DNA of 64,000 nt, taken from Natranaerobius thermophilus JW/NM-WN-LF. Lineage in GTDB: Bacteria > Bacillota > Natranaerobiia > Natranaerobiales > Natranaerobiaceae. The DNA lies in contig NC_010718.1 of the NCBI RefSeq assembly GCF_000020005.1, positions 377,001-441,000 on the forward strand, given 5' to 3'. A program made the translations under genes and the position numbers. Shown piece after piece: positions 1 to 64,000 of the stretch. Under the pieces are notes generated by a model, which was not told where the DNA came from, made no database searches, and was given only the letters and a program-made list of their open reading frames with translations. Positions within the stretch are counted from its first letter, which is position 1. Each line of letters starts with the position of its first letter.

Positions 1-1
1 T

Positions 2-1969
2 AAGTCAGCAGGGATAAACAGTGTTGAGCAAACCTTAAGAAAAGCTCAATTAGTATTTAATAAATGGCAAGAACTCCCCTCTAGCGAACGAACAGTAGAC
101 AAGTTTGTTGAGATGATGAATACAGGTTATTTTAAATTACTTGACACTATAACAATTGCTAGGTCTAGAAAACACATTGAGAAGTATTACGATATTAATG
201 AGATGGGCAAATTCCCTGTAAGAGAAAAACCCAAAAACATTTATTCAGAAATTGATACGGCTGATGAGTTTCCTGAGCTACAATATGTAAATAAAAAGAT
301 CAGAAATCTTAATTTAAGTGCCTATTCACCGTTGAAATACGTCTTACCTGAAAAAAGAGAAGAGTATAGTGCAAAATACGATATGGAAGTTAAAGACGGG
401 AAGTCTATTTTTAAACAGGCAGACCGTGAACAAGCTTTAGTTAACCTAATGAGGGTTAATATCCTCAAAAGAATGGAAAGTTCCATTAATTCATTTGGTT
501 TGACGGTATCAAAGTTGTTACAACAAATTGACAATATACTTGAGAAAATAGAGCGAAATAACTTTGACTATGAAGAAGATTTGAGTATAGAGGATATTGA
601 AGTAGATGATGATGCCTATGAAGATCTACTTATAGGAAGTAAAATCAAAGTTTTGCTGCAAGATCTGGATTTGATTAGGCTAAAAGAAGACTTAGAAGAT
701 GATAAATCAATACTTGAGGAACTATTAATAGAAGCTTTTAAGATCAATGAAGAACGTGATGCCAAACTAAACGAACTAAAAGAAGTCATCTCTAATAAAA
801 TTTCAAAACCAATTAATAAAGGAAATAAAAAGGTGGTAATCTTTACTGCCTTTGCGGATACTGCAGAATATTTATATGAAAAAATATCTAGTTGGGCAAG
901 AGATGAATTTGGTATTCATTCTGCCCTGGTAACAGGAACTGGATCAAACCAAACAACGCTTAAGAAAATAAAGAGAAAAGATTTAAATGCTATCCTTACT
1001 AACTTTTCCCCTCGATCAAAAGAAAGGGATTCCGTTTATCCCCATATCAAAGAAGACATAGATATTCTGATTGCAACAGACTGTATATCAGAAGGGCAAA
1101 ACTTGCAGGACTGTGATTTTTTAATCAATTATGATATACATTGGAACCCTGTAAGGATTATTCAGAGATTTGGTAGAATAGACCGTTTAGGGTCAACGAA
1201 TGAATCTATTCAACTTGTTAATTTTTGGCCTAACCTTGATTTAGACGAATATATCAACCTAGAAGCACGAGTATCAGGAAGGATGGTATTATTAGATATT
1301 TCTGCTACAGGGGAAGAGAATGTAATAAATACTGATGATAAGGACAAGATGAATGACCTTGAATATAGGAAAAAACAGCTTCAACAGTTAAAAGAAGAAG
1401 TCATTGACCTTGAGGAGATTTCAGGAGGTATTTCAATAACGGACCTTACTTTTAATGATTTTAAAATGGATTTAATGGAATATATGAAAAATAATAGAGC
1501 TAAATTAAGTAAAGCTCCCTTAGGCATGTATGCTATAGCTGATAACAGTGAGTTGGACGAAGAAGCTAAACCTGGTGTGATTTTTACACTTAGGCAGGTC
1601 TACAATTCAGCTAAACCAGAAGAAAACAACCCTCTATACCCATATTATATGGTTTATGTATTAGAAGATGGTTCAGTTAAATACACTTATATTCACACCA
1701 AGAAGGTATTAGACATTTATAGAAAACTGTGCAAAGGGAAAAATGAAGTGATCCATGACCTGGTGGGAGCGTTTAACGAGGAAACTAAAGACGGAAAATA
1801 TATGGATCAGTATTCGGAGCTATTAGAAAAAGCAATTAACAGTATTATAGGTAAAACCCAAGAAAAAGGTGTCGCTTCTTTATTTAGCAAGGGTGGGACA
1901 ACTCTTCAACAGAACTTATTTTCAGGCATTGAAGACTTTGAATTAATATCATTTTTGATAATTAAGTAG
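2..1969 (+). CDS. SNF2-type helicase, C-terminal part (cut by window edge)
   Basis: The reading frame is open from base 2, so the true start lies left of the window and the ATG at 113 is internal. Seen: a helicase C-terminal domain, with VVIFTAFADTAEYL near 835-880, then DILIATDCISEGQNLQ near 1060 and the motif VI arginine-finger stretch QRFGRIDR near 1160. The preceding 200 residues are charged and helical. Known: this pattern belongs to SNF2/HepA-like ATPases of superfamily 2. It lies 8 bases before the DUF4391-like gene and in one operon with a methylase and a Res-type endonuclease, so DNA translocation in a defence system is the likely role (inference). The ATP-binding half cannot be seen. 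Confidence 0.85.
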   Translation, partial: KSAGINSVEQTLRKAQLVFNKWQELPSSERTVDKFVEMMNTGYFKLLDTITIARSRKHIEKYYDINEMGKFPVREKPKNIYSEIDTADEFPELQYVNKKIRNLNLSAYSPLKYVLPEKREEYSAKYDMEVKDGKSIFKQADREQALVNLMRVNILKRMESSINSFGLTVSKLLQQIDNILEKIERNNFDYEEDLSIEDIEVDDDAYEDLLIGSKIKVLLQDLDLIRLKEDLEDDKSILEELLIEAFKINEERDAKLNELKEVISNKISKPINKGNKKVVIFTAFADTAEYLYEKISSWARDEFGIHSALVTGTGSNQTTLKKIKRKDLNAILTNFSPRSKERDSVYPHIKEDIDILIATDCISEGQNLQDCDFLINYDIHWNPVRIIQRFGRIDRLGSTNESIQLVNFWPNLDLDEYINLEARVSGRMVLLDISATGEENVINTDDKDKMNDLEYRKKQLQQLKEEVIDLEEISGGISITDLTFNDFKMDLMEYMKNNRAKLSKAPLGMYAIADNSELDEEAKPGVIFTLRQVYNSAKPEENNPLYPYYMVYVLEDGSVKYTYIHTKKVLDIYRKLCKGKNEVIHDLVGAFNEETKDGKYMDQYSELLEKAINSIIGKTQEKGVASLFSKGGTTLQQNLFSGIEDFELISFLIIK

Positions 1970-1977
1970 GTGAAATA

Positions 1978-2730
1978 ATGAAGGAGATATTATCTGAAAA
2001 TATGAAAGTTCCTGATTCGTGCGAAGTTAACAAGCCAATATATAAGAAACTATTTTACGAAAATGCTTATTTAGGGAAAAAAGATCAGGAATTATTATCT
2101 AAAAACATAGAAAAGATAACCTGGCTCTATTCATTTAAGCCTGACACAATAAATATTTTACCGTATAATGATAAAGAAAGAGAATATGAAGAAATTGCTG
2201 TGATTGAAGTACTCCTAAGAGAACAGAGCCATATAAAGCGGATTGCTGAAATCATTCAATTAACAATACCTTATCCATTGATTATTATCTTTAATTATGG
2301 CCAAAAGATACTTTTCAATGTAGCTCATAAAAGAGTGAATATGTCTGATGAGAGCCGAAATACTTATGAAGAGTTGATATTTACTGATTGGGTTGACTTA
2401 GCAAGTCTAAATAAAAATGACAAGAAATTCATTAAGAGCCTTGATATAACAAAGTTCTCATTTACTAACTTTTATTGGTTCTATTCTGATTTTGTTGATA
2501 GGATAAACATTTTCAATGTTTCATTATATGCTGATGAATATTTACTAGAACATGATGCTAATGATCTCAAGCAAATTCATGATGAGATTAAGGATCTAGA
2601 GCAAAGGATATCTCAGCTCCAGAGTGACTTAAAAAAAGAAGATCATTTTAATAAGAAGGTGAAAATGAATGTAGAGATAAAAAAGTTAAAAGAAGAGAAG
2701 AAAAACTTAATTGATAAGCTAAACAGCTAA
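1978..2730 (+). CDS. DUF4391-like protein of the defence operon
   Basis: 250 aa, ATG start after AGGTGAA. Seen: a mixed alpha/beta N-terminal domain of about 190 residues (for example EEIAVIEVLLREQSHIKRIA and a hydrophobic strand YPLIIIFNYGQ), then a long C-terminal coiled coil (about residues 195-250) rich in K, E and L. I recognise the shape and neighbourhood as DUF4391, a family usually found between an SNF2-like helicase and a type III methylase; its biochemistry is unknown to me. It is packed between the helicase and Mod genes, 30 bases before Mod. The coiled coil suggests it bridges subunits (inference). Confidence 0.7.
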   Translation: MKEILSENMKVPDSCEVNKPIYKKLFYENAYLGKKDQELLSKNIEKITWLYSFKPDTINILPYNDKEREYEEIAVIEVLLREQSHIKRIAEIIQLTIPYPLIIIFNYGQKILFNVAHKRVNMSDESRNTYEELIFTDWVDLASLNKNDKKFIKSLDITKFSFTNFYWFYSDFVDRINIFNVSLYADEYLLEHDANDLKQIHDEIKDLEQRISQLQSDLKKEDHFNKKVKMNVEIKKLKEEKKNLIDKLNS

Positions 2731-2760
2731 ATCTGACAAAAGTATGGGAGGGTAACTGCA

Positions 2761-4674
2761 ATGAAAAAATTTAACGGTGAAAGTAAAGACATAGTAGCTG
2801 AAAATATTTCTAAACTCAAGGAACTTTTTCCTGAAGTGGAAAGTGAGGGTAAAATAGATTTTGAAAGGTTGCAAGAAATATTAGGGGAGTATATTGAAGA
2901 CAAAGAAGAAAAATATAGATTCGAATGGAACGGTAAATCTAAAGCTATTAAATTATCACAAACGCCTTCTACTGGAACACTTAGGCCCTGCAAAGAAGAA
3001 AGTAAAAATTGGGATGAAACTGAAAATCTGTTTATTGAAGGAGATAATCTTGAAGTATTAAAGTTGCTTCAGAAGACTTATCACAGTAGTATTAAGATGA
3101 TTTATATAGACCCACCTTACAATACAGGTGGAGACTTTGTTTATGAAGATGATTTTCAAGATAACTTAAATAATTATCTTAAAATAACAGGTCAAATTAA
3201 TGAAGAAGGAAAGAAAAATAGTACTAATACAGAAAATGGTGGAAGATTTCATACTAAATGGTTGAATATGATGTATCCAAGGCTGAAATTAGCAAGAAAC
3301 TTACTTAACGATCAAGGAGTAATATTTATTTCCATTGACGATAACGAATCAGGTAACCTATGGAAAGTGTGTAATGAGATCTTTGGCGAGACAAACTTTG
3401 TTGCTGAAATAACTGTCATAGTAAAAACAGAAGGACGTAGGTATGGTTTTTTTGCAAAATCACATGAGAAAATCTATGTTTATGCTAAGAACATTGATAA
3501 CTTAGCTCTAAATGAGATTGATATCAAAGGTAAAAAATTTACTTATAGAGATGAATTTGGAGGCTTTAACATTAAAGAACTGAGAAATCAAAACACTAGA
3601 GCTTTTAATTCTAGTAACAGACCAAATTTAAGATATCCATTCTATGTTAATACTGATAATGTAGATGAGAATGGATTTATGGAAGTAAGTGTTGACTATC
3701 AAGAAGGATGGGAAGAGGTTTATCCAATGATAACCAATGGTTTGAAAAGTGTTTGGAGATGGGGGAAGGAATCTGCTAGGCAGCAAGAAAATAAAAATTT
3801 AGTAGCAAGAAGAGGTCGTGATGGTATAATCCGAATATATCAGAAATATCGCAAATTAACTGAAATACCCAAAACAGTATGGAAAGATAAGGAGATAATT
3901 TCTATTAAAGGAACAAAAGAGGTACAAGAATTATTAGGAAGTGGAATTTTTGATTTTCCCAAGCCTGTTAAGTTATTGTCAGATATTATTACCATAGCAA
4001 CTGATCAAGATTCTATTATATTAGACTTTTTTTCAGGGGCCGCTACTACTGCTCACGCTACAATCAAAAAAAATGCTGAAGATGGTGGCACCCGAAAATA
4101 TATAATGGTGCAACTACCTGAGAAGTCAGACGAAAAATCAGAAGCATACAAGGCTGGTTATAAAAATATTTCCGAGATAGGCAAAGAACGCATACGCCGA
4201 GCAGGAGAAAAAATCCTTGATGAAAACAAAGATAAAGAAGGTATAGAAAACTTAGATACAGGTTTTAAAGTGTTCAAATTAGATTCATCAAACCTTAAAG
4301 AATGGAACCCTGATTATGACAACTTAGAAATGACTCTTGAAGACATGGTAGAGAACTTTGTTGATGGAAGAACTGAAGAAGATGTGGTATATGAAATTAT
4401 GCTTAAATATGGCATTGATTTAACCTTCCCTATAGAAACTACCGAGATTGATGGCAAAAAGGTTTATAATATCGGTTTTGGTGCTTTATTTGTTTGTTTA
4501 GATGATGAAATAACATTAAATGTTGTAAAGAGTATAGCTAAACTAAAAGAAGACATTGATCCAGAAATCACAAGAGTAGTATTTAAAGACAACGGTTTTC
4601 AGAGTGATGCTGCTAAAACTAATGCAATAGAAATACTTAAACGACATGGTATAGAAGAAATAATGAGCATCTAG
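2761..4674 (+). CDS. Type III-like DNA methyltransferase (Mod)
   Basis: 637 aa, ATG start preceded by GGGAGGG. Seen: the catalytic motif DPPYNTG at residues 117-123 comes before the AdoMet-binding motif DFFSGAATTAHA (about residue 420), the beta-class order typical of type III Mod proteins. TKWLNMMYPRLKLARNLL follows the catalytic motif, as usual. The segment between the two motifs is the expected target-recognition region. Known: Mod methylates adenine N6 in a short asymmetric site and partners Res. The downstream neighbour, 11 bases on, is a Res-like subunit. The recognition sequence cannot be read from the protein. Confidence 0.92.
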   Translation: MKKFNGESKDIVAENISKLKELFPEVESEGKIDFERLQEILGEYIEDKEEKYRFEWNGKSKAIKLSQTPSTGTLRPCKEESKNWDETENLFIEGDNLEVLKLLQKTYHSSIKMIYIDPPYNTGGDFVYEDDFQDNLNNYLKITGQINEEGKKNSTNTENGGRFHTKWLNMMYPRLKLARNLLNDQGVIFISIDDNESGNLWKVCNEIFGETNFVAEITVIVKTEGRRYGFFAKSHEKIYVYAKNIDNLALNEIDIKGKKFTYRDEFGGFNIKELRNQNTRAFNSSNRPNLRYPFYVNTDNVDENGFMEVSVDYQEGWEEVYPMITNGLKSVWRWGKESARQQENKNLVARRGRDGIIRIYQKYRKLTEIPKTVWKDKEIISIKGTKEVQELLGSGIFDFPKPVKLLSDIITIATDQDSIILDFFSGAATTAHATIKKNAEDGGTRKYIMVQLPEKSDEKSEAYKAGYKNISEIGKERIRRAGEKILDENKDKEGIENLDTGFKVFKLDSSNLKEWNPDYDNLEMTLEDMVENFVDGRTEEDVVYEIMLKYGIDLTFPIETTEIDGKKVYNIGFGALFVCLDDEITLNVVKSIAKLKEDIDPEITRVVFKDNGFQSDAAKTNAIEILKRHGIEEIMSI

Positions 4675-4685
4675 GGGGTGTTTAG

Positions 4686-7622
4686 ATGAAATTACAATTT
4701 AATCCTAACTTAGACTTTCAACAAGAGGCTATTAGATCAATTGTAGATATATTTGAAGGACAACCTATTACGCATTCAAACTTTACTGTTGCTAATCTAT
4801 CAGGACAAATTGGTATTCATGAAACAAATATAGGGGTTGGGAATAAATTAGACCCTAGCTTTGATGAAGAAGATATACTTAAAAATGTTAGAAAGATTCA
4901 ATTAAGAAATGGATTACCACAGACTGAAAATATCGAAAAAGATGACTATCATTTTACAGTAGAAATGGAAACGGGAACGGGTAAGACCTATGTTTATTTG
5001 AGAACGCTATTTGAACTTAATCAGAAATATGGATTTAAGAAATTTATTATTGTTGTTCCTTCAGTTGCTATTAAAGAAGGTGTGGTTAAATCTATAAATA
5101 TTATGTCAGATCATTTCAAGCTCTTGTATGACAATGTGATGTTTAGAGCTTATGAATATCAATCCCAAAATATTGAAAGAATCAGAGACTTTGCCACTAG
5201 TGACCATATTCAAATTATGGTTATGACTATTCAGTCTTTTAATAAGGATAAGAATGTCATAAATAACGACCATGAAAGGACTAATGGATTAAAACCAATA
5301 GAATTTATACGGGATACTAACCCTATTGTAGTAATAGATGAACCTCAGTCAACTGTTTCTACCAAAAAAGCAGAAGATGCGGTTATGTCTTTAAATCCTT
5401 TGTGCACATTGAGATATTCTGCTACTCACAGGAAGAAACATAACTTAATGTATAAATTAGATGCAGTGGATGCTTATCAAAGACAGCTTGTAAAACAAAT
5501 CGAAGTAGCTAGTGTCACATCAAAAGATTACCATAATGACGCTTATTTGCGGTTAGTAAGTGTAGATAATAGTAAGACACCAATTACAGCAAAAATTGAA
5601 ATTGATAAGCGGACTAAAAACGGAGGGATTAAAAGACAAAGTGTACAAGTTAAAAAAGGTGATGACTTATTCGAAAAATCTGGAGGTCGTGAACAGTATA
5701 GTGGATATATTGTGAGTGAGATATATGCTAAAGAAGGTTCTGAATATGTTGATTTTACAAGTCGAAAACATATTGAATTGGGTGAAGTCAGAGGTGAGCT
5801 AGACGATGAAGTAATTAAGCGTACTCAGATTAGGAAGACCATTGAAGAGCATTTGGAGAAAGAATTGAGACTTAAACAAGAAGGTATTAAAATTTTGAGT
5901 CTATTCTTTATAGATAGAGTTTCTAATTACAGATATTACGATGAAGAAGGAAATCCCCAGAAAGGGAAATACGCTATTTGGTTTGAAGAGGAATATAAGG
6001 ATATTATTCAAAAGCCAAAGTATAGAACATTGTTTAATGACGTTGATATTGAAACGGAAGCTGAAGCTGTTCATAACGGGTATTTTTCAAAAGATAGAAA
6101 GGGTAAAGTAAAAGATACCAGAGGTAATACCCAGGCTGATGAAGATACTTATAACCTGATAATGAAAGATAAAGAGAGATTACTTGACTTCAACTCAAAA
6201 CTCAAATTTATCTTTTCACATTCAGCTCTAAAAGAAGGTTGGGACAACCCCAATGTTTTCCAAATTTGCACTTTGAATGAAACAAAATCTGAAATAAAGA
6301 AAAGACAAGAAATCGGTAGAGGACTTAGGTTAGCAGTAGATCAAAATGGTGAGAGAAGACATGGCTTTAATATAAACACTCTAACTGTAATGGCTAATGA
6401 ATCTTATGAAGACTTTGCAAAAGCTCTTCAGAAAGAAATTGAGGAAGAAGAAGGCATTAAGTTTGGAGTGGTTGAAAAACATACTTTTGCTAATTTAAAA
6501 GTCGAGAGAGAGGGCGAATATCAGTATCTAGAACAAAATGCTTCCGAAGAATTATGGAATGATCTGAAATCTAAAGAATATATTGATGATCAAGGCAAAA
6601 TTACCGACAAATTAAAAGAAGATATAAAAAACAAAAATTTCGAGGTACCAGAAGAATATAAAGAAGTAGAGGACCAGGTAGTTGCAACTCTTAAAAAGAT
6701 TGCAGGAAGTCTGCGTATCAATAACGCCGATGATAAGAAGGAAATCAAATTGAATAAGCAAAGGTATTTGAGCCCTGAATTTAAAGAACTTTGGGATAGG
6801 ATTAAATATAAAACTACTTATAATGTTGAATTTGATACGGAAGAACTGATTCAAGAATGTGTAGAAGAGATTAAAAAGAACTTAATGATTGATAAAGCTA
6901 AAGTTATATATACAAAAGGAGAAGTAGATATTAGTGCAGCAGGGACTGTAGCGGAAGAAAAAGGTCGTTATGCTATGGTAGTTGATGATGCTAAATTTAG
7001 ACTTCCTGATATTATAACTTACCTGCAAAATGAAACTAGCCTTACAAGAAAAACCATAGTACGGATACTAAAAGAATCAGGCAAACTTTATCAGTTTAAA
7101 AATAATCCTCAAAAATTTATGGATGAAGTTAGCAAGATTATTAAAACGAAGATGAGACATTTAATTGTTGACGGGATAAAATATGAAAAAATCGGTGAAG
7201 AGGCTTACTATGCTCAAGAGCTATTTGAAAATGAAGAACTTTTTGGTTATCTTTCCAAGAATCTCGTGAAAAGTGAAAAGTCTGTTTATGATCATGTGAT
7301 TTGTGATTCTGATGTTGAAGCCGATTTTGCCCAAAAATTTGAAAATAATGATCTAGTTAAAGTGTACGCAAAGCTCCCTGATTGGTTTAAAATAGACACA
7401 CCGTTAGGAGATTATAATCCTGATTGGGCAGTATTAATTGATAAGGACGGTGAAGAAAGGCTCTATTTTGTAGTTGAAACTAAAGGAAGCGTTTTATTCG
7501 AAGAATTAAGACCGAGAGAAGAAGGAAAAATCAAATGTGGTGAGAAGCATTTTGAAGCACTAGGAAATCACATTGAATTTGAGAAAAAAGATAATTTTGA
7601 AGAGTTTATTGAGAATGTTTGA
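4686..7622 (+). CDS. Type III-like restriction endonuclease, Res subunit
   Basis: 978 aa. Seen: Walker A METGTGKT at about residues 94-101, Walker B VVIDEPQS near residue 217 (DEPQ rather than DEAD, usual in Res), motif III-like RYSATHR, motif V SALKEGWDN and motif VI RQEIGRGLRL, then a C-terminal PD-(D/E)XK nuclease site, NPDWAVLID followed by VVETKG (about residues 910-932). All key residues are present, so the enzyme looks intact. Known: Res with Mod translocates or diffuses after ATP hydrolysis and cuts DNA near unmethylated sites. It lies directly downstream of mod in one operon. Confidence 0.93.
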   Translation: MKLQFNPNLDFQQEAIRSIVDIFEGQPITHSNFTVANLSGQIGIHETNIGVGNKLDPSFDEEDILKNVRKIQLRNGLPQTENIEKDDYHFTVEMETGTGKTYVYLRTLFELNQKYGFKKFIIVVPSVAIKEGVVKSINIMSDHFKLLYDNVMFRAYEYQSQNIERIRDFATSDHIQIMVMTIQSFNKDKNVINNDHERTNGLKPIEFIRDTNPIVVIDEPQSTVSTKKAEDAVMSLNPLCTLRYSATHRKKHNLMYKLDAVDAYQRQLVKQIEVASVTSKDYHNDAYLRLVSVDNSKTPITAKIEIDKRTKNGGIKRQSVQVKKGDDLFEKSGGREQYSGYIVSEIYAKEGSEYVDFTSRKHIELGEVRGELDDEVIKRTQIRKTIEEHLEKELRLKQEGIKILSLFFIDRVSNYRYYDEEGNPQKGKYAIWFEEEYKDIIQKPKYRTLFNDVDIETEAEAVHNGYFSKDRKGKVKDTRGNTQADEDTYNLIMKDKERLLDFNSKLKFIFSHSALKEGWDNPNVFQICTLNETKSEIKKRQEIGRGLRLAVDQNGERRHGFNINTLTVMANESYEDFAKALQKEIEEEEGIKFGVVEKHTFANLKVEREGEYQYLEQNASEELWNDLKSKEYIDDQGKITDKLKEDIKNKNFEVPEEYKEVEDQVVATLKKIAGSLRINNADDKKEIKLNKQRYLSPEFKELWDRIKYKTTYNVEFDTEELIQECVEEIKKNLMIDKAKVIYTKGEVDISAAGTVAEEKGRYAMVVDDAKFRLPDIITYLQNETSLTRKTIVRILKESGKLYQFKNNPQKFMDEVSKIIKTKMRHLIVDGIKYEKIGEEAYYAQELFENEELFGYLSKNLVKSEKSVYDHVICDSDVEADFAQKFENNDLVKVYAKLPDWFKIDTPLGDYNPDWAVLIDKDGEERLYFVVETKGSVLFEELRPREEGKIKCGEKHFEALGNHIEFEKKDNFEEFIENV

Positions 7623-7657
7623 TCGCTTCTAAATTTATCTTACAGGCGGTGGTATAG

Positions 7658-8462
7658 TTGAGTGAATTTGGTCTGGGAGAAGAAGGTAATATTTCTCTCC
7701 CTAATCTAGAAGACCTAAGTTCAGATTTTGAAAAAGCTGAGTATCTTCAAAAACTGCTTGTAAATAGAGCTACAAAAGATGGACCATCTGATGATGAACA
7801 TTATAAATACTTGAGGAAGTATTTTCTAAAAAGACCTGATACAAAAAGTAAACTGCCAGATTGGGTAAAAAATAATCGAACATTAGACCAGTATTGGCAT
7901 TTTATAAAAAACGAGTATGATTCCTATCAAGAAAGACGAGTTTTTATTTGGAATGAATTTTCATCACTGATTGACTATTTAGAAACTCACGATGAGTATA
8001 CTTATTCTCCGCATGCTGAGTATCTCAATAAAAGTATTGAAGAAATAAGTACGGATTACATAATTATAACTTGGCAAAAAGCTCTAGAAAGAAAACAATC
8101 AGACCCCGATGGTGCTATAACTAGTGCTAGAACTTTACTAGAAAGTGTATTTCAAATACATATTAGATGAAATGAAGATTGAGTATAAGAATGATATAAA
8201 AATACAAGACTTATATAAATTAGTGGCAAAGGAGTTAAATTTATCACCTAGTCAGCATAATGAAGAATTATTTAAACAAATTTTGGGCGGATGTTCAGGA
8301 GTGGTTAGCGGATTGGGAAGTATTAGAAACGCATATGGTGATGCTCATGGTAAAGGTAAAAAAGGCTATAGACCCGATTCAAGATTAGCTGAGTTTGCTG
8401 TTAACATTTCAGGTTCTATGTGTTTGTTTTTGTTGCAAACACACAAGAAAGGTAATAATTAG
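7658..8462 (+). pseudogene. Abortive infection protein with Abi_C-like domain, frameshifted
   Basis: Starts at TTG 7658 after GGCGGTGG, 35 bases after res, so probably co-transcribed. The first frame stops at 8168-8170 after TSARTLLESV; the continuation KYILDEMKIEYK and the motif SPSQHNEELFKQILGGCSG, ending GDAHGKGKK, is in another frame from about 8147. One extra T in the TTT at 8150-8152 explains the break, because removing it gives LESVFKYILDEM without a stop. Known: this C-terminal module matches the abortive-infection family Abi_C. Either a disabled defence gene, a sequencing error or a slippage site. The N-terminal 160 residues are unassigned. Confidence 0.75.
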
Positions 8463-8492
8463 CTTTTAACAATCAAGAAAGAGGTGTTTTCA

Positions 8493-9404
8493 TTGAAAAA
8501 GTTCACTATGGGTTTAATAGTAGGGATTTTACTGTCACTGTCAGTTAGTGGTACAGCTTCTCACCAGGAGATAAGTCTATTTGTTGACAATGAAGAAATA
8601 GAGCCTGATGTTGTTCCTCAAATGATTGATGGGCGAGTTATGGTCCCTGCTAGATTCGTAGCTGAACCTCTAGGAGCTTCTGTTGAATGGGATGGACAAA
8701 ATAATAAAGTACTTATAAGTTCGGATGATCAAGAGCTAAATGGGATAGAAGAAGAGGATAAAAAGAAAGAAGACAAAATTTCATTAAGGGAATTTATCGA
8801 AGAGTATGGCGAAGAGTACAATTTAACGGTAGAAGGCGATGGCTATGTGTATAGAAATGATGAAACCTTATTTAACTGGGAAGAAGAAGGCGAAACAGTA
8901 GATGGGCGTATATATATTCCTGAAATTTTGATTGAAGAGACTATAGCTGAACTTGAAACTAGCAAAACTACAGAAGAGGAAATGGATTCTAAAAGCAGTG
9001 AAGGGAAGAAAACAGCACAAGTTGGGGAAGCGTTGAAAGTTGAAGGATTAGAGATTACTATAAATGATATAAGTTATAGTGTAAATCACGAAGAATTTAC
9101 GGCCCAAGATGGAAGAGAATTTGCTATTATCTCTTTTACAATTGTTAATGAGAGTGCTGAATCAAATGATTGGGCTTCAGTTGGAAATTGGGATGCTGAT
9201 GCATATGATGATCATGGACGTTACGATGAATGGAAAGAGAATTTTTCATATCGAGCTTCTTCACCCCATCCAGAAGTAAGTGAATGGATCTATGAAGGTG
9301 AAGAACTTTCGTCAGAAGTACGGTTCAATGTTTTTGAAGGAATGCAGCTTAACGAAATACATTACAATGGTATTTCTAATAAAGATATTGTTTTTGAGAA
9401 ATAG
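8493..9404 (+). CDS. Exported stalk-domain and DUF4352-like protein
   Basis: Start chosen at TTG 8493, about 7 bases after AAAGAGGTG; the GTG at 8484 sits inside that ribosome site. Seen: a signal peptide (KKFTMGLIVGILLSLSVSG), then a copper amine oxidase N-terminal (stalk) domain (VDNEEIEPDVVPQMIDGR, MVPARFVAEPLGASVEWD), an acidic linker, and a C-terminal beta-sandwich-like domain starting VGEALKVEGLEITINDISY, which resembles DUF4352. Known: both domains are common in exported clostridial proteins, usually without a defined enzyme role. Extracellular, very acidic, like its neighbours. Function unknown. Confidence 0.75.
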   Translation: MKKFTMGLIVGILLSLSVSGTASHQEISLFVDNEEIEPDVVPQMIDGRVMVPARFVAEPLGASVEWDGQNNKVLISSDDQELNGIEEEDKKKEDKISLREFIEEYGEEYNLTVEGDGYVYRNDETLFNWEEEGETVDGRIYIPEILIEETIAELETSKTTEEEMDSKSSEGKKTAQVGEALKVEGLEITINDISYSVNHEEFTAQDGREFAIISFTIVNESAESNDWASVGNWDADAYDDHGRYDEWKENFSYRASSPHPEVSEWIYEGEELSSEVRFNVFEGMQLNEIHYNGISNKDIVFEK

Positions 9405-9435
9405 AGTTGGGATCAATAATGTTTGAATAAAGGGG

Positions 9436-10344
9436 TTGATACCAATTCCAACAATCAAACCTTTAAGTGGCAGAGGTAAACAAATTTCGTATAAGAAACT
9501 AACTCATAATTTAGAAATAACCTGGGGTGAAGCAAAATTTAATGTAACTAAAGAACAAATAACTCATATCATGAAAAACTTCTTTATCGATGATGGCACC
9601 TGGTACCCACTAGGTGCGAGCATGGATCAACCAATCAAGGGCGGTCTGGGTGAGTTTATTAAAGAAAATTTTAAGGGGTTAACCCCTAGACATGCGACTG
9701 CAATAGCTGCAGTGATGGAAAATGAAGAGTTAATATTAGTAAAAGGAAATAAACCGATAATGCTTAAAAAGCAAAGCGATCTAGTAGATCATAGAAGCAG
9801 TAAAAGTATTAAAAATCTCCGTAATGAATTACATAAAAATATTATAAACACTTGGAAGAAGATAAAAAAAGATTATGATGAAGGATGGTTATACCGAGAA
9901 GGTACTCTTGTTAACGCATTTTATCACCATTTGAGAAATGATCTAGGAGATGATTATTTTATAAATAATGATATCAGAATATATACTGAATTTTATGTAG
10001 GCACCAAGAAGAGAGTTTGGGTTGATATGTGTATAGTTAAGCTCAGCAAAGATCAGAATTATTTTCTGGATTATTTATCTATCATTGAATTCAAGTTCTT
10101 AAGTGGACAAGCCTCTCTTGATTATTTTTACAATGATGTAACTAAAATAAAAGAGTTAAGTAAAGAATTCCCAAGCACTAAATTTTACATAGCTACTATT
10201 CACGAAGATTATTGGCAGAGGGATGTTTATAGTTGGCTTAGTACTAATCAACGAGAAAACTGGGCAAAAGGAAAAGTTACTGAGTTAAATGCTTTCTATA
10301 GTGATGAAACGGGGGAGTTTGTGACTGAGGTTGTGGAGGCTTAA
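9436..10344 (+). CDS. Putative PD-(D/E)XK-fold protein, function unknown
   Basis: 302 aa by the TTG at 9436; an in-frame stop at 9424 prevents any earlier canonical start, and AGGGG directly abuts this codon, so the start is uncertain. Seen in the C-terminal half: a possible nuclease core with E in EGTLVNAFYHHLR, D in VWVDMCIV and ExK in SIIEFKF, followed by an alpha-helical segment. That E...D...ExK spacing resembles restriction-endonuclease-like folds (inference). I recognise no named family. It lies downstream of the defence operon in the same direction, which agrees with a nucleic-acid role, but this is weak. Confidence 0.5.
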   Translation: MIPIPTIKPLSGRGKQISYKKLTHNLEITWGEAKFNVTKEQITHIMKNFFIDDGTWYPLGASMDQPIKGGLGEFIKENFKGLTPRHATAIAAVMENEELILVKGNKPIMLKKQSDLVDHRSSKSIKNLRNELHKNIINTWKKIKKDYDEGWLYREGTLVNAFYHHLRNDLGDDYFINNDIRIYTEFYVGTKKRVWVDMCIVKLSKDQNYFLDYLSIIEFKFLSGQASLDYFYNDVTKIKELSKEFPSTKFYIATIHEDYWQRDVYSWLSTNQRENWAKGKVTELNAFYSDETGEFVTEVVEA

Positions 10345-10375
10345 ATATGTTTAAAGAAATTTTGGAGGTGTAACT

Positions 10376-11362
10376 ATTATTTCGGAAATCAAAAAATATA
10401 TCAGAAAAATACCAGGATATCGTTCGAACACAAAATGGAAAATGATTTTAGCTTCTATAGTGTATATCCCGTATTTGATTCTTGCCCTGCTTTTTATAGT
10501 ATCACAGGATATAGAGTTGGCTCTTTTCTTTATTACCTTCACAGTTTTTATTGCAAGCGTTGTAGGAATAATTACTGCTCTATTAAACAAAAGTCAATTA
10601 AAAAATTATGCGATAATGACAGCTGTATCCTTTGTTTTAGTCACAGGAAGTTTAACTTCAATAGCCGAAGAAGATATTGAAGCAGATAACGATGCTTTTT
10701 CTAATGAAACTGAACAAACTGAAGAAGAGGAGGAGAAAGATGAAAAACAAGAAGAAAAAATAAATGAATTAAAGGATAAGTTAGAAATAGAAATAAAACA
10801 ATTTGAATGGGAAACTACTGCAGAAGGTACTCTTACTATTACAGCTCACACTAATCTAATAGAAGGAACAAAAGTAGGCTTCGAATTTATTGAACTTAAC
10901 CCATCAATAATGCCACTACAAGACGATTATAAGTTAACAACAGATCATTATTTGCCATTTGATCAAAGCTGGCTTCCAGAGGATAGTTATGAAAAAATAA
11001 CTTCAATCGATGAAGAGGGAAAGGCAGAGGTTACGATTGATATTTCTTCACGCCCAGACCCCGCAGGGCTAGCGATTGAATTTTTTTCAAGTACCATTAC
11101 ACTTGACCAAAAGGAAGAGGTAATAGAACTTTACGGAGACAGATTTGAAAATATTTATGGTTACAATGTTTATGAGATTTCGAGAGAACACATAGAGGAC
11201 GAAGAGAACAAAAGAGGGGTAGAAACTGTTATGACAATGTACCTTGAAACTGGAGAAGAAACTATAGCAGCTTTTCCTGACATCACAGAATATTCAGTAG
11301 GCGAACAAGTAGGGGATGATCCCCCAGGTAGAGATTCAATATTATATAAATTATTAAATTAA
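10376..11362 (+). CDS. Membrane-anchored acidic protein, function unknown; likely ATT start
   Basis: The coding pattern runs upstream of the first ATG (10442): the residues KKYIRKIPGYRSNTKWKM precede it in frame and a perfect GGAGG lies at 10364-10368, with no ATG, GTG or TTG between. ATT at 10376 has the best spacing (7). Seen: hydrophobic segments at about residues 24-44, 50-68 and 75-91, then an acidic linker rich in E and a soluble domain of about 200 residues, probably outside the cell. No known family recognised. Its neighbours are other exported acidic proteins, which suggests a group of surface proteins. Confidence 0.6.
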   Translation: MISEIKKYIRKIPGYRSNTKWKMILASIVYIPYLILALLFIVSQDIELALFFITFTVFIASVVGIITALLNKSQLKNYAIMTAVSFVLVTGSLTSIAEEDIEADNDAFSNETEQTEEEEEKDEKQEEKINELKDKLEIEIKQFEWETTAEGTLTITAHTNLIEGTKVGFEFIELNPSIMPLQDDYKLTTDHYLPFDQSWLPEDSYEKITSIDEEGKAEVTIDISSRPDPAGLAIEFFSSTITLDQKEEVIELYGDRFENIYGYNVYEISREHIEDEENKRGVETVMTMYLETGEETIAAFPDITEYSVGEQVGDDPPGRDSILYKLLN

Positions 11363-11435
11363 TGCCCTTTATTTTCCAAACCTTTTATTTTTACGAATTA
11401 TAAAGATCAATTTATAGCGAGAGGAGTGTTGATTC

Positions 11436-12530
11436 ATGAGAAAAGTTTCAATGTTTATCTTATTAGTCGTTACTGCCCTGTTTTTAGCAGGGTGTGGCTC
11501 ACCAACACCGCCAGATGAAGTAGTTAATGAATACTGGGGACTCTTTCAAGATAGAGATACAGAGGGAGCTCTTGAACTAGTCATTGATGGTAGGGAAGAT
11601 GAAGTTGGCGATTTAGATATGGAAATGGAGGAAGTAGATGAAATTGAAGAGGTTCTTTTTGAAAGATTTACAGTAGAAGCAGAAGGTTATGAAGAAGATG
11701 GAGAGGTAGCCATTGTTGATGTGACAGTTACAAAACCAGATTTACATGAGACATTTGCTACTTTTTTTGAAGAGGGTTTTGAAGAGCTAATGGCTTTAGC
11801 CATGGAAGGTGCATCTGATGAAGAGATGGACGAAAAAGCAGAAGAGTTTTTATTAGAAGCTATGGAAGATGCAGAGGATATTAGCCATGATCAACAAGTC
11901 GAACTGCACTTAGAAGATGGTGAATGGAAAATATATGATTGGCTGTTTGATGATATCGAAGAAAGAATGGACGAGCTAGATTTTGAAGATGAATCAGTAG
12001 AACAAAATGGTATGGACGAAGAAAGTGATGAAGCTGCAGGTGATATAGATGAAGGAGAAGCAGAAGTGGGTGATACAGTTACTACAGAAGCAGGAGATAT
12101 GACATTAATTGCTCAAAATGATGATATTGATGCAATAGAAACAGGACCTTTTAGAATTGACATTGAACAAGTAAATGCAGTTTCAGGGGACCTCAATCCT
12201 CAATCAGCGGAAATGTTTGATACTGAACAGCTAGAGTATATTCAGCTTGATCTGCAAGTAGAAAACACCTCAGATGAAGATTTGATTTTCTATGCTGGTC
12301 AAGCACAAATAGTGACTAATACTGGAGAACAGCTTGAATCAGATATGTGGATGAGTGATCATATTGAAGGGGAGTTTATGGGTGGCGTTACTCAAGAAGG
12401 TACTTTAATATATCCGCTAGAGCAGTCTCAAGCAGAGGAAGTAGAAACAGTTAGGATAGTAATCGGTGCACCTCAAGACGAGGATTGGCAGGAAGTTGGT
12501 GAAGAAGTAGATTTTGAGGTTGAGCTTTGA
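11436..12530 (+). CDS. Acidic lipoprotein with DUF4352-like C-terminus
   Basis: 364 aa, ATG after GAGAGGAG. Seen: a lipoprotein signal peptide with lipobox LAGC (Cys20); an N-terminal domain (about residues 25-170) with PDEVVNEYWGLFQDRDTEGA, resembling DUF4878/NTF2-like lipoproteins; a strongly acidic linker; and a C-terminal beta-rich domain (about residues 230-364) like DUF4352. Net charge is extremely negative, as in proteins exposed to high salt. Substrate or partner unknown. It lies between two other exported-protein genes in the same direction. Confidence 0.7.
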   Translation: MRKVSMFILLVVTALFLAGCGSPTPPDEVVNEYWGLFQDRDTEGALELVIDGREDEVGDLDMEMEEVDEIEEVLFERFTVEAEGYEEDGEVAIVDVTVTKPDLHETFATFFEEGFEELMALAMEGASDEEMDEKAEEFLLEAMEDAEDISHDQQVELHLEDGEWKIYDWLFDDIEERMDELDFEDESVEQNGMDEESDEAAGDIDEGEAEVGDTVTTEAGDMTLIAQNDDIDAIETGPFRIDIEQVNAVSGDLNPQSAEMFDTEQLEYIQLDLQVENTSDEDLIFYAGQAQIVTNTGEQLESDMWMSDHIEGEFMGGVTQEGTLIYPLEQSQAEEVETVRIVIGAPQDEDWQEVGEEVDFEVEL

Positions 12531-12598
12531 AATATTTCGGGTTAAGGTAGTTATAATATTAGTAAATTTTGATATTATTGATAAAAAGGGGGGCATAG

Positions 12599-13279
12599 TT
12601 GTTGTTTAAAAGAGTTTTATTGTTATTATTGATAGCGATTGTATTATTCAGTATTGTTGGCTGTGGGGAAGAGAATGACAGTGAAGAAAATGATACAATG
12701 CTTGAAGAAGAGCAAGAATCTGAAGATAATGGTTATATTCATGAATTTGTAGAAACTGAGACATCTTTGCCATCGCCAGATGAAGTTGGTGCTGAGTACG
12801 TAGACCCCTCAGAGGGAGAAACAATTGAAGGTAGCGAGTGGACAGTGTTTTGGGAGAAATGGAATGAAGTCGCACAAGAAGTTAGTGCACCAAATTTAAG
12901 AGTGAATGAAGAAGTTGAAGTTCTTTTTGTTGATCCTCGCATGATGTTTGACTACGAAATAACTAACTACTTAAATGTGTATGGTGATATTTGTTATAAA
13001 ACAAATGAATTAGAACATGTTGGAGTAGATTGGGAGCTAGGATCAGAAGTCGATGGATCACTTATTGCAGCTTCGTGGTATACTTTGGTAAATGCTGCAC
13101 ACCCTGAAAAGTCAGAAGAAGAAATAACTGGTATTCTTGAAGAATTAGGAATTTATGATGTATCTCCACAAGATATAACGGAACATGACATGATTACTGT
13201 AATGGAGGATATAGAATATGATTTTTATTCTACAGAAACCATGGGATATTTTGAGTTATGGGCCGACCCTATTGATTGA
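12599..13279 (+). CDS. Acidic lipoprotein, function unknown
   Basis: 226 aa from TTG 12599 (or the next TTG, 12602) after AAGGGGGG. Seen: lipoprotein signal peptide with lipobox IVGC, then an acidic low-complexity stretch (EENDSEENDTMLEEEQ) and a domain of about 170 residues with no family I recognise. Three exported acidic proteins sit in a row here. Extracellular, membrane-anchored by lipid. Function not assigned. Confidence 0.65.
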   Translation: MLFKRVLLLLLIAIVLFSIVGCGEENDSEENDTMLEEEQESEDNGYIHEFVETETSLPSPDEVGAEYVDPSEGETIEGSEWTVFWEKWNEVAQEVSAPNLRVNEEVEVLFVDPRMMFDYEITNYLNVYGDICYKTNELEHVGVDWELGSEVDGSLIAASWYTLVNAAHPEKSEEEITGILEELGIYDVSPQDITEHDMITVMEDIEYDFYSTETMGYFELWADPID

Positions 13280-13338
13280 TTTCACCCTTTATTTACTATA
13301 AGAGTATCATTGAAAGAATGATTTGCGAGGTGATATAA

Positions 13339-14376
13339 ATGCCCCTTTATAAAGTGTCATCTTCAGATATATTTAAGATGATACCTCAACGAGATTTTGC
13401 TAAAGAAAGTTATGAAAGAAAGCTTGAGCATTGGATTATTAAAAATCCTACTATTATAACTGAAGGGGAAAATATTTTATTCATAAAACAAGAAGAACCA
13501 CTTGAAAAAAGTGAAGACCTTTTAGGTATTGATGAGCAAGGTAATCTTCTTGTTATAGAGCTAAAAAGAGGTAGAACTCCAAGAGAAGTTATTGCTCAGG
13601 CACTAGAGTACGCAGCAAGAGTGAGCAGAATGGATTATGATAAGTTAAATAATATAGCCAAAAAGCACTTTAAGAAATATGATATAAAGTACAGTGACCT
13701 GTTTGAGGCATATTGTGATTATTTTGGCAAAAATTCCGATAAAGATAAGTTTTCATTACAGATAAATCAACGTCAGCGAATTTTTATAGTGGCCCAAGAT
13801 ATCAGTGAAGATGTGCTTAGTACGGCAGATTATCTAAAGAAGTTTGATATAGACATACAATGTGTATCTTTCAATTACTATAATGAAGGAGATTTAACTG
13901 TAGTTGATATAGACCCAGATGTACGATCAAGTTTTGATGAGCCGAGGGTTTCTGCTCCTTCGATTGAAAGTAGTGATACGGAAAAATTTCTTAAGGAAGT
14001 GCGTGAACAAATTTTAGACTTGTATTATGACCACATATCATATGCAACTAAGAAGCCCAATCGAGTACTTTCTTTTCAGCTAGAATCTAGTAAGTTTTCA
14101 ATTGGTATTAAACTGGAAGATAGTGGGGAATTGAAATTAGGTGCTAGCATTCAATTTGAGGATCTAGATATGAATGAGAAAATCTGTGAAGCCTTATCTG
14201 ATAAAATTAAGAAGCAAAACGAAGATATTTTAATTGAAGATCAAAAAGATAAGAAAGATATTAAGGAGTTACTAGAATGGAACAGCGATTTACTTCAAGA
14301 CGACGAATTTTTGGGAAAAGTTATTGATCATACTAAAACCTGGATAGAAACATGGGTGGAGGAAATAAATGTTTAA
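13339..14376 (+). CDS. NucS/DUF91-like PD-(D/E)XK endonuclease domain protein
   Basis: 345 aa, ATG after GCGAGGTGA. Seen in the first 120 residues: SYERKLEHWIIKNPTII, then DLLGIDEQGNLLVIELKRG and a Q-x6-YAA helix (IAQALEYAARVSRMDYD), the E...D...ExK...Q arrangement of endonuclease NucS-like/DUF91 domains. The C-terminal 200 residues hold a less conserved region that may bind a partner. Known: NucS proteins cut branched or mismatched DNA, but many phage- and element-borne relatives are uncharacterised. It lies beside the defence operon. A role in DNA degradation is inferred. Confidence 0.75.
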   Translation: MPLYKVSSSDIFKMIPQRDFAKESYERKLEHWIIKNPTIITEGENILFIKQEEPLEKSEDLLGIDEQGNLLVIELKRGRTPREVIAQALEYAARVSRMDYDKLNNIAKKHFKKYDIKYSDLFEAYCDYFGKNSDKDKFSLQINQRQRIFIVAQDISEDVLSTADYLKKFDIDIQCVSFNYYNEGDLTVVDIDPDVRSSFDEPRVSAPSIESSDTEKFLKEVREQILDLYYDHISYATKKPNRVLSFQLESSKFSIGIKLEDSGELKLGASIQFEDLDMNEKICEALSDKIKKQNEDILIEDQKDKKDIKELLEWNSDLLQDDEFLGKVIDHTKTWIETWVEEINV

Positions 14377-14566
14377 CTGAAAATAAATAGCTGGTGATCA
14401 ATGGGAAATACAAACTTCCCTAATCCAAAATAAATGCCATTAATGTAAAATAGATTGAAGCGTTAATAAGATTTTATATGATGATTTTATTGCATTAAAT
14501 TACATTAGAATTAGCCGTCCAATTGAATTGGCTTCAAAATTCTTGAATCAGATCGGAGGTTAAAAC

Positions 14567-15291
14567 ATGAACAAGCAATTAATCCTAGACTATATCATTT
14601 CACTAGTGAATTTATATGGCCTAGTACATAAAGAAAAAGTAGCGGAAATTTACAATATGCAAAACACTGACAGGATTAAATTAGAGGACTTAGACAATAT
14701 ATTAAAGGAAGAACCACAACAATTAAGCGATTACTTTGTCGAAATTCACGGAGATTACTTTGTGTCTGAGACTATATTAGAATTTGATGAATTCGAATGG
14801 TATTTAGCTCAAAAAAGAAATAAACCTTATTACATTCCCGACAAAAAGGAACTGCTAAAGTACAAAGATGAATTCTACTTTGAGAAAAATAAAGAGTATC
14901 AGGCATTGCTCAGTTATGTAACAAAAAATATTTTTGACGGTGACAAAGACAAAGCCCAGGAGATCTGTGAAGATATTCAGGGGATTTGTGGGCTTGGATT
15001 TTCAATGGGCACTGTCTTTGAAGAGTTTAATCGCAGGGATTTGAGCTTTGATAGCGAAGACCAAGCAAAAGAAGTGATGCAGCTTGTTATGGATTTGGCG
15101 AATAACACAAGGATATGGGAAAATAACGGGATACTCCTAACGAAATATTTCATAAGATGGAGAAACCGCATTTAAAACCACTACCTGAAAAGGAGTTTAC
15201 AAATGCTAAACAAAGTAACAACAAAATCGGTAGGAATGAGCCGTGTCCTTGCGGCAGTGGTAAGAAATATAAGAAGTGTTGTTTGAGTTAA
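14567..15291 (+). pseudogene. SEC-C motif protein, frameshifted near its end
   Basis: ATG 14567 after ATCGGAGG. The first frame runs to a stop at 15173-15175. A different frame across 15150-15291 encodes [15 protein letters not shown] and a perfect SEC-C metal-binding motif, [19 protein letters not shown] single missing base around 15130 (after the codons for ENNG) joins them; [14 protein letters not shown] would follow directly. Known: SEC-C proteins bind zinc through CxCx8CC and occur with many unrelated domains. The first 200 residues are helical and unassigned. Mutation, sequencing error or recoding cannot be told apart here. Confidence 0.75.
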
Positions 15292-15356
15292 TAGCCTTAA
15301 GAAATGTATGAGGAATAAAAGGTATTAAAATCAAGAAGAGAAACTGACTGTTACGT

Positions 15357-15390
15357 AGCTTGATATTATTCAAGCTTTTATTTTTATTTG
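15357..15390 (+). terminator. Intrinsic terminator after the SEC-C gene
   Basis: Arms AGCTTGA (15357-15363) and TCAAGCT (15370-15376), followed by a T-rich run to 15390. It ends transcription just before a strong promoter. Confidence 0.7.
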
Positions 15391-15410
15391 AGAAAATTTG
15401 ACATAGCTGG

Positions 15411-15439
15411 TTGACACAAAATTTTCACGAATGTATACT
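15411..15439 (+). promoter_or_regulatory. Sigma-A promoter
   Basis: TTGACA (15411-15416), 17-base spacer, TATACT (15434-15439). It drives the DUF6557-like gene through a leader of about 240 bases that contains a terminator-like nested hairpin. Confidence 0.8.
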
Positions 15440-15544
15440 ATTATCACTGCGTTAATTCACACCATTACTTAACCATTCTTATTATTCATATCCAAACTCA
15501 AAAATTCAAACAAAACTAAAATATTACGGTCATTCTCAAGAGAT

Positions 15545-15620
15545 AAGCCTGATCACTTTGACTTCGATAAAAGCGATTTTTATCAAGGAAGCTCAAGGAA
15601 AAGTGACCAGGCTTTTTTAT
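15545..15620 (+). terminator. Nested hairpin terminator in the leader of the next gene
   Basis: Outer arms 15545-15559 and 15600-15614 pair at 14 of 15 positions and end in a T-run. An inner hairpin, GATAAAA/TTTTATC with loop around GCGA, sits at 15566-15584. The promoter is upstream and the gene downstream, so this is an attenuator candidate, although it could simply end a small RNA. Confidence 0.65.
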
Positions 15621-15683
15621 TTTGGTCTTTGAAATTTTTTGGTTTTACGAAAGGTTAACTTAAAATTCCCTCAAAGGATGGTG

Positions 15684-16253
15684 ATGGTTTTGTTATTGAA
15701 AGGATTGTTAATGCTTTATAAGGATTCTGTAGAGGAAGTTGAACAGGAATTTCAAGAAATGTATCCACACCTCAATAGCCATATCGAGAACGGTAATGTC
15801 AGAAAAGTTTTTAACGAGCTGTTAACAATCGAAGAAAAGGAAGCTAATTTTATCGTAAGAATTGAGGAAGGGAAGTGCATGATTAATAAAAAAATAACAT
15901 ATGGCTTTAAGGCACAGAGGTACTCATCTCCTGAAAATAAATTAGATACAGAAGATAACGATTACAGCTTAAGCTTTATCTCTTGGGATGAAATATTGGG
16001 TATGGAAATTGATGAAAGAATACTGATAGCTTACAGGCCGACAAAAATATTAGCTGTTATGATTCATGAAATGACGGTATATGGATTTGATAGTAAGAGC
16101 GTTCAATCCCAAAAGAATGATTTCATAAAAGCTATATTGAACAACTACAAAGGAGAAGATCTCAACATTGATGACGAAGATGAAATCAAACTATATATAG
16201 TTTCTGAAGATGACGAAGATGAAGATTTTGATGATGAGGATACTGAAGAATAA
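15684..16253 (+). CDS. DUF6557-like protein, copy 1
   Basis: Start taken at ATG 15684, 6 bases after AAAGG (15673-15677); ATG 15678 overlaps that site and TTG 15690 is also possible. 189 aa. Seen: a helical N-terminus, then YSSPENKLDTEDNDYSLSF, WDEILGMEIDE and MIHEMTVYGFD, ending in an acidic tail (DDEDEDFDDEDTEE). The same blocks occur in the gene at 29499-30020 on the other strand, so the two are paralogues. I recall this pattern as DUF6557, a family of unknown function. Regulated through the long leader upstream (inference). Confidence 0.7.
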   Translation: MVLLLKGLLMLYKDSVEEVEQEFQEMYPHLNSHIENGNVRKVFNELLTIEEKEANFIVRIEEGKCMINKKITYGFKAQRYSSPENKLDTEDNDYSLSFISWDEILGMEIDERILIAYRPTKILAVMIHEMTVYGFDSKSVQSQKNDFIKAILNNYKGEDLNIDDEDEIKLYIVSEDDEDEDFDDEDTEE

Positions 16254-16267
16254 ATTGTCACCATAAT

Positions 16268-16339
16268 GGACAGGCTTAGAACTCAACCGTTCTTGTAAAA
16301 AACGGGAAATCAGGAGAGTTCTTGCCTGTCCTTGTTTTT
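16268..16339 (+). terminator. Three-layer nested hairpin terminator
   Basis: Outer stem GGACAGGC (16268-16275) with GCCTGTCC (16324-16331), middle stem GAACTC (16279-16284) with GAGTTC (16316-16321), inner stem CCGTT (16287-16291) with AACGG (16301-16305), then a T-run at 16335. It separates copy 1 of the DUF6557-like gene from the next gene. Confidence 0.75.
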
Positions 16340-16374
16340 TAGTATTATTAGCATACTTAAAATGGGGTGATAAC

Positions 16375-17055
16375 TTGGCGAAAAAGGTTTTAGACAAGCC
16401 ATTAATACTTCGATTAAACGAGAAAGATGCCAAAAAAATGAAGAGTATAAGTGGTAATTTCAGAGGGGTTATTAATAGATGGATTTCAGACTATATCGAA
16501 AACAAACTGGAAAGCTATCTCAAAAATGATATTGAAGTTACTGAAGATCAGTTAGATTATAGCAGAAAAATAAGAGTTAACAGCGATGACTATAATCATT
16601 TTAGTAATAAAGCCCATCAAGAGGGGTATGATCCAGAAGGTTTGATTAGAAGCTGGATGAAGTCATATAATTTTTACAAACAAACTGGAAAACTATATAC
16701 AACCGATATTCCTGAGAATGAACTTCATAAAAGGTTAAGCATTATAAGGGATCACTTGTTAAAACTAAACAAAGAAAGTAACTTAGAGCCTTTTAATTAC
16801 TTCGTCAAATGGCTTGAAATAACTGGATTATGGAAGGTGGAACTATCACATTTTGCCAAATTTCTCGACACATCAGATGAAGAAAAGATATATGAAAAAA
16901 TAGTAAGCTACTATTTAAACGGTGGTAGTAAACGAAGTGAACAACTAATAAATTCGATGGAATTTAAGTACAGAATTGGGATATATGCTGATGATTTTGT
17001 TAGGCTGAAGGAAGAGTATTTAGAATTCTGTGAAAAGTTATGTGAAAAGAATTAG
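16375..17055 (+). CDS. Protein with ribbon-helix-helix-like repeats
   Basis: 226 aa, TTG start after GGGGTGATAA. Seen: two short units with the beta strand-helix-helix look of ribbon-helix-helix DNA-binding domains, KPLILRLNEKDAKKM to about residue 45 and YSRKIRVNSDDYNHF to about residue 98, then a helical C-terminus. The other element gene at 20395 is built the same way. No exact family recognised. It is followed directly by the repeat cluster at 17078-17277, which could be its binding site (inference). Confidence 0.55.
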   Translation: MAKKVLDKPLILRLNEKDAKKMKSISGNFRGVINRWISDYIENKLESYLKNDIEVTEDQLDYSRKIRVNSDDYNHFSNKAHQEGYDPEGLIRSWMKSYNFYKQTGKLYTTDIPENELHKRLSIIRDHLLKLNKESNLEPFNYFVKWLEITGLWKVELSHFAKFLDTSDEEKIYEKIVSYYLNGGSKRSEQLINSMEFKYRIGIYADDFVRLKEEYLEFCEKLCEKN

Positions 17056-17077
17056 AATGAGCTAGGATTAAAGTGAA

Positions 17078-17277
17078 GATGCACATGGATGCACATCACA
17101 AAATCCCTTGATGGCGGGAAATATCCATGTTACTATTCCCCAAGATGTGCATCGGGGTTTTTTGTTACCGATCAACGACTATTCAGCTATCATGTGCATC
17201 TATGTGCATCCTTGATAAACTGTCATGGCAGTTGTTAACAGGATTTCGGAGTCTTTTTTAATGGGTAAGATGCACAT
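17078..17277. repeat. Six copies of a 9-bp repeat, GATGCACAT, in both orientations
   Basis: Plus-strand copies at 17078, 17088 and 17269; minus-strand copies (ATGTGCATC) at 17145, 17192 and 17202. Two pairs are spaced exactly 10 bp start to start, one helical turn, and the pairs face each other. All six match perfectly. Operator or iteron array are the main readings. The surrounding 230 bp holds no gene. Confidence 0.85.
17138..17164 (+). terminator. Terminator within the repeat cluster
   Basis: CCCC (17138-17141) pairs with GGGG (17154-17157) around one copy of the 9-bp repeat, followed by seven T residues. It probably ends the gene at 16375-17055. Confidence 0.6.
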
Positions 17278-17291
17278 CATGAGTGGCAGGG

Positions 17292-17474
17292 TTATTTTTC
17301 TATATATTTTTCGTTGTAATCTTCAAGGACTTTGTTAAGTTGTGATGCTATTTCTATAATTTCTGTATCAGTCTTAAGATCTAGTTTCTCTCCGTGTTTT
17401 TTTAGTAGAGCTTTCAGGTCGTTAACCAGTTCTTCGATTTCTCTAATCTTTTCATGTCTTTTTTCACTAGCCAC
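17292..17474 (-). CDS. Spo0E-like aspartyl-phosphate phosphatase
   Basis: 60 aa, GTG start at 17474 after AAGGAGGGG. Seen: a two-helix protein, helix 1 KIREIEELVNDLKALLKK and helix 2 with the signature-like IASQLNKVLEDYNEKY. Known: Spo0E family members share SQxLD in helix 2 and dephosphorylate Spo0A-P, which blocks sporulation. Here the motif is SQLNK, with N in place of D, so activity is uncertain. It overlaps the zinc-ribbon gene by 8 bases, suggesting coupled translation. A sporulation inhibitor carried by an element that interrupts a sporulation-type gene would make sense (inference). Confidence 0.65.
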   Translation of the reverse strand: MASEKRHEKIREIEELVNDLKALLKKHGEKLDLKTDTEIIEIASQLNKVLEDYNEKYIEK

Positions 17475-17607
17475 ATGCTCCCCTCCTTGTAGCTTGACTT
17501 TCTTTTTTATGAAATTCCTTCTTGCAGTGAGTACAAATCCAAATCTCACCTGTATCAGCAGAGTAATTACTATTACCACAAAAAGGACATACACGTTTTT
17601 CGGCCAT
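17467..17607 (-). CDS. Small zinc-ribbon protein
   Basis: 46 aa, ATG at 17607 after AAAGGAGGAC. Seen: two Cys pairs, CPFCGN and CTHCKK, 15 residues apart, forming one zinc ribbon, then a basic tail. It is too short to name. It shares a promoter with the Spo0E-like gene and overlaps it. Divergent from the XRE regulator gene at 17745, which probably controls it. Confidence 0.7.
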   Translation of the reverse strand: MAEKRVCPFCGNSNYSADTGEIWICTHCKKEFHKKESQATRRGACG

Positions 17608-17640
17608 AGAAAGTCCTCCTTTATAATAGCTATTAAAATA

Positions 17641-17669
17641 ATAGTATCAAAAATGTAACAAATAGACAA
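17641..17669 (-). promoter_or_regulatory. Minus-strand sigma-A promoter for the zinc-ribbon/Spo0E-like pair
   Basis: On the minus strand, TTGTCT and TACTAT are separated by 17 bases (plus-strand 17664-17669 and 17641-17646). An imperfect inverted repeat, TATCAAAAATGTA (17645-17657) against TACATA-T7-GATA (17690-17706), lies in the same divergent region and may bind the XRE protein. Confidence 0.6.
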
Positions 17670-17744
17670 TAATAATAACAGTCTATTAGATACATATTTT
17701 TTTGATATAGTAATAATAAAAGCTACAGCAATAGGGGGATTTTC

Positions 17745-18107
17745 ATGATAGAGCATATAGATACCAGTAGAATTGGAGATCGTATCAGAGAAGAACGAGA
17801 ACGGCTTGATCTCTCTAGAAAAAAGCTTGGAAGATTGATAGGTGTGACAGAACATCATATCGGACAGTTAGAAAGAGGGGAGAGAAATACTAGCTTAACA
17901 ACTTTGGCTAAGATTTCTCAGGTTTTAAAGGTTTCTATTGATTCTTTTGTATTTGATACTGGAGAACCTAATAACGATGAGAAATCTGAAAGATCCACAG
18001 AAAGAGCAGAATTAGAAAATCTAATAGAAAGATGTTCTGATCAGGAGATAGAAGTGATTTTTGATATGTTGAAAGTTGTTATTCCTCATTTGAAAGTAAA
18101 GGGGTAA
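17745..18107 (+). CDS. XRE-family transcriptional regulator
   Basis: 120 aa, ATG after AGGGGGATTTTC. Seen: a Cro/C1-type helix-turn-helix at about residues 10-65 (IREERERLDLSRKKLGRLIG, VTEHHIGQLERGERNTS, LAKISQVLKVSIDSF), then an acidic linker and a C-terminal helix pair for dimerisation. Known: such proteins are element or phage repressors. Its gene diverges from the zinc-ribbon/Spo0E-like pair across 137 bp, so it is likely to repress that promoter and its own. Confidence 0.9.
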   Translation: MIEHIDTSRIGDRIREERERLDLSRKKLGRLIGVTEHHIGQLERGERNTSLTTLAKISQVLKVSIDSFVFDTGEPNNDEKSERSTERAELENLIERCSDQEIEVIFDMLKVVIPHLKVKG

Positions 18108-18115
18108 TTATATTG

Positions 18116-18132
18116 CATTAATGTATATATAG
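18116..18132. repeat. 17-bp direct repeat, copy 1
   Basis: CATTAATGTATATATAG occurs here and again at 21077-21093, each time 8-26 bases after the stop of a DNA-binding protein gene. It contains the palindrome CATTAATG. Apart from this and the promoter at 18265, I see nothing else in 18108-18260. Confidence 0.75.
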
Positions 18133-18264
18133 CATCAATGTCTATTAATGATGAAGTTTACATATCATGTTAGAAACGAAGTTAACGTCAAAATACTTAT
18201 GTGATATTTAACCTTAATGACAGGGGTTAGAGTGCCTTACTTTACATGGTTAACAATTTTCTTG

Positions 18265-18293
18265 TTGACATAACACTATAAAGGTGCTACAAT
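18265..18293 (+). promoter_or_regulatory. Sigma-A promoter of the RusA-like gene
   Basis: Perfect TTGACA (18265-18270), 17-base spacer, TACAAT (18288-18293). The leader is about 245 bases long and holds two terminators. Confidence 0.85.
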
Positions 18294-18304
18294 TAAGATA
18301 GATA

Positions 18305-18435
18305 AATAAGACAAAGGATAATCAATTGTCTTATTATATTTCTTTTATATTTATAGAGATCTGTATAATTGATATTTTAGTGTTGGTATTTTGTCCACCG
18401 ATTAGTTTCGGCGGATTTCTATGTTCTTTTTTAAT
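18305..18435 (+). promoter_or_regulatory. Leader hairpins upstream of the RusA-like gene
   Basis: A perfect 10-bp stem, AATAAGACAA (18305-18314) with TTGTCTTATT (18326-18335), begins about 5 bases after the expected transcript start. A second hairpin at 18395-18414 (CCACCGA with TCGGCGG) is followed by a T-rich run, a weak terminator. Confidence 0.6.
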
Positions 18436-18470
18436 AATTGGCAATAATTATCAATAAATAGTAAATTTAA

Positions 18471-18506
18471 CCGCAGGTTTGTTACTACACAAGCCTGTGG
18501 TTTTTT
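18471..18506 (+). terminator. Strong terminator between promoter and RusA-like gene
   Basis: CCGCAGGTTTGT (18471-18482) pairs with ACAAGCCTGTGG (18489-18500), including G-T pairs, then six T. It lies 38 bases before the start codon at 18544. Read-through control is likely. Confidence 0.8.
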
Positions 18507-18543
18507 ATATTGTTACAAAAATTCTAGGAAAGGAGGGTTGGCC

Positions 18544-19089
18544 ATGTTAAACAGAATCAGAAAAGTCCAGGATGACCTATCAGCAATTCAGGTTGAACTA
18601 GCGAAAGCTTCTGAAGAACATGAACTAGAATTACTAGAAGAGGTTGAAACTGGAGATTCAACTGTTAAGCTAGAAAAAAATCAGAATGGAGTGAAGCTGA
18701 CAGTTGACGTAGTAGCACCAAAAATCAGCATTTATAAGTTCCAGACTTTTGAAAATGGGAATTTCACCAATAGACAACACAAAGAAGTTAGGGACTACTG
18801 GTACTCAATCATAAAGCGAGCACTTGCAGGTCAAAACCTAGACCCAATAAAACCCGCAATAGTTTATATTCGGTACTATCTGGATAAAAACTGTGATGTT
18901 GGTAATTTTCTGTCGAAGTTTATACAAGATGGATTGGTCTATAACGGTGTTCTTGAAGATGATGATCTAAACAATGTGACACTGCTGTCAGAAGCTAAGT
19001 TAAAGAAAGAAAAGGCACCCAGGACAGAAATTTATGTAGTCCACGACAATGGTAAGGTAGGTGATATGATTACTAGTCAGTTTAAGTAA
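18544..19089 (+). CDS. RusA-like Holliday junction resolvase
   Basis: 181 aa from ATG 18544, which is 7 bases after AAAGGAGGG; TTG 18538 abuts that site. Seen: an N-terminal helical extension of about 45 residues, then a RusA-type core: strand IVYIRYYLDKNCDVGN, FLSKFIQDGLVYNGVLEDDDL with the conserved acidic residues, and a final strand PRTEIYVV. Known: RusA is an endonuclease that resolves branched DNA, common on phages and elements. The extension is unusual for the family (usually about 120-140 aa). Expression is set by the terminator-containing leader. Confidence 0.7.
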   Translation: MLNRIRKVQDDLSAIQVELAKASEEHELELLEEVETGDSTVKLEKNQNGVKLTVDVVAPKISIYKFQTFENGNFTNRQHKEVRDYWYSIIKRALAGQNLDPIKPAIVYIRYYLDKNCDVGNFLSKFIQDGLVYNGVLEDDDLNNVTLLSEAKLKKEKAPRTEIYVVHDNGKVGDMITSQFK

Positions 19090-19090
19090 C

Positions 19091-19215
19091 CCCTAGAATT
19101 AGAGCTGTTTTCGATAGGGTTTATCCCCTGACTTTAACAATCCAATCTCATTCTAGGGTAGATTTACAAAGTCAGTCTACACTGTTCAAATAAGGTTGAA
19201 GCTTAACAGTGCAGT
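19091..19215 (+). other. Highly structured intergenic segment
   Basis: CCCTAGAAT (19093-19101) pairs with ATTCTAGGG (19150-19158), enclosing a small hairpin around 19118-19130. A second hairpin has arms ACTGTT and AACAGT (about 19180 and 19207). GACTTT (19129) and AAAGTC (19168) can also pair across the first stem. It lies between the RusA-like and replication-relaxation genes. I match it to no known RNA family. Confidence 0.5.
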
Positions 19216-19334
19216 CTATAAGAAACTGCCTTTATTTTAATGATAAGTATTAAGTGAAATGTTACTCCGTTTGAATTAGTCAATAGAGTTTTAAATTATC
19301 CTTAATAATATTTAGACGAAAGGAGGGTCGTAGA

Positions 19335-20297
19335 ATGAGTAAGAAGAAATTACAGCTTCAGGATCGAGATGTGAAGATGTTGGAGGATGTTATAGATTTT
19401 AATGGATTGCCTACCGAGGCAATTATACAAGTGCATTTTGAAAATAAGAGAAAGTATGCTTATGAAAGATTAAAGCAATTGAAGAAAAGTGGTTATCTGA
19501 AAGAGAAGTACTATTATAAAAGTGAGAATAAAATGGGTAAGAGAATGTCAGCGATCTTATACGCTTCTAGTAAAACGGTTAAGCTCCTTCGTCCTACTTT
19601 AAACCCAACTTCTGTACAACCAAGAGACGATGAGCTGGATGTTCATTATTTACTGGGAAGCTTATACAATGAAATACCAAACATGATGCCTGCCAGAAGA
19701 GCCAAAAAGGTTCTGAAACTGAAGAGTTTTGATCCTTTCGATGTTGCTATAGATGGTGATCCTGTAATATTCTTGTATGTCTTAAACAAAAAAGCAGGGG
19801 TAGATGCTCTCAACAGAGTATATGCATTTGCTAAATCTCACGGAGAAAATGGACTAAACTTTGTTATAGCAAACCACAATCCAAGCAAAAAAATATTTAG
19901 CCCGCCATTACGGTACATCACCTGGGATATGTCACTAGAGGTTATCCCTAATATATTAAAAGACCAAAACTACTATATGAAGGAGTTTGAAGAAATTATG
20001 AAGAATGGTTACAATAACCAATTAGAATATGCTGGATCGTCAGGAGCTTTCTTGAAATATAATTATAAAAACAAAGACATCTATCTAGCCGAGTTGATTA
20101 CAGGTGATAATTATCTGAGGCGAGAACTATATATCCCGCCCAAAACAGCATTTGTCTATATTAAAAACCGTAAACAGTTAGAAGATGTTAAAATTCAAAG
20201 TGATAATAAATTTTATGCTTTTTCTAGGGATGAAAAGAAACGATATAAAATGGAAAAACAATTTAGTAAAACAATTATTGAAGAGGTAGATAGTTGA
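19335..20297 (+). CDS. Replication-relaxation family protein
   Basis: 320 aa, ATG after AAAGGAGGG. Seen: an N-terminal winged helix (QLQDRDVKMLEDVIDFNGLP to about residue 60, with YERLKQLKKSGYLKEKYYY), as in replication-relaxation/MobC-like proteins; then an alpha/beta domain with ELDVHYLLGSLYNEIP and AIDGDPVIFLYV. Known: the family is associated with plasmid replication or transfer initiation. It follows the RusA-like resolvase, which supports a replication module. No catalytic tyrosine motif recognised. Confidence 0.65.
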   Translation: MSKKKLQLQDRDVKMLEDVIDFNGLPTEAIIQVHFENKRKYAYERLKQLKKSGYLKEKYYYKSENKMGKRMSAILYASSKTVKLLRPTLNPTSVQPRDDELDVHYLLGSLYNEIPNMMPARRAKKVLKLKSFDPFDVAIDGDPVIFLYVLNKKAGVDALNRVYAFAKSHGENGLNFVIANHNPSKKIFSPPLRYITWDMSLEVIPNILKDQNYYMKEFEEIMKNGYNNQLEYAGSSGAFLKYNYKNKDIYLAELITGDNYLRRELYIPPKTAFVYIKNRKQLEDVKIQSDNKFYAFSRDEKKRYKMEKQFSKTIIEEVDS

Positions 20298-20394
20298 TAA
20301 ACACAGGTTAGACATCAATGATATAATGACATTAAGGCAATACACACTAATCGATGGCTGGTATTATAAATAGCTGTTAGAGGAGCTGATGGCA

Positions 20395-21051
20395 ATGTCC
20401 AAGACAACTTTTACAATGAGTGTAGATAAGGAACTGCATGAAAAAGCTAAGGAGGCGATAAAAGGATTAGGGGTAACTCTATCGGATTTCTATTTATATG
20501 CTGCTAAAGTTTATTTAGATGACGGGTCTCCAAGTATAAAGAATAGATATAGTGACAAGTATCAGAAAATTATCATATATCTTCCAAGTGGAGAAAAGAA
20601 AGAACTTAAAAAGCAAGCAATCAAACTTGGATTAACGATGTCAGAACTATTTTCTTATGCTTTACATTACTACTTTGGAAATGAGTCGGCAAATTATTTT
20701 GCTATTATTCGCTATACTATTAAGTTAAATAGAATAGATGAAAGTAGAGAAGAGAGCAGCTCTAGTAGACGAGTAATTAACTTTTATTTAAACCCTGAGT
20801 TGAGTAGAGAACTCGATTACTATTGTATTGAGAATGATACAACACGAACAGATGTTATCTATAAAGCAGTACAAAGGTATAAAGATAGTGATGATATGGA
20901 ACAAGTAGATTATCAAGGAACTTTGGACCAACAAAGCAGTATTGTTGAAAAAGCAAGTTTAAACTTTCAACTAAACCAACATTCTAAACGGTTGGGTATA
21001 AGCAAATCAGAACTCATTAACCGAGCTGTCTATCTATATATTAACAACTAA
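20395..21051 (+). CDS. Tandem ribbon-helix-helix protein
   Basis: 218 aa from ATG 20395, 9 bases after AGGAG; ATG 20389 is too close. Seen: four repeats of the ribbon-helix-helix pattern, starting TTFTMSVDKELHEKAK, KIIIYLPSGEKKELKKQA, VINFYLNPELSRELDYY and LNFQLNQHSKRLG, each followed by a helix ending in xxSELxxxA-type sequence. Known: ribbon-helix-helix units normally act as dimers, so four in one chain would fold as two DNA-binding modules (inference). Possibly an accessory protein of replication or transfer. Confidence 0.6.
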   Translation: MSKTTFTMSVDKELHEKAKEAIKGLGVTLSDFYLYAAKVYLDDGSPSIKNRYSDKYQKIIIYLPSGEKKELKKQAIKLGLTMSELFSYALHYYFGNESANYFAIIRYTIKLNRIDESREESSSSRRVINFYLNPELSRELDYYCIENDTTRTDVIYKAVQRYKDSDDMEQVDYQGTLDQQSSIVEKASLNFQLNQHSKRLGISKSELINRAVYLYINN

Positions 21052-21076
21052 AAAATATGCCCGTATGCAATATTTA

Positions 21077-21093
21077 CATTAATGTATATATAG
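21077..21093. repeat. 17-bp direct repeat, copy 2
   Basis: Same CATTAATGTATATATAG as 18116-18132, 26 bases after the stop of the ribbon-helix-helix gene. It reads ACATTAATGT, a perfect 10-bp palindrome, at its left. Confidence 0.75.
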
Positions 21094-21230
21094 TGTAAAA
21101 TATAGACATAAGATAGAGATATATCACCAAATGACCCCCTAAAAATGAACAGTAATGTCTAGTTTTTAGTTTTGAATAGGCGATACAAGCTATAAATCCC
21201 GTCATAGAAGTGTAAATCCAATTTTTATAA

Positions 21231-21258
21231 ATGGTCAAAATGGTCTTTTTGACCATAT
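21231..21258 (+). promoter_or_regulatory. Inverted repeat upstream of the tyrosine recombinase gene
   Basis: ATGGTCAAAA and TTTTTGACCAT flank TGGTC about 25 bases before the start codon at 21284. Operator or weak terminator. Confidence 0.5.
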
Positions 21259-21283
21259 TTTAAAGCAGAGGAGGTGAAGATTA

Positions 21284-21868
21284 TTGACAGAAACTGTAAG
21301 ATTCATGACCCAAAAAGAGTTAGATAAATTGTTTCGAACTATAGAGAAAAGCAAAGATAAGCACTGGCTACGTGATATAACCATGTTTAGGATAGCTTAT
21401 CGGTGCGGGTTGAGAGCTTCTGAAGTTGGGTTGATACAGGTATCAGATTTTAATCCAAAGATGAATGAACTATATGTTAGACGGAACAAAAACTCTCTTA
21501 ATAATACAATTAGGTTGGATAATAAAACTGCTCGCTACCTTAAGAAATATATCAAATCCTATCAATTGAAAGAGAACGAGATAATGTTCAAAAGCCAAAA
21601 AAGGTCACCAATTTCACGGCAGAATTTGGACAGGATTATGAAGAAGTACTGTGAAAAAGCAAAAATAAAAGATGTTACAAATTGGCATTTCCACGTGATG
21701 AAGCACTCCATAGCAGTTCACCTAGCTGAAACGGGTCTGGACGTGAAAGAGCTTCAGCATTACTTGGGACATAGGAACATAGCTAGCACCCTGGTATATT
21801 TTCAATTTACAACCAGACAGCAAGACGAAATGTATCAGAAGATAAGCAAGAACAATCAATTGGTGTAA
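21284..21868 (+). CDS. Small tyrosine recombinase
   Basis: 194 aa, TTG start after GGAGGTGAAGATTA. Seen: the catalytic domain only: RCGLRASEVGLIQV (Arg), HFHVMKHSIAVHL (His-x-x-Lys in place of the usual Arg), LGHRNIASTLVYFQF (His and the Tyr nucleophile). No N-terminal core-binding domain, so it resembles the compact FimB/FimE or XerD-like enzymes of mobile elements. Known: such proteins invert or integrate DNA segments or resolve dimers. It lies just upstream of a strong promoter; no invertible repeats were found around that promoter. Confidence 0.85.
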   Translation: MTETVRFMTQKELDKLFRTIEKSKDKHWLRDITMFRIAYRCGLRASEVGLIQVSDFNPKMNELYVRRNKNSLNNTIRLDNKTARYLKKYIKSYQLKENEIMFKSQKRSPISRQNLDRIMKKYCEKAKIKDVTNWHFHVMKHSIAVHLAETGLDVKELQHYLGHRNIASTLVYFQFTTRQQDEMYQKISKNNQLV

Positions 21869-21945
21869 AATGAGGTTTCATCTATATGTATATCAATCAA
21901 ATTTAGAATAATAATACATTTTTACAATAAAATAACACTTTTTTA

Positions 21946-21974
21946 TTGACAGGTATCAGATAATTGTTTATAAT
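21946..21974 (+). promoter_or_regulatory. Perfect sigma-A promoter with overlapping inverted repeat
   Basis: TTGACA (21946-21951), 17 bases, TATAAT (21969-21974). CAATAAAA (21925-21932) and TTTTATTG (21941-21948) form an inverted repeat that runs into the -35 box, a likely operator. The 514-bp gap 21869-22382 holds this promoter, a terminator and leader structures, but no convincing gene. Confidence 0.9.
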
Positions 21975-22100
21975 ATTATTAGAAGATATTCATAATAGTA
22001 ACTATTTCACGCACAACAAAATATAAATGTTTTGTGGGTAAAGTGTCCTCCATCAGAGGATAACGGATACCTATGTGTTTTTTTACGTTTGAGCCAAACT

Positions 22101-22155
22101 CCGCAGGCTTGTCGGGATTTTATTCTCCGATAAGCCCTGCGGATTTTTCTATTTT
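22101..22155 (+). terminator. Strong terminator in the leader of the 104-aa gene
   Basis: CCGCAGGCTTGTCGG (22101-22115) pairs with CCGATAAGCCCTGCGG (22127-22142), then a T-rich run. The first 12 bases almost match the terminator at 18471 (CCGCAGG-T/C-TTGT), so both leaders share an element. Confidence 0.85.
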
Positions 22156-22225
22156 ATGGAAAATTTTTGAGTTGTTCAGCTATTCATTAAATCAAGATGA
22201 ATCAAGAAGTATGGTAAAACATGTA

Positions 22226-22249
22226 AAATCGGTTCACGTGTACCGATTT
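22226..22249 (+). promoter_or_regulatory. Perfect 8-bp leader hairpin
   Basis: AAATCGGT (22226-22233) and ACCGATTT (22242-22249), loop of eight bases. No T-run follows, so it is not a terminator. Confidence 0.55.
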
Positions 22250-22300
22250 GTATGAGAGTAGTTAGAAGAAAAGAATATCAAGATCAAGGAAACTATTACA

Positions 22301-22356
22301 GGGGGTGATGATAATGATCTAGTTTAAATATGCTTCAAGAAAACAGAAAATTCAAA
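22301..22356 (+). promoter_or_regulatory. Conserved leader block with mini-ORF, copy 1
   Basis: A very strong ribosome site GGGGGTGATG precedes ATG-ATC-TAG (22314-22322), an ORF of two codons and a stop (or five in all if GTG 22305 starts). The 56-base block recurs at 22897-22952 with 6 differences, which keep the ATG and TAG. The real start of the next gene is 22383, with its own GGAGGG. Confidence 0.7.
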
Positions 22357-22382
22357 CAAAAACTTTAATTGGAGGGATTATC

Positions 22383-22697
22383 ATGAAAAGAATTATTGAT
22401 GGTTTAGTTTATGATACTGATAAGGCGGAGCTTTTAGCTGAGTACTATTATTCACACAAGGGGGACTTCAATTATATTAAAGAAAAACTTTATAAAACTT
22501 CAAACGGGCGGTACTTCTTATATGGTGAAGGAGGCCCTAAAACCGAATACTTTGAGAACGTAGGAAATAGTAGTTACAGTGGTGGCAACACGATCATACC
22601 ACTAACTAAAGAAGGAGTCCTAGATTGGGTAGAAAGAAGAGAAATTGATGATAAGAAGATATTGAAGGAGCTTTCAGAAGTTCTAGATGAAGCTTAA
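22383..22697 (+). CDS. 104-aa accessory protein, paralogue 1
   Basis: ATG after TTGGAGGGATTATC. Seen: KRIIDGLVYDTDKAELLAEY, then RYFLYGEGG, NSSYSGGNTIIPLT and a helical end. The pattern (N-terminal strand pair, YFLYGxGG, SGG/SxNxxIPL) recurs in 22973-23287 with about half the residues identical. Known: similar small proteins are frequent on clostridial integrative elements, with no assigned role that I can name. Its leader holds a promoter, terminator, hairpin and mini-ORF, so expression is tightly controlled. Confidence 0.75.
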   Translation: MKRIIDGLVYDTDKAELLAEYYYSHKGDFNYIKEKLYKTSNGRYFLYGEGGPKTEYFENVGNSSYSGGNTIIPLTKEGVLDWVERREIDDKKILKELSEVLDEA

Positions 22698-22731
22698 TTA
22701 GAGCCTGGGTACGCCTTTGGCTCTAATTTTT
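22697..22731 (+). terminator. Terminator after paralogue 1
   Basis: ATTAGAGCC (22697-22705) and GGCTCTAAT (22719-22727), T-run after it; it begins on the stop codon. Confidence 0.8.
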
Positions 22732-22801
22732 AATGTAGAAATATTGAAAGAGTATCTAGATAAATTTGATTTCACACAAAAGTATAACAGCAAGTCATTG
22801 A

Positions 22802-22847
22802 ACGGTATACCTGGTTTTTGAAACTTGGTATACCGTCTATTTTTTTG
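22802..22847 (+). terminator. Second terminator before paralogue 2
   Basis: ACGGTATACC (22802-22811) pairs perfectly with GGTATACCGT (22827-22836), followed by a run of T. It is the second terminator in the 275-bp gap. Confidence 0.85.
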
Positions 22848-22896
22848 TTGAAAATCGATGTTTAGAGTTTAAGGAGTAAAGATTAAAAGGGGCTTT

Positions 22897-22952
22897 GGGG
22901 GTGATGACAATGGCCTAGTTTAAATATGTTTTTAGAAAACAGAAAATTCAAA
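22897..22952 (+). promoter_or_regulatory. Conserved leader block with mini-ORF, copy 2
   Basis: GGGGGTGATG then ATG-GCC-TAG at 22910-22918, and the same TTTAAATATG...AGAAAACAGAAAATTCAAA tail as copy 1. Gene start follows at 22973 after AGGAGGG. Confidence 0.7.
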
Positions 22953-22972
22953 AAACTAAGGAGGGATAAATT

Positions 22973-23287
22973 ATGAAAAGGATTCACAATGGTATGGTTT
23001 ACGATACTGATAAGGCTGAACGTATTGCTTCATATAAGTACGGTGATCTAAATGACGCTAAGTATGTAATTGAAGAGTTATATAAAACAAAAAACGACAG
23101 ATACTTTCTTTATGCTCAAGGTGGTGCACTCAGTGAATATGGTGAAAAAGTCGGTACTAACAGTTATAGCGGTAACAGTGTGATTCTTCCATTAAGTGTA
23201 GATGAAGTCTTCGATTGGGCTGAAGATCGAAATATAAACTCACAGAAATTGGTAGAAGAGCTTTCTGATTATCTTGATGAAGCTTAG
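22973..23287 (+). CDS. 104-aa accessory protein, paralogue 2
   Basis: Same length and architecture as 22383-22697: KRIHNGMVYDTDKAERIASY, RYFLYAQGG, SYSGNSVILPLS and a C-terminal helix VEELSDYLDEA. Gene and leader were duplicated together, as the block at 22897 shows. 57 bases before the interrupted gene at 23344. Function unknown. Confidence 0.75.
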   Translation: MKRIHNGMVYDTDKAERIASYKYGDLNDAKYVIEELYKTKNDRYFLYAQGGALSEYGEKVGTNSYSGNSVILPLSVDEVFDWAEDRNINSQKLVEELSDYLDEA

Positions 23288-23596
23288 TTAGAGATTGGGA
23301 GTATAGCCCAGGCAGAATTATAACTATTTCAAGGAGGTGAAGCATGAGTAAAGTTACAAGTTTTCATTCAACAGAAATACTGGCTCTAACGCCAACAGAG
23401 ATAGAAGAACGTATTGAAGAGTTACTAGTTGAAAGGAATAGAGGAGAGCTTCAGCCTGAAGGATATTTTTATGATGGTATATGGTATCCGAGTGAAACCC
23501 AAGAAAAGGCTAGTTGCTGCTTTAATATTAATCACAAATTAGAACTATATGATCATTGCAAAACTGAAAATCACTTAAAGATATTAGCGGTAGAAA

Positions 23597-23604
23597 CCTT
23601 AATA
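23597..23604. repeat. 8-bp target duplication, left copy
   Basis: CCTTAATA, repeated at 26440-26447 on the other side of the IS256-family element. Confidence 0.9.
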
Positions 23605-24790
23605 GGTAGTGTCAAGAATTTTGTGTAAAGGGCGTAGGGCCCTCGGAAAAGTCTTAACAGTCGTATCTTAGCTCAAACATTTCTTGTAGCTTGTGCTGGC
23701 ATTGTTTGAAACCACGAAGTTTTTTATTAGCCCATCGAACATTGATGTCCTGAATAGCAAAGAAGATCACTTTTTCGGCAGCCTTTGGGCTAGTTAAACT
23801 GTTCATAGTCTTTAGACGTTTTCTAATTTCCTTAATAGTTCTCTCGATCCAGTTTGTAGTGTAGATAACAGCTCGAATATCAGATGGATAATCCAAGAAA
23901 GTTAATAAATTAGGCAAATTCTTTTCCCAGGAATCTACAACACGGGGATACCTTGAACCCCATTTTTCTTTAAATTTTTCGAAATGGTGGTGAGCCTCTT
24001 CTTTAGAAAAAGACTTATATATAGGCTTTAGGTCTTCAGCAACTTCATACTGGTCTTTTTTTCTTACGGCATTCAAAGTATTTCTAACCTGGTGAATGAC
24101 GCACTGCTGGACATCAGCTTTAGGAAACACCTTCTTGAAAGCATCAGCCAAACCAGGAAGTCCGTCAAACACACCTAGCAATACTTCCTGTACACCACGA
24201 GAGTGCAGGTCATTTAATAGTTCTTGCCAACCCAAGGCGTTTTCTCTACCACCAACGTAGAAACCTAGTATTTCCCTGTACCCCTCTTCATCGACACCAC
24301 AAGCTATGTAAACAGACTCATTTTCTACTGAATCACGCCGCAGCTTGATGTTCATGCCATCCAGGTAGAGAACACTATAACGCTTTTTGAGTGGCCTGTT
24401 TTGAAACTCTTGAATATCTTCTAAAGCTACTTCAGTAATATTACTTACCGTACTAGGCGAATAAGAATCGCCTAAAAGGGTCTCAATGAACTTTGCTACA
24501 TCACGAGTGCTCATACCTTTTTGGTACATCCTGATGATAGCTTCTTCAAGCCAGCAATCACGCTTTTGATACGGTTCTATTAGCTGGGTTTGAAAATCAC
24601 CATTTCGATCCCTTGGTACATTAAGATCTTCGATTTGGCCAAACAAGGTGTCTAGAGAACGTGTGTAATAGCCGTTTCGATAATTCTTTTCGTCTTGCTC
24701 TTTTAAAAAGTTTCTAATTTCTTCACGCATGATGAGTTCAATTTTTTCTTGAAGAAATTCCTGAACAAAACTTTTCATGATTTCTTCTAG

Positions 24791-26271
24791 TGTCAATGTT
24801 CTTTGAAAATGTCACCTAAAAACGCATAAATTTGTTCAGAGAAAATGTCACCCCCCAGGAAGGTAGACCGAGTTTTAAACTCGGTCCCTGGTATTTAGTA
24901 TAGTATCTAAAAGTTCTTGATCAGTCAGGTCGTAGTTAAGATTTGTTCTTTCACTTTGTTTTCTCCAAGGGTGATTTTCATCTGGGACTATTCTATTTTT
25001 AGGTGATTGCGTTGTTTTAACTTTTTTGGTCATTTTAGTAGTTGAAGGCTTGTCCACAATTTGAGTTTCAAACACCATATCTTTATATTTTACTTTAACT
25101 CCAAATTTAGGATTAGATAGGACAGTAACTTTAGATTTAGGAACCAGTTGACTATTTTTATCTAAAATTTGATAGTAACTTCCTTCAAAAGAGAAAGTGG
25201 CACTGTTGTCCACAGTTCTTTTGAATTTAGAACAAAGTATATGATCAAGATTAATATCTTGATTTAAACAGGTAAAAGCCGATAGCTCATTTTCGGGCTT
25301 TAGGGCAAATCTTTTATTAAAATCAGGCAAGAAATCTTTTTGTAAAAATTCATTAGCTTTCTCCATGGTAGTTATATTGTGTAGCTTAAAAAGTGTGGGC
25401 AGTCTGCTTTGTAAAGTATCAAAAAGCCTTTCAACTCGTCCTTTTGCTTGTGGAGAGTTAGCAGGTATAATAGTGACTCCTAACTCTTCCATAGCTGCAC
25501 CAAATTGAGTAGGCTTAACTTGTTTACCTGCGAGCTGTTCATCAATCGAAAGCTTGTCCGATTTAGGTGATCTAAAAATAGTGTGCTTATCGCTATAAAG
25601 ACTTGCAGGAATACCATAGTTTGAAATTAACTGATGCATAATCTGAAAGTATCCCTCAAGACATTCATTTTCAACAAAAAATAATCCTAGCAAAGCTCCT
25701 GTGGCATCATCGATAGCAGCGTGTAAATCACAATCAAAGCCAGTGTCAAACCAGTCATAAGGTGAGGCGTCTATTTGTACTAAAAGTCCCATTCTGTCCT
25801 TGCGTTTGCGTCTGTGGTGACTCTTACTCTTTTTATGTTTTTTAGGACTAGAAATTCCAGCTTTACTAAGAATTCTATGAACAACTGGCCTACTGATAGA
25901 GATTTTTTCTCGCTCGTTTAAAAGTTCTGTAAAATGAGTGAAATTTGCATTTGGGTATTTTTCTAACTTTAGAGAAATGATATGTTTTTCAGTACTTTCA
26001 GGAACAGAATGATCAGGCTTTTTACCTCGGCTTTTATGTATGACAAAACTGGGTCCTTCTAGTTGCACTCCTTTCTTCAGTCGTTTAATTTGTCGATCAC
26101 TGAGGTTCAAAGCTCGTGCTGCATCTCTAATGGTTAAGTAGCCATCAATTGTTTGATTGATAATATTTAGTTTTTTAATTTCTTCTTGGGTCATTTGATA
26201 TGTCACCTTTTTAGTCATAGTGACATTTTCACAGAACATTCTAGGGGTGACAATATCACAGAACAATTACA
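24791..26271 (-). mobile_element. ISNCY/IS1202-like element nested in the IS256-family element
   Basis: 1,481 bp. Ends begin TGTCAATGTTCTTTGA (left) and TGTAATTGTTCTGTGA (right, read inward). Flanks carry a 17-bp duplication, TTCATGATTTCTTCTAG, at 24774-24790 and 26272-26288. Each end holds two copies of a TTGTTC-x3-GA-AATGTCACC-like motif (left near 24797 and 24831, right near 26226 and 26250), likely transposase-binding sites. Long duplications are known in the IS1202-like group. Confidence 0.85.
24875..26194 (-). CDS. ISNCY/IS1202-like DDE transposase
   Basis: Start taken at ATG 26194, 9 bases after AAAAAGGTG; upstream in-frame starts lack a ribosome site. 439 aa. Seen: an N-terminal helix-turn-helix (IRDAARALNLSDRQIKRLKK), a basic segment (KKHKKSKSHHRRKRKDRMG), then the integrase core: VQIDASPYDWF (D), LYSDKHTIF (D), GRVERLFDTLQSRLP (E). 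Known: this order and the LHAAIDDATGALLGLFF strand are typical of the ISNCY/IS1202 group. The gene appears intact, so the element is probably active. Confidence 0.9.
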   Translation of the reverse strand: MTQEEIKKLNIINQTIDGYLTIRDAARALNLSDRQIKRLKKGVQLEGPSFVIHKSRGKKPDHSVPESTEKHIISLKLEKYPNANFTHFTELLNEREKISISRPVVHRILSKAGISSPKKHKKSKSHHRRKRKDRMGLLVQIDASPYDWFDTGFDCDLHAAIDDATGALLGLFFVENECLEGYFQIMHQLISNYGIPASLYSDKHTIFRSPKSDKLSIDEQLAGKQVKPTQFGAAMEELGVTIIPANSPQAKGRVERLFDTLQSRLPTLFKLHNITTMEKANEFLQKDFLPDFNKRFALKPENELSAFTCLNQDINLDHILCSKFKRTVDNSATFSFEGSYYQILDKNSQLVPKSKVTVLSNPKFGVKVKYKDMVFETQIVDKPSTTKMTKKVKTTQSPKNRIVPDENHPWRKQSERTNLNYDLTDQELLDTILNTRDRV

Positions 26272-26302
26272 TTCATGATTTCTTCTAGTTGATTTTTTTG
26301 CT

Positions 26303-26394
26303 CGGAATTTGGTACACTACTCAACGTAGGGTATCCTCCTTTCTAGCCGTAAAAACGGCTTGGGTTTTTTCTCCAAATTCCGAGGATACCCTAC
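26303..26394 (-). promoter_or_regulatory. Fold-back structure at the IS256 transposase start
   Basis: GTAGGGTATCCTC (26326-26338) pairs perfectly with GAGGATACCCTAC (26382-26394); on the minus strand the ribosome site AAAGGAGG is partly inside this stem. A competing stem, CGGAATTTGG (26303-26312) with CCAAATTCCG (26373-26382), crosses it. An inner AGCCGT/ACGGCT hairpin with T-run on the plus strand sits between. Confidence 0.75.
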
Positions 26395-26744
26395 TTTTTT
26401 TGTTTTAGTCAACCTTTACACAAAATATTGTACGTCATCCCTTAATAAAAGCCGTCATTTTCAAAATAGAAAAAGTCAGTAATATAGATAATGACTTAAA
26501 TATAGTTATAGACCCTGGTAAAAGTATCGGTTCAATAATAGACAGATCTTCGAACCTATCGATAGTAAATCGAGACCAGCTCTGGTTTGTTGAAGAATCA
26601 CATTATATAGGATCAAATGAGTTGTTTAAAAAGATTGCAAAACTTAGACAGGCTGAACTTAAGTCAGTTGGTGAAACGCAAACCAAACAAGCGGCAAATC
26701 TTAATGAGTTTATCAAAATATTAGGTTAGTTTATAAACTTTATT

Positions 26745-26775
26745 GCACCTGCCCAGCTGGGGTGGGTGCTATTTT
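26745..26775 (+). terminator. Terminator after the interrupted gene
   Basis: GCACC and GGGTGC arms around a CCCAGCTGGGG core (26745-26769), then TATTTTA. It precedes the intact paralogue. Confidence 0.7.
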
Positions 26776-26797
26776 AATGTTAAAGGAGGACGATTAA

Positions 26798-27367
26798 ATG
26801 ATTACTAAATTTGACGGTATGGAAATACTTAACAGACCAATCATAGAGATCGAAGAAAAAGTTAAAGAGATGTATGAAGATAGAAAAAATAGAGATACTC
26901 ATCCAGAAGGTGAATTTGATAGTAAACAAAGGTGGACTCCTGATGAGCATAGTGAAGAAGCCATTTGCTGCTACTCCATTAGAACCCCATCGGCTAGTTG
27001 GCCATTTTCACTAATCAAACATTGCAGGAGCAAAAAGCATCTGAAACATCTAGCATCTGAAACTTTAGTTAAAGCTTCAATAATAAAGATAGAAAGAATG
27101 GAAAATATTCAAGATAGACTAGAAATTGTAAAAGATTTAGATAATAGGATATGCAGAATTTATGACCTACAAAAAGAAGAACTAGTTTTAACTGAAAACC
27201 ATACAAACCTTATTCAAAACTGGCATAAAGCCCAATTAGATGAATTGTTTTTTGAACAATCTGATAAAAGAATCCAAGAATTAGATAGTCAGCACGGTGA
27301 GAATAATATTGCAAATATTAAGGACCTTGTACAGATGATAGAGACTGCTGTTAACAGTGACCCGTAA
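26798..27367 (+). CDS. 189-aa accessory protein, intact paralogue
   Basis: ATG after AAAGGAGGACG. Seen: MEILNRPIIEIEEKVKEM, then HPEGEFDSKQRWTPDEHSEE, CCYSI and HCRSKKHLKHLASETL (possible Cys/His metal site), followed by a helical region of about 110 residues (IERMENIQDRLEIVKDLD, LIQNWHKAQLDELFFEQSD). It serves as the template that shows the gene at 23344 was once the same length. No family recognised; specific to this kind of element as far as I can tell. Confidence 0.7.
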   Translation: MITKFDGMEILNRPIIEIEEKVKEMYEDRKNRDTHPEGEFDSKQRWTPDEHSEEAICCYSIRTPSASWPFSLIKHCRSKKHLKHLASETLVKASIIKIERMENIQDRLEIVKDLDNRICRIYDLQKEELVLTENHTNLIQNWHKAQLDELFFEQSDKRIQELDSQHGENNIANIKDLVQMIETAVNSDP

Positions 27368-27394
27368 AACTACTATGACTTCATATTGTTAGCT

Positions 27395-27424
27395 CCCTCA
27401 AGAGATTTGAGGGGGCGTTTTTTT
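27395..27424 (+). terminator. Terminator before the primase-like gene
   Basis: CTCCCTCAA and TTTGAGGGGG arms, then a run of T. About 80 bases before the start at 27504. Confidence 0.85.
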
Positions 27425-27437
27425 ATGTTTAAAAATC

Positions 27438-27499
27438 ACACCTCCATTACATACCCGTTCGCTTTTTGCGATCGGGATTTATTACTTTACAGGAGGTGT
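27438..27499 (+). promoter_or_regulatory. Ribosome-site-sequestering stem of the primase-like gene
   Basis: ACACCTCC (27438-27445) pairs perfectly with GGAGGTGT (27492-27499), the ribosome site of the gene starting at 27504. CCCG and CGGG (27454-27475) form an inner hairpin. Closing the stem would block translation. Confidence 0.7.
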
Positions 27500-27503
27500 T
27501 AAA

Positions 27504-29288
27504 ATGCAACAAAACGTAAATCTTCAAAAGTTTTTTAAGCTGTTTCATGAAAAGGACATCATTTTTCAGCTAGTTTCGACAGGGGGCACTCAAAAACAAG
27601 ATAACCCCCAATTAAGACTAAATGACCTGTCAGAACTAAATCAGTTTGTAGAAAAGCTAGAAGCAAGAGCAGATCAAGGTTACAAAGTTTATTTCATCAC
27701 AAATCCAGGTGGGACTAAGAACGATGATATCTTTGGAGTTAATGCACAGTTTATCGACATTGATTTTCATGAGTTTGAAGATGCAACTCAAAAAGAACAG
27801 AAGAAAAATGAAACAGTTAAGATGTTGAAAGAACTAAAGCTAAAACCTACAGCTATTGTAATGACCCCCAATGGAGTTCATGCTTACTGGCATTTAAAAG
27901 AAGAAGAAAGTAAAAGACATAAGGTGCTTGAAAGATTTATTGATACCCAAAAGATGATGGCTGAATACTTCGGGAGTTGTACAGGGGTAACTAATAGGCT
28001 GGGACAAGCTATGAGAGTCCCTAGCCCTAAGTTTGGTGGAAAAATTGTAGAAATCAATCCTGATCAGCTCTACACCCAAGAAGAAATTCGTTCGTCGTTT
28101 TACGCTGAAACTGAAAAGCCAAAAGCAAGAAATCAGCAAAATACTGGACAAATAGAACGAGTTAACAACAAGATCAAAATTTATAATATATCAGACTTTT
28201 TTGAAGTAGCAAAACAACAGGATATAAGAAAGTACTTAAAAACCAATGTACTACTGAATAAGAGTTTCAATTGTTTTTATCATCACGATAATAATCCATC
28301 CGCTGTTATTTCTAAGAAGAATGGGAGATACCAATATTTTTGCAATTCTTCCAATTGTAGAGCATATAATGGTAGATCAGGACTTACAATTATTGATTTA
28401 TTACAGTTAGACGGAATGACAAAATGGCAAGATATAATTTCTCAAATAACTAATACGTTTAACATAGAACTGGTTTCTACGAAATGGATGGAGGGACAGA
28501 AAAATAAGTATATAGCAAACTTGACTTTCTTAAAAGATGAACTTGAAGAAATGAAAAGTACTGATATATTGACAAGATATGGAATTATCATACTTGAGAA
28601 ACTTCTTAATATTGGACTTACTAAAATAACTCCAGAATTACATGATGAAAATGGAGAAGCTGTATTTTTTACTTCTAATAGATACTTATCAAGGGAAAAA
28701 AATAAGCCTATAGAAAAAGTAAATGCTTATCTTAACCTTTTTTGCATGTTGGGTCTACTTAACAAAGTGGATCCGCCTAAGAACCATAAGGTCACTCAAG
28801 AATCTTTAAAACGAGCTAGAGAAAATAACAGGAGAGTTATCAATTTTTACAGTGTCCCAAATTACTATGAGATTAAAAACCAGATTGAAAACAGAGCTTT
28901 TGATTTAAGGAAACAAGGCTTCTCCATAAATACTGTAAGTCAAGTGTACGTGAAAAATTATGATGAAGAACTTGCTAAAAAAGTTTACCATTCAAATGAA
29001 AACATCAGTGAGTTTGGTATTAAAGTAAGAGAAAAAATATTAGAAAAAGCAGAGTCACAGATATACCATTATGGATATACTCATGACAAACTATTGGCAG
29101 GGCTTAAAGTATCAGGTAGAAGAATTAAAAAAGAACGACTGAAGCAAGAGTTTAAGAAAGTTATCCCTATTCTTATTGATAAAGGGTATATCTTAAAACC
29201 TGCTAATAATAAATTGAAGAGCAAATTTAATATAAAATCAAAGGGTTATCCTAAAATATTATTAAAACCTGAAGATCATGAGCTGTAA
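27504..29288 (+). CDS. Primase-like replication protein with CHC2-type zinc finger
   Basis: 594 aa, ATG after GGAGGTGTTAAA. Seen: a RepB-like archaeo-eukaryotic primase fold, FIDIDFHEF (catalytic acidic pair) at about residues 83-91, TPNGVHAYWHL near 122-132, and TGVTNRLGQAMRVPSPKF near 155-172; then a zinc finger CFYHHDNNPSAVI...YFCNSSNC like CHC2 primases, with GLTIIDLLQL after it; and a 290-residue C-terminal helical region. Known: such fusions start plasmid or element DNA synthesis. Suggests the element can replicate its own DNA. Translation may be controlled by the stem upstream. Confidence 0.75.
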   Translation: MQQNVNLQKFFKLFHEKDIIFQLVSTGGTQKQDNPQLRLNDLSELNQFVEKLEARADQGYKVYFITNPGGTKNDDIFGVNAQFIDIDFHEFEDATQKEQKKNETVKMLKELKLKPTAIVMTPNGVHAYWHLKEEESKRHKVLERFIDTQKMMAEYFGSCTGVTNRLGQAMRVPSPKFGGKIVEINPDQLYTQEEIRSSFYAETEKPKARNQQNTGQIERVNNKIKIYNISDFFEVAKQQDIRKYLKTNVLLNKSFNCFYHHDNNPSAVISKKNGRYQYFCNSSNCRAYNGRSGLTIIDLLQLDGMTKWQDIISQITNTFNIELVSTKWMEGQKNKYIANLTFLKDELEEMKSTDILTRYGIIILEKLLNIGLTKITPELHDENGEAVFFTSNRYLSREKNKPIEKVNAYLNLFCMLGLLNKVDPPKNHKVTQESLKRARENNRRVINFYSVPNYYEIKNQIENRAFDLRKQGFSINTVSQVYVKNYDEELAKKVYHSNENISEFGIKVREKILEKAESQIYHYGYTHDKLLAGLKVSGRRIKKERLKQEFKKVIPILIDKGYILKPANNKLKSKFNIKSKGYPKILLKPEDHEL

Positions 29289-29360
29289 TTATAATGGACA
29301 CTAAATAGAAATTTTATTCTTCTTAAAAGCCGTCATATCAGTTAATTTAGTTATATTGTA

Positions 29361-29419
29361 AAAAGGGTGGAACAATAAGCTATATATAATAATACTAAAG
29401 CCTATTGTTCCACCCTTTT
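29361..29419. terminator. Bidirectional terminator between convergent genes
   Basis: A perfect 17-bp stem, AAAAGGGTGGAACAATA (29361-29377) with its complement at 29403-29419, A and T runs at both sides. It serves the primase-like gene and the gene at 29499. Confidence 0.85.
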
Positions 29420-29498
29420 CATTATTGTTAGAAATATCCCACGGTTATAGGTTTTGTAAGCTTTAAAAAGTAAATAATATGTCCAATGCTAGGTAGAA

Positions 29499-30020
29499 TT
29501 ATTGAAATTCATCACCATCAAAATAATTATCTCCAAACTCTACATCAGATTCTATAACTTCACCTTTAATATGCTTAACATTAGCTTTTTCCAAGAAATC
29601 CATCCTAATCGATAATCCATCTTCGTAATCAAAGCCAAGTCCAGCCATGTTTTCTAAGAATATAGCTATAAGTTCAATAGAACCGAATTCTAAAAGGTCG
29701 GTCTCACTGATTTCTATTCCAAGGTAAGCCTCCCAGGGTACATGTTCCAGAACAAATTCTTTCTTAATATTAAGCTTGTCCTTAGGCGAATGATATTCAT
29801 TTACCCCAAAATCGTAAATTATACCTTCGTCTGTCTCAATTTTTTCAATATCCGTGATGAGATTGACTAGCAGAGGTTTTAGGTTGAGTATTTGATTCAT
29901 GAGTTTTCTGTAATTGCCTTTTTCGACATTTTCTTTTTCGTGTGGAAAAAGTTCGACGATTTTATCTTCTATTTCTGCCACAAAATTCACATTTTGCTTA
30001 AATAAATCCTTGAAAAGCAA
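29499..30020 (-). CDS. DUF6557-like protein, copy 2
   Basis: 173 aa from TTG 30020, 6 bases after AGAGGTG; GTG 30029 overlaps that site. Seen: LLFKDLFKQNVNFVAEIEDK, EYHSPKDKLNIKKEFVLE, WEAYLGIEISETDL and LENMAGLGFDYE, the same blocks as at 15684-16253 (YSSPENKL, WDEILGMEID, VYGFD). Paralogue on the opposite strand; both end in acidic tails. A perfect palindrome, ATCTGATAATCAGAT (30043-30057), lies just upstream as a candidate operator. Function unknown. Confidence 0.7.
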   Translation of the reverse strand: MLFKDLFKQNVNFVAEIEDKIVELFPHEKENVEKGNYRKLMNQILNLKPLLVNLITDIEKIETDEGIIYDFGVNEYHSPKDKLNIKKEFVLEHVPWEAYLGIEISETDLLEFGSIELIAIFLENMAGLGFDYEDGLSIRMDFLEKANVKHIKGEVIESDVEFGDNYFDGDEFQ

Positions 30021-30057
30021 AGAACTCACCTCTTCTTTCTATATCTGATAATCAGAT

Positions 30058-30477
30058 TTTTACCACATTTTTTAATAGAACACAAGGGGGCTAATAATAA
30101 TTAGTACTACGTTCATTAGATTTAAAAGATAAAGAAGCTAATACATTGATATTAAAGAAGTGGGTAATACATTATAAGGGTATATAAATCTACCTGATAG
30201 TAACCAGATGAAAACCCTGCTACGAAAGTTTTTACAGGACTTATAGTAAGGGTGCGTTTATGATGTGTAGGACCTTGCAGAAACTTAATATAAGTATACT
30301 TCTTCAAAATAACTTCTAACAAGATGATCTAAAAACCAATGGTGTTGTAACACTAAGGGTCATAAATCTATCCCAAGTAAAATTGCCATAAATCTTGACA
30401 TAACAGGAACTAGAAGTCACAAGATATGGGTCGGTTAAGAATGTTATTGGCTCAATAACATATCATAATATATTTTT
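30058..30477. other. 420-bp gap with hairpins, no gene seen
   Basis: AT-rich; no frame has coding character. TGTTATTG (30442-30449) and CAATAACA (30453-30460) form a perfect hairpin close to the next leader. TTGACA at 30397 has no good -10 partner. Nothing else recognised. Confidence 0.5.
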
Positions 30478-30486
30478 GGAGGTGAT

Positions 30487-30546
30487 ATGTCTCCCAAAAA
30501 ATTTAGCACTCGAAAGCGGTGTGATTTTAATCGAATATCTCTTTAA
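30487..30546 (+). CDS. Possible 19-aa leader peptide
   Basis: ATG 30487, following GGAGGTGAT; reads SPKKFSTRKRCDFNRISL then TAA, ending 4 bases before a terminator hairpin. Strongly basic. The main gene starts at 30608 after its own AAGGGGG. Position suggests an attenuation leader rather than a functional protein. Confidence 0.45.
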   Translation: MSPKKFSTRKRCDFNRISL

Positions 30547-30549
30547 GCG

Positions 30550-30580
30550 TACTCCTGATTACCAGGAGTATTTTTATTTT
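30550..30580 (+). terminator. Terminator between leader peptide and DUF2325 gene
   Basis: TACTCCTG (30550-30557) and CAGGAGTA (30563-30570), then TTTTTATTTT. Confidence 0.8.
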
Positions 30581-30607
30581 AAAAACTTTTTAAGGGGGCT
30601 GATAATC

Positions 30608-31783
30608 ATGTTGTTTAATTTGGATGAAAATAGTAAAAGGATCCTTGAAGTACTAGAAGAAGAAGGGATAACTTATACGGATGTGATTACATTTCAGTTC
30701 TTTATTTTGCACTTTGAACTAGAACTGAGAAATGACACTTCCAAAACAGTTCAAATGATTGAAAGTTTAGTAAAGCTTCCCAAAAATAAAAAAGATAAAC
30801 TTTATAAAAACGATGAAGACGCATTTAAATGGACTATTAAAAAATTAGCAAAAAGATACTATAAGCAATCAGAATTAAGAAATGATGCAAATATAGCGGA
30901 GTTGTTAAAAGAAAGTATTATATTTTCATTCATGCAAGATGTAGAGAGCTTATATTTAGACTCAGAATCATCAATGGGACAATATATGAAGGATAAAAAC
31001 TACTTCCAATTACTAAACTTCTATTTAATAATTCAGGTAGTTACTAATCATCCTGAACTCCACGAAAATCAAATACAAAGATTTTTTAAAAATGAATTTG
31101 ATCCCATAAAACCCCATTTAAATTTTGTTAAGAATATAAAAGAGCAAGGGAAATTTGATATCCTTTCTGTTTTAATACAAGATGGAATTCTTAATCATGG
31201 AACGGTGCTCTACTATTTTAATAAGACAGGTGAAGACAAAATTGAAGCTATTATATCGGCAAATGATTACAAAGAAATTGATACCAAGTATATGAAACAA
31301 CTAGAGGAAGAAACCTTACAAAACTGGTCCCAAAAAGAAGAAGAAAGAAAAGAATATAGCAAAACTGTAGACAAGCTCCAATCAGAGTTAGCCGAAAAAG
31401 AAAAAAGAATCAAAGAACTAGAGCGTGAGTTGGAGAAATATAAGAAACAGCAAAGTTCTAATAATTTTTCGGGTAGTAAAGTGCTGGTGATAGGAGATAC
31501 TCAGAGAAAAGACGGCTACAAAAATATCATTGAAATTTATAATGGTGAATTTATTTTTTTAGATGGTAATGATGATCATCATCTAGTTAAAGAAAAAGCC
31601 CAAGCAACTGATGTGATTTTTCATGTGACAGATTATGGCTCTCACAGTGTACACTTCCAGTTGAAGAAGTTTAAGAAAGTTGTCTTTGTGAATAATGCAG
31701 GGCTTGACTCGCTTAGATACGCTGTAGAAGATTACCTTGGGTATGATTGCAAAAATTGTAGTCGTTCAGCTGGAAACAACTAA
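30608..31783 (+). CDS. DUF2325 protein
   Basis: 391 aa from ATG 30608 after AAGGGGGCTGATAATC; the frame is open further up, but a terminator lies there. Seen: a helical N-terminal region of about 230 residues, a coiled coil (EEERKEYSKTVDKLQSELAE to about residue 285), then a compact domain KVLVIGDTQRKDGYKNIIE, DVIFHVTDYGSHSVHFQLKK and VVFVNNAGLDSLRYAVEDYL. Known: the last part is DUF2325, with no defined enzyme activity. Likely cytoplasmic. It follows a leader with terminator, so is probably regulated by read-through. Confidence 0.75.
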   Translation: MLFNLDENSKRILEVLEEEGITYTDVITFQFFILHFELELRNDTSKTVQMIESLVKLPKNKKDKLYKNDEDAFKWTIKKLAKRYYKQSELRNDANIAELLKESIIFSFMQDVESLYLDSESSMGQYMKDKNYFQLLNFYLIIQVVTNHPELHENQIQRFFKNEFDPIKPHLNFVKNIKEQGKFDILSVLIQDGILNHGTVLYYFNKTGEDKIEAIISANDYKEIDTKYMKQLEEETLQNWSQKEEERKEYSKTVDKLQSELAEKEKRIKELERELEKYKKQQSSNNFSGSKVLVIGDTQRKDGYKNIIEIYNGEFIFLDGNDDHHLVKEKAQATDVIFHVTDYGSHSVHFQLKKFKKVVFVNNAGLDSLRYAVEDYLGYDCKNCSRSAGNN

Positions 31784-31826
31784 ATTTTGATAAGATGTAT
31801 GCTTAAAAATCTTGAGCTAAAAATTT

Positions 31827-31862
31827 TTCATCAGACGTGGGATTTACCACGTCTGATGAAAT
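31827..31862 (+). terminator. Terminator after the DUF2325 gene
   Basis: A perfect 14-bp stem, TTCATCAGACGTGG (31827-31840) with its complement at 31847-31860, A and T runs on both sides. Confidence 0.8.
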
Positions 31863-31932
31863 TTATAAAAATCTCTTATAAAAGGGGAGAGTTTTCAGTT
31901 TAAAGAATTAATTCTATTTTATTGCTATCTTA

Positions 31933-32361
31933 TTAATACCAGGGCATGGTAGGTGGATAATACTCAAGAAATCCTTGAAAAAAATCCTGGCAAGGATTAT
32001 ATTGTTGATCCACAGGTTGTCTGTGTGATTCGGTAATAGGTGGTGACGTTTCATCAATATCATTTCTATATACGTTTTGTACATATTGTTTTTGTGGTTT
32101 TGGTTTTCTTGTATTTTGTTTTTTTGGCGTTTCTTTCTGTTTGGCTCTTTCTTGTTGTTGGTTTTCTTTTATAAGCAACATTGCATATTCGATTAATTCT
32201 TCTTTTCGTTTTTTCCATTTTTTCTCACGTATTCTTAAAAAAATCATAAGCGGTATAAATAACAGAACAAATCCAATTATCACATGTTCATCTCTAACAC
32301 TATTCTCTAATATGTATTGAAGTTCATGAATTTTACTAGTTATGGCATTAAAATCAATCAA
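31933..32361 (-). CDS. Small membrane protein, function unknown
   Basis: 142 aa, TTG start after GGAGGTGATCAC. Seen: one transmembrane segment VIIGFVLLFIPLMIFL at about residues 27-42, then a basic helix (REKKWKKRKEELIEY), a Lys/Gln/Pro-rich linker and a tail rich in Pro and Tyr ending PPTMPWY. Single-pass, cytoplasmic tail likely. The only other minus-strand gene in this part of the element. No family recognised. Confidence 0.55.
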   Translation of the reverse strand: MIDFNAITSKIHELQYILENSVRDEHVIIGFVLLFIPLMIFLRIREKKWKKRKEELIEYAMLLIKENQQQERAKQKETPKKQNTRKPKPQKQYVQNVYRNDIDETSPPITESHRQPVDQQYNPCQDFFQGFLEYYPPTMPWY

Positions 32362-32436
32362 GTGATCACCTCCATTTCTAGTTTACATAATATCACAAAT
32401 TTACAATAAAATCCAGGCAAGTTTTTGATTTTAATT

Positions 32437-32490
32437 ACCCGTTTTCCTAGACGCTATAAGAGTAAGCGTCCAGAGAAAACGGGTTTTTTT
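32437..32490 (+). terminator. Nested terminator upstream of the recombinase operon
   Basis: ACCCGTTTTC (32437-32446) with GAAAACGGGT (32475-32484), inner GACGC/GCGTC (32450-32470), then a T-run. Confidence 0.8.
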
Positions 32491-32523
32491 ATTGCAATTA
32501 CATTAATACAGATAATTTTTCTC

Positions 32524-32554
32524 TTAAGCCACTTTGAGGTGGCTTAATTTTTTT
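32524..32554 (+). terminator. Second terminator upstream of the recombinase operon
   Basis: TTAAGCCAC (32524-32532) and GTGGCTTAA (32539-32547), then seven T. Two terminators in a row precede the small gene at 32610. Confidence 0.8.
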
Positions 32555-32609
32555 GTCCAGTTAATAGGACAAACATTTTAAACAATATCATTTTAAAGGA
32601 GGTGTTATT

Positions 32610-32813
32610 ATTAACAATCATGAATTAAGTAGTAAAGTCAATCTCAGTGAATCTAAGGAAAAAAGAGTTGAAAAATTTCTTAAGGAGAAAGAAAATCCTT
32701 ATGTCGTGAAAAGAGAAAATGAAAAACCGATTAAAATAGCTTTTAATGAAAGTAAAACGCCTATTGATGAGTTGATTCACAAATATTTTGTTGAAAAATA
32801 TGGTAGTGCTTAA
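32610..32813 (+). CDS. 67-aa protein before the serine recombinase; likely ATT start
   Basis: Perfect AAAGGAGG ends at 32602; in frame there is only ATT (32607 or 32610) at a suitable distance and no ATG, GTG or TTG until codon 36 (GTG). The frame reads NNHELSSKVNLSESKEKRVE, then a basic helix, and ends TPIDELIHKYFVEKYGSA, then TAA. It stops 23 bases before the recombinase start. Small genes often precede large serine recombinases and may modulate them (inference). Confidence 0.6.
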   Translation: MNNHELSSKVNLSESKEKRVEKFLKEKENPYVVKRENEKPIKIAFNESKTPIDELIHKYFVEKYGSA

Positions 32814-32836
32814 AATTTTAGAAAAGGAGGTGCAGC

Positions 32837-34462
32837 ATGGTTACTACAATAAAATATGCAAAATATATGCGTTACTCAAGGGTAGATGGTGATAGAGAGA
32901 AAGAAAGTATTCAAAATCAGGATAAAATAATTGAAAACTATATCAAAGATCGTGAAACTAAATATAATGAGAAATGGTTGTTAGTAGGAGAATATGTGGA
33001 CCTAGATTATACTGGCTCAAACTTTAATAGACCTGAATTTTTAAAAATGAAGGAAGAAGTTGAAAATGATAAAATTGATGTAATAATATCGAAAGATGCG
33101 TCCAGGTTTGGAAGAAACGTGGCAACAGAGGTTTATTTTGAAGAAATATTTCCAAAATACAGGACACGATTTATTGGAGTGGTTGATAATGTAGATACTG
33201 CTTCTGAAAACCAGGCTTTTGAAAGAAAGATAAGAGGATTAATGAATGAGAACTATTGTAGTGATATTTCACAAAAGGTTAAAAGCTCGCTAAAAACTAA
33301 AATGATTGAGGGTAAATTTATAGGGGCTTCTCCACCTTATGGATTTGAACGAGACCTTGATGATAAGCATAAGTTAATTGTTGATGAAGAGGTCAGACCT
33401 ATAATATTGAAAATAGTGGATTTATATTTAAAAGGTTATGGGTTTTCAGCTATAGCTAAAATATTAAATGCTGAAAAAATACCATCACCTTCTGCTTATA
33501 AAAAAATGAAAAAATCAAACTATAAAAATCCAAGAGCTAATAGGAGGTTGTGGAGTCCTTCAACTATTAGGAAAATTTTAACAGAACCTATTTATAATGG
33601 CACACTCGTACAGGGAAAGCATCCAAAAATTAACTATAAAATTAATAGTAGAAAAAAAAGTGGAGAGTCTGAGTTAATCAAAGTAGATAATGCAGTTGAG
33701 AAAATTATTGACGATGAAACATTTGAGTTAGTTGGGAAAAAAATTAATAGTAGAAGTAAAAATGTTAAGAATAATGACTCTCCGAGTGTTTTACCAGATA
33801 ATGTGTATTCAGGACTTGTATATTGTGAGGATTGTGGCTCAAAGATGGTATATAGAAGTGATAGGGATATGTATATGTGCGGTACCTATGCTAAATATGG
33901 GAAGAAATACTGCTCCAATCATAATATCAAAACAAAAGTTATAAATGAAGTGGTCATAGAGCAATTAAATTTGATTATTAAGCTTACAATTGATATTAGA
34001 ACTCTTTTGAACGATATAAAAAAGAAATACCAAGAAGTAAGTGGTAAGGATGTTATTGAAATTAAAAGAAAAAAGCGTGAAAATCGCCTAAAAACTTTAA
34101 AAGAATCTTTAAAAATTTTAAGGGAAGAGTATGCAGATGGTATAATTGACCAAGAGGAATATAAAGAGACTAGGTCTGAATATGTAAATGAAATTAATAC
34201 CATAGAAAATGAACTGGGGAAATTACAAGTTTCATCAAGCAAAGAATCTGTAATTAATGATTGGGAGGAGAAAGTTAAGGACTTAGAAAAGTTTTATAAT
34301 AACTTTCTGAAAATTAACAAAATAGATAGAGAAATAGCTTTAAAACTTATAGATACCATAACTGTAGGAACCGACCAAATATCTGAAATCAAATTCGCTG
34401 GAGCTTCGCCATTTGAATTAGCTCAAGAATTGAAATCTGAAATATCAAGTGTGGCACTATGA
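32837..34462 (+). CDS. Large serine recombinase (element integrase/excisionase)
   Basis: 541 aa, ATG after AAAGGAGGTGCAGC. Seen: an N-terminal resolvase domain with nucleophile Ser in MRYSRVDGDREKESIQNQ (about residue 14), DLDYTGSNFNRPEF and the ISKDASRFGRN motif; a recombinase domain (PPYGFERDLDDKHKLIVDEE to about residue 290); a zinc ribbon YCEDCGSKM...YMCGTY...CSNH; and a coiled coil (RLKTLKESLKILREEY) ending at about residue 470. Known: this domain set integrates and excises elements at specific att sites, as SpoIVCA does for skin. It sits about 90 bases from the junction at 34552. Confidence 0.95.
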   Translation: MVTTIKYAKYMRYSRVDGDREKESIQNQDKIIENYIKDRETKYNEKWLLVGEYVDLDYTGSNFNRPEFLKMKEEVENDKIDVIISKDASRFGRNVATEVYFEEIFPKYRTRFIGVVDNVDTASENQAFERKIRGLMNENYCSDISQKVKSSLKTKMIEGKFIGASPPYGFERDLDDKHKLIVDEEVRPIILKIVDLYLKGYGFSAIAKILNAEKIPSPSAYKKMKKSNYKNPRANRRLWSPSTIRKILTEPIYNGTLVQGKHPKINYKINSRKKSGESELIKVDNAVEKIIDDETFELVGKKINSRSKNVKNNDSPSVLPDNVYSGLVYCEDCGSKMVYRSDRDMYMCGTYAKYGKKYCSNHNIKTKVINEVVIEQLNLIIKLTIDIRTLLNDIKKKYQEVSGKDVIEIKRKKRENRLKTLKESLKILREEYADGIIDQEEYKETRSEYVNEINTIENELGKLQVSSSKESVINDWEEKVKDLEKFYNNFLKINKIDREIALKLIDTITVGTDQISEIKFAGASPFELAQELKSEISSVAL

Positions 34463-34463
34463 T

Positions 34464-34498
34464 AAAAAGTGGCAGTATTTTCGCTGCCACTTTTATTT
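34464..34498 (+). terminator. Terminator of the recombinase gene
   Basis: AAAAAGTGGCAG and CTGCCACTTTT arms, T-rich tail to 34498. Confidence 0.85.
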
Positions 34499-34551
34499 CT
34501 ATTTCGAAATAGTTTAAATCCTTAATAGGGTTTTAGGAGCTATATTAATGA

Positions 34552-34573
34552 GTGTGTAATAAACATTACGCAC
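34552..34573. other. Probable attachment-site junction of the element (attR)
   Basis: GTG-T-GTAAT-AAAC-ATTAC-G-CAC is a 22-bp imperfect dyad. The deacetylase frame on the minus strand stops inside it (TTA 34566-34568). Serine recombinase sites are short imperfect dyads near the recombinase gene. The partner site would lie left of the window. Confidence 0.6.
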
Positions 34574-34802
34574 CCCAGGCTGCATCAAAAGAAATGGCCA
34601 ATTTATTTTGGTCAGTTTCAACAGAGTAGATAGGAGCTTTTTTCTCTTCTTCCTCTTCTTTTTCCTCTTCGTTAACAACGGGGATGACAGTGGCGGTTTC
34701 TTGATGATAAATCGAAAAATAACCGAATAAGCCAATAAAGATGAAAAATCCTATCATAATAATAGTAGACATCTTTCTTCTAAAATTAACAGTAAAAAAC
34801 AT
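34566..34802 (-). pseudogene. PdaB-like polysaccharide deacetylase, N-terminal fragment
   Basis: ATG 34802 after GGGGGAG. Seen: a short basic N-terminus, a transmembrane segment TIIMIGFFIFIGLFGYF, an acidic linker (EEEKEEEEEKK), then IYSVETDQNKLAISFDAAWG. The last motif opens the catalytic domain of PdaB-like deacetylases (FD plus AWG), which should continue about 190 residues but stops after A. Known: PdaB acts on spore or cell-wall peptidoglycan in sporulating Bacilli and Clostridia. The rest of the gene is expected on the far side of the element. Confidence 0.8.
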
Positions 34803-34903
34803 AACAACTCCCCCAGAGTTTTTGATTAAGCTTCTTATAAAAAAGTATTCACATTTGTTACAGATAATGTCAGGACTATGGGAAATAAATCGAAGTAAAG
34901 AAA

Positions 34904-34940
34904 AAAAGCTGTTCCCCAGTTTAACAAGGGAACAGCTTTT
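34904..34940. terminator. Bidirectional terminator after tldE
   Basis: AAAAGCTGTTCCC (34904-34916) and GGGAACAGCTTTT (34928-34940). On the minus strand it ends the tldD-tldE operon. Confidence 0.85.
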
Positions 34941-34956
34941 GTAAATCAGGTTATAT

Positions 34957-36267
34957 TTAATTTTTAGCAGTTATGTCTATACCTTCTAGTAATGCGTAAG
35001 GGAATAATCTATTACCTATCCATTTAGCCTCCTGGCTAAAGGAAACTAGCTGATTTTGTAAAGCTTCAAATACATTGACAGCTACCATGCAATCTTTAAT
35101 TCTTCCAATAATTTTTCCGTTTTCAACTAAGTAGCCCAAAGAAATATTGCCATTAACTTCACCGCTGTAAGGATTACCTGCCCAAGCACCCATTAAATCT
35201 TTTATGATAATCCCTCGATCTAACTCTCCTATCATATCGTGATAAGCCATTTCACCTGGTGACAGGACACATGTGTGTAAATCCGGAGCGGGTAAAGAAT
35301 AAGGGCTTTGTCTGATACCATGTCCCGTAGGTTCTACACCTAGAGAATGAGCTGTTAATAGATCGACCGGGAAAGTTTTAATAGTTCCATTCTTTATTAG
35401 GTCTGTTTCTTTTGTTGGTACTCCCTCATCGTCAACAGGACACATTCCCGGCGAAAATGGACGATGAGGCATATCAGTTAAATTCACTTTTTCATCAAAA
35501 AGCTGTTGGTCGAGTTTATCTTTAAATGGTGAAACTTCTTTTTCTACACTTTGACCGTTAAGGCTGGCCAGTATTGGTCGCATAAAATCGCTCATGGCCT
35601 CCGGGGCAAAAATTACTTTGTAGCTGCCACTGTTGATCTCTTTTTCTTTAGAACCGTAATGTAAGTCCTGCATCAATTCATTTTTTAAAGCAGTCAGGTC
35701 AGTGAATAGCCGGGGTAATTTTTTACCTTGACCGATACGCAAAAAACTTTTTCCTACTAATAACATAGCTCCACCTCTTACGGAAAAGGCAGTTCTTTCG
35801 TACTCGGTATTTAATCCCTCGGAATTTTTGATTTTCACCTGTAATTGCGTTTTTTCAATACTGGCACTGGCTAAAGCTTCGGAATTCTTACTTCTAATAC
35901 TATCTACTATTTCTTCGCCCATTTCTATCATTTTTTCAGTAGGTAAATCCATAACATCTTGATCGTACATATTATCTAATTCTTCAGGATTAACTTTAGG
36001 TAAACTGGGTTGAAAACTTCTTCCAAACTGACTGGTTTCTCTGGCTTTGTTTAACAGATCTTCAGCTTTGTCTTCAGTAGAAGTAGTAGTGCAAAAACCC
36101 AGGCGATTATCTGGAGAGATCAACCTTAGTGCTGTGGATTTTTGTTCTTTGGTTTTTATGTTTTTAAGTTTGTTATTTTCGAATTCAACTGGAGTCCTGG
36201 TTACAGACACCTCAAACAGTTCTGCTTGTTCGTTTTTTTTCTTTGCTAAAGAGAGCAGTTTATCCAT
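34957..36267 (-). CDS. tldE: TldE/PmbA family protein
   Basis: 436 aa, ATG after AGGGAGG. Seen: the N-terminal domain (ELFEVSVTRTPVEFENNKLK), the central SYKVIFAPEAMSDFM and FKDKLDQQLFDEKV region, and the C-terminal LLEG end. It lacks the HExxxH site of TldD, as expected of TldE/PmbA. Known: TldD-TldE form a heteromeric metalloprotease that degrades unfolded peptides and matures modified peptides. Overlaps tldD by 8 bases, so the two are translated together. Confidence 0.9.
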   Translation of the reverse strand: MDKLLSLAKKKNEQAELFEVSVTRTPVEFENNKLKNIKTKEQKSTALRLISPDNRLGFCTTTSTEDKAEDLLNKARETSQFGRSFQPSLPKVNPEELDNMYDQDVMDLPTEKMIEMGEEIVDSIRSKNSEALASASIEKTQLQVKIKNSEGLNTEYERTAFSVRGGAMLLVGKSFLRIGQGKKLPRLFTDLTALKNELMQDLHYGSKEKEINSGSYKVIFAPEAMSDFMRPILASLNGQSVEKEVSPFKDKLDQQLFDEKVNLTDMPHRPFSPGMCPVDDEGVPTKETDLIKNGTIKTFPVDLLTAHSLGVEPTGHGIRQSPYSLPAPDLHTCVLSPGEMAYHDMIGELDRGIIIKDLMGAWAGNPYSGEVNGNISLGYLVENGKIIGRIKDCMVAVNVFEALQNQLVSFSQEAKWIGNRLFPYALLEGIDITAKN

Positions 36268-37642
36268 CGGATTTCCCTCCTATAATTACATTCTGAATCC
36301 TGATCGAAGGTGAGCCTTGACTGGTTGGGAGGGGACCTTGCTCACCTTTTCCACATCCACCGCCAGTATCTTTAACCTGATAATCGCTAGAAATCAGATC
36401 TATATTATTCAAGGTTTCGAAGACATTTCCGGTCAAATTCACGTCCCGAACCATTTCTGCAAGTTTTCCATCTCTGATCATGTAGGCTTCCCCGGCCTTA
36501 AATGTAAACATTTCACCGTTTGTCTGGCCGCCGTAAGCATCTACTGCATAAACTCCCAGTTTCACGTCTTTTATCATATCTTCCCAGGTGGCGTCCCCGG
36601 GTGCTATACATGTTGTTCGCATCCTGCAAATTGGAGGATGATTATAATTTATTGCCCTAGCATTTCCAGTTGGTTTTTCTCCCATTTTAGCGGCACTTTC
36701 ACGGGTGTGGAGTCTTCCTACTAGTTCTCCTTCTTTAATTAAATCTGTTTTTTGGGTTCTAACTCCTTCGTCGTCATACTTTAAATATCCTCTGGCACCT
36801 GGTGTATCACCGGTGTCGTATATATTCAAGTGTCTGCCACCAAATTTGGTGCCTAATTTCATAATTTCTCTTAAACGTTTGTTTTCGTAGAGTTGATCAC
36901 TTTCACTTAAGTGTCCGAAAGCTTCGTGAACAAAAACACCTGCCAAGGATGGATCCAAAATCACGGGGTAACTGCCACCCTTTATGGGATCTGCCTTGGT
37001 CATTTGGGTGGCTTTTTGGCAGGCTTTATTTATTCGGTCATGTAAATTCCTAACAACACCGAAGTCATCAGAACTTCCAAAACCCACAACTGACATTTGT
37101 GAATGACCCTGATCAGCTGCAATAGCTATAATGCCGCCACCTAAATCTAATTTCTCTTGTTCAATATAACTGCCATCAGTATTTATGTAGTAAAGTTTTG
37201 TAAAATTATCAAAATATCTAATTCTAGAACTTGTAACCGGTTTCCCGTAACTAAGTATAATATCATTGTATTCTTCTAAAAGCTCTTTCTTTTGGGTTAA
37301 GCTCAATTTGCGAGGATCTTCTTGTGGTTCAACAGTGACATGATCAACTACAGGCTCTACATCAGAAAAGCTAGTATTTTCAGGGATCCTATCGCCAATT
37401 AATTTAGCTTGTTCAATGGCCAAATTAACCTTTTCATGTATATCGTCTAATTTGTTAAAGGAGACAAATCCAACTCCTCCATCTACTATTGCTCTAACAT
37501 TTCCACCATAGTCATTTGAAGAATCAATTCTATCTAAGTCCTGGCCTTGGAATTCAATTCTATTTTGTAAAGTTTTTTGGACTCGTATTTCTATAAAATC
37601 GGCAGACTTCCCTTTGAGAGCGGATTGTAAAAAGTCTCTCAA
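36260..37642 (-). CDS. tldD: TldD metalloprotease
   Basis: 460 aa, TTG start after AAGGAGGTT. Seen: metal-binding HEAFGH at about residue 240 in VFVHEAFGHLSESD, followed by PGARGYLKYDDEGVRTQKTD, RSAINYNHP-like NARAINYNHPP and the C-terminal GGGCGKGEQGPLP. Full length for the family (about 460-480 aa). Known: catalytic subunit of TldD-TldE. Precedes tldE in one operon. Confidence 0.93.
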   Translation of the reverse strand: MRDFLQSALKGKSADFIEIRVQKTLQNRIEFQGQDLDRIDSSNDYGGNVRAIVDGGVGFVSFNKLDDIHEKVNLAIEQAKLIGDRIPENTSFSDVEPVVDHVTVEPQEDPRKLSLTQKKELLEEYNDIILSYGKPVTSSRIRYFDNFTKLYYINTDGSYIEQEKLDLGGGIIAIAADQGHSQMSVVGFGSSDDFGVVRNLHDRINKACQKATQMTKADPIKGGSYPVILDPSLAGVFVHEAFGHLSESDQLYENKRLREIMKLGTKFGGRHLNIYDTGDTPGARGYLKYDDEGVRTQKTDLIKEGELVGRLHTRESAAKMGEKPTGNARAINYNHPPICRMRTTCIAPGDATWEDMIKDVKLGVYAVDAYGGQTNGEMFTFKAGEAYMIRDGKLAEMVRDVNLTGNVFETLNNIDLISSDYQVKDTGGGCGKGEQGPLPTSQGSPSIRIQNVIIGGKSDG

Positions 37643-37850
37643 GATAGTTCAACCTCCTTATTGTTTAAAATAGATGTATCTTTGCCTACTATAAATTCTT
37701 GATGGATTATTTGATATCCTTTTGATAAAAATAGAAACTTTAAAGTTATTATTCGTATTATCCTTAAAATATTATAACTATCAATGAAACAAACAATTAA
37801 TTCTAATCAAAATTAATAAACAAATAATTATTAAAGCAGACAATTAATCA

Positions 37851-37877
37851 AGGGCTGCTCCTGATAGTAGCAGCCCT
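37851..37877 (-). terminator. Terminator of the PRC-barrel gene
   Basis: AGGGCTGCT (37851-37859) with AGCAGCCCT (37869-37877). The minus-strand tail is only moderately T-rich. The gap 37643-37907 otherwise holds nothing I recognise. Confidence 0.6.
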
Positions 37878-37907
37878 GTGTAAATAACTAATATAAAATT
37901 TTTTTGA

Positions 37908-38957
37908 TTAATTTTTCATTAATCGTTGAAATTTCTGTTCTAAGGATGTGATAAAATCATCAATTTCAGTAGCTGTAATAGATGCAGCCAAGCGCATTAA
38001 ATCATTTCTATCCCTTAACTGTTCGATATCACTGATTTCAATTGGTTGCCCTTTTTCTTTGATTATGTGGCCATCTTGAGATACCACATTATAAGCGGGT
38101 TTTTTGTTAATTAAAAAGCCTTTCAGCTTTTCTTCAATATCACCACCGGCCTGGTCTAGTATTTCTTTGAGTCGGGTCTGCCACTCCTGATCAGGTTCGT
38201 ATCTCTGCCTTGCATCTGAGTACTGTGCTCCCGGGGTGCTAGCTTGTTGGGCGAATCTTGGTGGAGTTTGCTGATCGTTAGCTACAAATGCCAAGGTCTT
38301 TAAAACATTATGATGTGTAGCCAAGTCAACGACCTCTGGTGTAATTTTTTCACCTTCAAAAATGATTACTCCTCCTTGACCATCCTGAACAGTTTGGGTA
38401 GCTATTTTGCCGATTAATTGATCTGGTTCTTGATAGTCGGGAATATCAGATTGTGGTGTCACCGGGCTGGTATTTAATGTGGACTCTTGTTCATAATAAG
38501 ACATGATGATGTAATCAGTACCTAATGTGACAATCTGTTGGGCTGGAACTTCAAAAAGCTGTTCAGCTCTTTTGCTTTTGGATAGGATTAAGCTATCCAA
38601 TTGACCTCCTGGAAAATTAAACTGATAATCGTTACAAATTCCTAAAAACTCTCCGTGATCTGAGATAACTTTTTTACCAATAGGAGATTTTTCTAAATGT
38701 TCCCTTTCCCATTCCGTTTCTCCTTGTTGTAAAATTACGTGTTCACTGGGAATAGTAACGGCATAGGGTCCAATGGTTTGAACATTATCTAGACTGACAA
38801 GATGTGATGGGCGATTAGAAAAGAACTTACCTTCACCGAACATAATACTTGTGACGGCCTTTTTGTTCACATCAAGGATTATATCAATGACTTTACCGAA
38901 GGCTTTACCAGTATCAATGGATATTACAGGTAAAGAAACAACTTCATTTTTTCTCAT
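37908..38957 (-). CDS. PRC-barrel domain protein
   Basis: 349 aa, ATG after AAAGGGGGTA. Seen: two PRC-barrel domains, NEVVSLPVISIDTGKAFG (residues 3-80) and SPIGKKVISDHGEFLG (about residues 90-150), then a linker with Gln/Pro-rich low complexity and a C-terminal helical region. Known: PRC-barrels bind RNA, ribosomes or photosynthetic centres; in Firmicutes the role is unclear. Divergent from tsaE; the 166-bp gap probably holds both promoters. Confidence 0.75.
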   Translation of the reverse strand: MRKNEVVSLPVISIDTGKAFGKVIDIILDVNKKAVTSIMFGEGKFFSNRPSHLVSLDNVQTIGPYAVTIPSEHVILQQGETEWEREHLEKSPIGKKVISDHGEFLGICNDYQFNFPGGQLDSLILSKSKRAEQLFEVPAQQIVTLGTDYIIMSYYEQESTLNTSPVTPQSDIPDYQEPDQLIGKIATQTVQDGQGGVIIFEGEKITPEVVDLATHHNVLKTLAFVANDQQTPPRFAQQASTPGAQYSDARQRYEPDQEWQTRLKEILDQAGGDIEEKLKGFLINKKPAYNVVSQDGHIIKEKGQPIEISDIEQLRDRNDLMRLAASITATEIDDFITSLEQKFQRLMKN

Positions 38958-39123
38958 TTGTATACCCCCTTTTACTATATTATGACTGTCTTAGTTTTCC
39001 ACATTGCTTGATAATTATAATAGCGCCTATGAATTTCACCAGGAAGAATGATATAATAAATTTTATAGAAGGCATAACAGTGTTATTTGCTGATCTGTTC
39101 ACGGATGAAAGGGGCGAGAATAT

Positions 39124-39606
39124 ATGAACATAAATACCATAGAAGAGCGGCAGACCATCTCAATAGCCGAACAACTTGCAGCATTACTCGGTCCGGGAGA
39201 TATTGTTCTATTGACAGGAGATTTAGGTGCTGGAAAAACCACTTTTACTAAAGGAATAGCTCAGGGCTTGGATATTGATGAACCAGTTACAAGTCCAAGC
39301 TTTACATTAATGAATCAGTATTCGGGTTCTATACCTTTATATCATTTTGATTTATACCGTATAGAAGATCCGGAAGAATTTTTGGAACTCGGTATTGAGG
39401 AATTTTTATATGGAAAAGGGATTTCTGTAGTTGAATGGAGTGAAAAGCTACCTGAGTTACCAAATAGTTATCTACAGGTGAGCTTGAAACTTGGAGCTGA
39501 CCCTGAAGGCAGACAAATAATAATCGAACCCTATGGGGGATATTACCAAGAACTGGTATCAAAATTGAGACAAGAGGTGTTTAGTGATGAAGGTACTCGG
39601 AATTGA
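39124..39606 (+). CDS. tsaE: tRNA t6A ATPase subunit TsaE
   Basis: 160 aa, ATG after AAAGGGGCGAG. Seen: Walker A GDLGAGKTTFTKG at about residues 36-48, TSPSFTLMNQY, HFDLYRI and VVEWSEK (Walker B-like). Known: TsaE is the small ATPase that helps TsaB-TsaD form N6-threonylcarbamoyladenosine at position 37 of ANN-decoding tRNAs. First of four t6A-cluster genes; overlaps tsaB by 20 bases. Confidence 0.95.
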   Translation: MNINTIEERQTISIAEQLAALLGPGDIVLLTGDLGAGKTTFTKGIAQGLDIDEPVTSPSFTLMNQYSGSIPLYHFDLYRIEDPEEFLELGIEEFLYGKGISVVEWSEKLPELPNSYLQVSLKLGADPEGRQIIIEPYGGYYQELVSKLRQEVFSDEGTRN

Positions 39607-40297
39607 CACTGCCACTAAAACATGTTGTGTTGCATTAATAGACGGGAATAAATTGATGGGTGAATTTATACTGAATAATTTCCAAACACATTCGGAGCGG
39701 TTAATGCCGTTGATTGATAAATTATTAGATAGTTTAGGAATTAAGATTGATGAAATAGAAGGTATCGCTGTTTCGAGAGGACCAGGTGCCTTTACCGGGC
39801 TGAGAATTGGTATTGGAACTGCCCAAGGGCTTGCCATGGGAAATGAGATTCCCTTAGTGGGAGTAAGTACCTTAGATGCCCTGGCTTATCAAAGGGCAAC
39901 TTTGGGATATATATGTCCGATTATGGATGCAAAAAAGCAGGAATTGTACACTTCACTATATTATGTTAATGAAAAAGAGATTGAACAGGTTTGGGACTAC
40001 AGCATCATGAAACCTAAAGATTTGATAGCGGAGCTGAATAATGATTTAACAGACAGGGATATCATTACCTTTGTCGGAGATGGTTTTTCTCCTTATAAGG
40101 AAGAGCTGTTATCAGATGTAGTTGCTTCTGTAAATTATAGTACTGGTGACCTAGAACTTAACAGGGGATTTTCTATAGCCCGTCTTGGTTTAAATAAAAT
40201 AAATGTTGGGGAAGGTTGTGCTCCGGAGGAATTGACTCCTTTATACTTAAGAAAATCTGAAGCAGAAAGGAAGCGGGAGGAAGAAGATAATGGCTAG
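39587..40297 (+). CDS. tsaB: tRNA t6A subunit TsaB
   Basis: 236 aa from ATG 39587; GTG 39584 is also possible. Seen: the ASKHA-type phosphate loop GIDTATKTCCVALID, VSRGPGAFTGLRIG, and LAMGNEIPLVGVSTLDAL. Known: TsaB partners TsaD and TsaE; it has lost its own catalytic role. Overlaps tsaE upstream and rimI downstream (8 bases), typical of a tight operon. Confidence 0.95.
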   Translation: MKVLGIDTATKTCCVALIDGNKLMGEFILNNFQTHSERLMPLIDKLLDSLGIKIDEIEGIAVSRGPGAFTGLRIGIGTAQGLAMGNEIPLVGVSTLDALAYQRATLGYICPIMDAKKQELYTSLYYVNEKEIEQVWDYSIMKPKDLIAELNNDLTDRDIITFVGDGFSPYKEELLSDVVASVNYSTGDLELNRGFSIARLGLNKINVGEGCAPEELTPLYLRKSEAERKREEEDNG

Positions 40298-40781
40298 CAG
40301 AGACTTATTTCCAGAATTTAGAATTAGGGCAATGACCCAAGATGATTTAGATCAGGTACTAGAAATTGAAGGACAGTCTTTCAATTCTCCCTGGTCTGAG
40401 AATGCTTTTCGCCATGAATTACAAGAAAACTTTCTCGCTACATATCTGGTTTTTGAGGATATAAATAGTAATTTGCAACCAACTATTTTTGCCTATGGAG
40501 GATACTGGTTAATTAGAACAGATGCCCATATCACAAATGTGGCAGTTTCTCCTAACTACCGTGGATTAGGTGCAGGTAAGTTGGTAGTGGAAGCTCTATT
40601 AGAACATGCCAAGAATAGAGGAGCCAATAAAGCAACCCTAGAGGTCAGAAAAACCAATACTGTTGCTAAAAAGTTATACCAGGCTTTAGGTTTTAAAATC
40701 TATGGGATTAGGCCTAATTATTATCGTGATAACAACGAGGATGCTTTAATAATGTATAAAAGTATGGAGAATAACCATTAG
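40290..40781 (+). CDS. rimI: Ribosomal protein S18-type N-acetyltransferase RimI
   Basis: 163 aa, ATG after GGGAGGAAGAA. Seen: a GNAT fold with IRAMTQDDLDQVLEIEGQSF, the strand HITNVAVSPNYRGLGAGKLV with the acetyl-CoA loop RGLGAG, and ARKLYQALGF-type KLYQALGFKIYG, and NYYRDNNEDALIM. Known: RimI is often found beside tsaB and tsaD. Overlaps tsaB; followed by a 196-bp gap before tsaD. Confidence 0.92.
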   Translation: MASRDLFPEFRIRAMTQDDLDQVLEIEGQSFNSPWSENAFRHELQENFLATYLVFEDINSNLQPTIFAYGGYWLIRTDAHITNVAVSPNYRGLGAGKLVVEALLEHAKNRGANKATLEVRKTNTVAKKLYQALGFKIYGIRPNYYRDNNEDALIMYKSMENNH

Positions 40782-40911
40782 TTGTTAAATACAAGGTTTT
40801 TTATACTCCGTTGTTGATTCAGGGAGGAGCAGTGATCAGGAAACTTTAATTCTACTGTTAGGGATTTTTAGATGTAGCAGCCCAAAATAATGGATGTGAA
40901 AAAAGTTCAAC

Positions 40912-40938
40912 TATCAACATTCAACTTTAATACAGCCA
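40912..40938. repeat. Dispersed intergenic repeat, copy 1
   Basis: ATTCAACTTTAATACAGCCA (40919-40938) recurs exactly at 62528-62547; the preceding seven bases also agree apart from two C/T changes. Each copy lies 30-60 bases before a gene start. Confidence 0.8.
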
Positions 40939-40977
40939 AATACAAATTGAGATTTATTGAGAAGAAAGGTGATTTAT

Positions 40978-42012
40978 ATGGAAACTCAAAGAGAAACTGT
41001 ATATATTCTAGGAATCGAAACTTCATGTGACGAAACAGCAGTTTCTGTAGTCTCAAATGGTCAGAAGGTTTTAAGTAATGTAGTTAGCTCTCAAACCGAT
41101 GTTCATTCCTTATATGGAGGGGTGGTTCCAGAAATAGCTTCAAGGGAACATTCAAAATTGCTTCCTCCACTGGTGAGTAAGGCCGTTGACGAAGCAGGGT
41201 TAAATATGAATGATATCAATGCCATAGCTGTTACTCAAGGTCCTGGACTGGTTGGCCCACTATTAGTTGGTGTATCGTTTGCTAAATCTTTAGCATATTC
41301 TCTAAAGATACCTCTAATTCCCGTTAACCATATTAAAGCACATCTATATGCCAATTTTATACTTGCTGACGACGATAAAGATTCAAACTTACCTAGTTTC
41401 CCTTTAATTGCTTTAATAGTTTCAGGAGGCCATACTAATCTTTACTATTTGTATGATCACGATAATTGGAAGCTTCTGGGGCGCAGTAGAGACGATGCTT
41501 CCGGTGAGTCCTTTGACAAAATTGCTAGAGCTTTAGACCTGGGATATCCGGGTGGACCAGCTGTTGAAAAGGAAGCTCAAAAGGGCCAACCTAATGTTGA
41601 TTTTCCGAAACCTAAGCTAGAAAACGAATACGATTTTAGTTTCAGTGGTTTGAAAAGTGCTGTATTGAATTATTTGAACCGGAAAAAAATGAAAGGTGAA
41701 CAATACAGTAGCTCTGATATATGCGCAAGTTTTCAACAGGTGGTTGTTGACTCACTTGTGGAGAAAACAATCTCTGCGGCTCGGGATAATCAGGTTGATA
41801 CTATAGTTCTAGCGGGAGGAGTTTCTGCTAATGGACAGTTAAGAGCGAATTTTAAGGAAACAACTGCTGGAGAGGGAATAAATTTATTTCTTCCTAGACT
41901 GGAGTACTGTACTGATAATGCAGCCATGATAGCTGCACTGGGTTATCATAACTATCGTCGTGGCTGGATTGCTTCCCTGGATCTGAATGCGGTCCCCAAT
42001 TTGAGTCCATAA
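40978..42012 (+). CDS. tsaD: tRNA t6A transferase TsaD
   Basis: 344 aa from ATG 40978 after AAAGGTGATTT; the upstream TTG 40957 has no ribosome site. Seen: GIETSCDETAVSVVS, EIASREHS, the metal site HIKAH (VNHIKAHLYANF), SGGHTNLYYL, ASGESFDKIARALDLGYPG, and FSGLKSAV. Full length and all residues present. Known: TsaD transfers threonylcarbamoyl to A37 of tRNA. Terminates at the nested hairpin at 42018. Confidence 0.96.
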   Translation: METQRETVYILGIETSCDETAVSVVSNGQKVLSNVVSSQTDVHSLYGGVVPEIASREHSKLLPPLVSKAVDEAGLNMNDINAIAVTQGPGLVGPLLVGVSFAKSLAYSLKIPLIPVNHIKAHLYANFILADDDKDSNLPSFPLIALIVSGGHTNLYYLYDHDNWKLLGRSRDDASGESFDKIARALDLGYPGGPAVEKEAQKGQPNVDFPKPKLENEYDFSFSGLKSAVLNYLNRKKMKGEQYSSSDICASFQQVVVDSLVEKTISAARDNQVDTIVLAGGVSANGQLRANFKETTAGEGINLFLPRLEYCTDNAAMIAALGYHNYRRGWIASLDLNAVPNLSP

Positions 42013-42017
42013 TTAAA

Positions 42018-42095
42018 GGGTTGTCCACCTTATTAAACAGCTAGATTATAACGGCTAGTCATGTGGATATTTTAAGGTGGGTAACCCTTATTTTA
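42018..42095 (+). terminator. Nested terminator after tsaD
   Basis: GGGTTGTCCACCTTA (42018-42032) pairs with TAAGGTGGGTAACCC (42073-42087) with two mismatches; an inner AGCTAG/GCTAGT pair lies at 42039-42059; a T-rich tail follows. Confidence 0.75.
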
Positions 42096-42141
42096 TTTTT
42101 AAAAACTTAGTTTACTAAAGAAATTCGTTATTTTCTTAAAA

Positions 42142-42248
42142 TTATCCACAGATTTATGTAAAAAACTTGTGGATAATGTGCATAACTTTCAAAAATGCGG
42201 TGAATTTGATAAATTTTCTGTGGATATCCCTGTGGAAATTGTGGACTG
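42142..42248. promoter_or_regulatory. Cluster of DnaA-box-like sites
   Basis: Two perfect TTATCCACA boxes, plus strand at 42142-42150 and minus strand at 42168-42176. Three weaker minus-strand matches follow: TGTGGATAT 42219, TGTGGAAAT 42231, TGTGGACT 42241. The gap 42096-42374 holds no gene. Confidence 0.7.
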
Positions 42249-42374
42249 ATTTAATATTCAAATTATTTTTATAACATGTCAGCTCATCTGTATTGGGAGT
42301 AAAACGTTATTTCTTCAATAAACATAATATATGACCACCAAGAGAATACTATTCTAAAAATATGCTTTTATTTG

Positions 42375-42383
42375 TGGTATAAT
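42375..42383 (+). promoter_or_regulatory. Extended -10 promoter of murC
   Basis: TGG plus TATAAT (42378-42383), about 55 bases before the murC start. No good -35 box, as expected for an extended -10. Confidence 0.6.
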
Positions 42384-42444
42384 GTAGAGCGGTGTTTAAT
42401 TTTAATGAAAAAAATTGTAGTCTAGAGAGAAGAGAGGGATTTTC

Positions 42445-43842
42445 ATGCTAAAGGGCTTTAAAAAGATACATTTTATAGGAATTGGTGGATACGGAATGAG
42501 TGCTTTGGCCCAGGTGCTTATCGAAGAAGGTTATCAAGTATCGGGTTCTGATATATCAAGTTCTTCCAGAATTGATTTTTTGAAAGAACTGGGAGTTGAA
42601 ATTTATCTATCCCATAAAGCTGAAAACATAAATAGTGTAGATCTTGTCATATATTCTACGGCAATTCCTGGGGATAATCCTGAATTGTTGGCGGCTAAAC
42701 AACGGGGTATTTCTTTGTGGCACAGATCGGAGTTATTGGCAGAATTAATAAATTCCAGATATGGGATTGCCATTACTGGTGCCCATGGAAAAACTACTAC
42801 CACTTCAATGTTATCACTGATTCTCGAAGAAGCTTCTGCTGATCCCACCTGTATAATTGGAGGAGAACTACCAAACTTTGGAAGCAATGCGAGAGTGGGT
42901 GATAGTGAGTATGTAGTAGCAGAAGCCTGTGAAAGTGACCATTCTTTCTTAAGGTATAGTCCTCAAATAGCAGTTATCACAAACATTGAAGCAGACCATT
43001 TAGAACACTATAATGGCAGTTTTGATCAACTTTTAAAATCCTATAGACAATTCATAGAAAATATCGACGATTCTGGGAAGGTATTTATCTATTCTGAATG
43101 TGAATACCATGATTACTTATTAGAAGGAATGTCTAAGAACTGTAAAACATTTGGCTTTTCCCAGGATGCTGATTTTAGGGCTACGGATCTTAAGTTAAAC
43201 AAAGGTACGACAGAGTTTACTATTGAAAGTGACCTTGCTGATAGCTTTAAAGTAGAATTAATGGTTCCAGGAGAGCACAATATTTTAAATGCACTTGCAG
43301 CTGCTTCTGTAGCTTTGGATTTAAAGATTTCTCCCACTGCAATAAAAAGAGCATTACAAAAATTTACCGGTGCCAAGCGTAGATTCATGGAAATTGGTCA
43401 ACTTCAAGGTGCTACTATAGTGGATGATTATGCACATCATCCCACAGAAATAAAAGCAACCTTAAAAACTGCTCAAGAACAAAGCGATAATAAAGTGATT
43501 GCAATTTTTCAACCCCATCGCTTTACTAGGACTCAATATTTTATGGATGATTTTGCAAGTTCCTTTGAAGAAGCTGATACTGTCATTCTTCATAAAGTTT
43601 TTGCTGCCGGTGAAGACGAAATTCCAGGTGCGAATTCGAAAAACCTTAAGGATAAGATTAAAGAAAATGTACCTGGTTTAGAAGTTTACGTGACTGATGA
43701 CATGGAAGATATAGCCGAAATTGTGTCTAATATTGTAGATAAAGGTGACTATGTAATAACTATGGGTGCTGGTGATATTTGGAAAGTTGCCCATTGGCTG
43801 GTTGACGAAGATTATCAAAAGCAACTTAACAGTGAAGGTTAA
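42445..43842 (+). CDS. murC: UDP-N-acetylmuramate-L-alanine ligase MurC
   Basis: 465 aa, ATG after AGAGAGAAGAGAGGG. Seen: the N-terminal Rossmann glycine loop IGIGGYGMSALAQ, ATPase loop GAHGKTTTTSM at about residues 113-123, EADHLEHYNGSF, and the C-terminal DDYAHHPTEIKATL. Known: MurC adds L-alanine to UDP-MurNAc in peptidoglycan synthesis. Full length. Downstream gene follows after 4 bases. Confidence 0.97.
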   Translation: MLKGFKKIHFIGIGGYGMSALAQVLIEEGYQVSGSDISSSSRIDFLKELGVEIYLSHKAENINSVDLVIYSTAIPGDNPELLAAKQRGISLWHRSELLAELINSRYGIAITGAHGKTTTTSMLSLILEEASADPTCIIGGELPNFGSNARVGDSEYVVAEACESDHSFLRYSPQIAVITNIEADHLEHYNGSFDQLLKSYRQFIENIDDSGKVFIYSECEYHDYLLEGMSKNCKTFGFSQDADFRATDLKLNKGTTEFTIESDLADSFKVELMVPGEHNILNALAAASVALDLKISPTAIKRALQKFTGAKRRFMEIGQLQGATIVDDYAHHPTEIKATLKTAQEQSDNKVIAIFQPHRFTRTQYFMDDFASSFEEADTVILHKVFAAGEDEIPGANSKNLKDKIKENVPGLEVYVTDDMEDIAEIVSNIVDKGDYVITMGAGDIWKVAHWLVDEDYQKQLNSEG

Positions 43843-43846
43843 TAAA

Positions 43847-45223
43847 ATGTGTTATCAGAGCCCTATGGATCAGTTTTATAATGAAATAATTACAACAATT
43901 TCACAAAATAATATTTTACCTTTGGGAAGCGGTTGTAATTTGAACTGTGTATTTTGCAGCAATAAGCAAAATCCAGATCAATTACAAACTTTTTCGCTTC
44001 CCTATTTGTCCGTCAAGAAGATCAAAGAACTACTGGATTTTTTGGATCCCACTAAAAAAATTATCATCGGAGAGTCTGCGACTAGAATTACTGAGGGTGA
44101 GCCCTTTGTTAATCCAGATATTCTTGAAATCTTGACATTGATTAGGAAAAAATTTAAGGACACTACTATCCAAATTACGACTAATGGTTCCTTTTTAGAT
44201 CGGGATAAAATCGAATTTTTAAAGAGCTTAGAACCTCTGGAACTAAACATTTCGGTTAATGGTTTAAAAGCAGAGGATAGATACTATCTGATGGGCGATA
44301 CTGGACAAGAGGACTTTAAGTTTATACTAGAACAGTTGGCAGTAAATAATATTGATTATCATGGAAGTACTGTTTGGATACCCCAGATCTTAGATGAGAA
44401 TCAACTGGAAGATTTAATTACTCATTTAGAATTTTATGGGGCCAAGTCTTGTAGAGTTTTTATTCCGGGATACACCCGATTTTCTACTAAAAACTATCAA
44501 ATTACTAGTAATATGGAACAGACAATGAAAAAAGCCCTATCTAAGATTAATCAAAAAGTAAATTACCCTGTTCTGATTGAACCTCCTGATATCACTGATT
44601 TGAACTGTATTGTTGAGGGAATAATCCCTGATAGTGCAGCTACCCATAGTGGTTTGATGACGGGTGATCAAATTTTGGCAGTAGATTCCGATCCAGTGGC
44701 TAGTAGAGTGGATGGTTTCAATAAACTGAAAGAAAGAGCTAATCCACAAGTAACAGTCTTGAGAGATGGTGTCAAATTTGATTGTGAAATTCCGAAAGTA
44801 GCTAAAGAACCTTCGGGTATAGCAGTTAACTTTGATATTAGTTGGGAAGTAATAGATAAAATCAACAAAGTAGCCCAAAAATACCCTAGAAATTCGGTTA
44901 CAAAAATATTAGTCTCTGAATTGGGTTATAATCCTATTAAACTAGCTTTAAACCAATTAAACGAAGATTTAGCTAAAGAAGTCCAGATTGTAAAAAACTC
45001 TAGTTTTGGTGGCAATATTAGATGTGCAGGTTTGTTAACAGTTGCAGACTTTCGCAAAAAATTGAATAATTTACTGACAAAAGGTTACTCTAAGCACAAA
45101 GACATAGACATTAAACAGTTGATTCTACCTGCCAAACCCTTTGAAAATGGCTTAGACCTATTTGGTATGCATTATAAAGACTTAGAAAAGGAGTTTAATG
45201 TCACAGTTGATCTATTAACATAA
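43847..45223 (+). CDS. Radical SAM-PDZ-DUF512-like protein
   Basis: 458 aa from ATG 43847, 4 bases after the murC stop; earlier in-frame starts lie inside murC. Seen: a radical SAM core with CNLNCVFC (Cys30, 34, 37), ITTNGSFL and LELNISVNG; then a PDZ-like domain at about residues 250-310 (IVEGIIPDSAATHSGLMTGDQI); then a DUF512-like C-terminus with NSSFGGNIRCAGLLT, ILPAKP and DLEKEFNVTV. Known: DUF512 proteins normally have the PDZ domain at the N-terminus, before the radical SAM core. Here the order differs. Substrate unknown. Confidence 0.75.
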   Translation: MCYQSPMDQFYNEIITTISQNNILPLGSGCNLNCVFCSNKQNPDQLQTFSLPYLSVKKIKELLDFLDPTKKIIIGESATRITEGEPFVNPDILEILTLIRKKFKDTTIQITTNGSFLDRDKIEFLKSLEPLELNISVNGLKAEDRYYLMGDTGQEDFKFILEQLAVNNIDYHGSTVWIPQILDENQLEDLITHLEFYGAKSCRVFIPGYTRFSTKNYQITSNMEQTMKKALSKINQKVNYPVLIEPPDITDLNCIVEGIIPDSAATHSGLMTGDQILAVDSDPVASRVDGFNKLKERANPQVTVLRDGVKFDCEIPKVAKEPSGIAVNFDISWEVIDKINKVAQKYPRNSVTKILVSELGYNPIKLALNQLNEDLAKEVQIVKNSSFGGNIRCAGLLTVADFRKKLNNLLTKGYSKHKDIDIKQLILPAKPFENGLDLFGMHYKDLEKEFNVTVDLLT

Positions 45224-45247
45224 CGCTAATGGCGTTATGTTTTTTTG
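45220..45247 (+). terminator. Terminator after the radical SAM gene
   Basis: ATAACGC (45220-45226) and GCGTTAT (45232-45238), then a run of T. Confidence 0.75.
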
Positions 45248-45336
45248 TTTTCAGGGAAATAATACATATAGGTCGTGACAAACGTGATAATTTAAAAGAA
45301 CTAAAACAATTATGTATAAAGGGTGTTCAGAAAAAT

Positions 45337-46467
45337 ATGAAGGTATTGCAAGTGTATCGCCCAGTTGAAGGTGGAATAAAAAGACATTTAGAAATTTTAG
45401 ATCAGAATTTACCAAATCACAATATAATCCCTGTATTTTGTGGTCCTCAAGACGATATGAATAGTTTGAATATATCAGATAATTATCAGCTTGAAATTAC
45501 CGATGGTTTGAATATACAAGTACTGGCTAATAATGTATATAGATTAAGGAACATTGTTTCCAAAGTCAAGCCAGATATTATTCATTCCCATGGATACAAA
45601 GCATCGGCTGTTGTCTATGGTCTTTCTCCCTTTTTAAGAATTCCATGGATCAGTACTTTACATGGATACAAAACCTGGGGAAGAAATATCACAACCAAAA
45701 GAACTGTATTTGATTTGATGTCAAAACAGGTACTGCAGCGGCCTCAAAAAGTTTTGTGCGTATCTAAAGCACTGCAAAAAGAACTGCATTCCATAGGTAT
45801 GGAAGAGGATAAATGTAAAGTTGTCTATAATGGAATTCCCATTTCTCAGTATCATCAAAATGTTGATGACATTTTTGGTGGCAATTATCACAGGCCCAAC
45901 AGTAAATTAATTACCTATATCGGTAGGATGATGCCGGATAAAGGTTTAGATACTTTTTTAACTGCTATAAAAATATTAGTTGATAAATACAAATCATATA
46001 TTGATTCTATGAATTTACAATTTGTAATAGCTGGTGATGGCCCCTGGAGAAATTATTATGAGCAGATGTCTTGGGAATGGAAAATCGCACCTTATATAAC
46101 TTTTTTAGGTTATCGCAAAGATATATCAAATATTTTAAAACAATCCTATGCTCTCTGTATTCCATCCAGGTATGAGGGCCAGTCAATTACAGCAGTAGAG
46201 GCCATGGCGTCATTTTGTCCTGTCATAGCTAGCAGAACTGGGGGGTTACAAGAAATACTGTCTCATGGTGAAACGGGCTTGTTAATTCGTCGAAATGACC
46301 CGCTAGAACTAGCTCAAAAAATTATTTTAATATTGAAAAATAAACATCTTAGAAGGCAATTAATTTTTAAAGCTTATTACAAAGCGTTGAAAAACTTTAG
46401 TGACAAAAAGATGACTTCAGAAATAGTTGAAACATACAATGAGGTGGCTAAAAATGTTAGGGTTTAA
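45337..46467 (+). CDS. Family 4-type glycosyltransferase
   Basis: 376 aa from ATG 45337 (KVLQVYRPVEGGIKRHLEIL), preceded by AAAGGGTG; the frame is open upstream, but over a terminator. Seen: a GT-B fold, PDIIHSHGYKASAVVYG in the acceptor half, VVYNGIPISQY hinge, IGRMMPDKGLDTFL, and the donor-site PSRYEGQSITAVEAMA with the E-x7-E motif. Known: retaining transferases of polysaccharide or glycolipid synthesis. The last 14 bases overlap the next gene, so they are likely co-translated. Confidence 0.88.
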   Translation: MKVLQVYRPVEGGIKRHLEILDQNLPNHNIIPVFCGPQDDMNSLNISDNYQLEITDGLNIQVLANNVYRLRNIVSKVKPDIIHSHGYKASAVVYGLSPFLRIPWISTLHGYKTWGRNITTKRTVFDLMSKQVLQRPQKVLCVSKALQKELHSIGMEEDKCKVVYNGIPISQYHQNVDDIFGGNYHRPNSKLITYIGRMMPDKGLDTFLTAIKILVDKYKSYIDSMNLQFVIAGDGPWRNYYEQMSWEWKIAPYITFLGYRKDISNILKQSYALCIPSRYEGQSITAVEAMASFCPVIASRTGGLQEILSHGETGLLIRRNDPLELAQKIILILKNKHLRRQLIFKAYYKALKNFSDKKMTSEIVETYNEVAKNVRV

Positions 46468-48721
46468 CATCCACTTCATTAAAACTAAATCATTATATGT
46501 GAGAGGAAAGTGTTTTGGAATTTTGTTATTGACACTATTATTAGTGTCCTTTGTTAATATAAGTCATGGTGAAGCAAGTGAACAAAATGTCTATCCAAAG
46601 GCCCTTGATCCTGAACGTGATCTCATAATTTTTATGGTACCTTCATTTTCTATGGAAAAGGCACTGGAATTACAACTTCCAGAGTTAGAGAAAATGGCTT
46701 CCCAAGGGGCTATGGGTTTAATCAATACTGGTGTTGCTGAAAGTTATCATCCTTCGGCGGCATATCTCACCTTAGGTACAGGGGCAAGATCTACATGTGA
46801 TGATGAACTGGCCCTAGCTTTAGAATCACAGGAAAAATACCAGCAAGCAACGGGAAAAGAGTTGTATCGTAGAAATCTAGGCGCTTCACCAGCTGTAAAA
46901 AATGGGGATCTAGCACTAATACCTCGAATACCAAAACTGACAGAAGAAAACGATGATTTAATGCACCCTGTGAAAACAGGAGGATTAGGTACTAAGCTAC
47001 GGGATGAAGGAATTGAGCTAAAACTATGGGGGAATTCTGATACGGACCATCCCAGGCGGTATAGTGCTCTGGTCTTTATGGATCAGAAGGGCATTATCGA
47101 AAATGCCGATATCTCCCAGGAACAAACTTTACAGCAAGATAGTGCTCATCCTTTTGGTGTGAAGTCTGATATTTCTAGCTATGAAGAAACTTTAGAACAA
47201 AGCATTCAACAGGGTTATGAAATTCAGGCTTATGAATTTGGAGATCTGGAAAGATTAACTTATTACGGGGATTACATGTCTCAGGAGAGAAAACAGGAAT
47301 TACGACTTAAATATTATAATCAAATTAACAAGGCTTTGAAAAGCGCCAATGAACACTTAGAAACTCATCAGATTGTACTGTTAAATCCTGCACCTACTAG
47401 AGAAAACTATTTTGAAGGAAAACGCCTTACCTATATGTTAATTCATCCTGTTTCACAACAAGGTACAAACTTATTGACTTCTGATACAACTCAAAGAGAT
47501 GGTATCATAGCTAATATGGATTTTGCTCCTTCTATTTTAAGAAAGACAGGTCTGGAAACTTCGTCCCAATTTTTAGGGGCTCCCATGGAGATAATTCCGG
47601 AAAACGTCTCAACAAATTATCTTGAGGATAAATATCAATCCATGTTGAGCACGTATCAGAAAAGACCAGCCTTGGTACAAGGGTTTATTTTTATAAAAAT
47701 CTTTTTAATGGTGCTGGGGATTATAGCTATATTCTTCTCTAAAAACACGATTCCGAAAATGGATATTTGGTTGTTGGCAATAATTATAAGCCCGTTGTTA
47801 TTTTTGATTTTGGGGGGACTGTCGCCCATTGATTTATTTCCAGCTGCACTGATTTTAATCCTGGGTTCTGTGGGAATAGTTTATCTCATGAGGACTAAAT
47901 TGGGGATTATCGAAACTATGGGATTAGCTTCATTACTAGTGAGTGGGGCTGTAATTTTAGATACATTTTTAGGTAATTCCTTATTACATGCCTCTGTATT
48001 AGGGCATGACCCTATTTCAGGAGCCCGGTATTATGGACTCGGGAATGAGTATATGGGGATATTAATTGGTTCAACGGTACTGGCAATATTCAGTTTGGGC
48101 TCTGCTCCCAAGAGAACATTTAGTGTATTTGTTCTAGCCCTAATATTAATGTTATTTATATTTAGCCATCCACAATTAGGTGCGAACCTGGGTGGTGTTA
48201 TAACTACTCTAGGAGTTTTAATTACTATATCATTTATCCACTATAATGAGATTAATCTTGATAAAAACAAAGTGAACAAGTTGATTATTGTTGTCCTTGG
48301 TTTGTTGATTATATTTGGGGCGATTTTTGTAGTGATTAATCTTAGAGGTGACACAGTCAGTCATATAGGGAGAACTATTGATTTAGTAAGGGGGCAAGGA
48401 ATCGGAGAGTTGTACATGGTGATTGTTAGGAAAATTAGCATGAACATATCCTTAATTCGTTATTCTGTTTGGAGTAAGGTATTACTCTCCTTTGTTGGTG
48501 TGTTAATTTTTATTTTGTTATATAAACCAGGGCGACAGTTTGACAAGTTACAGCATAAAAATTTACAAGTTATTAGAGCTTTACAGGGAAATGTCATGGG
48601 AAGTATTGTAGCTTTTGTTGTCAATGATTCGGGTGTAGTTGCGGCGGCAACTTTATTAATATTCGCAGTTCCCCCATTACTACTGATAAATTTACCGCTC
48701 CCGCAAGGCGAAGTTGATTGA
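46454..48721 (+). CDS. Membrane protein with alkaline-phosphatase-like domain
   Basis: 755 aa from ATG 46454 after GAGGTGGCT. Seen: a signal or anchor segment (about residues 20-42), an extracytoplasmic domain with DLIIFMVPSFSMEKALELQL and an alkaline-phosphatase-superfamily look (GLINTGVAE, LTLGTGARS, DTTQRDGIIANMDFAPSIL), then eight or so transmembrane helices from about residue 405 to the end, including YYGLGNEYMGILIG. Known: superfamily members act on phosphate or sulfate esters. Enzyme role unproven. Coupled to the glycosyltransferase, so cell-envelope glycan work is likely (inference). Confidence 0.65.
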   Translation: MLGFNIHFIKTKSLYVRGKCFGILLLTLLLVSFVNISHGEASEQNVYPKALDPERDLIIFMVPSFSMEKALELQLPELEKMASQGAMGLINTGVAESYHPSAAYLTLGTGARSTCDDELALALESQEKYQQATGKELYRRNLGASPAVKNGDLALIPRIPKLTEENDDLMHPVKTGGLGTKLRDEGIELKLWGNSDTDHPRRYSALVFMDQKGIIENADISQEQTLQQDSAHPFGVKSDISSYEETLEQSIQQGYEIQAYEFGDLERLTYYGDYMSQERKQELRLKYYNQINKALKSANEHLETHQIVLLNPAPTRENYFEGKRLTYMLIHPVSQQGTNLLTSDTTQRDGIIANMDFAPSILRKTGLETSSQFLGAPMEIIPENVSTNYLEDKYQSMLSTYQKRPALVQGFIFIKIFLMVLGIIAIFFSKNTIPKMDIWLLAIIISPLLFLILGGLSPIDLFPAALILILGSVGIVYLMRTKLGIIETMGLASLLVSGAVILDTFLGNSLLHASVLGHDPISGARYYGLGNEYMGILIGSTVLAIFSLGSAPKRTFSVFVLALILMLFIFSHPQLGANLGGVITTLGVLITISFIHYNEINLDKNKVNKLIIVVLGLLIIFGAIFVVINLRGDTVSHIGRTIDLVRGQGIGELYMVIVRKISMNISLIRYSVWSKVLLSFVGVLIFILLYKPGRQFDKLQHKNLQVIRALQGNVMGSIVAFVVNDSGVVAAATLLIFAVPPLLLINLPLPQGEVD

Positions 48722-48786
48722 TTAGTGGATCGAAAGAATTCTGATCAATACTAGAGATTTTTACTAGGGTTTCTGGAAATTTACGT

Positions 48787-50691
48787 CTAAAAATCCAGTT
48801 CATCTAATTCTTTATACTTTTTTTCCAGGGTTGTTTTCAATTCACGATATTTTAAATTAATTTCTCTTGCTTTTTCATTATCTCGATATAACTCAGGATC
48901 GGCCAGTTGTTCTTCTAGCTCTTCCTGTTCGATTTCTAAAGTTTCAATTTCAGCAAATAATTGTGTTGCTAGCTGTTCATTGTTATTTTTTGATGTCTTA
49001 GAGTCTTTTTGATTGTTTTTAGTATCTGATTTTCCTTTTTTCTTTTTTGTTTTAGATCTTTCCTGAGTGGAACTGTCTTGTTCATTATTAGATTTAAGCA
49101 TTTTGTTTTGATATTCAGTGAAATTACCTTCAAAAAAGTGTGGTGGATACGTTGAAAATGAAATCAATTTTGTTGCAACTTTATCTAAAAGATATCGATC
49201 ATGAGAGACCATGATCAATGTACCTGGAAAATTGTTTAATGCCCTTTCCAGGTTTTCTTTACCATCAATATCTAAGTGATTTGTTGGTTCATCAAGTAAT
49301 AATAGATTAGCTTTTCTTACATATAATTTTGCTAGAGCCAACCTAACTCTCTCACCACCACTGAGAGATTCTACTAGTTCGTCCATTTGTTCCGGAGGAA
49401 ATAGAAATCTCCCCAGGATACGCCTGATTTCTTCTTCCTTGGTAAGAGGTAATTCCTTTCTGAGTTCATTTATCAAACTTAATTCTCGAGATAATTCGTC
49501 CTGTTCCTGGTCGATATAACCAGTAATCACATTTGTACCAAAATTTATGGTTCCACTAGTGGGTGTGTAGTGTCCTGCCAGTAATTTTAATAATGTGGAT
49601 TTGCCAGAGCCATTAGGGCCAATAATTCCCACTTTTTCTCCACGAAAGACTTTACAGCTAAGTTCTGGGATAATTTTTTGATCGGCGATGTTTTTAGTGA
49701 TTTTAGATAGAGTGACTACTTCCTTGCCACTGGTTACACTGGTTTCTAAGTCCAATTTCATATCATTATTTTCTTCCTGGGGTTTTTCAATAATATCCAT
49801 CTTTTCTAATTGTTTTCTTCGGCTTTGGGCCTGTTTAGTTTTTTGACCTTCTATGTTTCGCCTAATAAATTCCTGGGTTTTTTGGATTTTGCGTTGTTGA
49901 TGCTTATAATCTTTCCATTGTTTTTCTTTTAATGCCCTTTTCTTAGTTATAAAGTCATTATAATTACCTGAATAACTTGTTAAGCTGTTAGCTTCTAGTT
50001 CCCAAATTTTATTAACAGTTTTGTTGAGAAAATAACGGTCATGAGTAATGACAATAAAACTGCCACTGTAACTTTGTAAAAAATTTTCAAGCCATGAAAT
50101 GCCGTTTAAATCCAGATAGTTAGTAGGTTCATCTAGAATTAATAAGTCAGGTTTTTCCAGGAGCTTTTGTGCTAATATAGCGCGGGTTTTTTGTCCACCA
50201 CTGAAATTAATTATAGGTTTATGAAACTCGTCTTCACGAAATCCCAGACCTTTTAATACGCTTCTGATATCTCGGTCTTTCTGATACCCTCCACTTTGTT
50301 CAAATTTTTCTCTAAGCTGTGAATACCTATTCATTACCTGGGGTAATTCTTCCTGGCTAGTTTCACCCATCAGTGTCTCCAAACGCTGCAATTCTTTGCT
50401 AATTGTAACCAGTTCATAATAAACCTTTTCCATTTCATCATATAGACTAGAGTCGCTCTCAAAGTCAGGTTCTTGGGATAAATACCCTATGTTAGTACCT
50501 TTTTGTGCAAGTTTTTCTCCGGAATCTGGGATAAGCTCTCCTGTGATGAGCTTAACCAGGGTGGTTTTACCAGCACCATTTTTACCAATTAGTCCAATTT
50601 TATCTCCCGGATTTATTTGAAAAGTTATGTTTTCAAAAACTCTATGAATTCCAAAATCTTTTGTAAGATTTTCCCCTCTCAATAAGCTCAT
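48787..50691 (-). CDS. ABC-F ATPase (YdiF/Uup-like)
   Basis: 634 aa from ATG 50691, 8 bases after AAGGGTG; GTG 50700 is possible. Seen: two ABC domains with Walker A GLIGKNGAGKTTLVKL and GIIGPNGSGKSTLLKL, signatures FSGGQKTR and LSGGERVR, Walker B LLILDEPTNYLD and LLLLDEPTNHLD, an interdomain helix pair (RALKEKQWKDYKHQQRKIQK), and a Lys/Ser-rich linker plus C-terminal coiled coil. No membrane domain. Known: ABC-F proteins act on ribosomes. Convergent with the gene before it. Confidence 0.93.
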   Translation of the reverse strand: MSLLRGENLTKDFGIHRVFENITFQINPGDKIGLIGKNGAGKTTLVKLITGELIPDSGEKLAQKGTNIGYLSQEPDFESDSSLYDEMEKVYYELVTISKELQRLETLMGETSQEELPQVMNRYSQLREKFEQSGGYQKDRDIRSVLKGLGFREDEFHKPIINFSGGQKTRAILAQKLLEKPDLLILDEPTNYLDLNGISWLENFLQSYSGSFIVITHDRYFLNKTVNKIWELEANSLTSYSGNYNDFITKKRALKEKQWKDYKHQQRKIQKTQEFIRRNIEGQKTKQAQSRRKQLEKMDIIEKPQEENNDMKLDLETSVTSGKEVVTLSKITKNIADQKIIPELSCKVFRGEKVGIIGPNGSGKSTLLKLLAGHYTPTSGTINFGTNVITGYIDQEQDELSRELSLINELRKELPLTKEEEIRRILGRFLFPPEQMDELVESLSGGERVRLALAKLYVRKANLLLLDEPTNHLDIDGKENLERALNNFPGTLIMVSHDRYLLDKVATKLISFSTYPPHFFEGNFTEYQNKMLKSNNEQDSSTQERSKTKKKKGKSDTKNNQKDSKTSKNNNEQLATQLFAEIETLEIEQEELEEQLADPELYRDNEKAREINLKYRELKTTLEKKYKELDELDF

Positions 50692-50805
50692 TTGCTTCAC
50701 CCTTGTATTTGTTGTTTGAATTTACATTATAACAAACTATTGCAATAAAAAATAGTAATATAAATAGAACTAGGGCATAGAATGGGATAGGAGGGAGGGA
50801 TAAAG

Positions 50806-51180
50806 ATGTGGAGGAGATTAATAATGTTTTTGGTACTTATATTTTTGCTTATGGCTTTAGTATCCGGTTTACATGCAAGCAAACAAACAGTTCAAGTTTC
50901 TTCACAGGACCTCATAAAAGACTTAGATCCAGAAACAGCTTTTGAACAAGGAGTAGCCGTAGATTATTTTGGGAATGTACTAAAGGGGGAGTCGGGGGGA
51001 ATCATTTATTGGAATCATCCTCAAAAATATTTTTGTGAAGAGGGTTATTTAAGAGAAAAAGAAACTAATCAGCCAGTAATTACTGCTTCCGGTAATAAAA
51101 TTACTGATGAACAGTTACTACTAACACCAGAATTACATTCTGTAGAAGTTATAATACACAATTTAGTAGAATCCCAATAA
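50806..51180 (+). CDS. Small exported protein, function unknown
   Basis: 124 aa, ATG after GGGAGGGATAAAG. Seen: a signal peptide or N-terminal anchor (RRLIMFLVLIFLLMALVSGL), then a domain of about 90 residues with FGNVLKGESGGIIYWNH. No family recognised. Stands alone between the divergent ABC-F gene and a terminator. Confidence 0.6.
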   Translation: MWRRLIMFLVLIFLLMALVSGLHASKQTVQVSSQDLIKDLDPETAFEQGVAVDYFGNVLKGESGGIIYWNHPQKYFCEEGYLREKETNQPVITASGNKITDEQLLLTPELHSVEVIIHNLVESQ

Positions 51181-51187
51181 AAAATCA

Positions 51188-51210
51188 AACCGCCCTAAGT
51201 GGGCGGTTTT
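51188..51210. terminator. Terminator between convergent genes
   Basis: AACCGCCC (51188-51195) and GGGCGGTT (51201-51208), T-run on the plus strand. Confidence 0.85.
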
Positions 51211-51241
51211 AGTATATGAATATATAATATTTCGTTATTAA

Positions 51242-52126
51242 TTAGTATTTGATTATTTCAGCATTCCCTGTATATGAGTCCAAATATAATAATCGATGCC
51301 GTAACAAATCTCCTTTATTAGTTAAAAATTTGATTGCTTCTTGAGTCTGCCAAGATGCAACTATAGCTGGTGTAGCGGAAGGGTTTCCGAGTTCAACCTC
51401 TGCTAGTTTGTCAGGATATTGATATTGCTCCGAATCAGTTTCCAATAGACTGGAGTATAGGGTCTCTAGTCCTCGATCATTTGGTAGAATTGTAGTTACC
51501 TGACCAGAAAATCCTCCAATGGCTCCATGTACCATGGGTATTTCAAGTTCTCTAGCTGTTTTTTGTAAAATAAAACGTGTGCTCATATTATCCAAAGCAT
51601 CAATTAATATATCGCAATCTGCAAGTAATTCCGGGGCATTATTTGAATTAAGCTTTAATGTATAAGGAGAGACGGAAACTGCCGAATTAATATTTGTGAT
51701 TCTAGTGTAAGCAGCTGAAACTTTTGTTTCCCCTAAATTGCTTTCTTGAGATAGGACCTGGCGATTTAAATTGTTGTCTTCAAATTGGTCGTTATCAATT
51801 AAAACTAAATGGCCCACTCCCATTCTTGCAAGTAATTCAGCTATGGTTCCACCTAGACCTCCAGCTCCTATTATGCCTACTGAAGATTTTAATAATGCTG
51901 ACTGGCCTTCAAATCCCATAGTTCCGTAATTTCTTAAATATCTAGTAGGTAAAATTTGTTCCTTTAAGGATATTTGTTGTACCTTTTTAGTAGTCACTTG
52001 ATTGTCTTCGGCTATTTGTAATTCATTTTCCACTGTGATGACATTAAGATTAGCACTACCAGCTGAAGCTTGGGTCTTTACATTATGTAAATCTTCAATC
52101 AAATTATTATTTGTGTTATTTGGCAC
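51242..52126 (-). CDS. ThiF/MoeB-type E1-like enzyme, probable TtuC
   Basis: 294 aa from GTG 52126, 9 bases after AAAGGAGGTG; ATG 52165 lies before that site. Seen: N-terminal tail of about 60 residues, then the adenylation domain: GIIGAGGLGGTIAELLARMG, DNDQFEDNNLNRQVL, ADCDILIDALDN and the catalytic-loop region IPMVHGAIGGFSGQV. No zinc CxxC pair near the end. Known: such enzymes adenylate the C-terminal GG of ThiS, MoaD or TtuB. With ttuA and ttuB nearby (57135-58288), a TtuC role is likely, but a MoeB or ThiF role remains possible. Confidence 0.7.
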   Translation of the reverse strand: MPNNTNNNLIEDLHNVKTQASAGSANLNVITVENELQIAEDNQVTTKKVQQISLKEQILPTRYLRNYGTMGFEGQSALLKSSVGIIGAGGLGGTIAELLARMGVGHLVLIDNDQFEDNNLNRQVLSQESNLGETKVSAAYTRITNINSAVSVSPYTLKLNSNNAPELLADCDILIDALDNMSTRFILQKTARELEIPMVHGAIGGFSGQVTTILPNDRGLETLYSSLLETDSEQYQYPDKLAEVELGNPSATPAIVASWQTQEAIKFLTNKGDLLRHRLLYLDSYTGNAEIIKY

Positions 52127-52257
52127 TACTGATTTCACCTCCTTTGTAAAAGAATAATAGAACATACTTTCAAGGATAACTAAGAAATATAACTGAAAAT
52201 ATACGATTTGTTATTCTTCTTCTGTGAAATTGTTTGAAAACCTTTTAGTAGTTTTTG

Positions 52258-52293
52258 TAAAAAAAAGAATAAGTTGCCTGTAGGCAACTTATT
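52258..52293 (-). terminator. Terminator of mscS
   Basis: AATAAGTTGCC (52268-52278) and GGCAACTTATT (52283-52293), overlapping the stop; T-run on the minus strand (52258-52266). Confidence 0.85.
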
Positions 52294-53407
52294 CCTCAGA
52301 AGTGTTGTCAGAAGTTGTGGTTTTTGAGTTATCGATAATGACCCTTCTAGGATAAGGGATTTCAATACCTTCCCTATCTAAAGCCATTTTAAAGCGCCTT
52401 CTAAGTTCACGTTCTATGGCCCATTGTTCACCGGGAATAGTTTCGCAGATCACTCTGATATTCACGCTTGAATCAGCTAGTTCTGTTACACCTTGCACTA
52501 CAGGCTCAGTTACTATCGAAGTCAGCTCTTGGGCAGCTTGTTTTCCTTCTTTTGCTAAAACCTCGATGGCTTTATTAATGTCTTCTTCATAGGCAATTCC
52601 CACTGTTATCAATGCCATCATTTCCCCTCTACTGTAATTGGTAACTTTTCCTATTTCTCCATTGGGAATGATATGAATTTGACCTGTCCATTCTCGAATT
52701 CTAGTAGTTCTCAATCCTAACTCCTGTACTTCACCAAAAACATCGGCTGCTACAACATATTCTCCTACGCTGTACTGGTCTTCGAACATTATAAAGAACC
52801 CTGTGATAACATCTTTGATTAAACTTTGAGCACCAAAACTGACGGCTAAACCCAGTACTCCTACACCTGCTAAAATCGAGCTGGTTCTAATACCTAAGTT
52901 CTCTAGAATCATCATACCAGCTAGAAAATAGACTACGTAAAGTAACAAACTTTTTAATAGACCGTTTAAAGTTTTTTTGCGCCGTTCGTTGATTAACTTT
53001 CTTTCCTCATCTCGTTCAGGGTCAAATACATGATCAATTAGCTGTCTACCTAAATTAATAGTAATTTTAGCTAAAATAATTATACCAATGATTTTGAGTA
53101 TTGTTGTACCAATTGTTCGTACTTCCTCTGGCCCGATTACCTCAAATTCAAATATTTCCAGGGAAATTAAGATTACTAGAAAGGTTAGTCCGTACTTTAA
53201 TAAGGTTTTTAGACCTAAGTAGATTATTTTTCCGGCATCGGCACTCACATACTTTGACTCTTCGATTTTCATTACCTTTTTAATTAGTTTGAGGCCTACC
53301 TGATATGCTAAATACGCTAGGATGATAACTACTACAATGGTTACTAAATTAATACCCAATTCAAACAAATTGTCTACTTCCAGAATTTCGAAAATATTGG
53401 CTTTCAT
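52289..53407 (-). CDS. mscS: MscS-family mechanosensitive channel
   Basis: 372 aa, ATG after GGAGGGGTTGG. Seen: transmembrane helices at about residues 18-40, 68-88 and 105-125, and the pore helix at about 165-190 (LAGVGVLGLAVSFGAQSLIKDV, the Gly/Ala-rich TM3), then the beta domain with GEVQELGLRTTRIREW and IPNGEIGKVTNYSRG. Known: MscS channels release solutes on hypo-osmotic shock, which suits a salt-adapted cell. Confidence 0.92.
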   Translation of the reverse strand: MKANIFEILEVDNLFELGINLVTIVVVIILAYLAYQVGLKLIKKVMKIEESKYVSADAGKIIYLGLKTLLKYGLTFLVILISLEIFEFEVIGPEEVRTIGTTILKIIGIIILAKITINLGRQLIDHVFDPERDEERKLINERRKKTLNGLLKSLLLYVVYFLAGMMILENLGIRTSSILAGVGVLGLAVSFGAQSLIKDVITGFFIMFEDQYSVGEYVVAADVFGEVQELGLRTTRIREWTGQIHIIPNGEIGKVTNYSRGEMMALITVGIAYEEDINKAIEVLAKEGKQAAQELTSIVTEPVVQGVTELADSSVNIRVICETIPGEQWAIERELRRRFKMALDREGIEIPYPRRVIIDNSKTTTSDNTSEE

Positions 53408-53493
53408 CCAACCCCTCCAAAATTTAATACCAAATTAACTCTTGCTAATATAATTACATCTATAGAATTAATATTCCTGCATATTGTAAAAGC

Positions 53494-54348
53494 TTACTTA
53501 AATTCTTCTTGAAGATAAGCCATATCTTCCGGATTTACAATTCGATTTTTTACTAGATTCCCTTTCTTTAAACCTGGTAACTGTTCTTCAAAGGGAGGAC
53601 GTTGACTTTTATAAAATACACCGATAGGTATTTCGTCTCCCCATTCCTCTGCTTTCTGTATTGCTGAAGTTTTATCCATGGGATCATGGTCTTCTAGCTG
53701 GGATACTCTATTATTGTACCAGGCAAATGTATTTAATTTATTAAAAGAAACACAGGGCTGTAATATATCAACAAGGCCATAACCAGGATATTTTATAGCT
53801 TGCTTCATTAACTCTTTGAGATGATCTTGTTTACCGCTAAAACCTCGGGCGACAAATCCTGCATCATGTGAAATAGCCATTGAAAGAGGCTTTAAAGGTT
53901 CATTAATTACTCCACTAGTCTGAATGCCGGTTACCATTCCCAGTTCACTAGTTGGGCTGGCTTGGCCCTTTGTTAATCCATAAATTTGATTATTATGAAC
54001 AAAGTGAGCAATATTAGGATTTCTTCTTAAATTGTGTAAAAAGTGATTTCCTCCTTCTCCATAGGAATCCCCATCACCGCTTACCAAGATTACTTGAAGA
54101 TCAGGATTGGCAACTTTGGCTGCCACCGCTGAAGGCAATGCCCTGCCGTGCAGGCCATTGAAACCGTTAACATTTAAATAGTGTGGCATTTTTGCGGCTT
54201 GGCCAATTCCAGATACCACAAGAACTTTGTCAGGGGCTAAATTTAACTCTTCTAAGGCTTGAACAAGGGCTTTTCTGATTGGGAAATTACCACAACCAGG
54301 ACACCAGCTTGTTTTACGTTCGAGTTCGAAGTCTAAAGTTCCAGTCAT
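53494..54348 (-). CDS. korB: 2-oxoacid:ferredoxin oxidoreductase, beta subunit
   Basis: 284 aa from ATG 54348, after AAAGGAGGACC, overlapping the alpha stop by one base (TAATG). Seen: CPGCGNFPIRKAL, the thiamine-diphosphate motif GDGDSYGEGGNHFLHNLRRN and NNQIYGLTKGQASPT. Known: the beta subunit binds thiamine diphosphate and an iron-sulfur cluster; the enzyme decarboxylates 2-oxoglutarate or another 2-oxoacid and reduces ferredoxin. Substrate is not certain from the sequence. Confidence 0.92.
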   Translation of the reverse strand: MTGTLDFELERKTSWCPGCGNFPIRKALVQALEELNLAPDKVLVVSGIGQAAKMPHYLNVNGFNGLHGRALPSAVAAKVANPDLQVILVSGDGDSYGEGGNHFLHNLRRNPNIAHFVHNNQIYGLTKGQASPTSELGMVTGIQTSGVINEPLKPLSMAISHDAGFVARGFSGKQDHLKELMKQAIKYPGYGLVDILQPCVSFNKLNTFAWYNNRVSQLEDHDPMDKTSAIQKAEEWGDEIPIGVFYKSQRPPFEEQLPGLKKGNLVKNRIVNPEDMAYLQEEFK

Positions 54349-56129
54349 TATTGGTCCTCCTTTATCAGAGATTTCAATTGGGAACAAATTTCTTCCCAGG
54401 TAATTTGTCTACCATCATATCTCAATATTTTTTGACTAACTTGAATACCAGTTTCTCTTGCAATTAGCTGGGCTAATTGCCCAGTTGCATTATTTTCAAC
54501 AGAAATAAACTTACATTTGTCTACTAATTCTGGTAAAGTTGTATCAGGAAAAGGAAATAAATCGGAAAAATGTAGTGAGCCCACTGAATATCCCGAAGCT
54601 CTTAGATTATCTACAGCTTCCTGAATAATTCCCTCGGTGGAGCCCCAACTTAATAAAATTGTTTTTGGATTCTCAGCCCCGTAGTAGTTTGGAGAAGACA
54701 TTTCTGATTTAAGTTTTTCAAGTTTTCTCATCCGCTTATCTACCATAGCTGTTCTGATCTCTGAATCTTCAGTAATATTTCCATAAATATCGTGTTCGTG
54801 ACTGTCTATCAATACCGTTTCACCCGTGTACTGTCCGGGATAAGCCCGAGGCGAAATGCCTGATTCACTATTAAATTCATACCTGACGTATTTACCATAT
54901 TGTTGTTTTTGTCTGGCCAACTCTTGGTCATTAATAGTATAGTCATGGCAGTTTAATTTTTGAAACTGAAATGGCGATAAAGAGGCGGTTGAATCGGCTA
55001 AATACTGATCGCTTAATACAATTACGGGAATTTGATATTTTTCGGCAATTTCAAAAGCTTTATTAACTCTATAAAAAGCATCTTCGATAGAGGTTAGACT
55101 GATTACGGCTCTAGGAAATTCACCCTGGGCAGCCGTTAATACAAACTGTAAGTCAGCTTGTTCGGTCCTGGTGGGTAAACCGGTAGCTGGACCTGGTCGT
55201 TGAACATTTGCTACTACTAGGGGAATTTCGGCAACTCCGCTCATGCCCAGAGACTCTACCATTAATGAAAAACCTCCTCCTGAGGTGGCAGTCATAGCTC
55301 TGACTCCCATTGATGAAGCCCCGAGGGCTTTGTTTATACCAGCAATTTCGTCTTCAGATTGTTCAACTACTAAATTTGCTTCTTTCTGTTTTTTTGCTAA
55401 ATAATTCATGATACCAGTGGAAGGGGTCATGGGATAAGTGGAGAAGAATTTACAGCCACTAGCAATGGCGCTCATCCCAGTAGCTTCGTTTCCAGAAATT
55501 AATATTTGTTCATTTTCATCTTGATTTTCTATTGGCTCTAGCCAACTTTCCTTGATTTTAGTCAGCAAGTTATGTTCTTTTATTGCCTCTTTGGTTCTTT
55601 GATAACCAGTTTTTACGGCTTTTTCATTGATATCCACTAAACTTTCCTTAAAAGATTGATTAATCAATTCAATTAACTTATTTTCAGATAGTCCCAAAAA
55701 GTAAGCCATGGATGCTAGTGCTACAGTACTTAATGTCCTGGGATTTTCAACGATCTTGGTTGCCCATTGATTCCAGGGTAGATGTAAACTGATTGATTCT
55801 TGATCAGATTGGTGAATCTCTATTTCTTTACTGTCTGATATTTCGCCGGCTATGATTCCTCCTTTATTTACTTTGTCAAAGTGTAATTCATTTGTCTCCT
55901 GGTTAAAACAAAAGAGCATGTCCGTTGTTTTTTGTGGAGCTTTCACAGCTTGATTATCAATTTTAATTTGATAAAAATTGTGACCTCCACGAATTCTAGA
56001 CATATAGTCCTTAGTTAGCAAAATTTGATATCCTAATCTGTTTAAATGTTTTCCCAAAAGATTTGCGGAAGTGTCCAGTCCCTGACCAGCTGCACCTCCA
56101 AGTAAAATGTTTTTACTTGTTATCGTCAA
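54348..56129 (-). CDS. korA: 2-oxoacid:ferredoxin oxidoreductase, alpha subunit (gamma-alpha fusion)
   Basis: 593 aa from TTG 56129, 6 bases after AGAGGTG; GTG 56138 is inside that site. Seen: an N-terminal gamma domain GAAGQGLDTSANLLGKHLNR and SRIRGGHNFYQIKI, then the alpha domain with GNEATGMSAIASGCKFFSTY, YPMTPSTGIM, and PGPATGLPTRTEQADL. The fused order is common in Clostridia. Translationally coupled to korB. Substrate could also be a branched-chain or pyruvate-like 2-oxoacid. Confidence 0.92.
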   Translation of the reverse strand: MTITSKNILLGGAAGQGLDTSANLLGKHLNRLGYQILLTKDYMSRIRGGHNFYQIKIDNQAVKAPQKTTDMLFCFNQETNELHFDKVNKGGIIAGEISDSKEIEIHQSDQESISLHLPWNQWATKIVENPRTLSTVALASMAYFLGLSENKLIELINQSFKESLVDINEKAVKTGYQRTKEAIKEHNLLTKIKESWLEPIENQDENEQILISGNEATGMSAIASGCKFFSTYPMTPSTGIMNYLAKKQKEANLVVEQSEDEIAGINKALGASSMGVRAMTATSGGGFSLMVESLGMSGVAEIPLVVANVQRPGPATGLPTRTEQADLQFVLTAAQGEFPRAVISLTSIEDAFYRVNKAFEIAEKYQIPVIVLSDQYLADSTASLSPFQFQKLNCHDYTINDQELARQKQQYGKYVRYEFNSESGISPRAYPGQYTGETVLIDSHEHDIYGNITEDSEIRTAMVDKRMRKLEKLKSEMSSPNYYGAENPKTILLSWGSTEGIIQEAVDNLRASGYSVGSLHFSDLFPFPDTTLPELVDKCKFISVENNATGQLAQLIARETGIQVSQKILRYDGRQITWEEICSQLKSLIKEDQ

Positions 56130-56244
56130 TCTAAACACCTCTTCTTTTTATATATAGTGATTACTATTATTACAATTCTTTAAAATGTAATTTTTCCCTT
56201 TTTTTGAATAATAAATACAATATTTACTATTGAAACAGTATAAA

Positions 56245-56278
56245 AAAGCCCTCCTGGTCAAAAAACCAGGAGGGCTTT
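56245..56278 (-). terminator. Terminator of the P-loop gene
   Basis: AAAGCCCTCCTGG (56245-56257) and CCAGGAGGGCTTT (56266-56278), T-run on the minus strand. Confidence 0.85.
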
Positions 56279-57113
56279 ACTTAAATCTATCGGGTACATC
56301 TATTTCAGAAATTATAATTTTAATTGTAAGGGAGTCTAAACCAGACAATTTTTTTATTTTATCTTGTAAATCAGCTTGTAAACTTTTTGCAGTCAGATGC
56401 AATGGGTTATCATAACCTAGTTTTAAATGAATTTCTATGCTGGTTGACTGGGCACTGTTAGTTATTTTTATTGTTTTAATTTGTTTGACATCATGATCTG
56501 TTAAATCATGATGTAAGGCAAAATAAGCCATATCCTCAAGAGCCTTTTCTTTAATATAAATTCCGCCAAGGGAATGGAAATTAGGTTTAACCACGGATTG
56601 TTCTCCTAGATATTCTGTTTTTCCCCTATTAGGTATAAGCAGTTTCAAGCGGTCCAATAATGGAACCTTAAAAGTCTTACGGACTTCTACAGGAGACAAG
56701 GGTACAACATGACGACCCCTATCACGATGGTATTTAGCTTTTTTACGTTCTCGGGTAGAAGTGATTTCAGAAATGTCTATCCAATGATCAGGTTGATCCA
56801 GTTTAAGGTTTTGGATGATTTTATTTATCATGTGCTGCGAAGTACCGATTATTAAAATTTTTGAAGGGTTTAGTGCTTGTAGTCTAGCACTCATTTTTTG
56901 TGCATAGTCATTATCGTCAAAAATTGCTCTTTTAACTGCTCTGATACGATTTTGTTCCTGTTTGCCGGAAATTGATCCGGGAATTTTTTTGCCTTTATAT
57001 ATTAATAAGCCATCGTCTATAATCAAGGGAATATTGTAATTGAAAGCAATACTTATGGCGCGGTGACTTTTGCCAGTGCCGCTTTTTCCATATAAAGCAT
57101 ATATTTTCGACAT
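56277..57113 (-). CDS. P-loop ATPase with Asp23-like C-terminus
   Basis: 278 aa, ATG after a weak site. Seen: Walker A YGKSGTGKSHRAI at residues 8-20, IIDDGLLIYKG, ILIIGTSQHMINKI, and a C-terminal domain of about 90 residues (KALEDMAYFALHHDLTDHDV, IKITNSAQSTSIEIHLKL) resembling Asp23/Gls24 folds. Known: such P-loop proteins are found in Clostridia without assigned function. Its stop lies on the terminator at 56245; 21 bases separate it from ttuA, so they probably form one operon with ttuB. Confidence 0.6.
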   Translation of the reverse strand: MSKIYALYGKSGTGKSHRAISIAFNYNIPLIIDDGLLIYKGKKIPGSISGKQEQNRIRAVKRAIFDDNDYAQKMSARLQALNPSKILIIGTSQHMINKIIQNLKLDQPDHWIDISEITSTRERKKAKYHRDRGRHVVPLSPVEVRKTFKVPLLDRLKLLIPNRGKTEYLGEQSVVKPNFHSLGGIYIKEKALEDMAYFALHHDLTDHDVKQIKTIKITNSAQSTSIEIHLKLGYDNPLHLTAKSLQADLQDKIKKLSGLDSLTIKIIISEIDVPDRFK

Positions 57114-57134
57114 TTCTTTATTAAGCCACCTTTC

Positions 57135-58076
57135 TTATTTGAAAAAACCGGAGATTTCCTCCTTGACTTTAAGAGGGTCTAATTGATTACTTTTCATTTG
57201 CCTGCAGAAGCTACAATCTCTATCTTGACTTGTTGGTTCCCCACATGTTGGACATTTTACCAAAGTAATATCTTGTTTGTTTGATTTGAAATATGGTTGG
57301 GCAGTACGCAAAAAGTCTAGATAAAACTGATCTTTAGTCCCAGGTGACTTTAGTTCAAGATTGTTTAATACCTCTTTATAATCAAAACTACTGGCACCCT
57401 GTGCCATAGGGCATTCTTCCAAGATATAATCGATATTTTTAGTAATGCAATAAGCGGCTGTTTCTTTCTCTGCCAAACGACATAGAGGTTTAATCTTTTT
57501 AGCAAGGCCATTATTTGATGGCATACTAGGAGACTGCCTGCTCAAGTACCCAGTTTGCCATCTGAGAGTATTTCCTAACAGAGAAGATGCCTCATCATCT
57601 AAATTGTGACCTGTTGCAACAGCATGATAATTTCCATATTTGGCGAAGATATTCATAATATATCTTTTTATTAATCCACATGCCGAACATGCGGATCTAG
57701 GGTTGTTTCTAGAGATTTCTTTGATTCCTGTGTTATACAATTTTGGTAGTGAAATCGTATAAAGATTTCCTGAAACTTTTTCGGCAAAACTTTGAGCTTT
57801 TTCCATTGAGGTTTTTGAATATTCATCAATACCCAGGTCGATATAAAATGCATCCGCTTTGTATCCGCGATCTAGTAACATATCCCACAGAGCCAAACTA
57901 TCCTTTCCCCCTGAGATAGCTACGATAACTTTTTCATTAGGAGGTAACATTTTGAATTTTTTGATTGCTTTAATCATTTGGTTTTGAAGGTGCTCAACCA
58001 GATGTGTTTCACATAAAGTTGCCTTGTGTCTTTTGATTCTCAAGATTGCCTGGGAATCACATTTGAAACATTTCAA
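57135..58076 (-). CDS. ttuA: tRNA 2-thiolation enzyme TtuA
   Basis: 313 aa, ATG after GGAGGTGACG. Seen: N-terminal zinc site CFKCD and CETH (residues 3-6, 22-25), PP-loop ATP site SGGKDSLAL at residues 55-63, CSACG near 131-135, ECPMAQGAS (third cluster Cys) and a C-terminal zinc site CPTCG and CSFC. Known: TtuA uses an iron-sulfur cluster on three Cys to transfer sulfur from TtuB to ribothymidine 54 of tRNA, raising tRNA stability in thermophiles. ttuB is 17 bases upstream in the same operon. TtcA-like alternatives lack the outer zinc sites. Confidence 0.85.
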   Translation of the reverse strand: MKCFKCDSQAILRIKRHKATLCETHLVEHLQNQMIKAIKKFKMLPPNEKVIVAISGGKDSLALWDMLLDRGYKADAFYIDLGIDEYSKTSMEKAQSFAEKVSGNLYTISLPKLYNTGIKEISRNNPRSACSACGLIKRYIMNIFAKYGNYHAVATGHNLDDEASSLLGNTLRWQTGYLSRQSPSMPSNNGLAKKIKPLCRLAEKETAAYCITKNIDYILEECPMAQGASSFDYKEVLNNLELKSPGTKDQFYLDFLRTAQPYFKSNKQDITLVKCPTCGEPTSQDRDCSFCRQMKSNQLDPLKVKEEISGFFK

Positions 58077-58093
58077 GGTTCGTCACCTCCAAT

Positions 58094-58288
58094 TTATCCG
58101 CCTGAAACAACTGAGATAATTTCTATATTTTCATGATCTTTGACAATTTTATCATGGGTTAAAATTTGTCCTTCTTTTACAACAATTACTGTTTCGGGAT
58201 TTAATTCTAATTCGGATAAAATATTTGATACTTTTTTATTTCCTGAAAGCTCAGTAACCTGGTTAGTGCCTTTTAAAGTCACCTTCAT
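58094..58288 (-). CDS. ttuB: ThiS/MoaD-like sulfur carrier TtuB
   Basis: 64 aa, ATG after AAAAGGAGGGTGC. Seen: a beta-grasp ubiquitin-like protein ending in the thiocarboxylate tail VVSGG, with KVTLKGTNQVTEL and VIVVKEGQIL. Known: ThiS, MoaD and TtuB all end GG and carry sulfur as a thiocarboxylate. Position next to ttuA points to TtuB. The E1-like enzyme that would activate it is at 51242-52126. Confidence 0.85.
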   Translation of the reverse strand: MKVTLKGTNQVTELSGNKKVSNILSELELNPETVIVVKEGQILTHDKIVKDHENIEIISVVSGG

Positions 58289-58423
58289 TAGAGCACCCTC
58301 CTTTTAGCAGTGGGTTTCCTATCGGAGAAGTTTACTAGAATATCAAGGTCTTTGCAACCATGAATTTACTTACTCTTAAGGGGAAATACTTTAAATAAAT
58401 GATTCTAAATGGAGGAATGAAGG

Positions 58424-58600
58424 ATGAACGAAAGCAAAGGTACTATATTATTTTTGGCTTTATTAGTTTTGGTTTTAATCATGGCTGGAATGGTTGTATT
58501 TTCAGGGTTTTTTGAAGATGAGCCTGAAGAAAGAGAACATATTAAAGTAGATCCTCATAGAATTGCAGTTACAGTGAAAACTTATAAATTATTTGGATAA
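58424..58600 (+). CDS. Small membrane protein, 58 aa
   Basis: ATG 58424 after GGAGGAATGAAGG. Seen: one transmembrane segment (TILFLALLVLVLIMAGMVVF, residues 7-26) and a short charged tail (FEDEPEEREHIKVDPHRIAV). No family recognised. Single-pass, tail probably outside. Confidence 0.55.
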   Translation: MNESKGTILFLALLVLVLIMAGMVVFSGFFEDEPEEREHIKVDPHRIAVTVKTYKLFG

Positions 58601-58705
58601 ACTGTAGTTATGCTAAATTATGAGTTTTGCTATCTAATTGGGATTTTGTTAGAATATTTTCAGTACTCATTTCAATTATTAACATAGCTAAGGGGGAGGG
58701 AGACT

Positions 58706-58903
58706 ATGGACTGTGACAAGCAAAAACAAAACTTGGAAAAATGTAACTGTACATACCCCGGATGTCCGAGAAAAGGTAATTGTTGCGAGTGCTTACATCA
58801 TCATTTAAAAATGGAACAACTTCCTGCTTGTTGTTTCCCTGAGGATGTTGAAAAAACTTATGATAGATCCTTTAAAAAATTTGCCCAAATAGTTATGAAA
58901 TAA
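58706..58903 (+). CDS. Cys-rich DUF6485-like protein
   Basis: 65 aa, ATG after GGGGGAGGGAG. Seen: nine Cys, including NLEKCNCTYPGCPRKGNCCE and HHHLKMEQLPACCFP, probably one or two metal sites. I recall the pattern CNC-x3-CPRKG-x2-CECL as DUF6485, common in anaerobes and of unknown role. Convergent with the lipid-kinase gene, which ends 6 bases on. Confidence 0.75.
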   Translation: MDCDKQKQNLEKCNCTYPGCPRKGNCCECLHHHLKMEQLPACCFPEDVEKTYDRSFKKFAQIVMK

Positions 58904-58908
58904 ATTAA

Positions 58909-59829
58909 TCAATTATTCTTTGGTGTTATTATTGGAAGTTTTTGAGGAATTAATTGAATATGGGCAGGGATACTTCCATATATTTCTCCATCTGAGTGAT
59001 AATTGATTGACAACCCGGTATTCTTTGTACCGGGTTCGATTTTAATTGTTTTTGTTTTAATTTCCATGACTTGATAGTTATCAACATGATTCCCTTTATA
59101 GATCGAAGCAAATTTACGTACAACTGTGGTTCTTTTTATATCCTTGGCGATTAAAAGATGAAAATAGCCGTCATTAGGCTTTGCTGAGGGTATAAGTTTG
59201 ATGCCTCCACCGATGTATTTTGCATTACCTATGGAAAGTAAAAAACAATTACTGATCTCAGTAGATTTATCATCGGTCTCTAAAATTAAATTGAGATTGC
59301 TATATGTAATTAAAGTTCTTAATATGGAAATGAAATAACTTCCTTTACCATTGAAAAATAATCGTTTATTAGAATTCATGAGCTTAGCAATTTCAACATC
59401 AAAGCCTACTCCAGCGGTATTAACAAAATATGTTTCACCATTAATCAATCCCAGGTCAATTTTTTGGTAATATCCATCTAGAATAACCTGACAGGCTTGT
59501 AGTGGATCATTAGGAATATTTAATGTTCGCACCAAGTCATTACCTGTTCCTGCAGGTATTATTCCAAAGGCCACTCGATCATTAATTATATTTTGGCCGT
59601 TAATGGCTTCATGTAGAGTCCCATCACCGCCTATAATTGCAATTTTAGAACAACCTTCCTGAATAAGCTCACTTGCTAGCTTACCTGCTTCTTTGGGACT
59701 ACTTGTTAATCTATAACGAAGATTAATTTTTTTTGTTTTCAAAAAAGGTAAAATTTGGTTCCAAACTTGTTTTGCCTTACCTTTACCAGCTGTTGGGTTG
59801 ATGATAACACCTATTTCTTTTTCACACAT
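58909..59829 (-). CDS. Diacylglycerol/sphingosine-kinase-family lipid kinase
   Basis: Start taken at ATG 59829 (CEKEIGVIINPTAG) after GAGGGG; ATG 59865 has no ribosome site. 306 aa. Seen: NPTAGKGKAKQVW, nucleotide site IIGGDGTLHEAING, PAGTGNDLVRTLNIP, and VDLGLINGETYFVNTAGVGF-type second half. Known: this family phosphorylates diacylglycerol or related lipids at the membrane. Length is standard. Divergent from mtnA. Confidence 0.88.
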   Translation of the reverse strand: MCEKEIGVIINPTAGKGKAKQVWNQILPFLKTKKINLRYRLTSSPKEAGKLASELIQEGCSKIAIIGGDGTLHEAINGQNIINDRVAFGIIPAGTGNDLVRTLNIPNDPLQACQVILDGYYQKIDLGLINGETYFVNTAGVGFDVEIAKLMNSNKRLFFNGKGSYFISILRTLITYSNLNLILETDDKSTEISNCFLLSIGNAKYIGGGIKLIPSAKPNDGYFHLLIAKDIKRTTVVRKFASIYKGNHVDNYQVMEIKTKTIKIEPGTKNTGLSINYHSDGEIYGSIPAHIQLIPQKLPIITPKNN

Positions 59830-59952
59830 ATTATTATTATACCCCTCACTAGTTATTTTTACCATTTTTAATTATACAAAAGGAGAACGGTTTTGGAAAT
59901 AGTACTGTTATTAAATAAATACAAAAAGTAAACATAGATTGGAGGGATAATA

Positions 59953-60996
59953 TTGGTTTCTGTGAAACCACTTAAATTTGAGGATGATGAGCTGCTTTTG
60001 TTAGACCAACGAAAATTACCTGGTAAGGAAGAATACTTTACATGTAAAACTTATCAAGATGTTCACTTTGCTATTAAAGAAATGGTTTGTAGAGGTGCTC
60101 CATTAATAGGGGCTGTAGGTGCTTATGGTGTTGCTTTGGCTTGCCGTGAATTTATCAATGAATCTCAAGAAAAATTTCAACAAGAAACCAAGAGAGCGAT
60201 ATCTGAACTATCATCTGCTCGTCCTACAGCTGTGAATTTATTTTGGGCGCTGAATAAAATGAATAAATTATTGGGTCAAGTTATGGAAGAAAATACAGCC
60301 CCTGAAGATATTTATCCTATAATTTTAAATGAAGCCCATAAAATTAGTGATCAGGAATTGCAAAGAAATTATCGCATTGCTGAATTTGGTGATCAAGTAA
60401 TTTCAAATGGAGATAAAATCCTGACACATTGTAATACAGGAGCGTTGGCCACTACTGGTTACGGTACTGCCTTAGGAGTTATTAGACAAGCCCATTATAA
60501 TCATAAAGACATTTTTGTTTATGTTGATGAAACAAGACCAAGATTACAGGGCGCTAAGTTAACTGCTTGGGAATTAAAACAAGAACAATTACCCTTTGCA
60601 TTGATTCCGGATTCTTCGGCTGCCGTTTTAATCAAAAATGGGGATATTGATGTAATATTTGTTGGTGCTGACAGAATTGCATCTAATGGTGACACAGCTA
60701 ATAAAATTGGAACCTTTATGTTATCGATTTTGGCTAAAAAATATAAGGTCCCATTTTATGTGGTGGCACCTGTGTCAACTATTGATTTTCAGGCTAAAAA
60801 CGGTGATGATATAACTATAGAAGAGCGAAGTAGCAAGGAAGTAACAGAAATAGACGGAGTGCGGGTAGCTCCTACGGACATACAAGTTTATAATCCAGCC
60901 TTTGATATCACACCAGCTGAAAATATAACAGGTATTATTACAGAAAAAGGAATTATTGGACCAAATAACAGAGAAATCATGACAATTCAGGAGTAA
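59953..60996 (+). CDS. mtnA: Methylthioribose-1-phosphate isomerase MtnA
   Basis: 347 aa, TTG start after TGGAGGGATAATA. Seen: RGAPLIGAVGAYGVALA, the catalytic Cys in LTHCNTGALATTGYGTALG and catalytic Asp in FVGADRIASNGDTANKIGT, DETRPRLQGAKLTAWEL. Known: MtnA isomerises S-methyl-5-thioribose-1-phosphate in methionine salvage. Full length. No other mtn gene is visible in the window. The related eIF2B-like ribose-1,5-bisphosphate isomerases lack these features together. Confidence 0.93.
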   Translation: MVSVKPLKFEDDELLLLDQRKLPGKEEYFTCKTYQDVHFAIKEMVCRGAPLIGAVGAYGVALACREFINESQEKFQQETKRAISELSSARPTAVNLFWALNKMNKLLGQVMEENTAPEDIYPIILNEAHKISDQELQRNYRIAEFGDQVISNGDKILTHCNTGALATTGYGTALGVIRQAHYNHKDIFVYVDETRPRLQGAKLTAWELKQEQLPFALIPDSSAAVLIKNGDIDVIFVGADRIASNGDTANKIGTFMLSILAKKYKVPFYVVAPVSTIDFQAKNGDDITIEERSSKEVTEIDGVRVAPTDIQVYNPAFDITPAENITGIITEKGIIGPNNREIMTIQE

Positions 60997-61171
60997 GTGA
61001 TTGCTGATGTCGATAGATTGAAAATTTCTCTTTTTTAATTAGTAAAAAACTGATATACTATCTATGACGTACAAATATCTTTATGCACCGATATGCACTA
61101 AATAGTCAGACATTTATTATAAAAAATATTAAAATCAAAATTTATCTAGATGTTCAAGGGGGAGGTGGTTC

Positions 61172-61228
61172 TTGAACAATCAAAATAATACGGTCATAAT
61201 GGTACGGTTGGTAAAAAAATTTAGCTAA
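61172..61228 (+). CDS. Possible 18-aa leader peptide upstream of the BMP lipoprotein
   Basis: TTG 61172 after GGGGGAGGTGG; reads NNQNNTVIMVRLVKKFS then TAA, 18 bases before the lipoprotein start. GTTCAA and TTGAAC flank the ribosome site (61162-61177), so it can be hidden in a hairpin. A strong ribosome site in an otherwise empty gap suggests a regulatory leader. Confidence 0.45.
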   Translation: MNNQNNTVIMVRLVKKFS

Positions 61229-61246
61229 ATTAAGAAGGGGGTAATA

Positions 61247-62389
61247 ATGTTGAGTAAAAAATTTCTAGCTATTTTAATGGCAGGAATGTTAGTATTTGTT
61301 TTTGCAGCATGTGGAACAGATGAGGACCCTGCAGAGGATCCGGAAAACGGTGAAAATGGTGAAGCTGCTGAAGAAGAGGAAGATGTTCCTACAGTTGGGA
61401 TTGTATTCTCAACCGGAGGATTAGGAGATCAATCTTTTAACGATTCAGCTTATAGAGGAATGGAAATGGCTGAAGAAGAGTTTGACTTTGAGTGGGACTA
61501 CATTGAGCCTGAAAACCCAGCAGATTTTGATCCCGCTTTGACTACTTTTGCTGAAGATGAAGTTGATTTATTAATCGGTGTAGGATTCCAAATGGAAGCA
61601 GAAGTTAAAGAAATAGCTGAAAATTATCCCGATATGAACGTGGCTATTGTTGATCACAGTTATGAAGAAGAAACTCCTGAAAACCTTGAAGAATTGGTAT
61701 TTGACGAACCAGGAGGCTCTTTCTTAGCAGGAGCTTTGGCTGCCAAAGTTACTGAAACCGATGTGGTAGGTTTCGTTGGTGGTGTCAATGGTCCACTAAT
61801 TCACAGATTTGAAGGCGGATTTGTTCAAGGTGTTCAGTATGTGGATGAAGATATTGAAATTTTAGGTTCTTATGCAGACTCTTTTGGAGACCCTGCAAGA
61901 GGTACGGACATAACTGAAGGCTTTGTGGATCAAGGTGCTGACGTGATTTATCATGCTGCCGGTGGAACAGGTGACGGTGTATTCACTATAGCATCCGACT
62001 ATGATAATGTGTATGCAATTGGTGTAGACGACAACCAGAACCATATTCAGCCTGGTCATATTATAGCTAGTATGCTTAAGCGCGTTGATGTAGCTGTTTA
62101 TGAAACTGTTCAGAGAGTTGTTGAAGATGAGTTCGAAGGTGGAATCACTCGCGAATTCAGCTTAGAAGATGATGGTGTAGGACTATCCAGCTTAGATGAA
62201 CTAGATGTACAAGAGAAAGAAGCAGTAGAACTAGATGCAATCACTGAAGAAGAACTTGAATTGATTAAAGAAATGAAAGAAGAGATAACTGCTGAACATG
62301 CTGACCAAATAGAGCAAATCAAGCAAGATATTATCGATGATGAAATCGAAGTCGAAGATTGGATGGAAACTGGAAGACAGGATTATTAA
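61247..62389 (+). CDS. BMP-family nucleoside-binding lipoprotein
   Basis: 380 aa, ATG after AGAAGGGGG. Seen: lipoprotein signal with lipobox FAAC (Cys21), an acidic linker, then the PnrA/Med-type binding fold: VGIVFSTGGLGDQSFNDSAY, EEVDLLIGVGF-like stretch, VGFVGGVNGPLIHRFEGGF, HAAGGTGDGVFTIA and GVDDNQNHI. A long acidic C-terminal helix ends it. Known: such lipoproteins bind purine or other nucleosides for an ABC importer. The ATPase gene follows, supporting an importer. Very acidic, as in salt-adapted cells. Confidence 0.9.
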   Translation: MLSKKFLAILMAGMLVFVFAACGTDEDPAEDPENGENGEAAEEEEDVPTVGIVFSTGGLGDQSFNDSAYRGMEMAEEEFDFEWDYIEPENPADFDPALTTFAEDEVDLLIGVGFQMEAEVKEIAENYPDMNVAIVDHSYEEETPENLEELVFDEPGGSFLAGALAAKVTETDVVGFVGGVNGPLIHRFEGGFVQGVQYVDEDIEILGSYADSFGDPARGTDITEGFVDQGADVIYHAAGGTGDGVFTIASDYDNVYAIGVDDNQNHIQPGHIIASMLKRVDVAVYETVQRVVEDEFEGGITREFSLEDDGVGLSSLDELDVQEKEAVELDAITEEELELIKEMKEEITAEHADQIEQIKQDIIDDEIEVEDWMETGRQDY

Positions 62390-62416
62390 TTTCGTAATGG
62401 ATAATAAATTTCAAAC

Positions 62417-62452
62417 TTCAGGCGCGTAATAGCGCCTGAAGGTTTCTTTTTT
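62417..62452 (+). terminator. Terminator after the lipoprotein gene
   Basis: TTCAGGCGC (62417-62425) and GCGCCTGAA (62432-62440), then TTTCTTTTTTG. Read-through or a new promoter would be needed for the ATPase gene. Confidence 0.85.
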
Positions 62453-62520
62453 GTCTTTTTATTATTTCATAAAAGCTGTTATATTTAGTTGTCGAAACTG
62501 TAAAATTGAAATTTTACAGT

Positions 62521-62547
62521 TATTAATATTCAACTTTAATACAGCCA
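62521..62547. repeat. Dispersed intergenic repeat, copy 2
   Basis: ATTCAACTTTAATACAGCCA (62528-62547), identical to 40919-40938, 46 bases before the ATPase start. Confidence 0.8.
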
Positions 62548-62592
62548 TTTTCATAAGAAATGAGAAGGCCTAAAGGAGGATTGAAAATTTCC

Positions 62593-64000
62593 ATGGCTGA
62601 GAATATTTTAGAAATGCGCAATATCACAAAAGTTTTCCCTGGGGTTAAAGCCAACGATAATGTTAATTTGCAGGTTCGTAAGGGGGAAATCCATGCCCTT
62701 GTAGGTGAGAATGGTGCAGGGAAGTCAACTTTAATGAACATCCTTTACGGCCTTTATGCTCCAGATGAAGGAGATATTCTTTATAATGGTGAAAAAGTGG
62801 ATCTTAATGATCCTATGAAAGCAATTGAACTGGGTATCGGAATGGTACATCAGCACTTTAAACTTGTAGACCCCTTAACTGTAGTGGAGAACATTATCCT
62901 TGGGAGTGAACCCAGGAAAAATACACTGTTTATTGACAAAAAGTCAGCCACGAAAGAAGTGCAAGAAATTTCCGACAAATACGGGTTAAGAGTTGATCCT
63001 AATTCTAGGATAGAAAATGTTTCAGTTGGTATGCAGCAGAGAGTAGAAATAGTTAAAATTTTGTATAGGGGCGCTGAATTATTAATTTTTGATGAACCTA
63101 CTGCTGTACTCACTCCACAAGAAATCGAAGAACTTTTTGAGATTTTTCGGTCATTGAAAGAACAGGGGAAAACCATCATATTTATTACTCACAAATTAGG
63201 AGAAGTTAAAGAAATCTCAGATAGATTAACTGTTTTGCGAAATGGTCAATCAGTGGGTACTGTTGAAACTTCAACAGTATCAAAGGAAGAAGTAGCCAAA
63301 ATGATGGTTGGAAGAGAAGTTTTATTACGAGTTGATAAAGACGTGGCCAAACCGAAGGATGTTGTTTTAAAGGTAGATGGATTATCAGCCAAAGACAGTC
63401 GTGGAGTGCCCATTGTAAAGGATATCTCCTTGGATGTGAGAGGAGGAGAAATTCTAGGAATAGCTGGTGTTGAAGGAAATGGACAAACAGAACTGATTGA
63501 GGTTTTAACTGGCCTTAGACAAGCTACAAATGGTAATATTTTTTTCAGTGGACAAGATATAACTGGTTTGACTCCTCGTCAAATAAAAGAACACAAAATA
63601 GGCCATATTCCTGAAGACCGGCAAAAAAGAGGTTTAGTTCTGGATTTTGACTTAGCAGAAAATATGATTTTAGGTTATCATTATCAAAAACCTTTTGCTT
63701 CTAATTATAGAATGAACTACAATCATATAATTGACTATACAAAAGAATTAATTTCAGAATATGATGTTCGCACCCCAGGCTATCATGTCCAAGCCAGGTC
63801 CCTTTCTGGTGGTAATCAGCAAAAAGTGATAATTGCACGAGAGTTTTCACAAGAACCTGAACTATTAATTGCGTCACAGCCAACCAGGGGTGTTGACATA
63901 GGAGCCATTGAGTTCATTCATCAAAACTTAATAGAGCAGAGGGATCAAGGAAAAGCAATTTTAGTTGTTTCGGCAGATTTAAATGAAATTATGTCTCTCA
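62593..64000 (+). CDS. Two-domain ABC ATPase of a nucleoside importer (cut by window edge)
   Basis: Frame open to the window end. Start uncertain: ATG 62593 is 13 bases after GGAGG; ATT 62587 has better spacing (7); TTG 62581 abuts it. Seen: first ABC domain with Walker [33 protein letters not shown], signature [11 protein letters not shown] and Walker [12 protein letters not shown]; second domain with degenerate Walker [15 protein letters not shown], signature LSGGNQQK and Walker B-like [12 protein letters not shown]. Known: this layout is that of YufO/RbsA-like sugar or nucleoside ATPases. The second Walker A lacks the Lys, as usual. Confidence 0.92.

Follow-up and report, generated by a model that had tools for sequence, protein, structure and literature searches.

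The window analysed here, a stretch of 64,000 nucleotides of Natranaerobius thermophilus JW/NM-WN-LF (genome G000), represents C2:377001-441000 of a 3,165,557-bp contig of this soda-lake bacterium that contains both halves of a split spore-wall gene, pdaB. At 32837..34462 (+) the window encodes a large serine recombinase, as a preliminary description of the locus had recognised, of 541 amino acids and with resolvase, recombinase and zinc-ribbon domains, and directly upstream lies an ORF of 68 codons with an apparent ATT start (32607..32813, +) that encodes a DUF6870 protein, a candidate recombination directionality factor. The recombinase gene converges on a minus-strand ORF (34802-34566) that terminates with ...AISFDAAWGA and a stop codon. 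Aligned to the intact PdaB of the sister genome G001 (same family), the region 34566..34802 (-) comprises the N-terminal 76-78 codons of pdaB, with the signal anchor and NodB motif 1 (...SFDAAWG). This fragment alone matched no family in a search, as it retains no more than the signal anchor and the first NodB motif. It ends inside a 22-bp dyad, GTGTGTAATAAACATTACGCAC (34552..34573), which begins 90 bp after the recombinase stop codon and represents the element-side att arm; also in these details, the fragment ending in AWGA and the dyad some 90 bases from the recombinase, the preliminary description was accurate. On its other side, pdaB adjoins a host gene at 34957..36267 (-) that we take to be TldD/PmbA-like and that is likewise the neighbour of pdaB in G001 and in G002, a genome of the same order and another family.

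The preliminary description had suggested a PdaB-like gene as the interrupted target and had pointed to the left of the window for the C-terminal half and a short matching att core, and both were found there. A search of the genome for polysaccharide deacetylases detected the C-terminal half at C2:364329-364969 (-), where the deacetylase match itself, at C2:364641-364952 (-), lacks the first 18 model positions. The halves are separated by 46.6 kb, and the two junction regions have no longer run of identical bases in common than an exact 16-bp core, GCACCCCAGGCTGCAT, the right copy of which lies at 34570..34585 (genome 411570-411585) and the left copy outside the window at C2:364954-364969, with a core-to-core period of 46,616 bp. 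By our own estimate, which does not include the in-frame requirement, an exact 16-mer common to stretches of 240 bp and 2.5 kb is expected by chance with a probability of about 1e-4. The host-coded part of the N-terminal fragment terminates within the core, and joining the halves across it results in one uninterrupted reading frame for a PdaB (SpoVIE) of 285 amino acids. By a wide margin, the best family for the rejoined protein is TIGR02764 (PdaB; E 2e-61), and as the 207 bits are below the curated NCBI cut-off of 237.4 bits, PdaB-like is the safe name. The rejoined protein is 67% identical to the intact PdaB of G001, with which it shares the pmbA-type neighbour. An intact homologue elsewhere, which according to the preliminary description would speak against an interrupted gene, was looked for in the own genome, but the search gave no other intact PdaB that is closely related, the next homologues being only 35-37% identical.

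The locus thus has the skin-like arrangement that had been proposed: the insertion interrupts the coding sequence of a sporulation gene of which the two halves are present, with a frame-restoring direct-repeat core and a large serine recombinase inside the element. The predicted excision would rebuild the attB junction TTTGATGCAGCCTGGGGTGCAGAAAG and the attP junction GTAATAAAGTTCATGCAGCCTGGGGTGCGTAATGTTTATTAC, and it is close to certain that there is a precisely excisable element within this PdaB-like gene. The element extends over C2:364970-411585, of which the right-hand 34.6 kb are in the window (1..34585).

The same gene is found split at the same codons in two other genomes. In G001, pdaB is intact, and the element as well as a close recombinase are absent. 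In G002, which is assembled into one contig, pdaB is split at the same codons as in N. thermophilus; the N-terminal half ends with ...TTTGATGCAGCCTGGGGAGCGTAA, the C-terminal half begins with GCAGCCTGGGGTGCC 7,298 bp apart from it, and the in-frame join results in a protein of 261 amino acids. The recombinase of G002 is 54% identical to that of N. thermophilus and has the same convergent orientation. Among 398 sampled genomes of the phylum, a close recombinase was detected only in G000 and G002 (1014-1030 bits, the next match reaching 293), and a scan of GTDB contigs for this recombinase added one close member, from the MAG UBA7523 (L047/G061), besides six distant ones. The UBA7523 recombinase is 52% identical to that of N. 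thermophilus, the related recombinases are 52-55% identical, and the three form a clade of their own. In UBA7523, the recombinase gene is immediately followed by the N-terminal half of pdaB (...AISFDASWDDG...), the C-terminal half belongs to a different contig of this MAG, and a join at TG restores an intact frame, with the exact crossover being less sure because the shared core is short (TGGG). On the PdaB tree, UBA7523 is placed apart from the Natranaerobius group, which makes two or more separate acquisitions likely.

Also the predicted att sites are related. In the reconstructed attP of N. thermophilus, the dyad and the left end form a 42-bp palindrome centred on TG/CA with 30 of 42 symmetric positions, and equally symmetric 42-mers occur at 7 of 63,958 positions of the window. 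The attP of G002 is symmetric about TG at 28/42 positions and that of UBA7523 about the same TG at 34/48. The attP arms, GTAATAAAGTT...TTTATTAC, are conserved and palindromic, and GTAATAAAGTTnnTGCAGCCTGGGGnGCGTAATnTTTATTAC is common to the reconstructed attP sites of G000 and G002. In UBA7523, the two ends of the element (at L047:9600-9660, and in L054 before the C-terminal half) have a similar stretch in common, as AGCTGAAGCAAGGGGTTTTACGGCATAGTTAAATAA and as its complement.

All three recombinase genes are directly preceded by a gene for a protein of 61-69 amino acids of the Pfam family DUF6870 (E 5e-7, 1e-3 and 9e-9), and these small proteins are homologous between the elements. Judged by position and size, the DUF6870 protein is a candidate recombination directionality factor, and the module likely consists of a recombinase and its directionality factor. 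The genes of G000 and G002 have no ATG, GTG or TTG before the conserved part, but an ATT at normal spacing after a good ribosome-binding site (32607-32609 in the window and about L040 13640 (-) in G002), whereas the UBA7523 copy has an ATG; the apparent ATT start might keep the expression of these two genes low.

The cargo is wholly different among the three elements. In the window, it includes a DNA methylase and a type III restriction subunit (2761..7622, +) and a Mutator-family transposase (23654-24796, -), and a second gene that is transposase-like by sequence only (24875-26266, -). No conjugation genes and no convincing matches to phage structural genes were found among the scanned part of the ORFs of the element in the window. 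The Spo0E-like gene that the preliminary description had noted was not confirmed: the only candidate found (17292-17858, -) does not match the Spo0E family of Pfam, and scanning the element for the motif gave no hit. Two paralogous proteins of 403 and 429 amino acids near the left end of the element (L009:8186-9397 and 13877-15166) have a membrane-anchor start in common, the former having no Pfam match. The 7.3-kb element of G002, in which transfer genes were not found, carries genes for a methyltransferase, a sortase, an NlpC/P60 protein and a CBS-PAS-HD protein, and the UBA7523 element carries a type IV transfer set (TraG/VirD4-, TrbL-, PrgI- and TraG-ATPase-like genes). A phage origin was considered and rejected, since matches to recombinases in phage records reach only 27-34% and viral contigs gave only one distant locus; the element resembles a derivative of a plasmid or an ICE more than a prophage. 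It also contains an actin-like (ParM) gene (L009:16467-17267, genome 373467-374267) that, by accession order, is probably Nt-cParM3, which is listed in the later assembly NZ_CP144221.1 (PMC12270681), and the element therefore seems to persist in culture. That assembly is 27.7 kb shorter, but an excision does not account for the gap, as the sizes differ from 46.6 and about 33.7 kb (the latter being the sigK element described below) and the actin-like gene is apparently still listed.

There are no frameshifts or stops in either pdaB half in the three genomes. In 22 intact PdaBs, 51 columns show a conservation of at least 95%, and of these the rejoined proteins of G000, G002 and UBA7523 keep 50, 48 and 51, which is the same retention as that of the intact PdaBs when these were left out in turn. 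Their end branches on the PdaB tree are 0.33, 0.70 and 0.62, all below the median of 0.82. Both argue against a long-standing decay, most clearly for G002 with its reduced element, and they cannot date the insertion in G000. Selection after the insertion is not measurable by dN/dS because synonymous sites are saturated.

As to a possible control of the module, the sequence TAGGACAAAC (32565..32574, +), 42 bp upstream of the DUF6870 start, perfectly matches WWRRACARNY, the SpoIIID consensus of B. subtilis reportedly established by Halberg and Kroos in 1994. Boxes of this type (TAGGACAAAC, TAAGACAACT and TAGGACAACT) are located 42, 47 and 53 bp before the three DUF6870 starts when scored against that consensus. 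Same-strand matches occur in 7.4, 5.2 and 7.8% of the 120-bp stretches of the respective sequences, so that the joint chance is about 0.07 x 0.05 x 0.08 = 3e-4, a value to be read with the caveat that the motif was recognised post hoc after a search for conserved words. The conservation of the promoter 9-mer is not significant alone (16 of 200 shuffles were as good), and therefore our argument is based solely on the matches to the fixed SpoIIID consensus, under that same caveat. In B. subtilis, pdaB belongs to the sigma-E regulon and is required for sporulation (PMC4703394), SpoIIID binds upstream of pdaB, and spoIVCA is under SpoIIID control (PMC517825), while in C. difficile the excision of skin is gated by the directionality factor CD1234, which is controlled by SpoIIID and sigma-E (PMC5025042). 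The target and the proposed regulator therefore share a compartment.

N. thermophilus has retained sporulation genes but is listed as non-sporogenous (PMC3533761), and each of the four genomes (G000, G001, G002 and UBA7523) has SpoIVA, SpoIIID and SASPs. A search run as sporulation check revealed that sigK is intact in G001 and split in the three genomes with a split pdaB, each time with another serine recombinase adjoining a sigK half. In N. thermophilus, the sigK halves are about 33.7 kb apart (C2:1802942-1803295 and 1837004-1837351; L068, L069), in G002 the period is 2,740 bp, and in UBA7523 the split gene is distributed over two contigs. The three recombinases of the sigK elements lack a SpoIIID box within 200 bp. 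The co-splitting of sigK and pdaB is suggestive and not proof, because sigK is apparently split in about 7 of 61 relatives, and G000 and G002 are related. Among other genomes of the phylum, sigK is apparently also split, at differing positions, in G007, G022, G024, G028 and G039. As to the elements themselves, the recombinase gene of N. thermophilus (L068:3334-4869) adjoins the C-terminal half, with several ordinary-looking metabolic genes between the halves, and the very small element of G002 (L070, C1:1639103-1642505; about 2.7 kb) has one serine recombinase gene, one GNAT-like gene and the 12-bp repeat TGAAATACTTAT.

The best explanation, which we regard as fairly probable, is a pdaB-targeting, ICE-derived, skin-like element that is excised in the mother cell. 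An element of 46.6 kb and of plasmid or ICE origin would have been inserted by its own large serine recombinase at the SFDAAWG codons of pdaB (spoVIE). In the sporulating mother cell, sigma-E and SpoIIID would activate a single operon that encodes the DUF6870 protein and the recombinase. With the DUF6870 protein as directionality factor, the recombinase would then bring about recombination between attL and attR, and the element would leave as a circle in a timed excision, whereby pdaB would be restored and PdaB made in the terminal mother cell. We infer this developmental excision, and the recurrence in three genomes, the conserved halves, the SpoIIID-type box and the split sigK strengthen it. 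The non-sporogenous listing of N. thermophilus and the sigK-element recombinases, which have no such box within 200 bp, speak against it.

There are two live rivals. The element may be an ordinary ICE/IME that uses the conserved pdaB motif as attB and excises for its own transfer, not for sporulation; as pdaB is silent in growing cells, such an insertion would be tolerated. The transfer genes of the UBA7523 copy (for a type IV coupling protein and TrbL-, PrgI- and TraG-like ATPase proteins) fit with this, TndX-like recombinases of conjugative elements are among the nearest outside relatives, and an attB in the most conserved codons is usual for integrases. We nevertheless consider it unlikely, as the 7.3-kb element of G002 has no transfer genes that could be found and yet has kept recombinase, small protein, att sites and pdaB halves intact, the SpoIIID-type box is present in 3/3 elements, and these genomes also have a split sigK. 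The other rival is a permanent disruption: sporulation would have been lost, and the insertions in pdaB and sigK would be stuck, harmless relics. The non-sporogenous listing of the host (PMC3533761) and the transposases and other cargo of its element would agree with that, but a relic is rather improbable with pdaB halves that keep the conserved residues without frameshift or stop in three genomes, a full-length recombinase with all domains, the SpoIVA, SpoIIID and SASP genes, and an excision module retained even in the minimal G002 element. That an assembly artefact or a chance similarity of an unrelated deacetylase fragment simulates the split gene has a negligible probability; the distribution of the UBA7523 case over contigs is all that was found in its favour, whereas in N. 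thermophilus both halves are on one 3.17-Mb contig and can be joined in frame across the 16-bp core, and the independent repetition of the pattern in the single-contig genome G002 refutes it.

With the mother-cell excision as the preferred reading, it can tentatively be proposed that an ICE-derived module under SpoIIID made pdaB a developmental switch in at least three lineages, acting in each host together with a second, unrelated element in sigK, so that two chromosomal excisions would be required per mother cell. If true, the hosts are bacteria that have been written off as asporogenous or never been seen sporulating. The data bear on the question whether Natranaerobius is truly non-sporulating, as sigK and pdaB are both split and both look repairable. 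Furthermore, pdaB (spoVIE) would join the few sporulation genes that are restored by excision of DNA, and the uncharacterised family DUF6870 emerges as a candidate class of recombination directionality factors. One integration module has repeatedly been combined with unrelated cargo, in one case with a conjugative gene set, and a conjugative element may thus have become a developmental switch of its host.

Among known systems, the skin elements of sigK (B. subtilis spoIVCA; C. difficile CD1231/CD1234) are similar in having a large serine recombinase and a small protein in a split mother-cell gene, an exact short core that joins the gene in frame, and a SpoIIID-type box ahead of the operon with the small-protein gene (PMC5025042, PMC517825). 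They differ in that the target here is pdaB and not sigK, the cargo is plasmid- or ICE-like, the small protein is a DUF6870 protein with no match shown to CD1234, and the excision is predicted from sequence. The gin element of gerE in Bacillus cereus ATCC10987 can also be likened to the element described here, as it is a non-prophage element with a recombinase and a directionality factor (GirC/GirX), has a palindromic element-side att site and rebuilds a sporulation gene upon excision (PMC5595907), but the gene and the host group are others, and here one integration module is common to two cargo-rich versions, one of them with conjugation genes, and one reduced version. SP-beta in spsM, vfbin in spoVFB, vrin in spoVR and yin in yabG are excisable, too, and have their own recombinases in interrupted sporulation genes (PMC4191935, PMC10747680), but unlike the pdaB element they are described as prophages or prophage-like; in the literature searched, no report of pdaB as interrupted target was found. 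Conjugative transposons of the Tn4451/Tn5397 type share a conjugation gene set with one member of the family, that of UBA7523, and the recombinase identity to annotated TndX is about 31-32%, but the recombinases of the pdaB elements form a distinct clade with a distinct attB, and their insertion is in one fixed gene.
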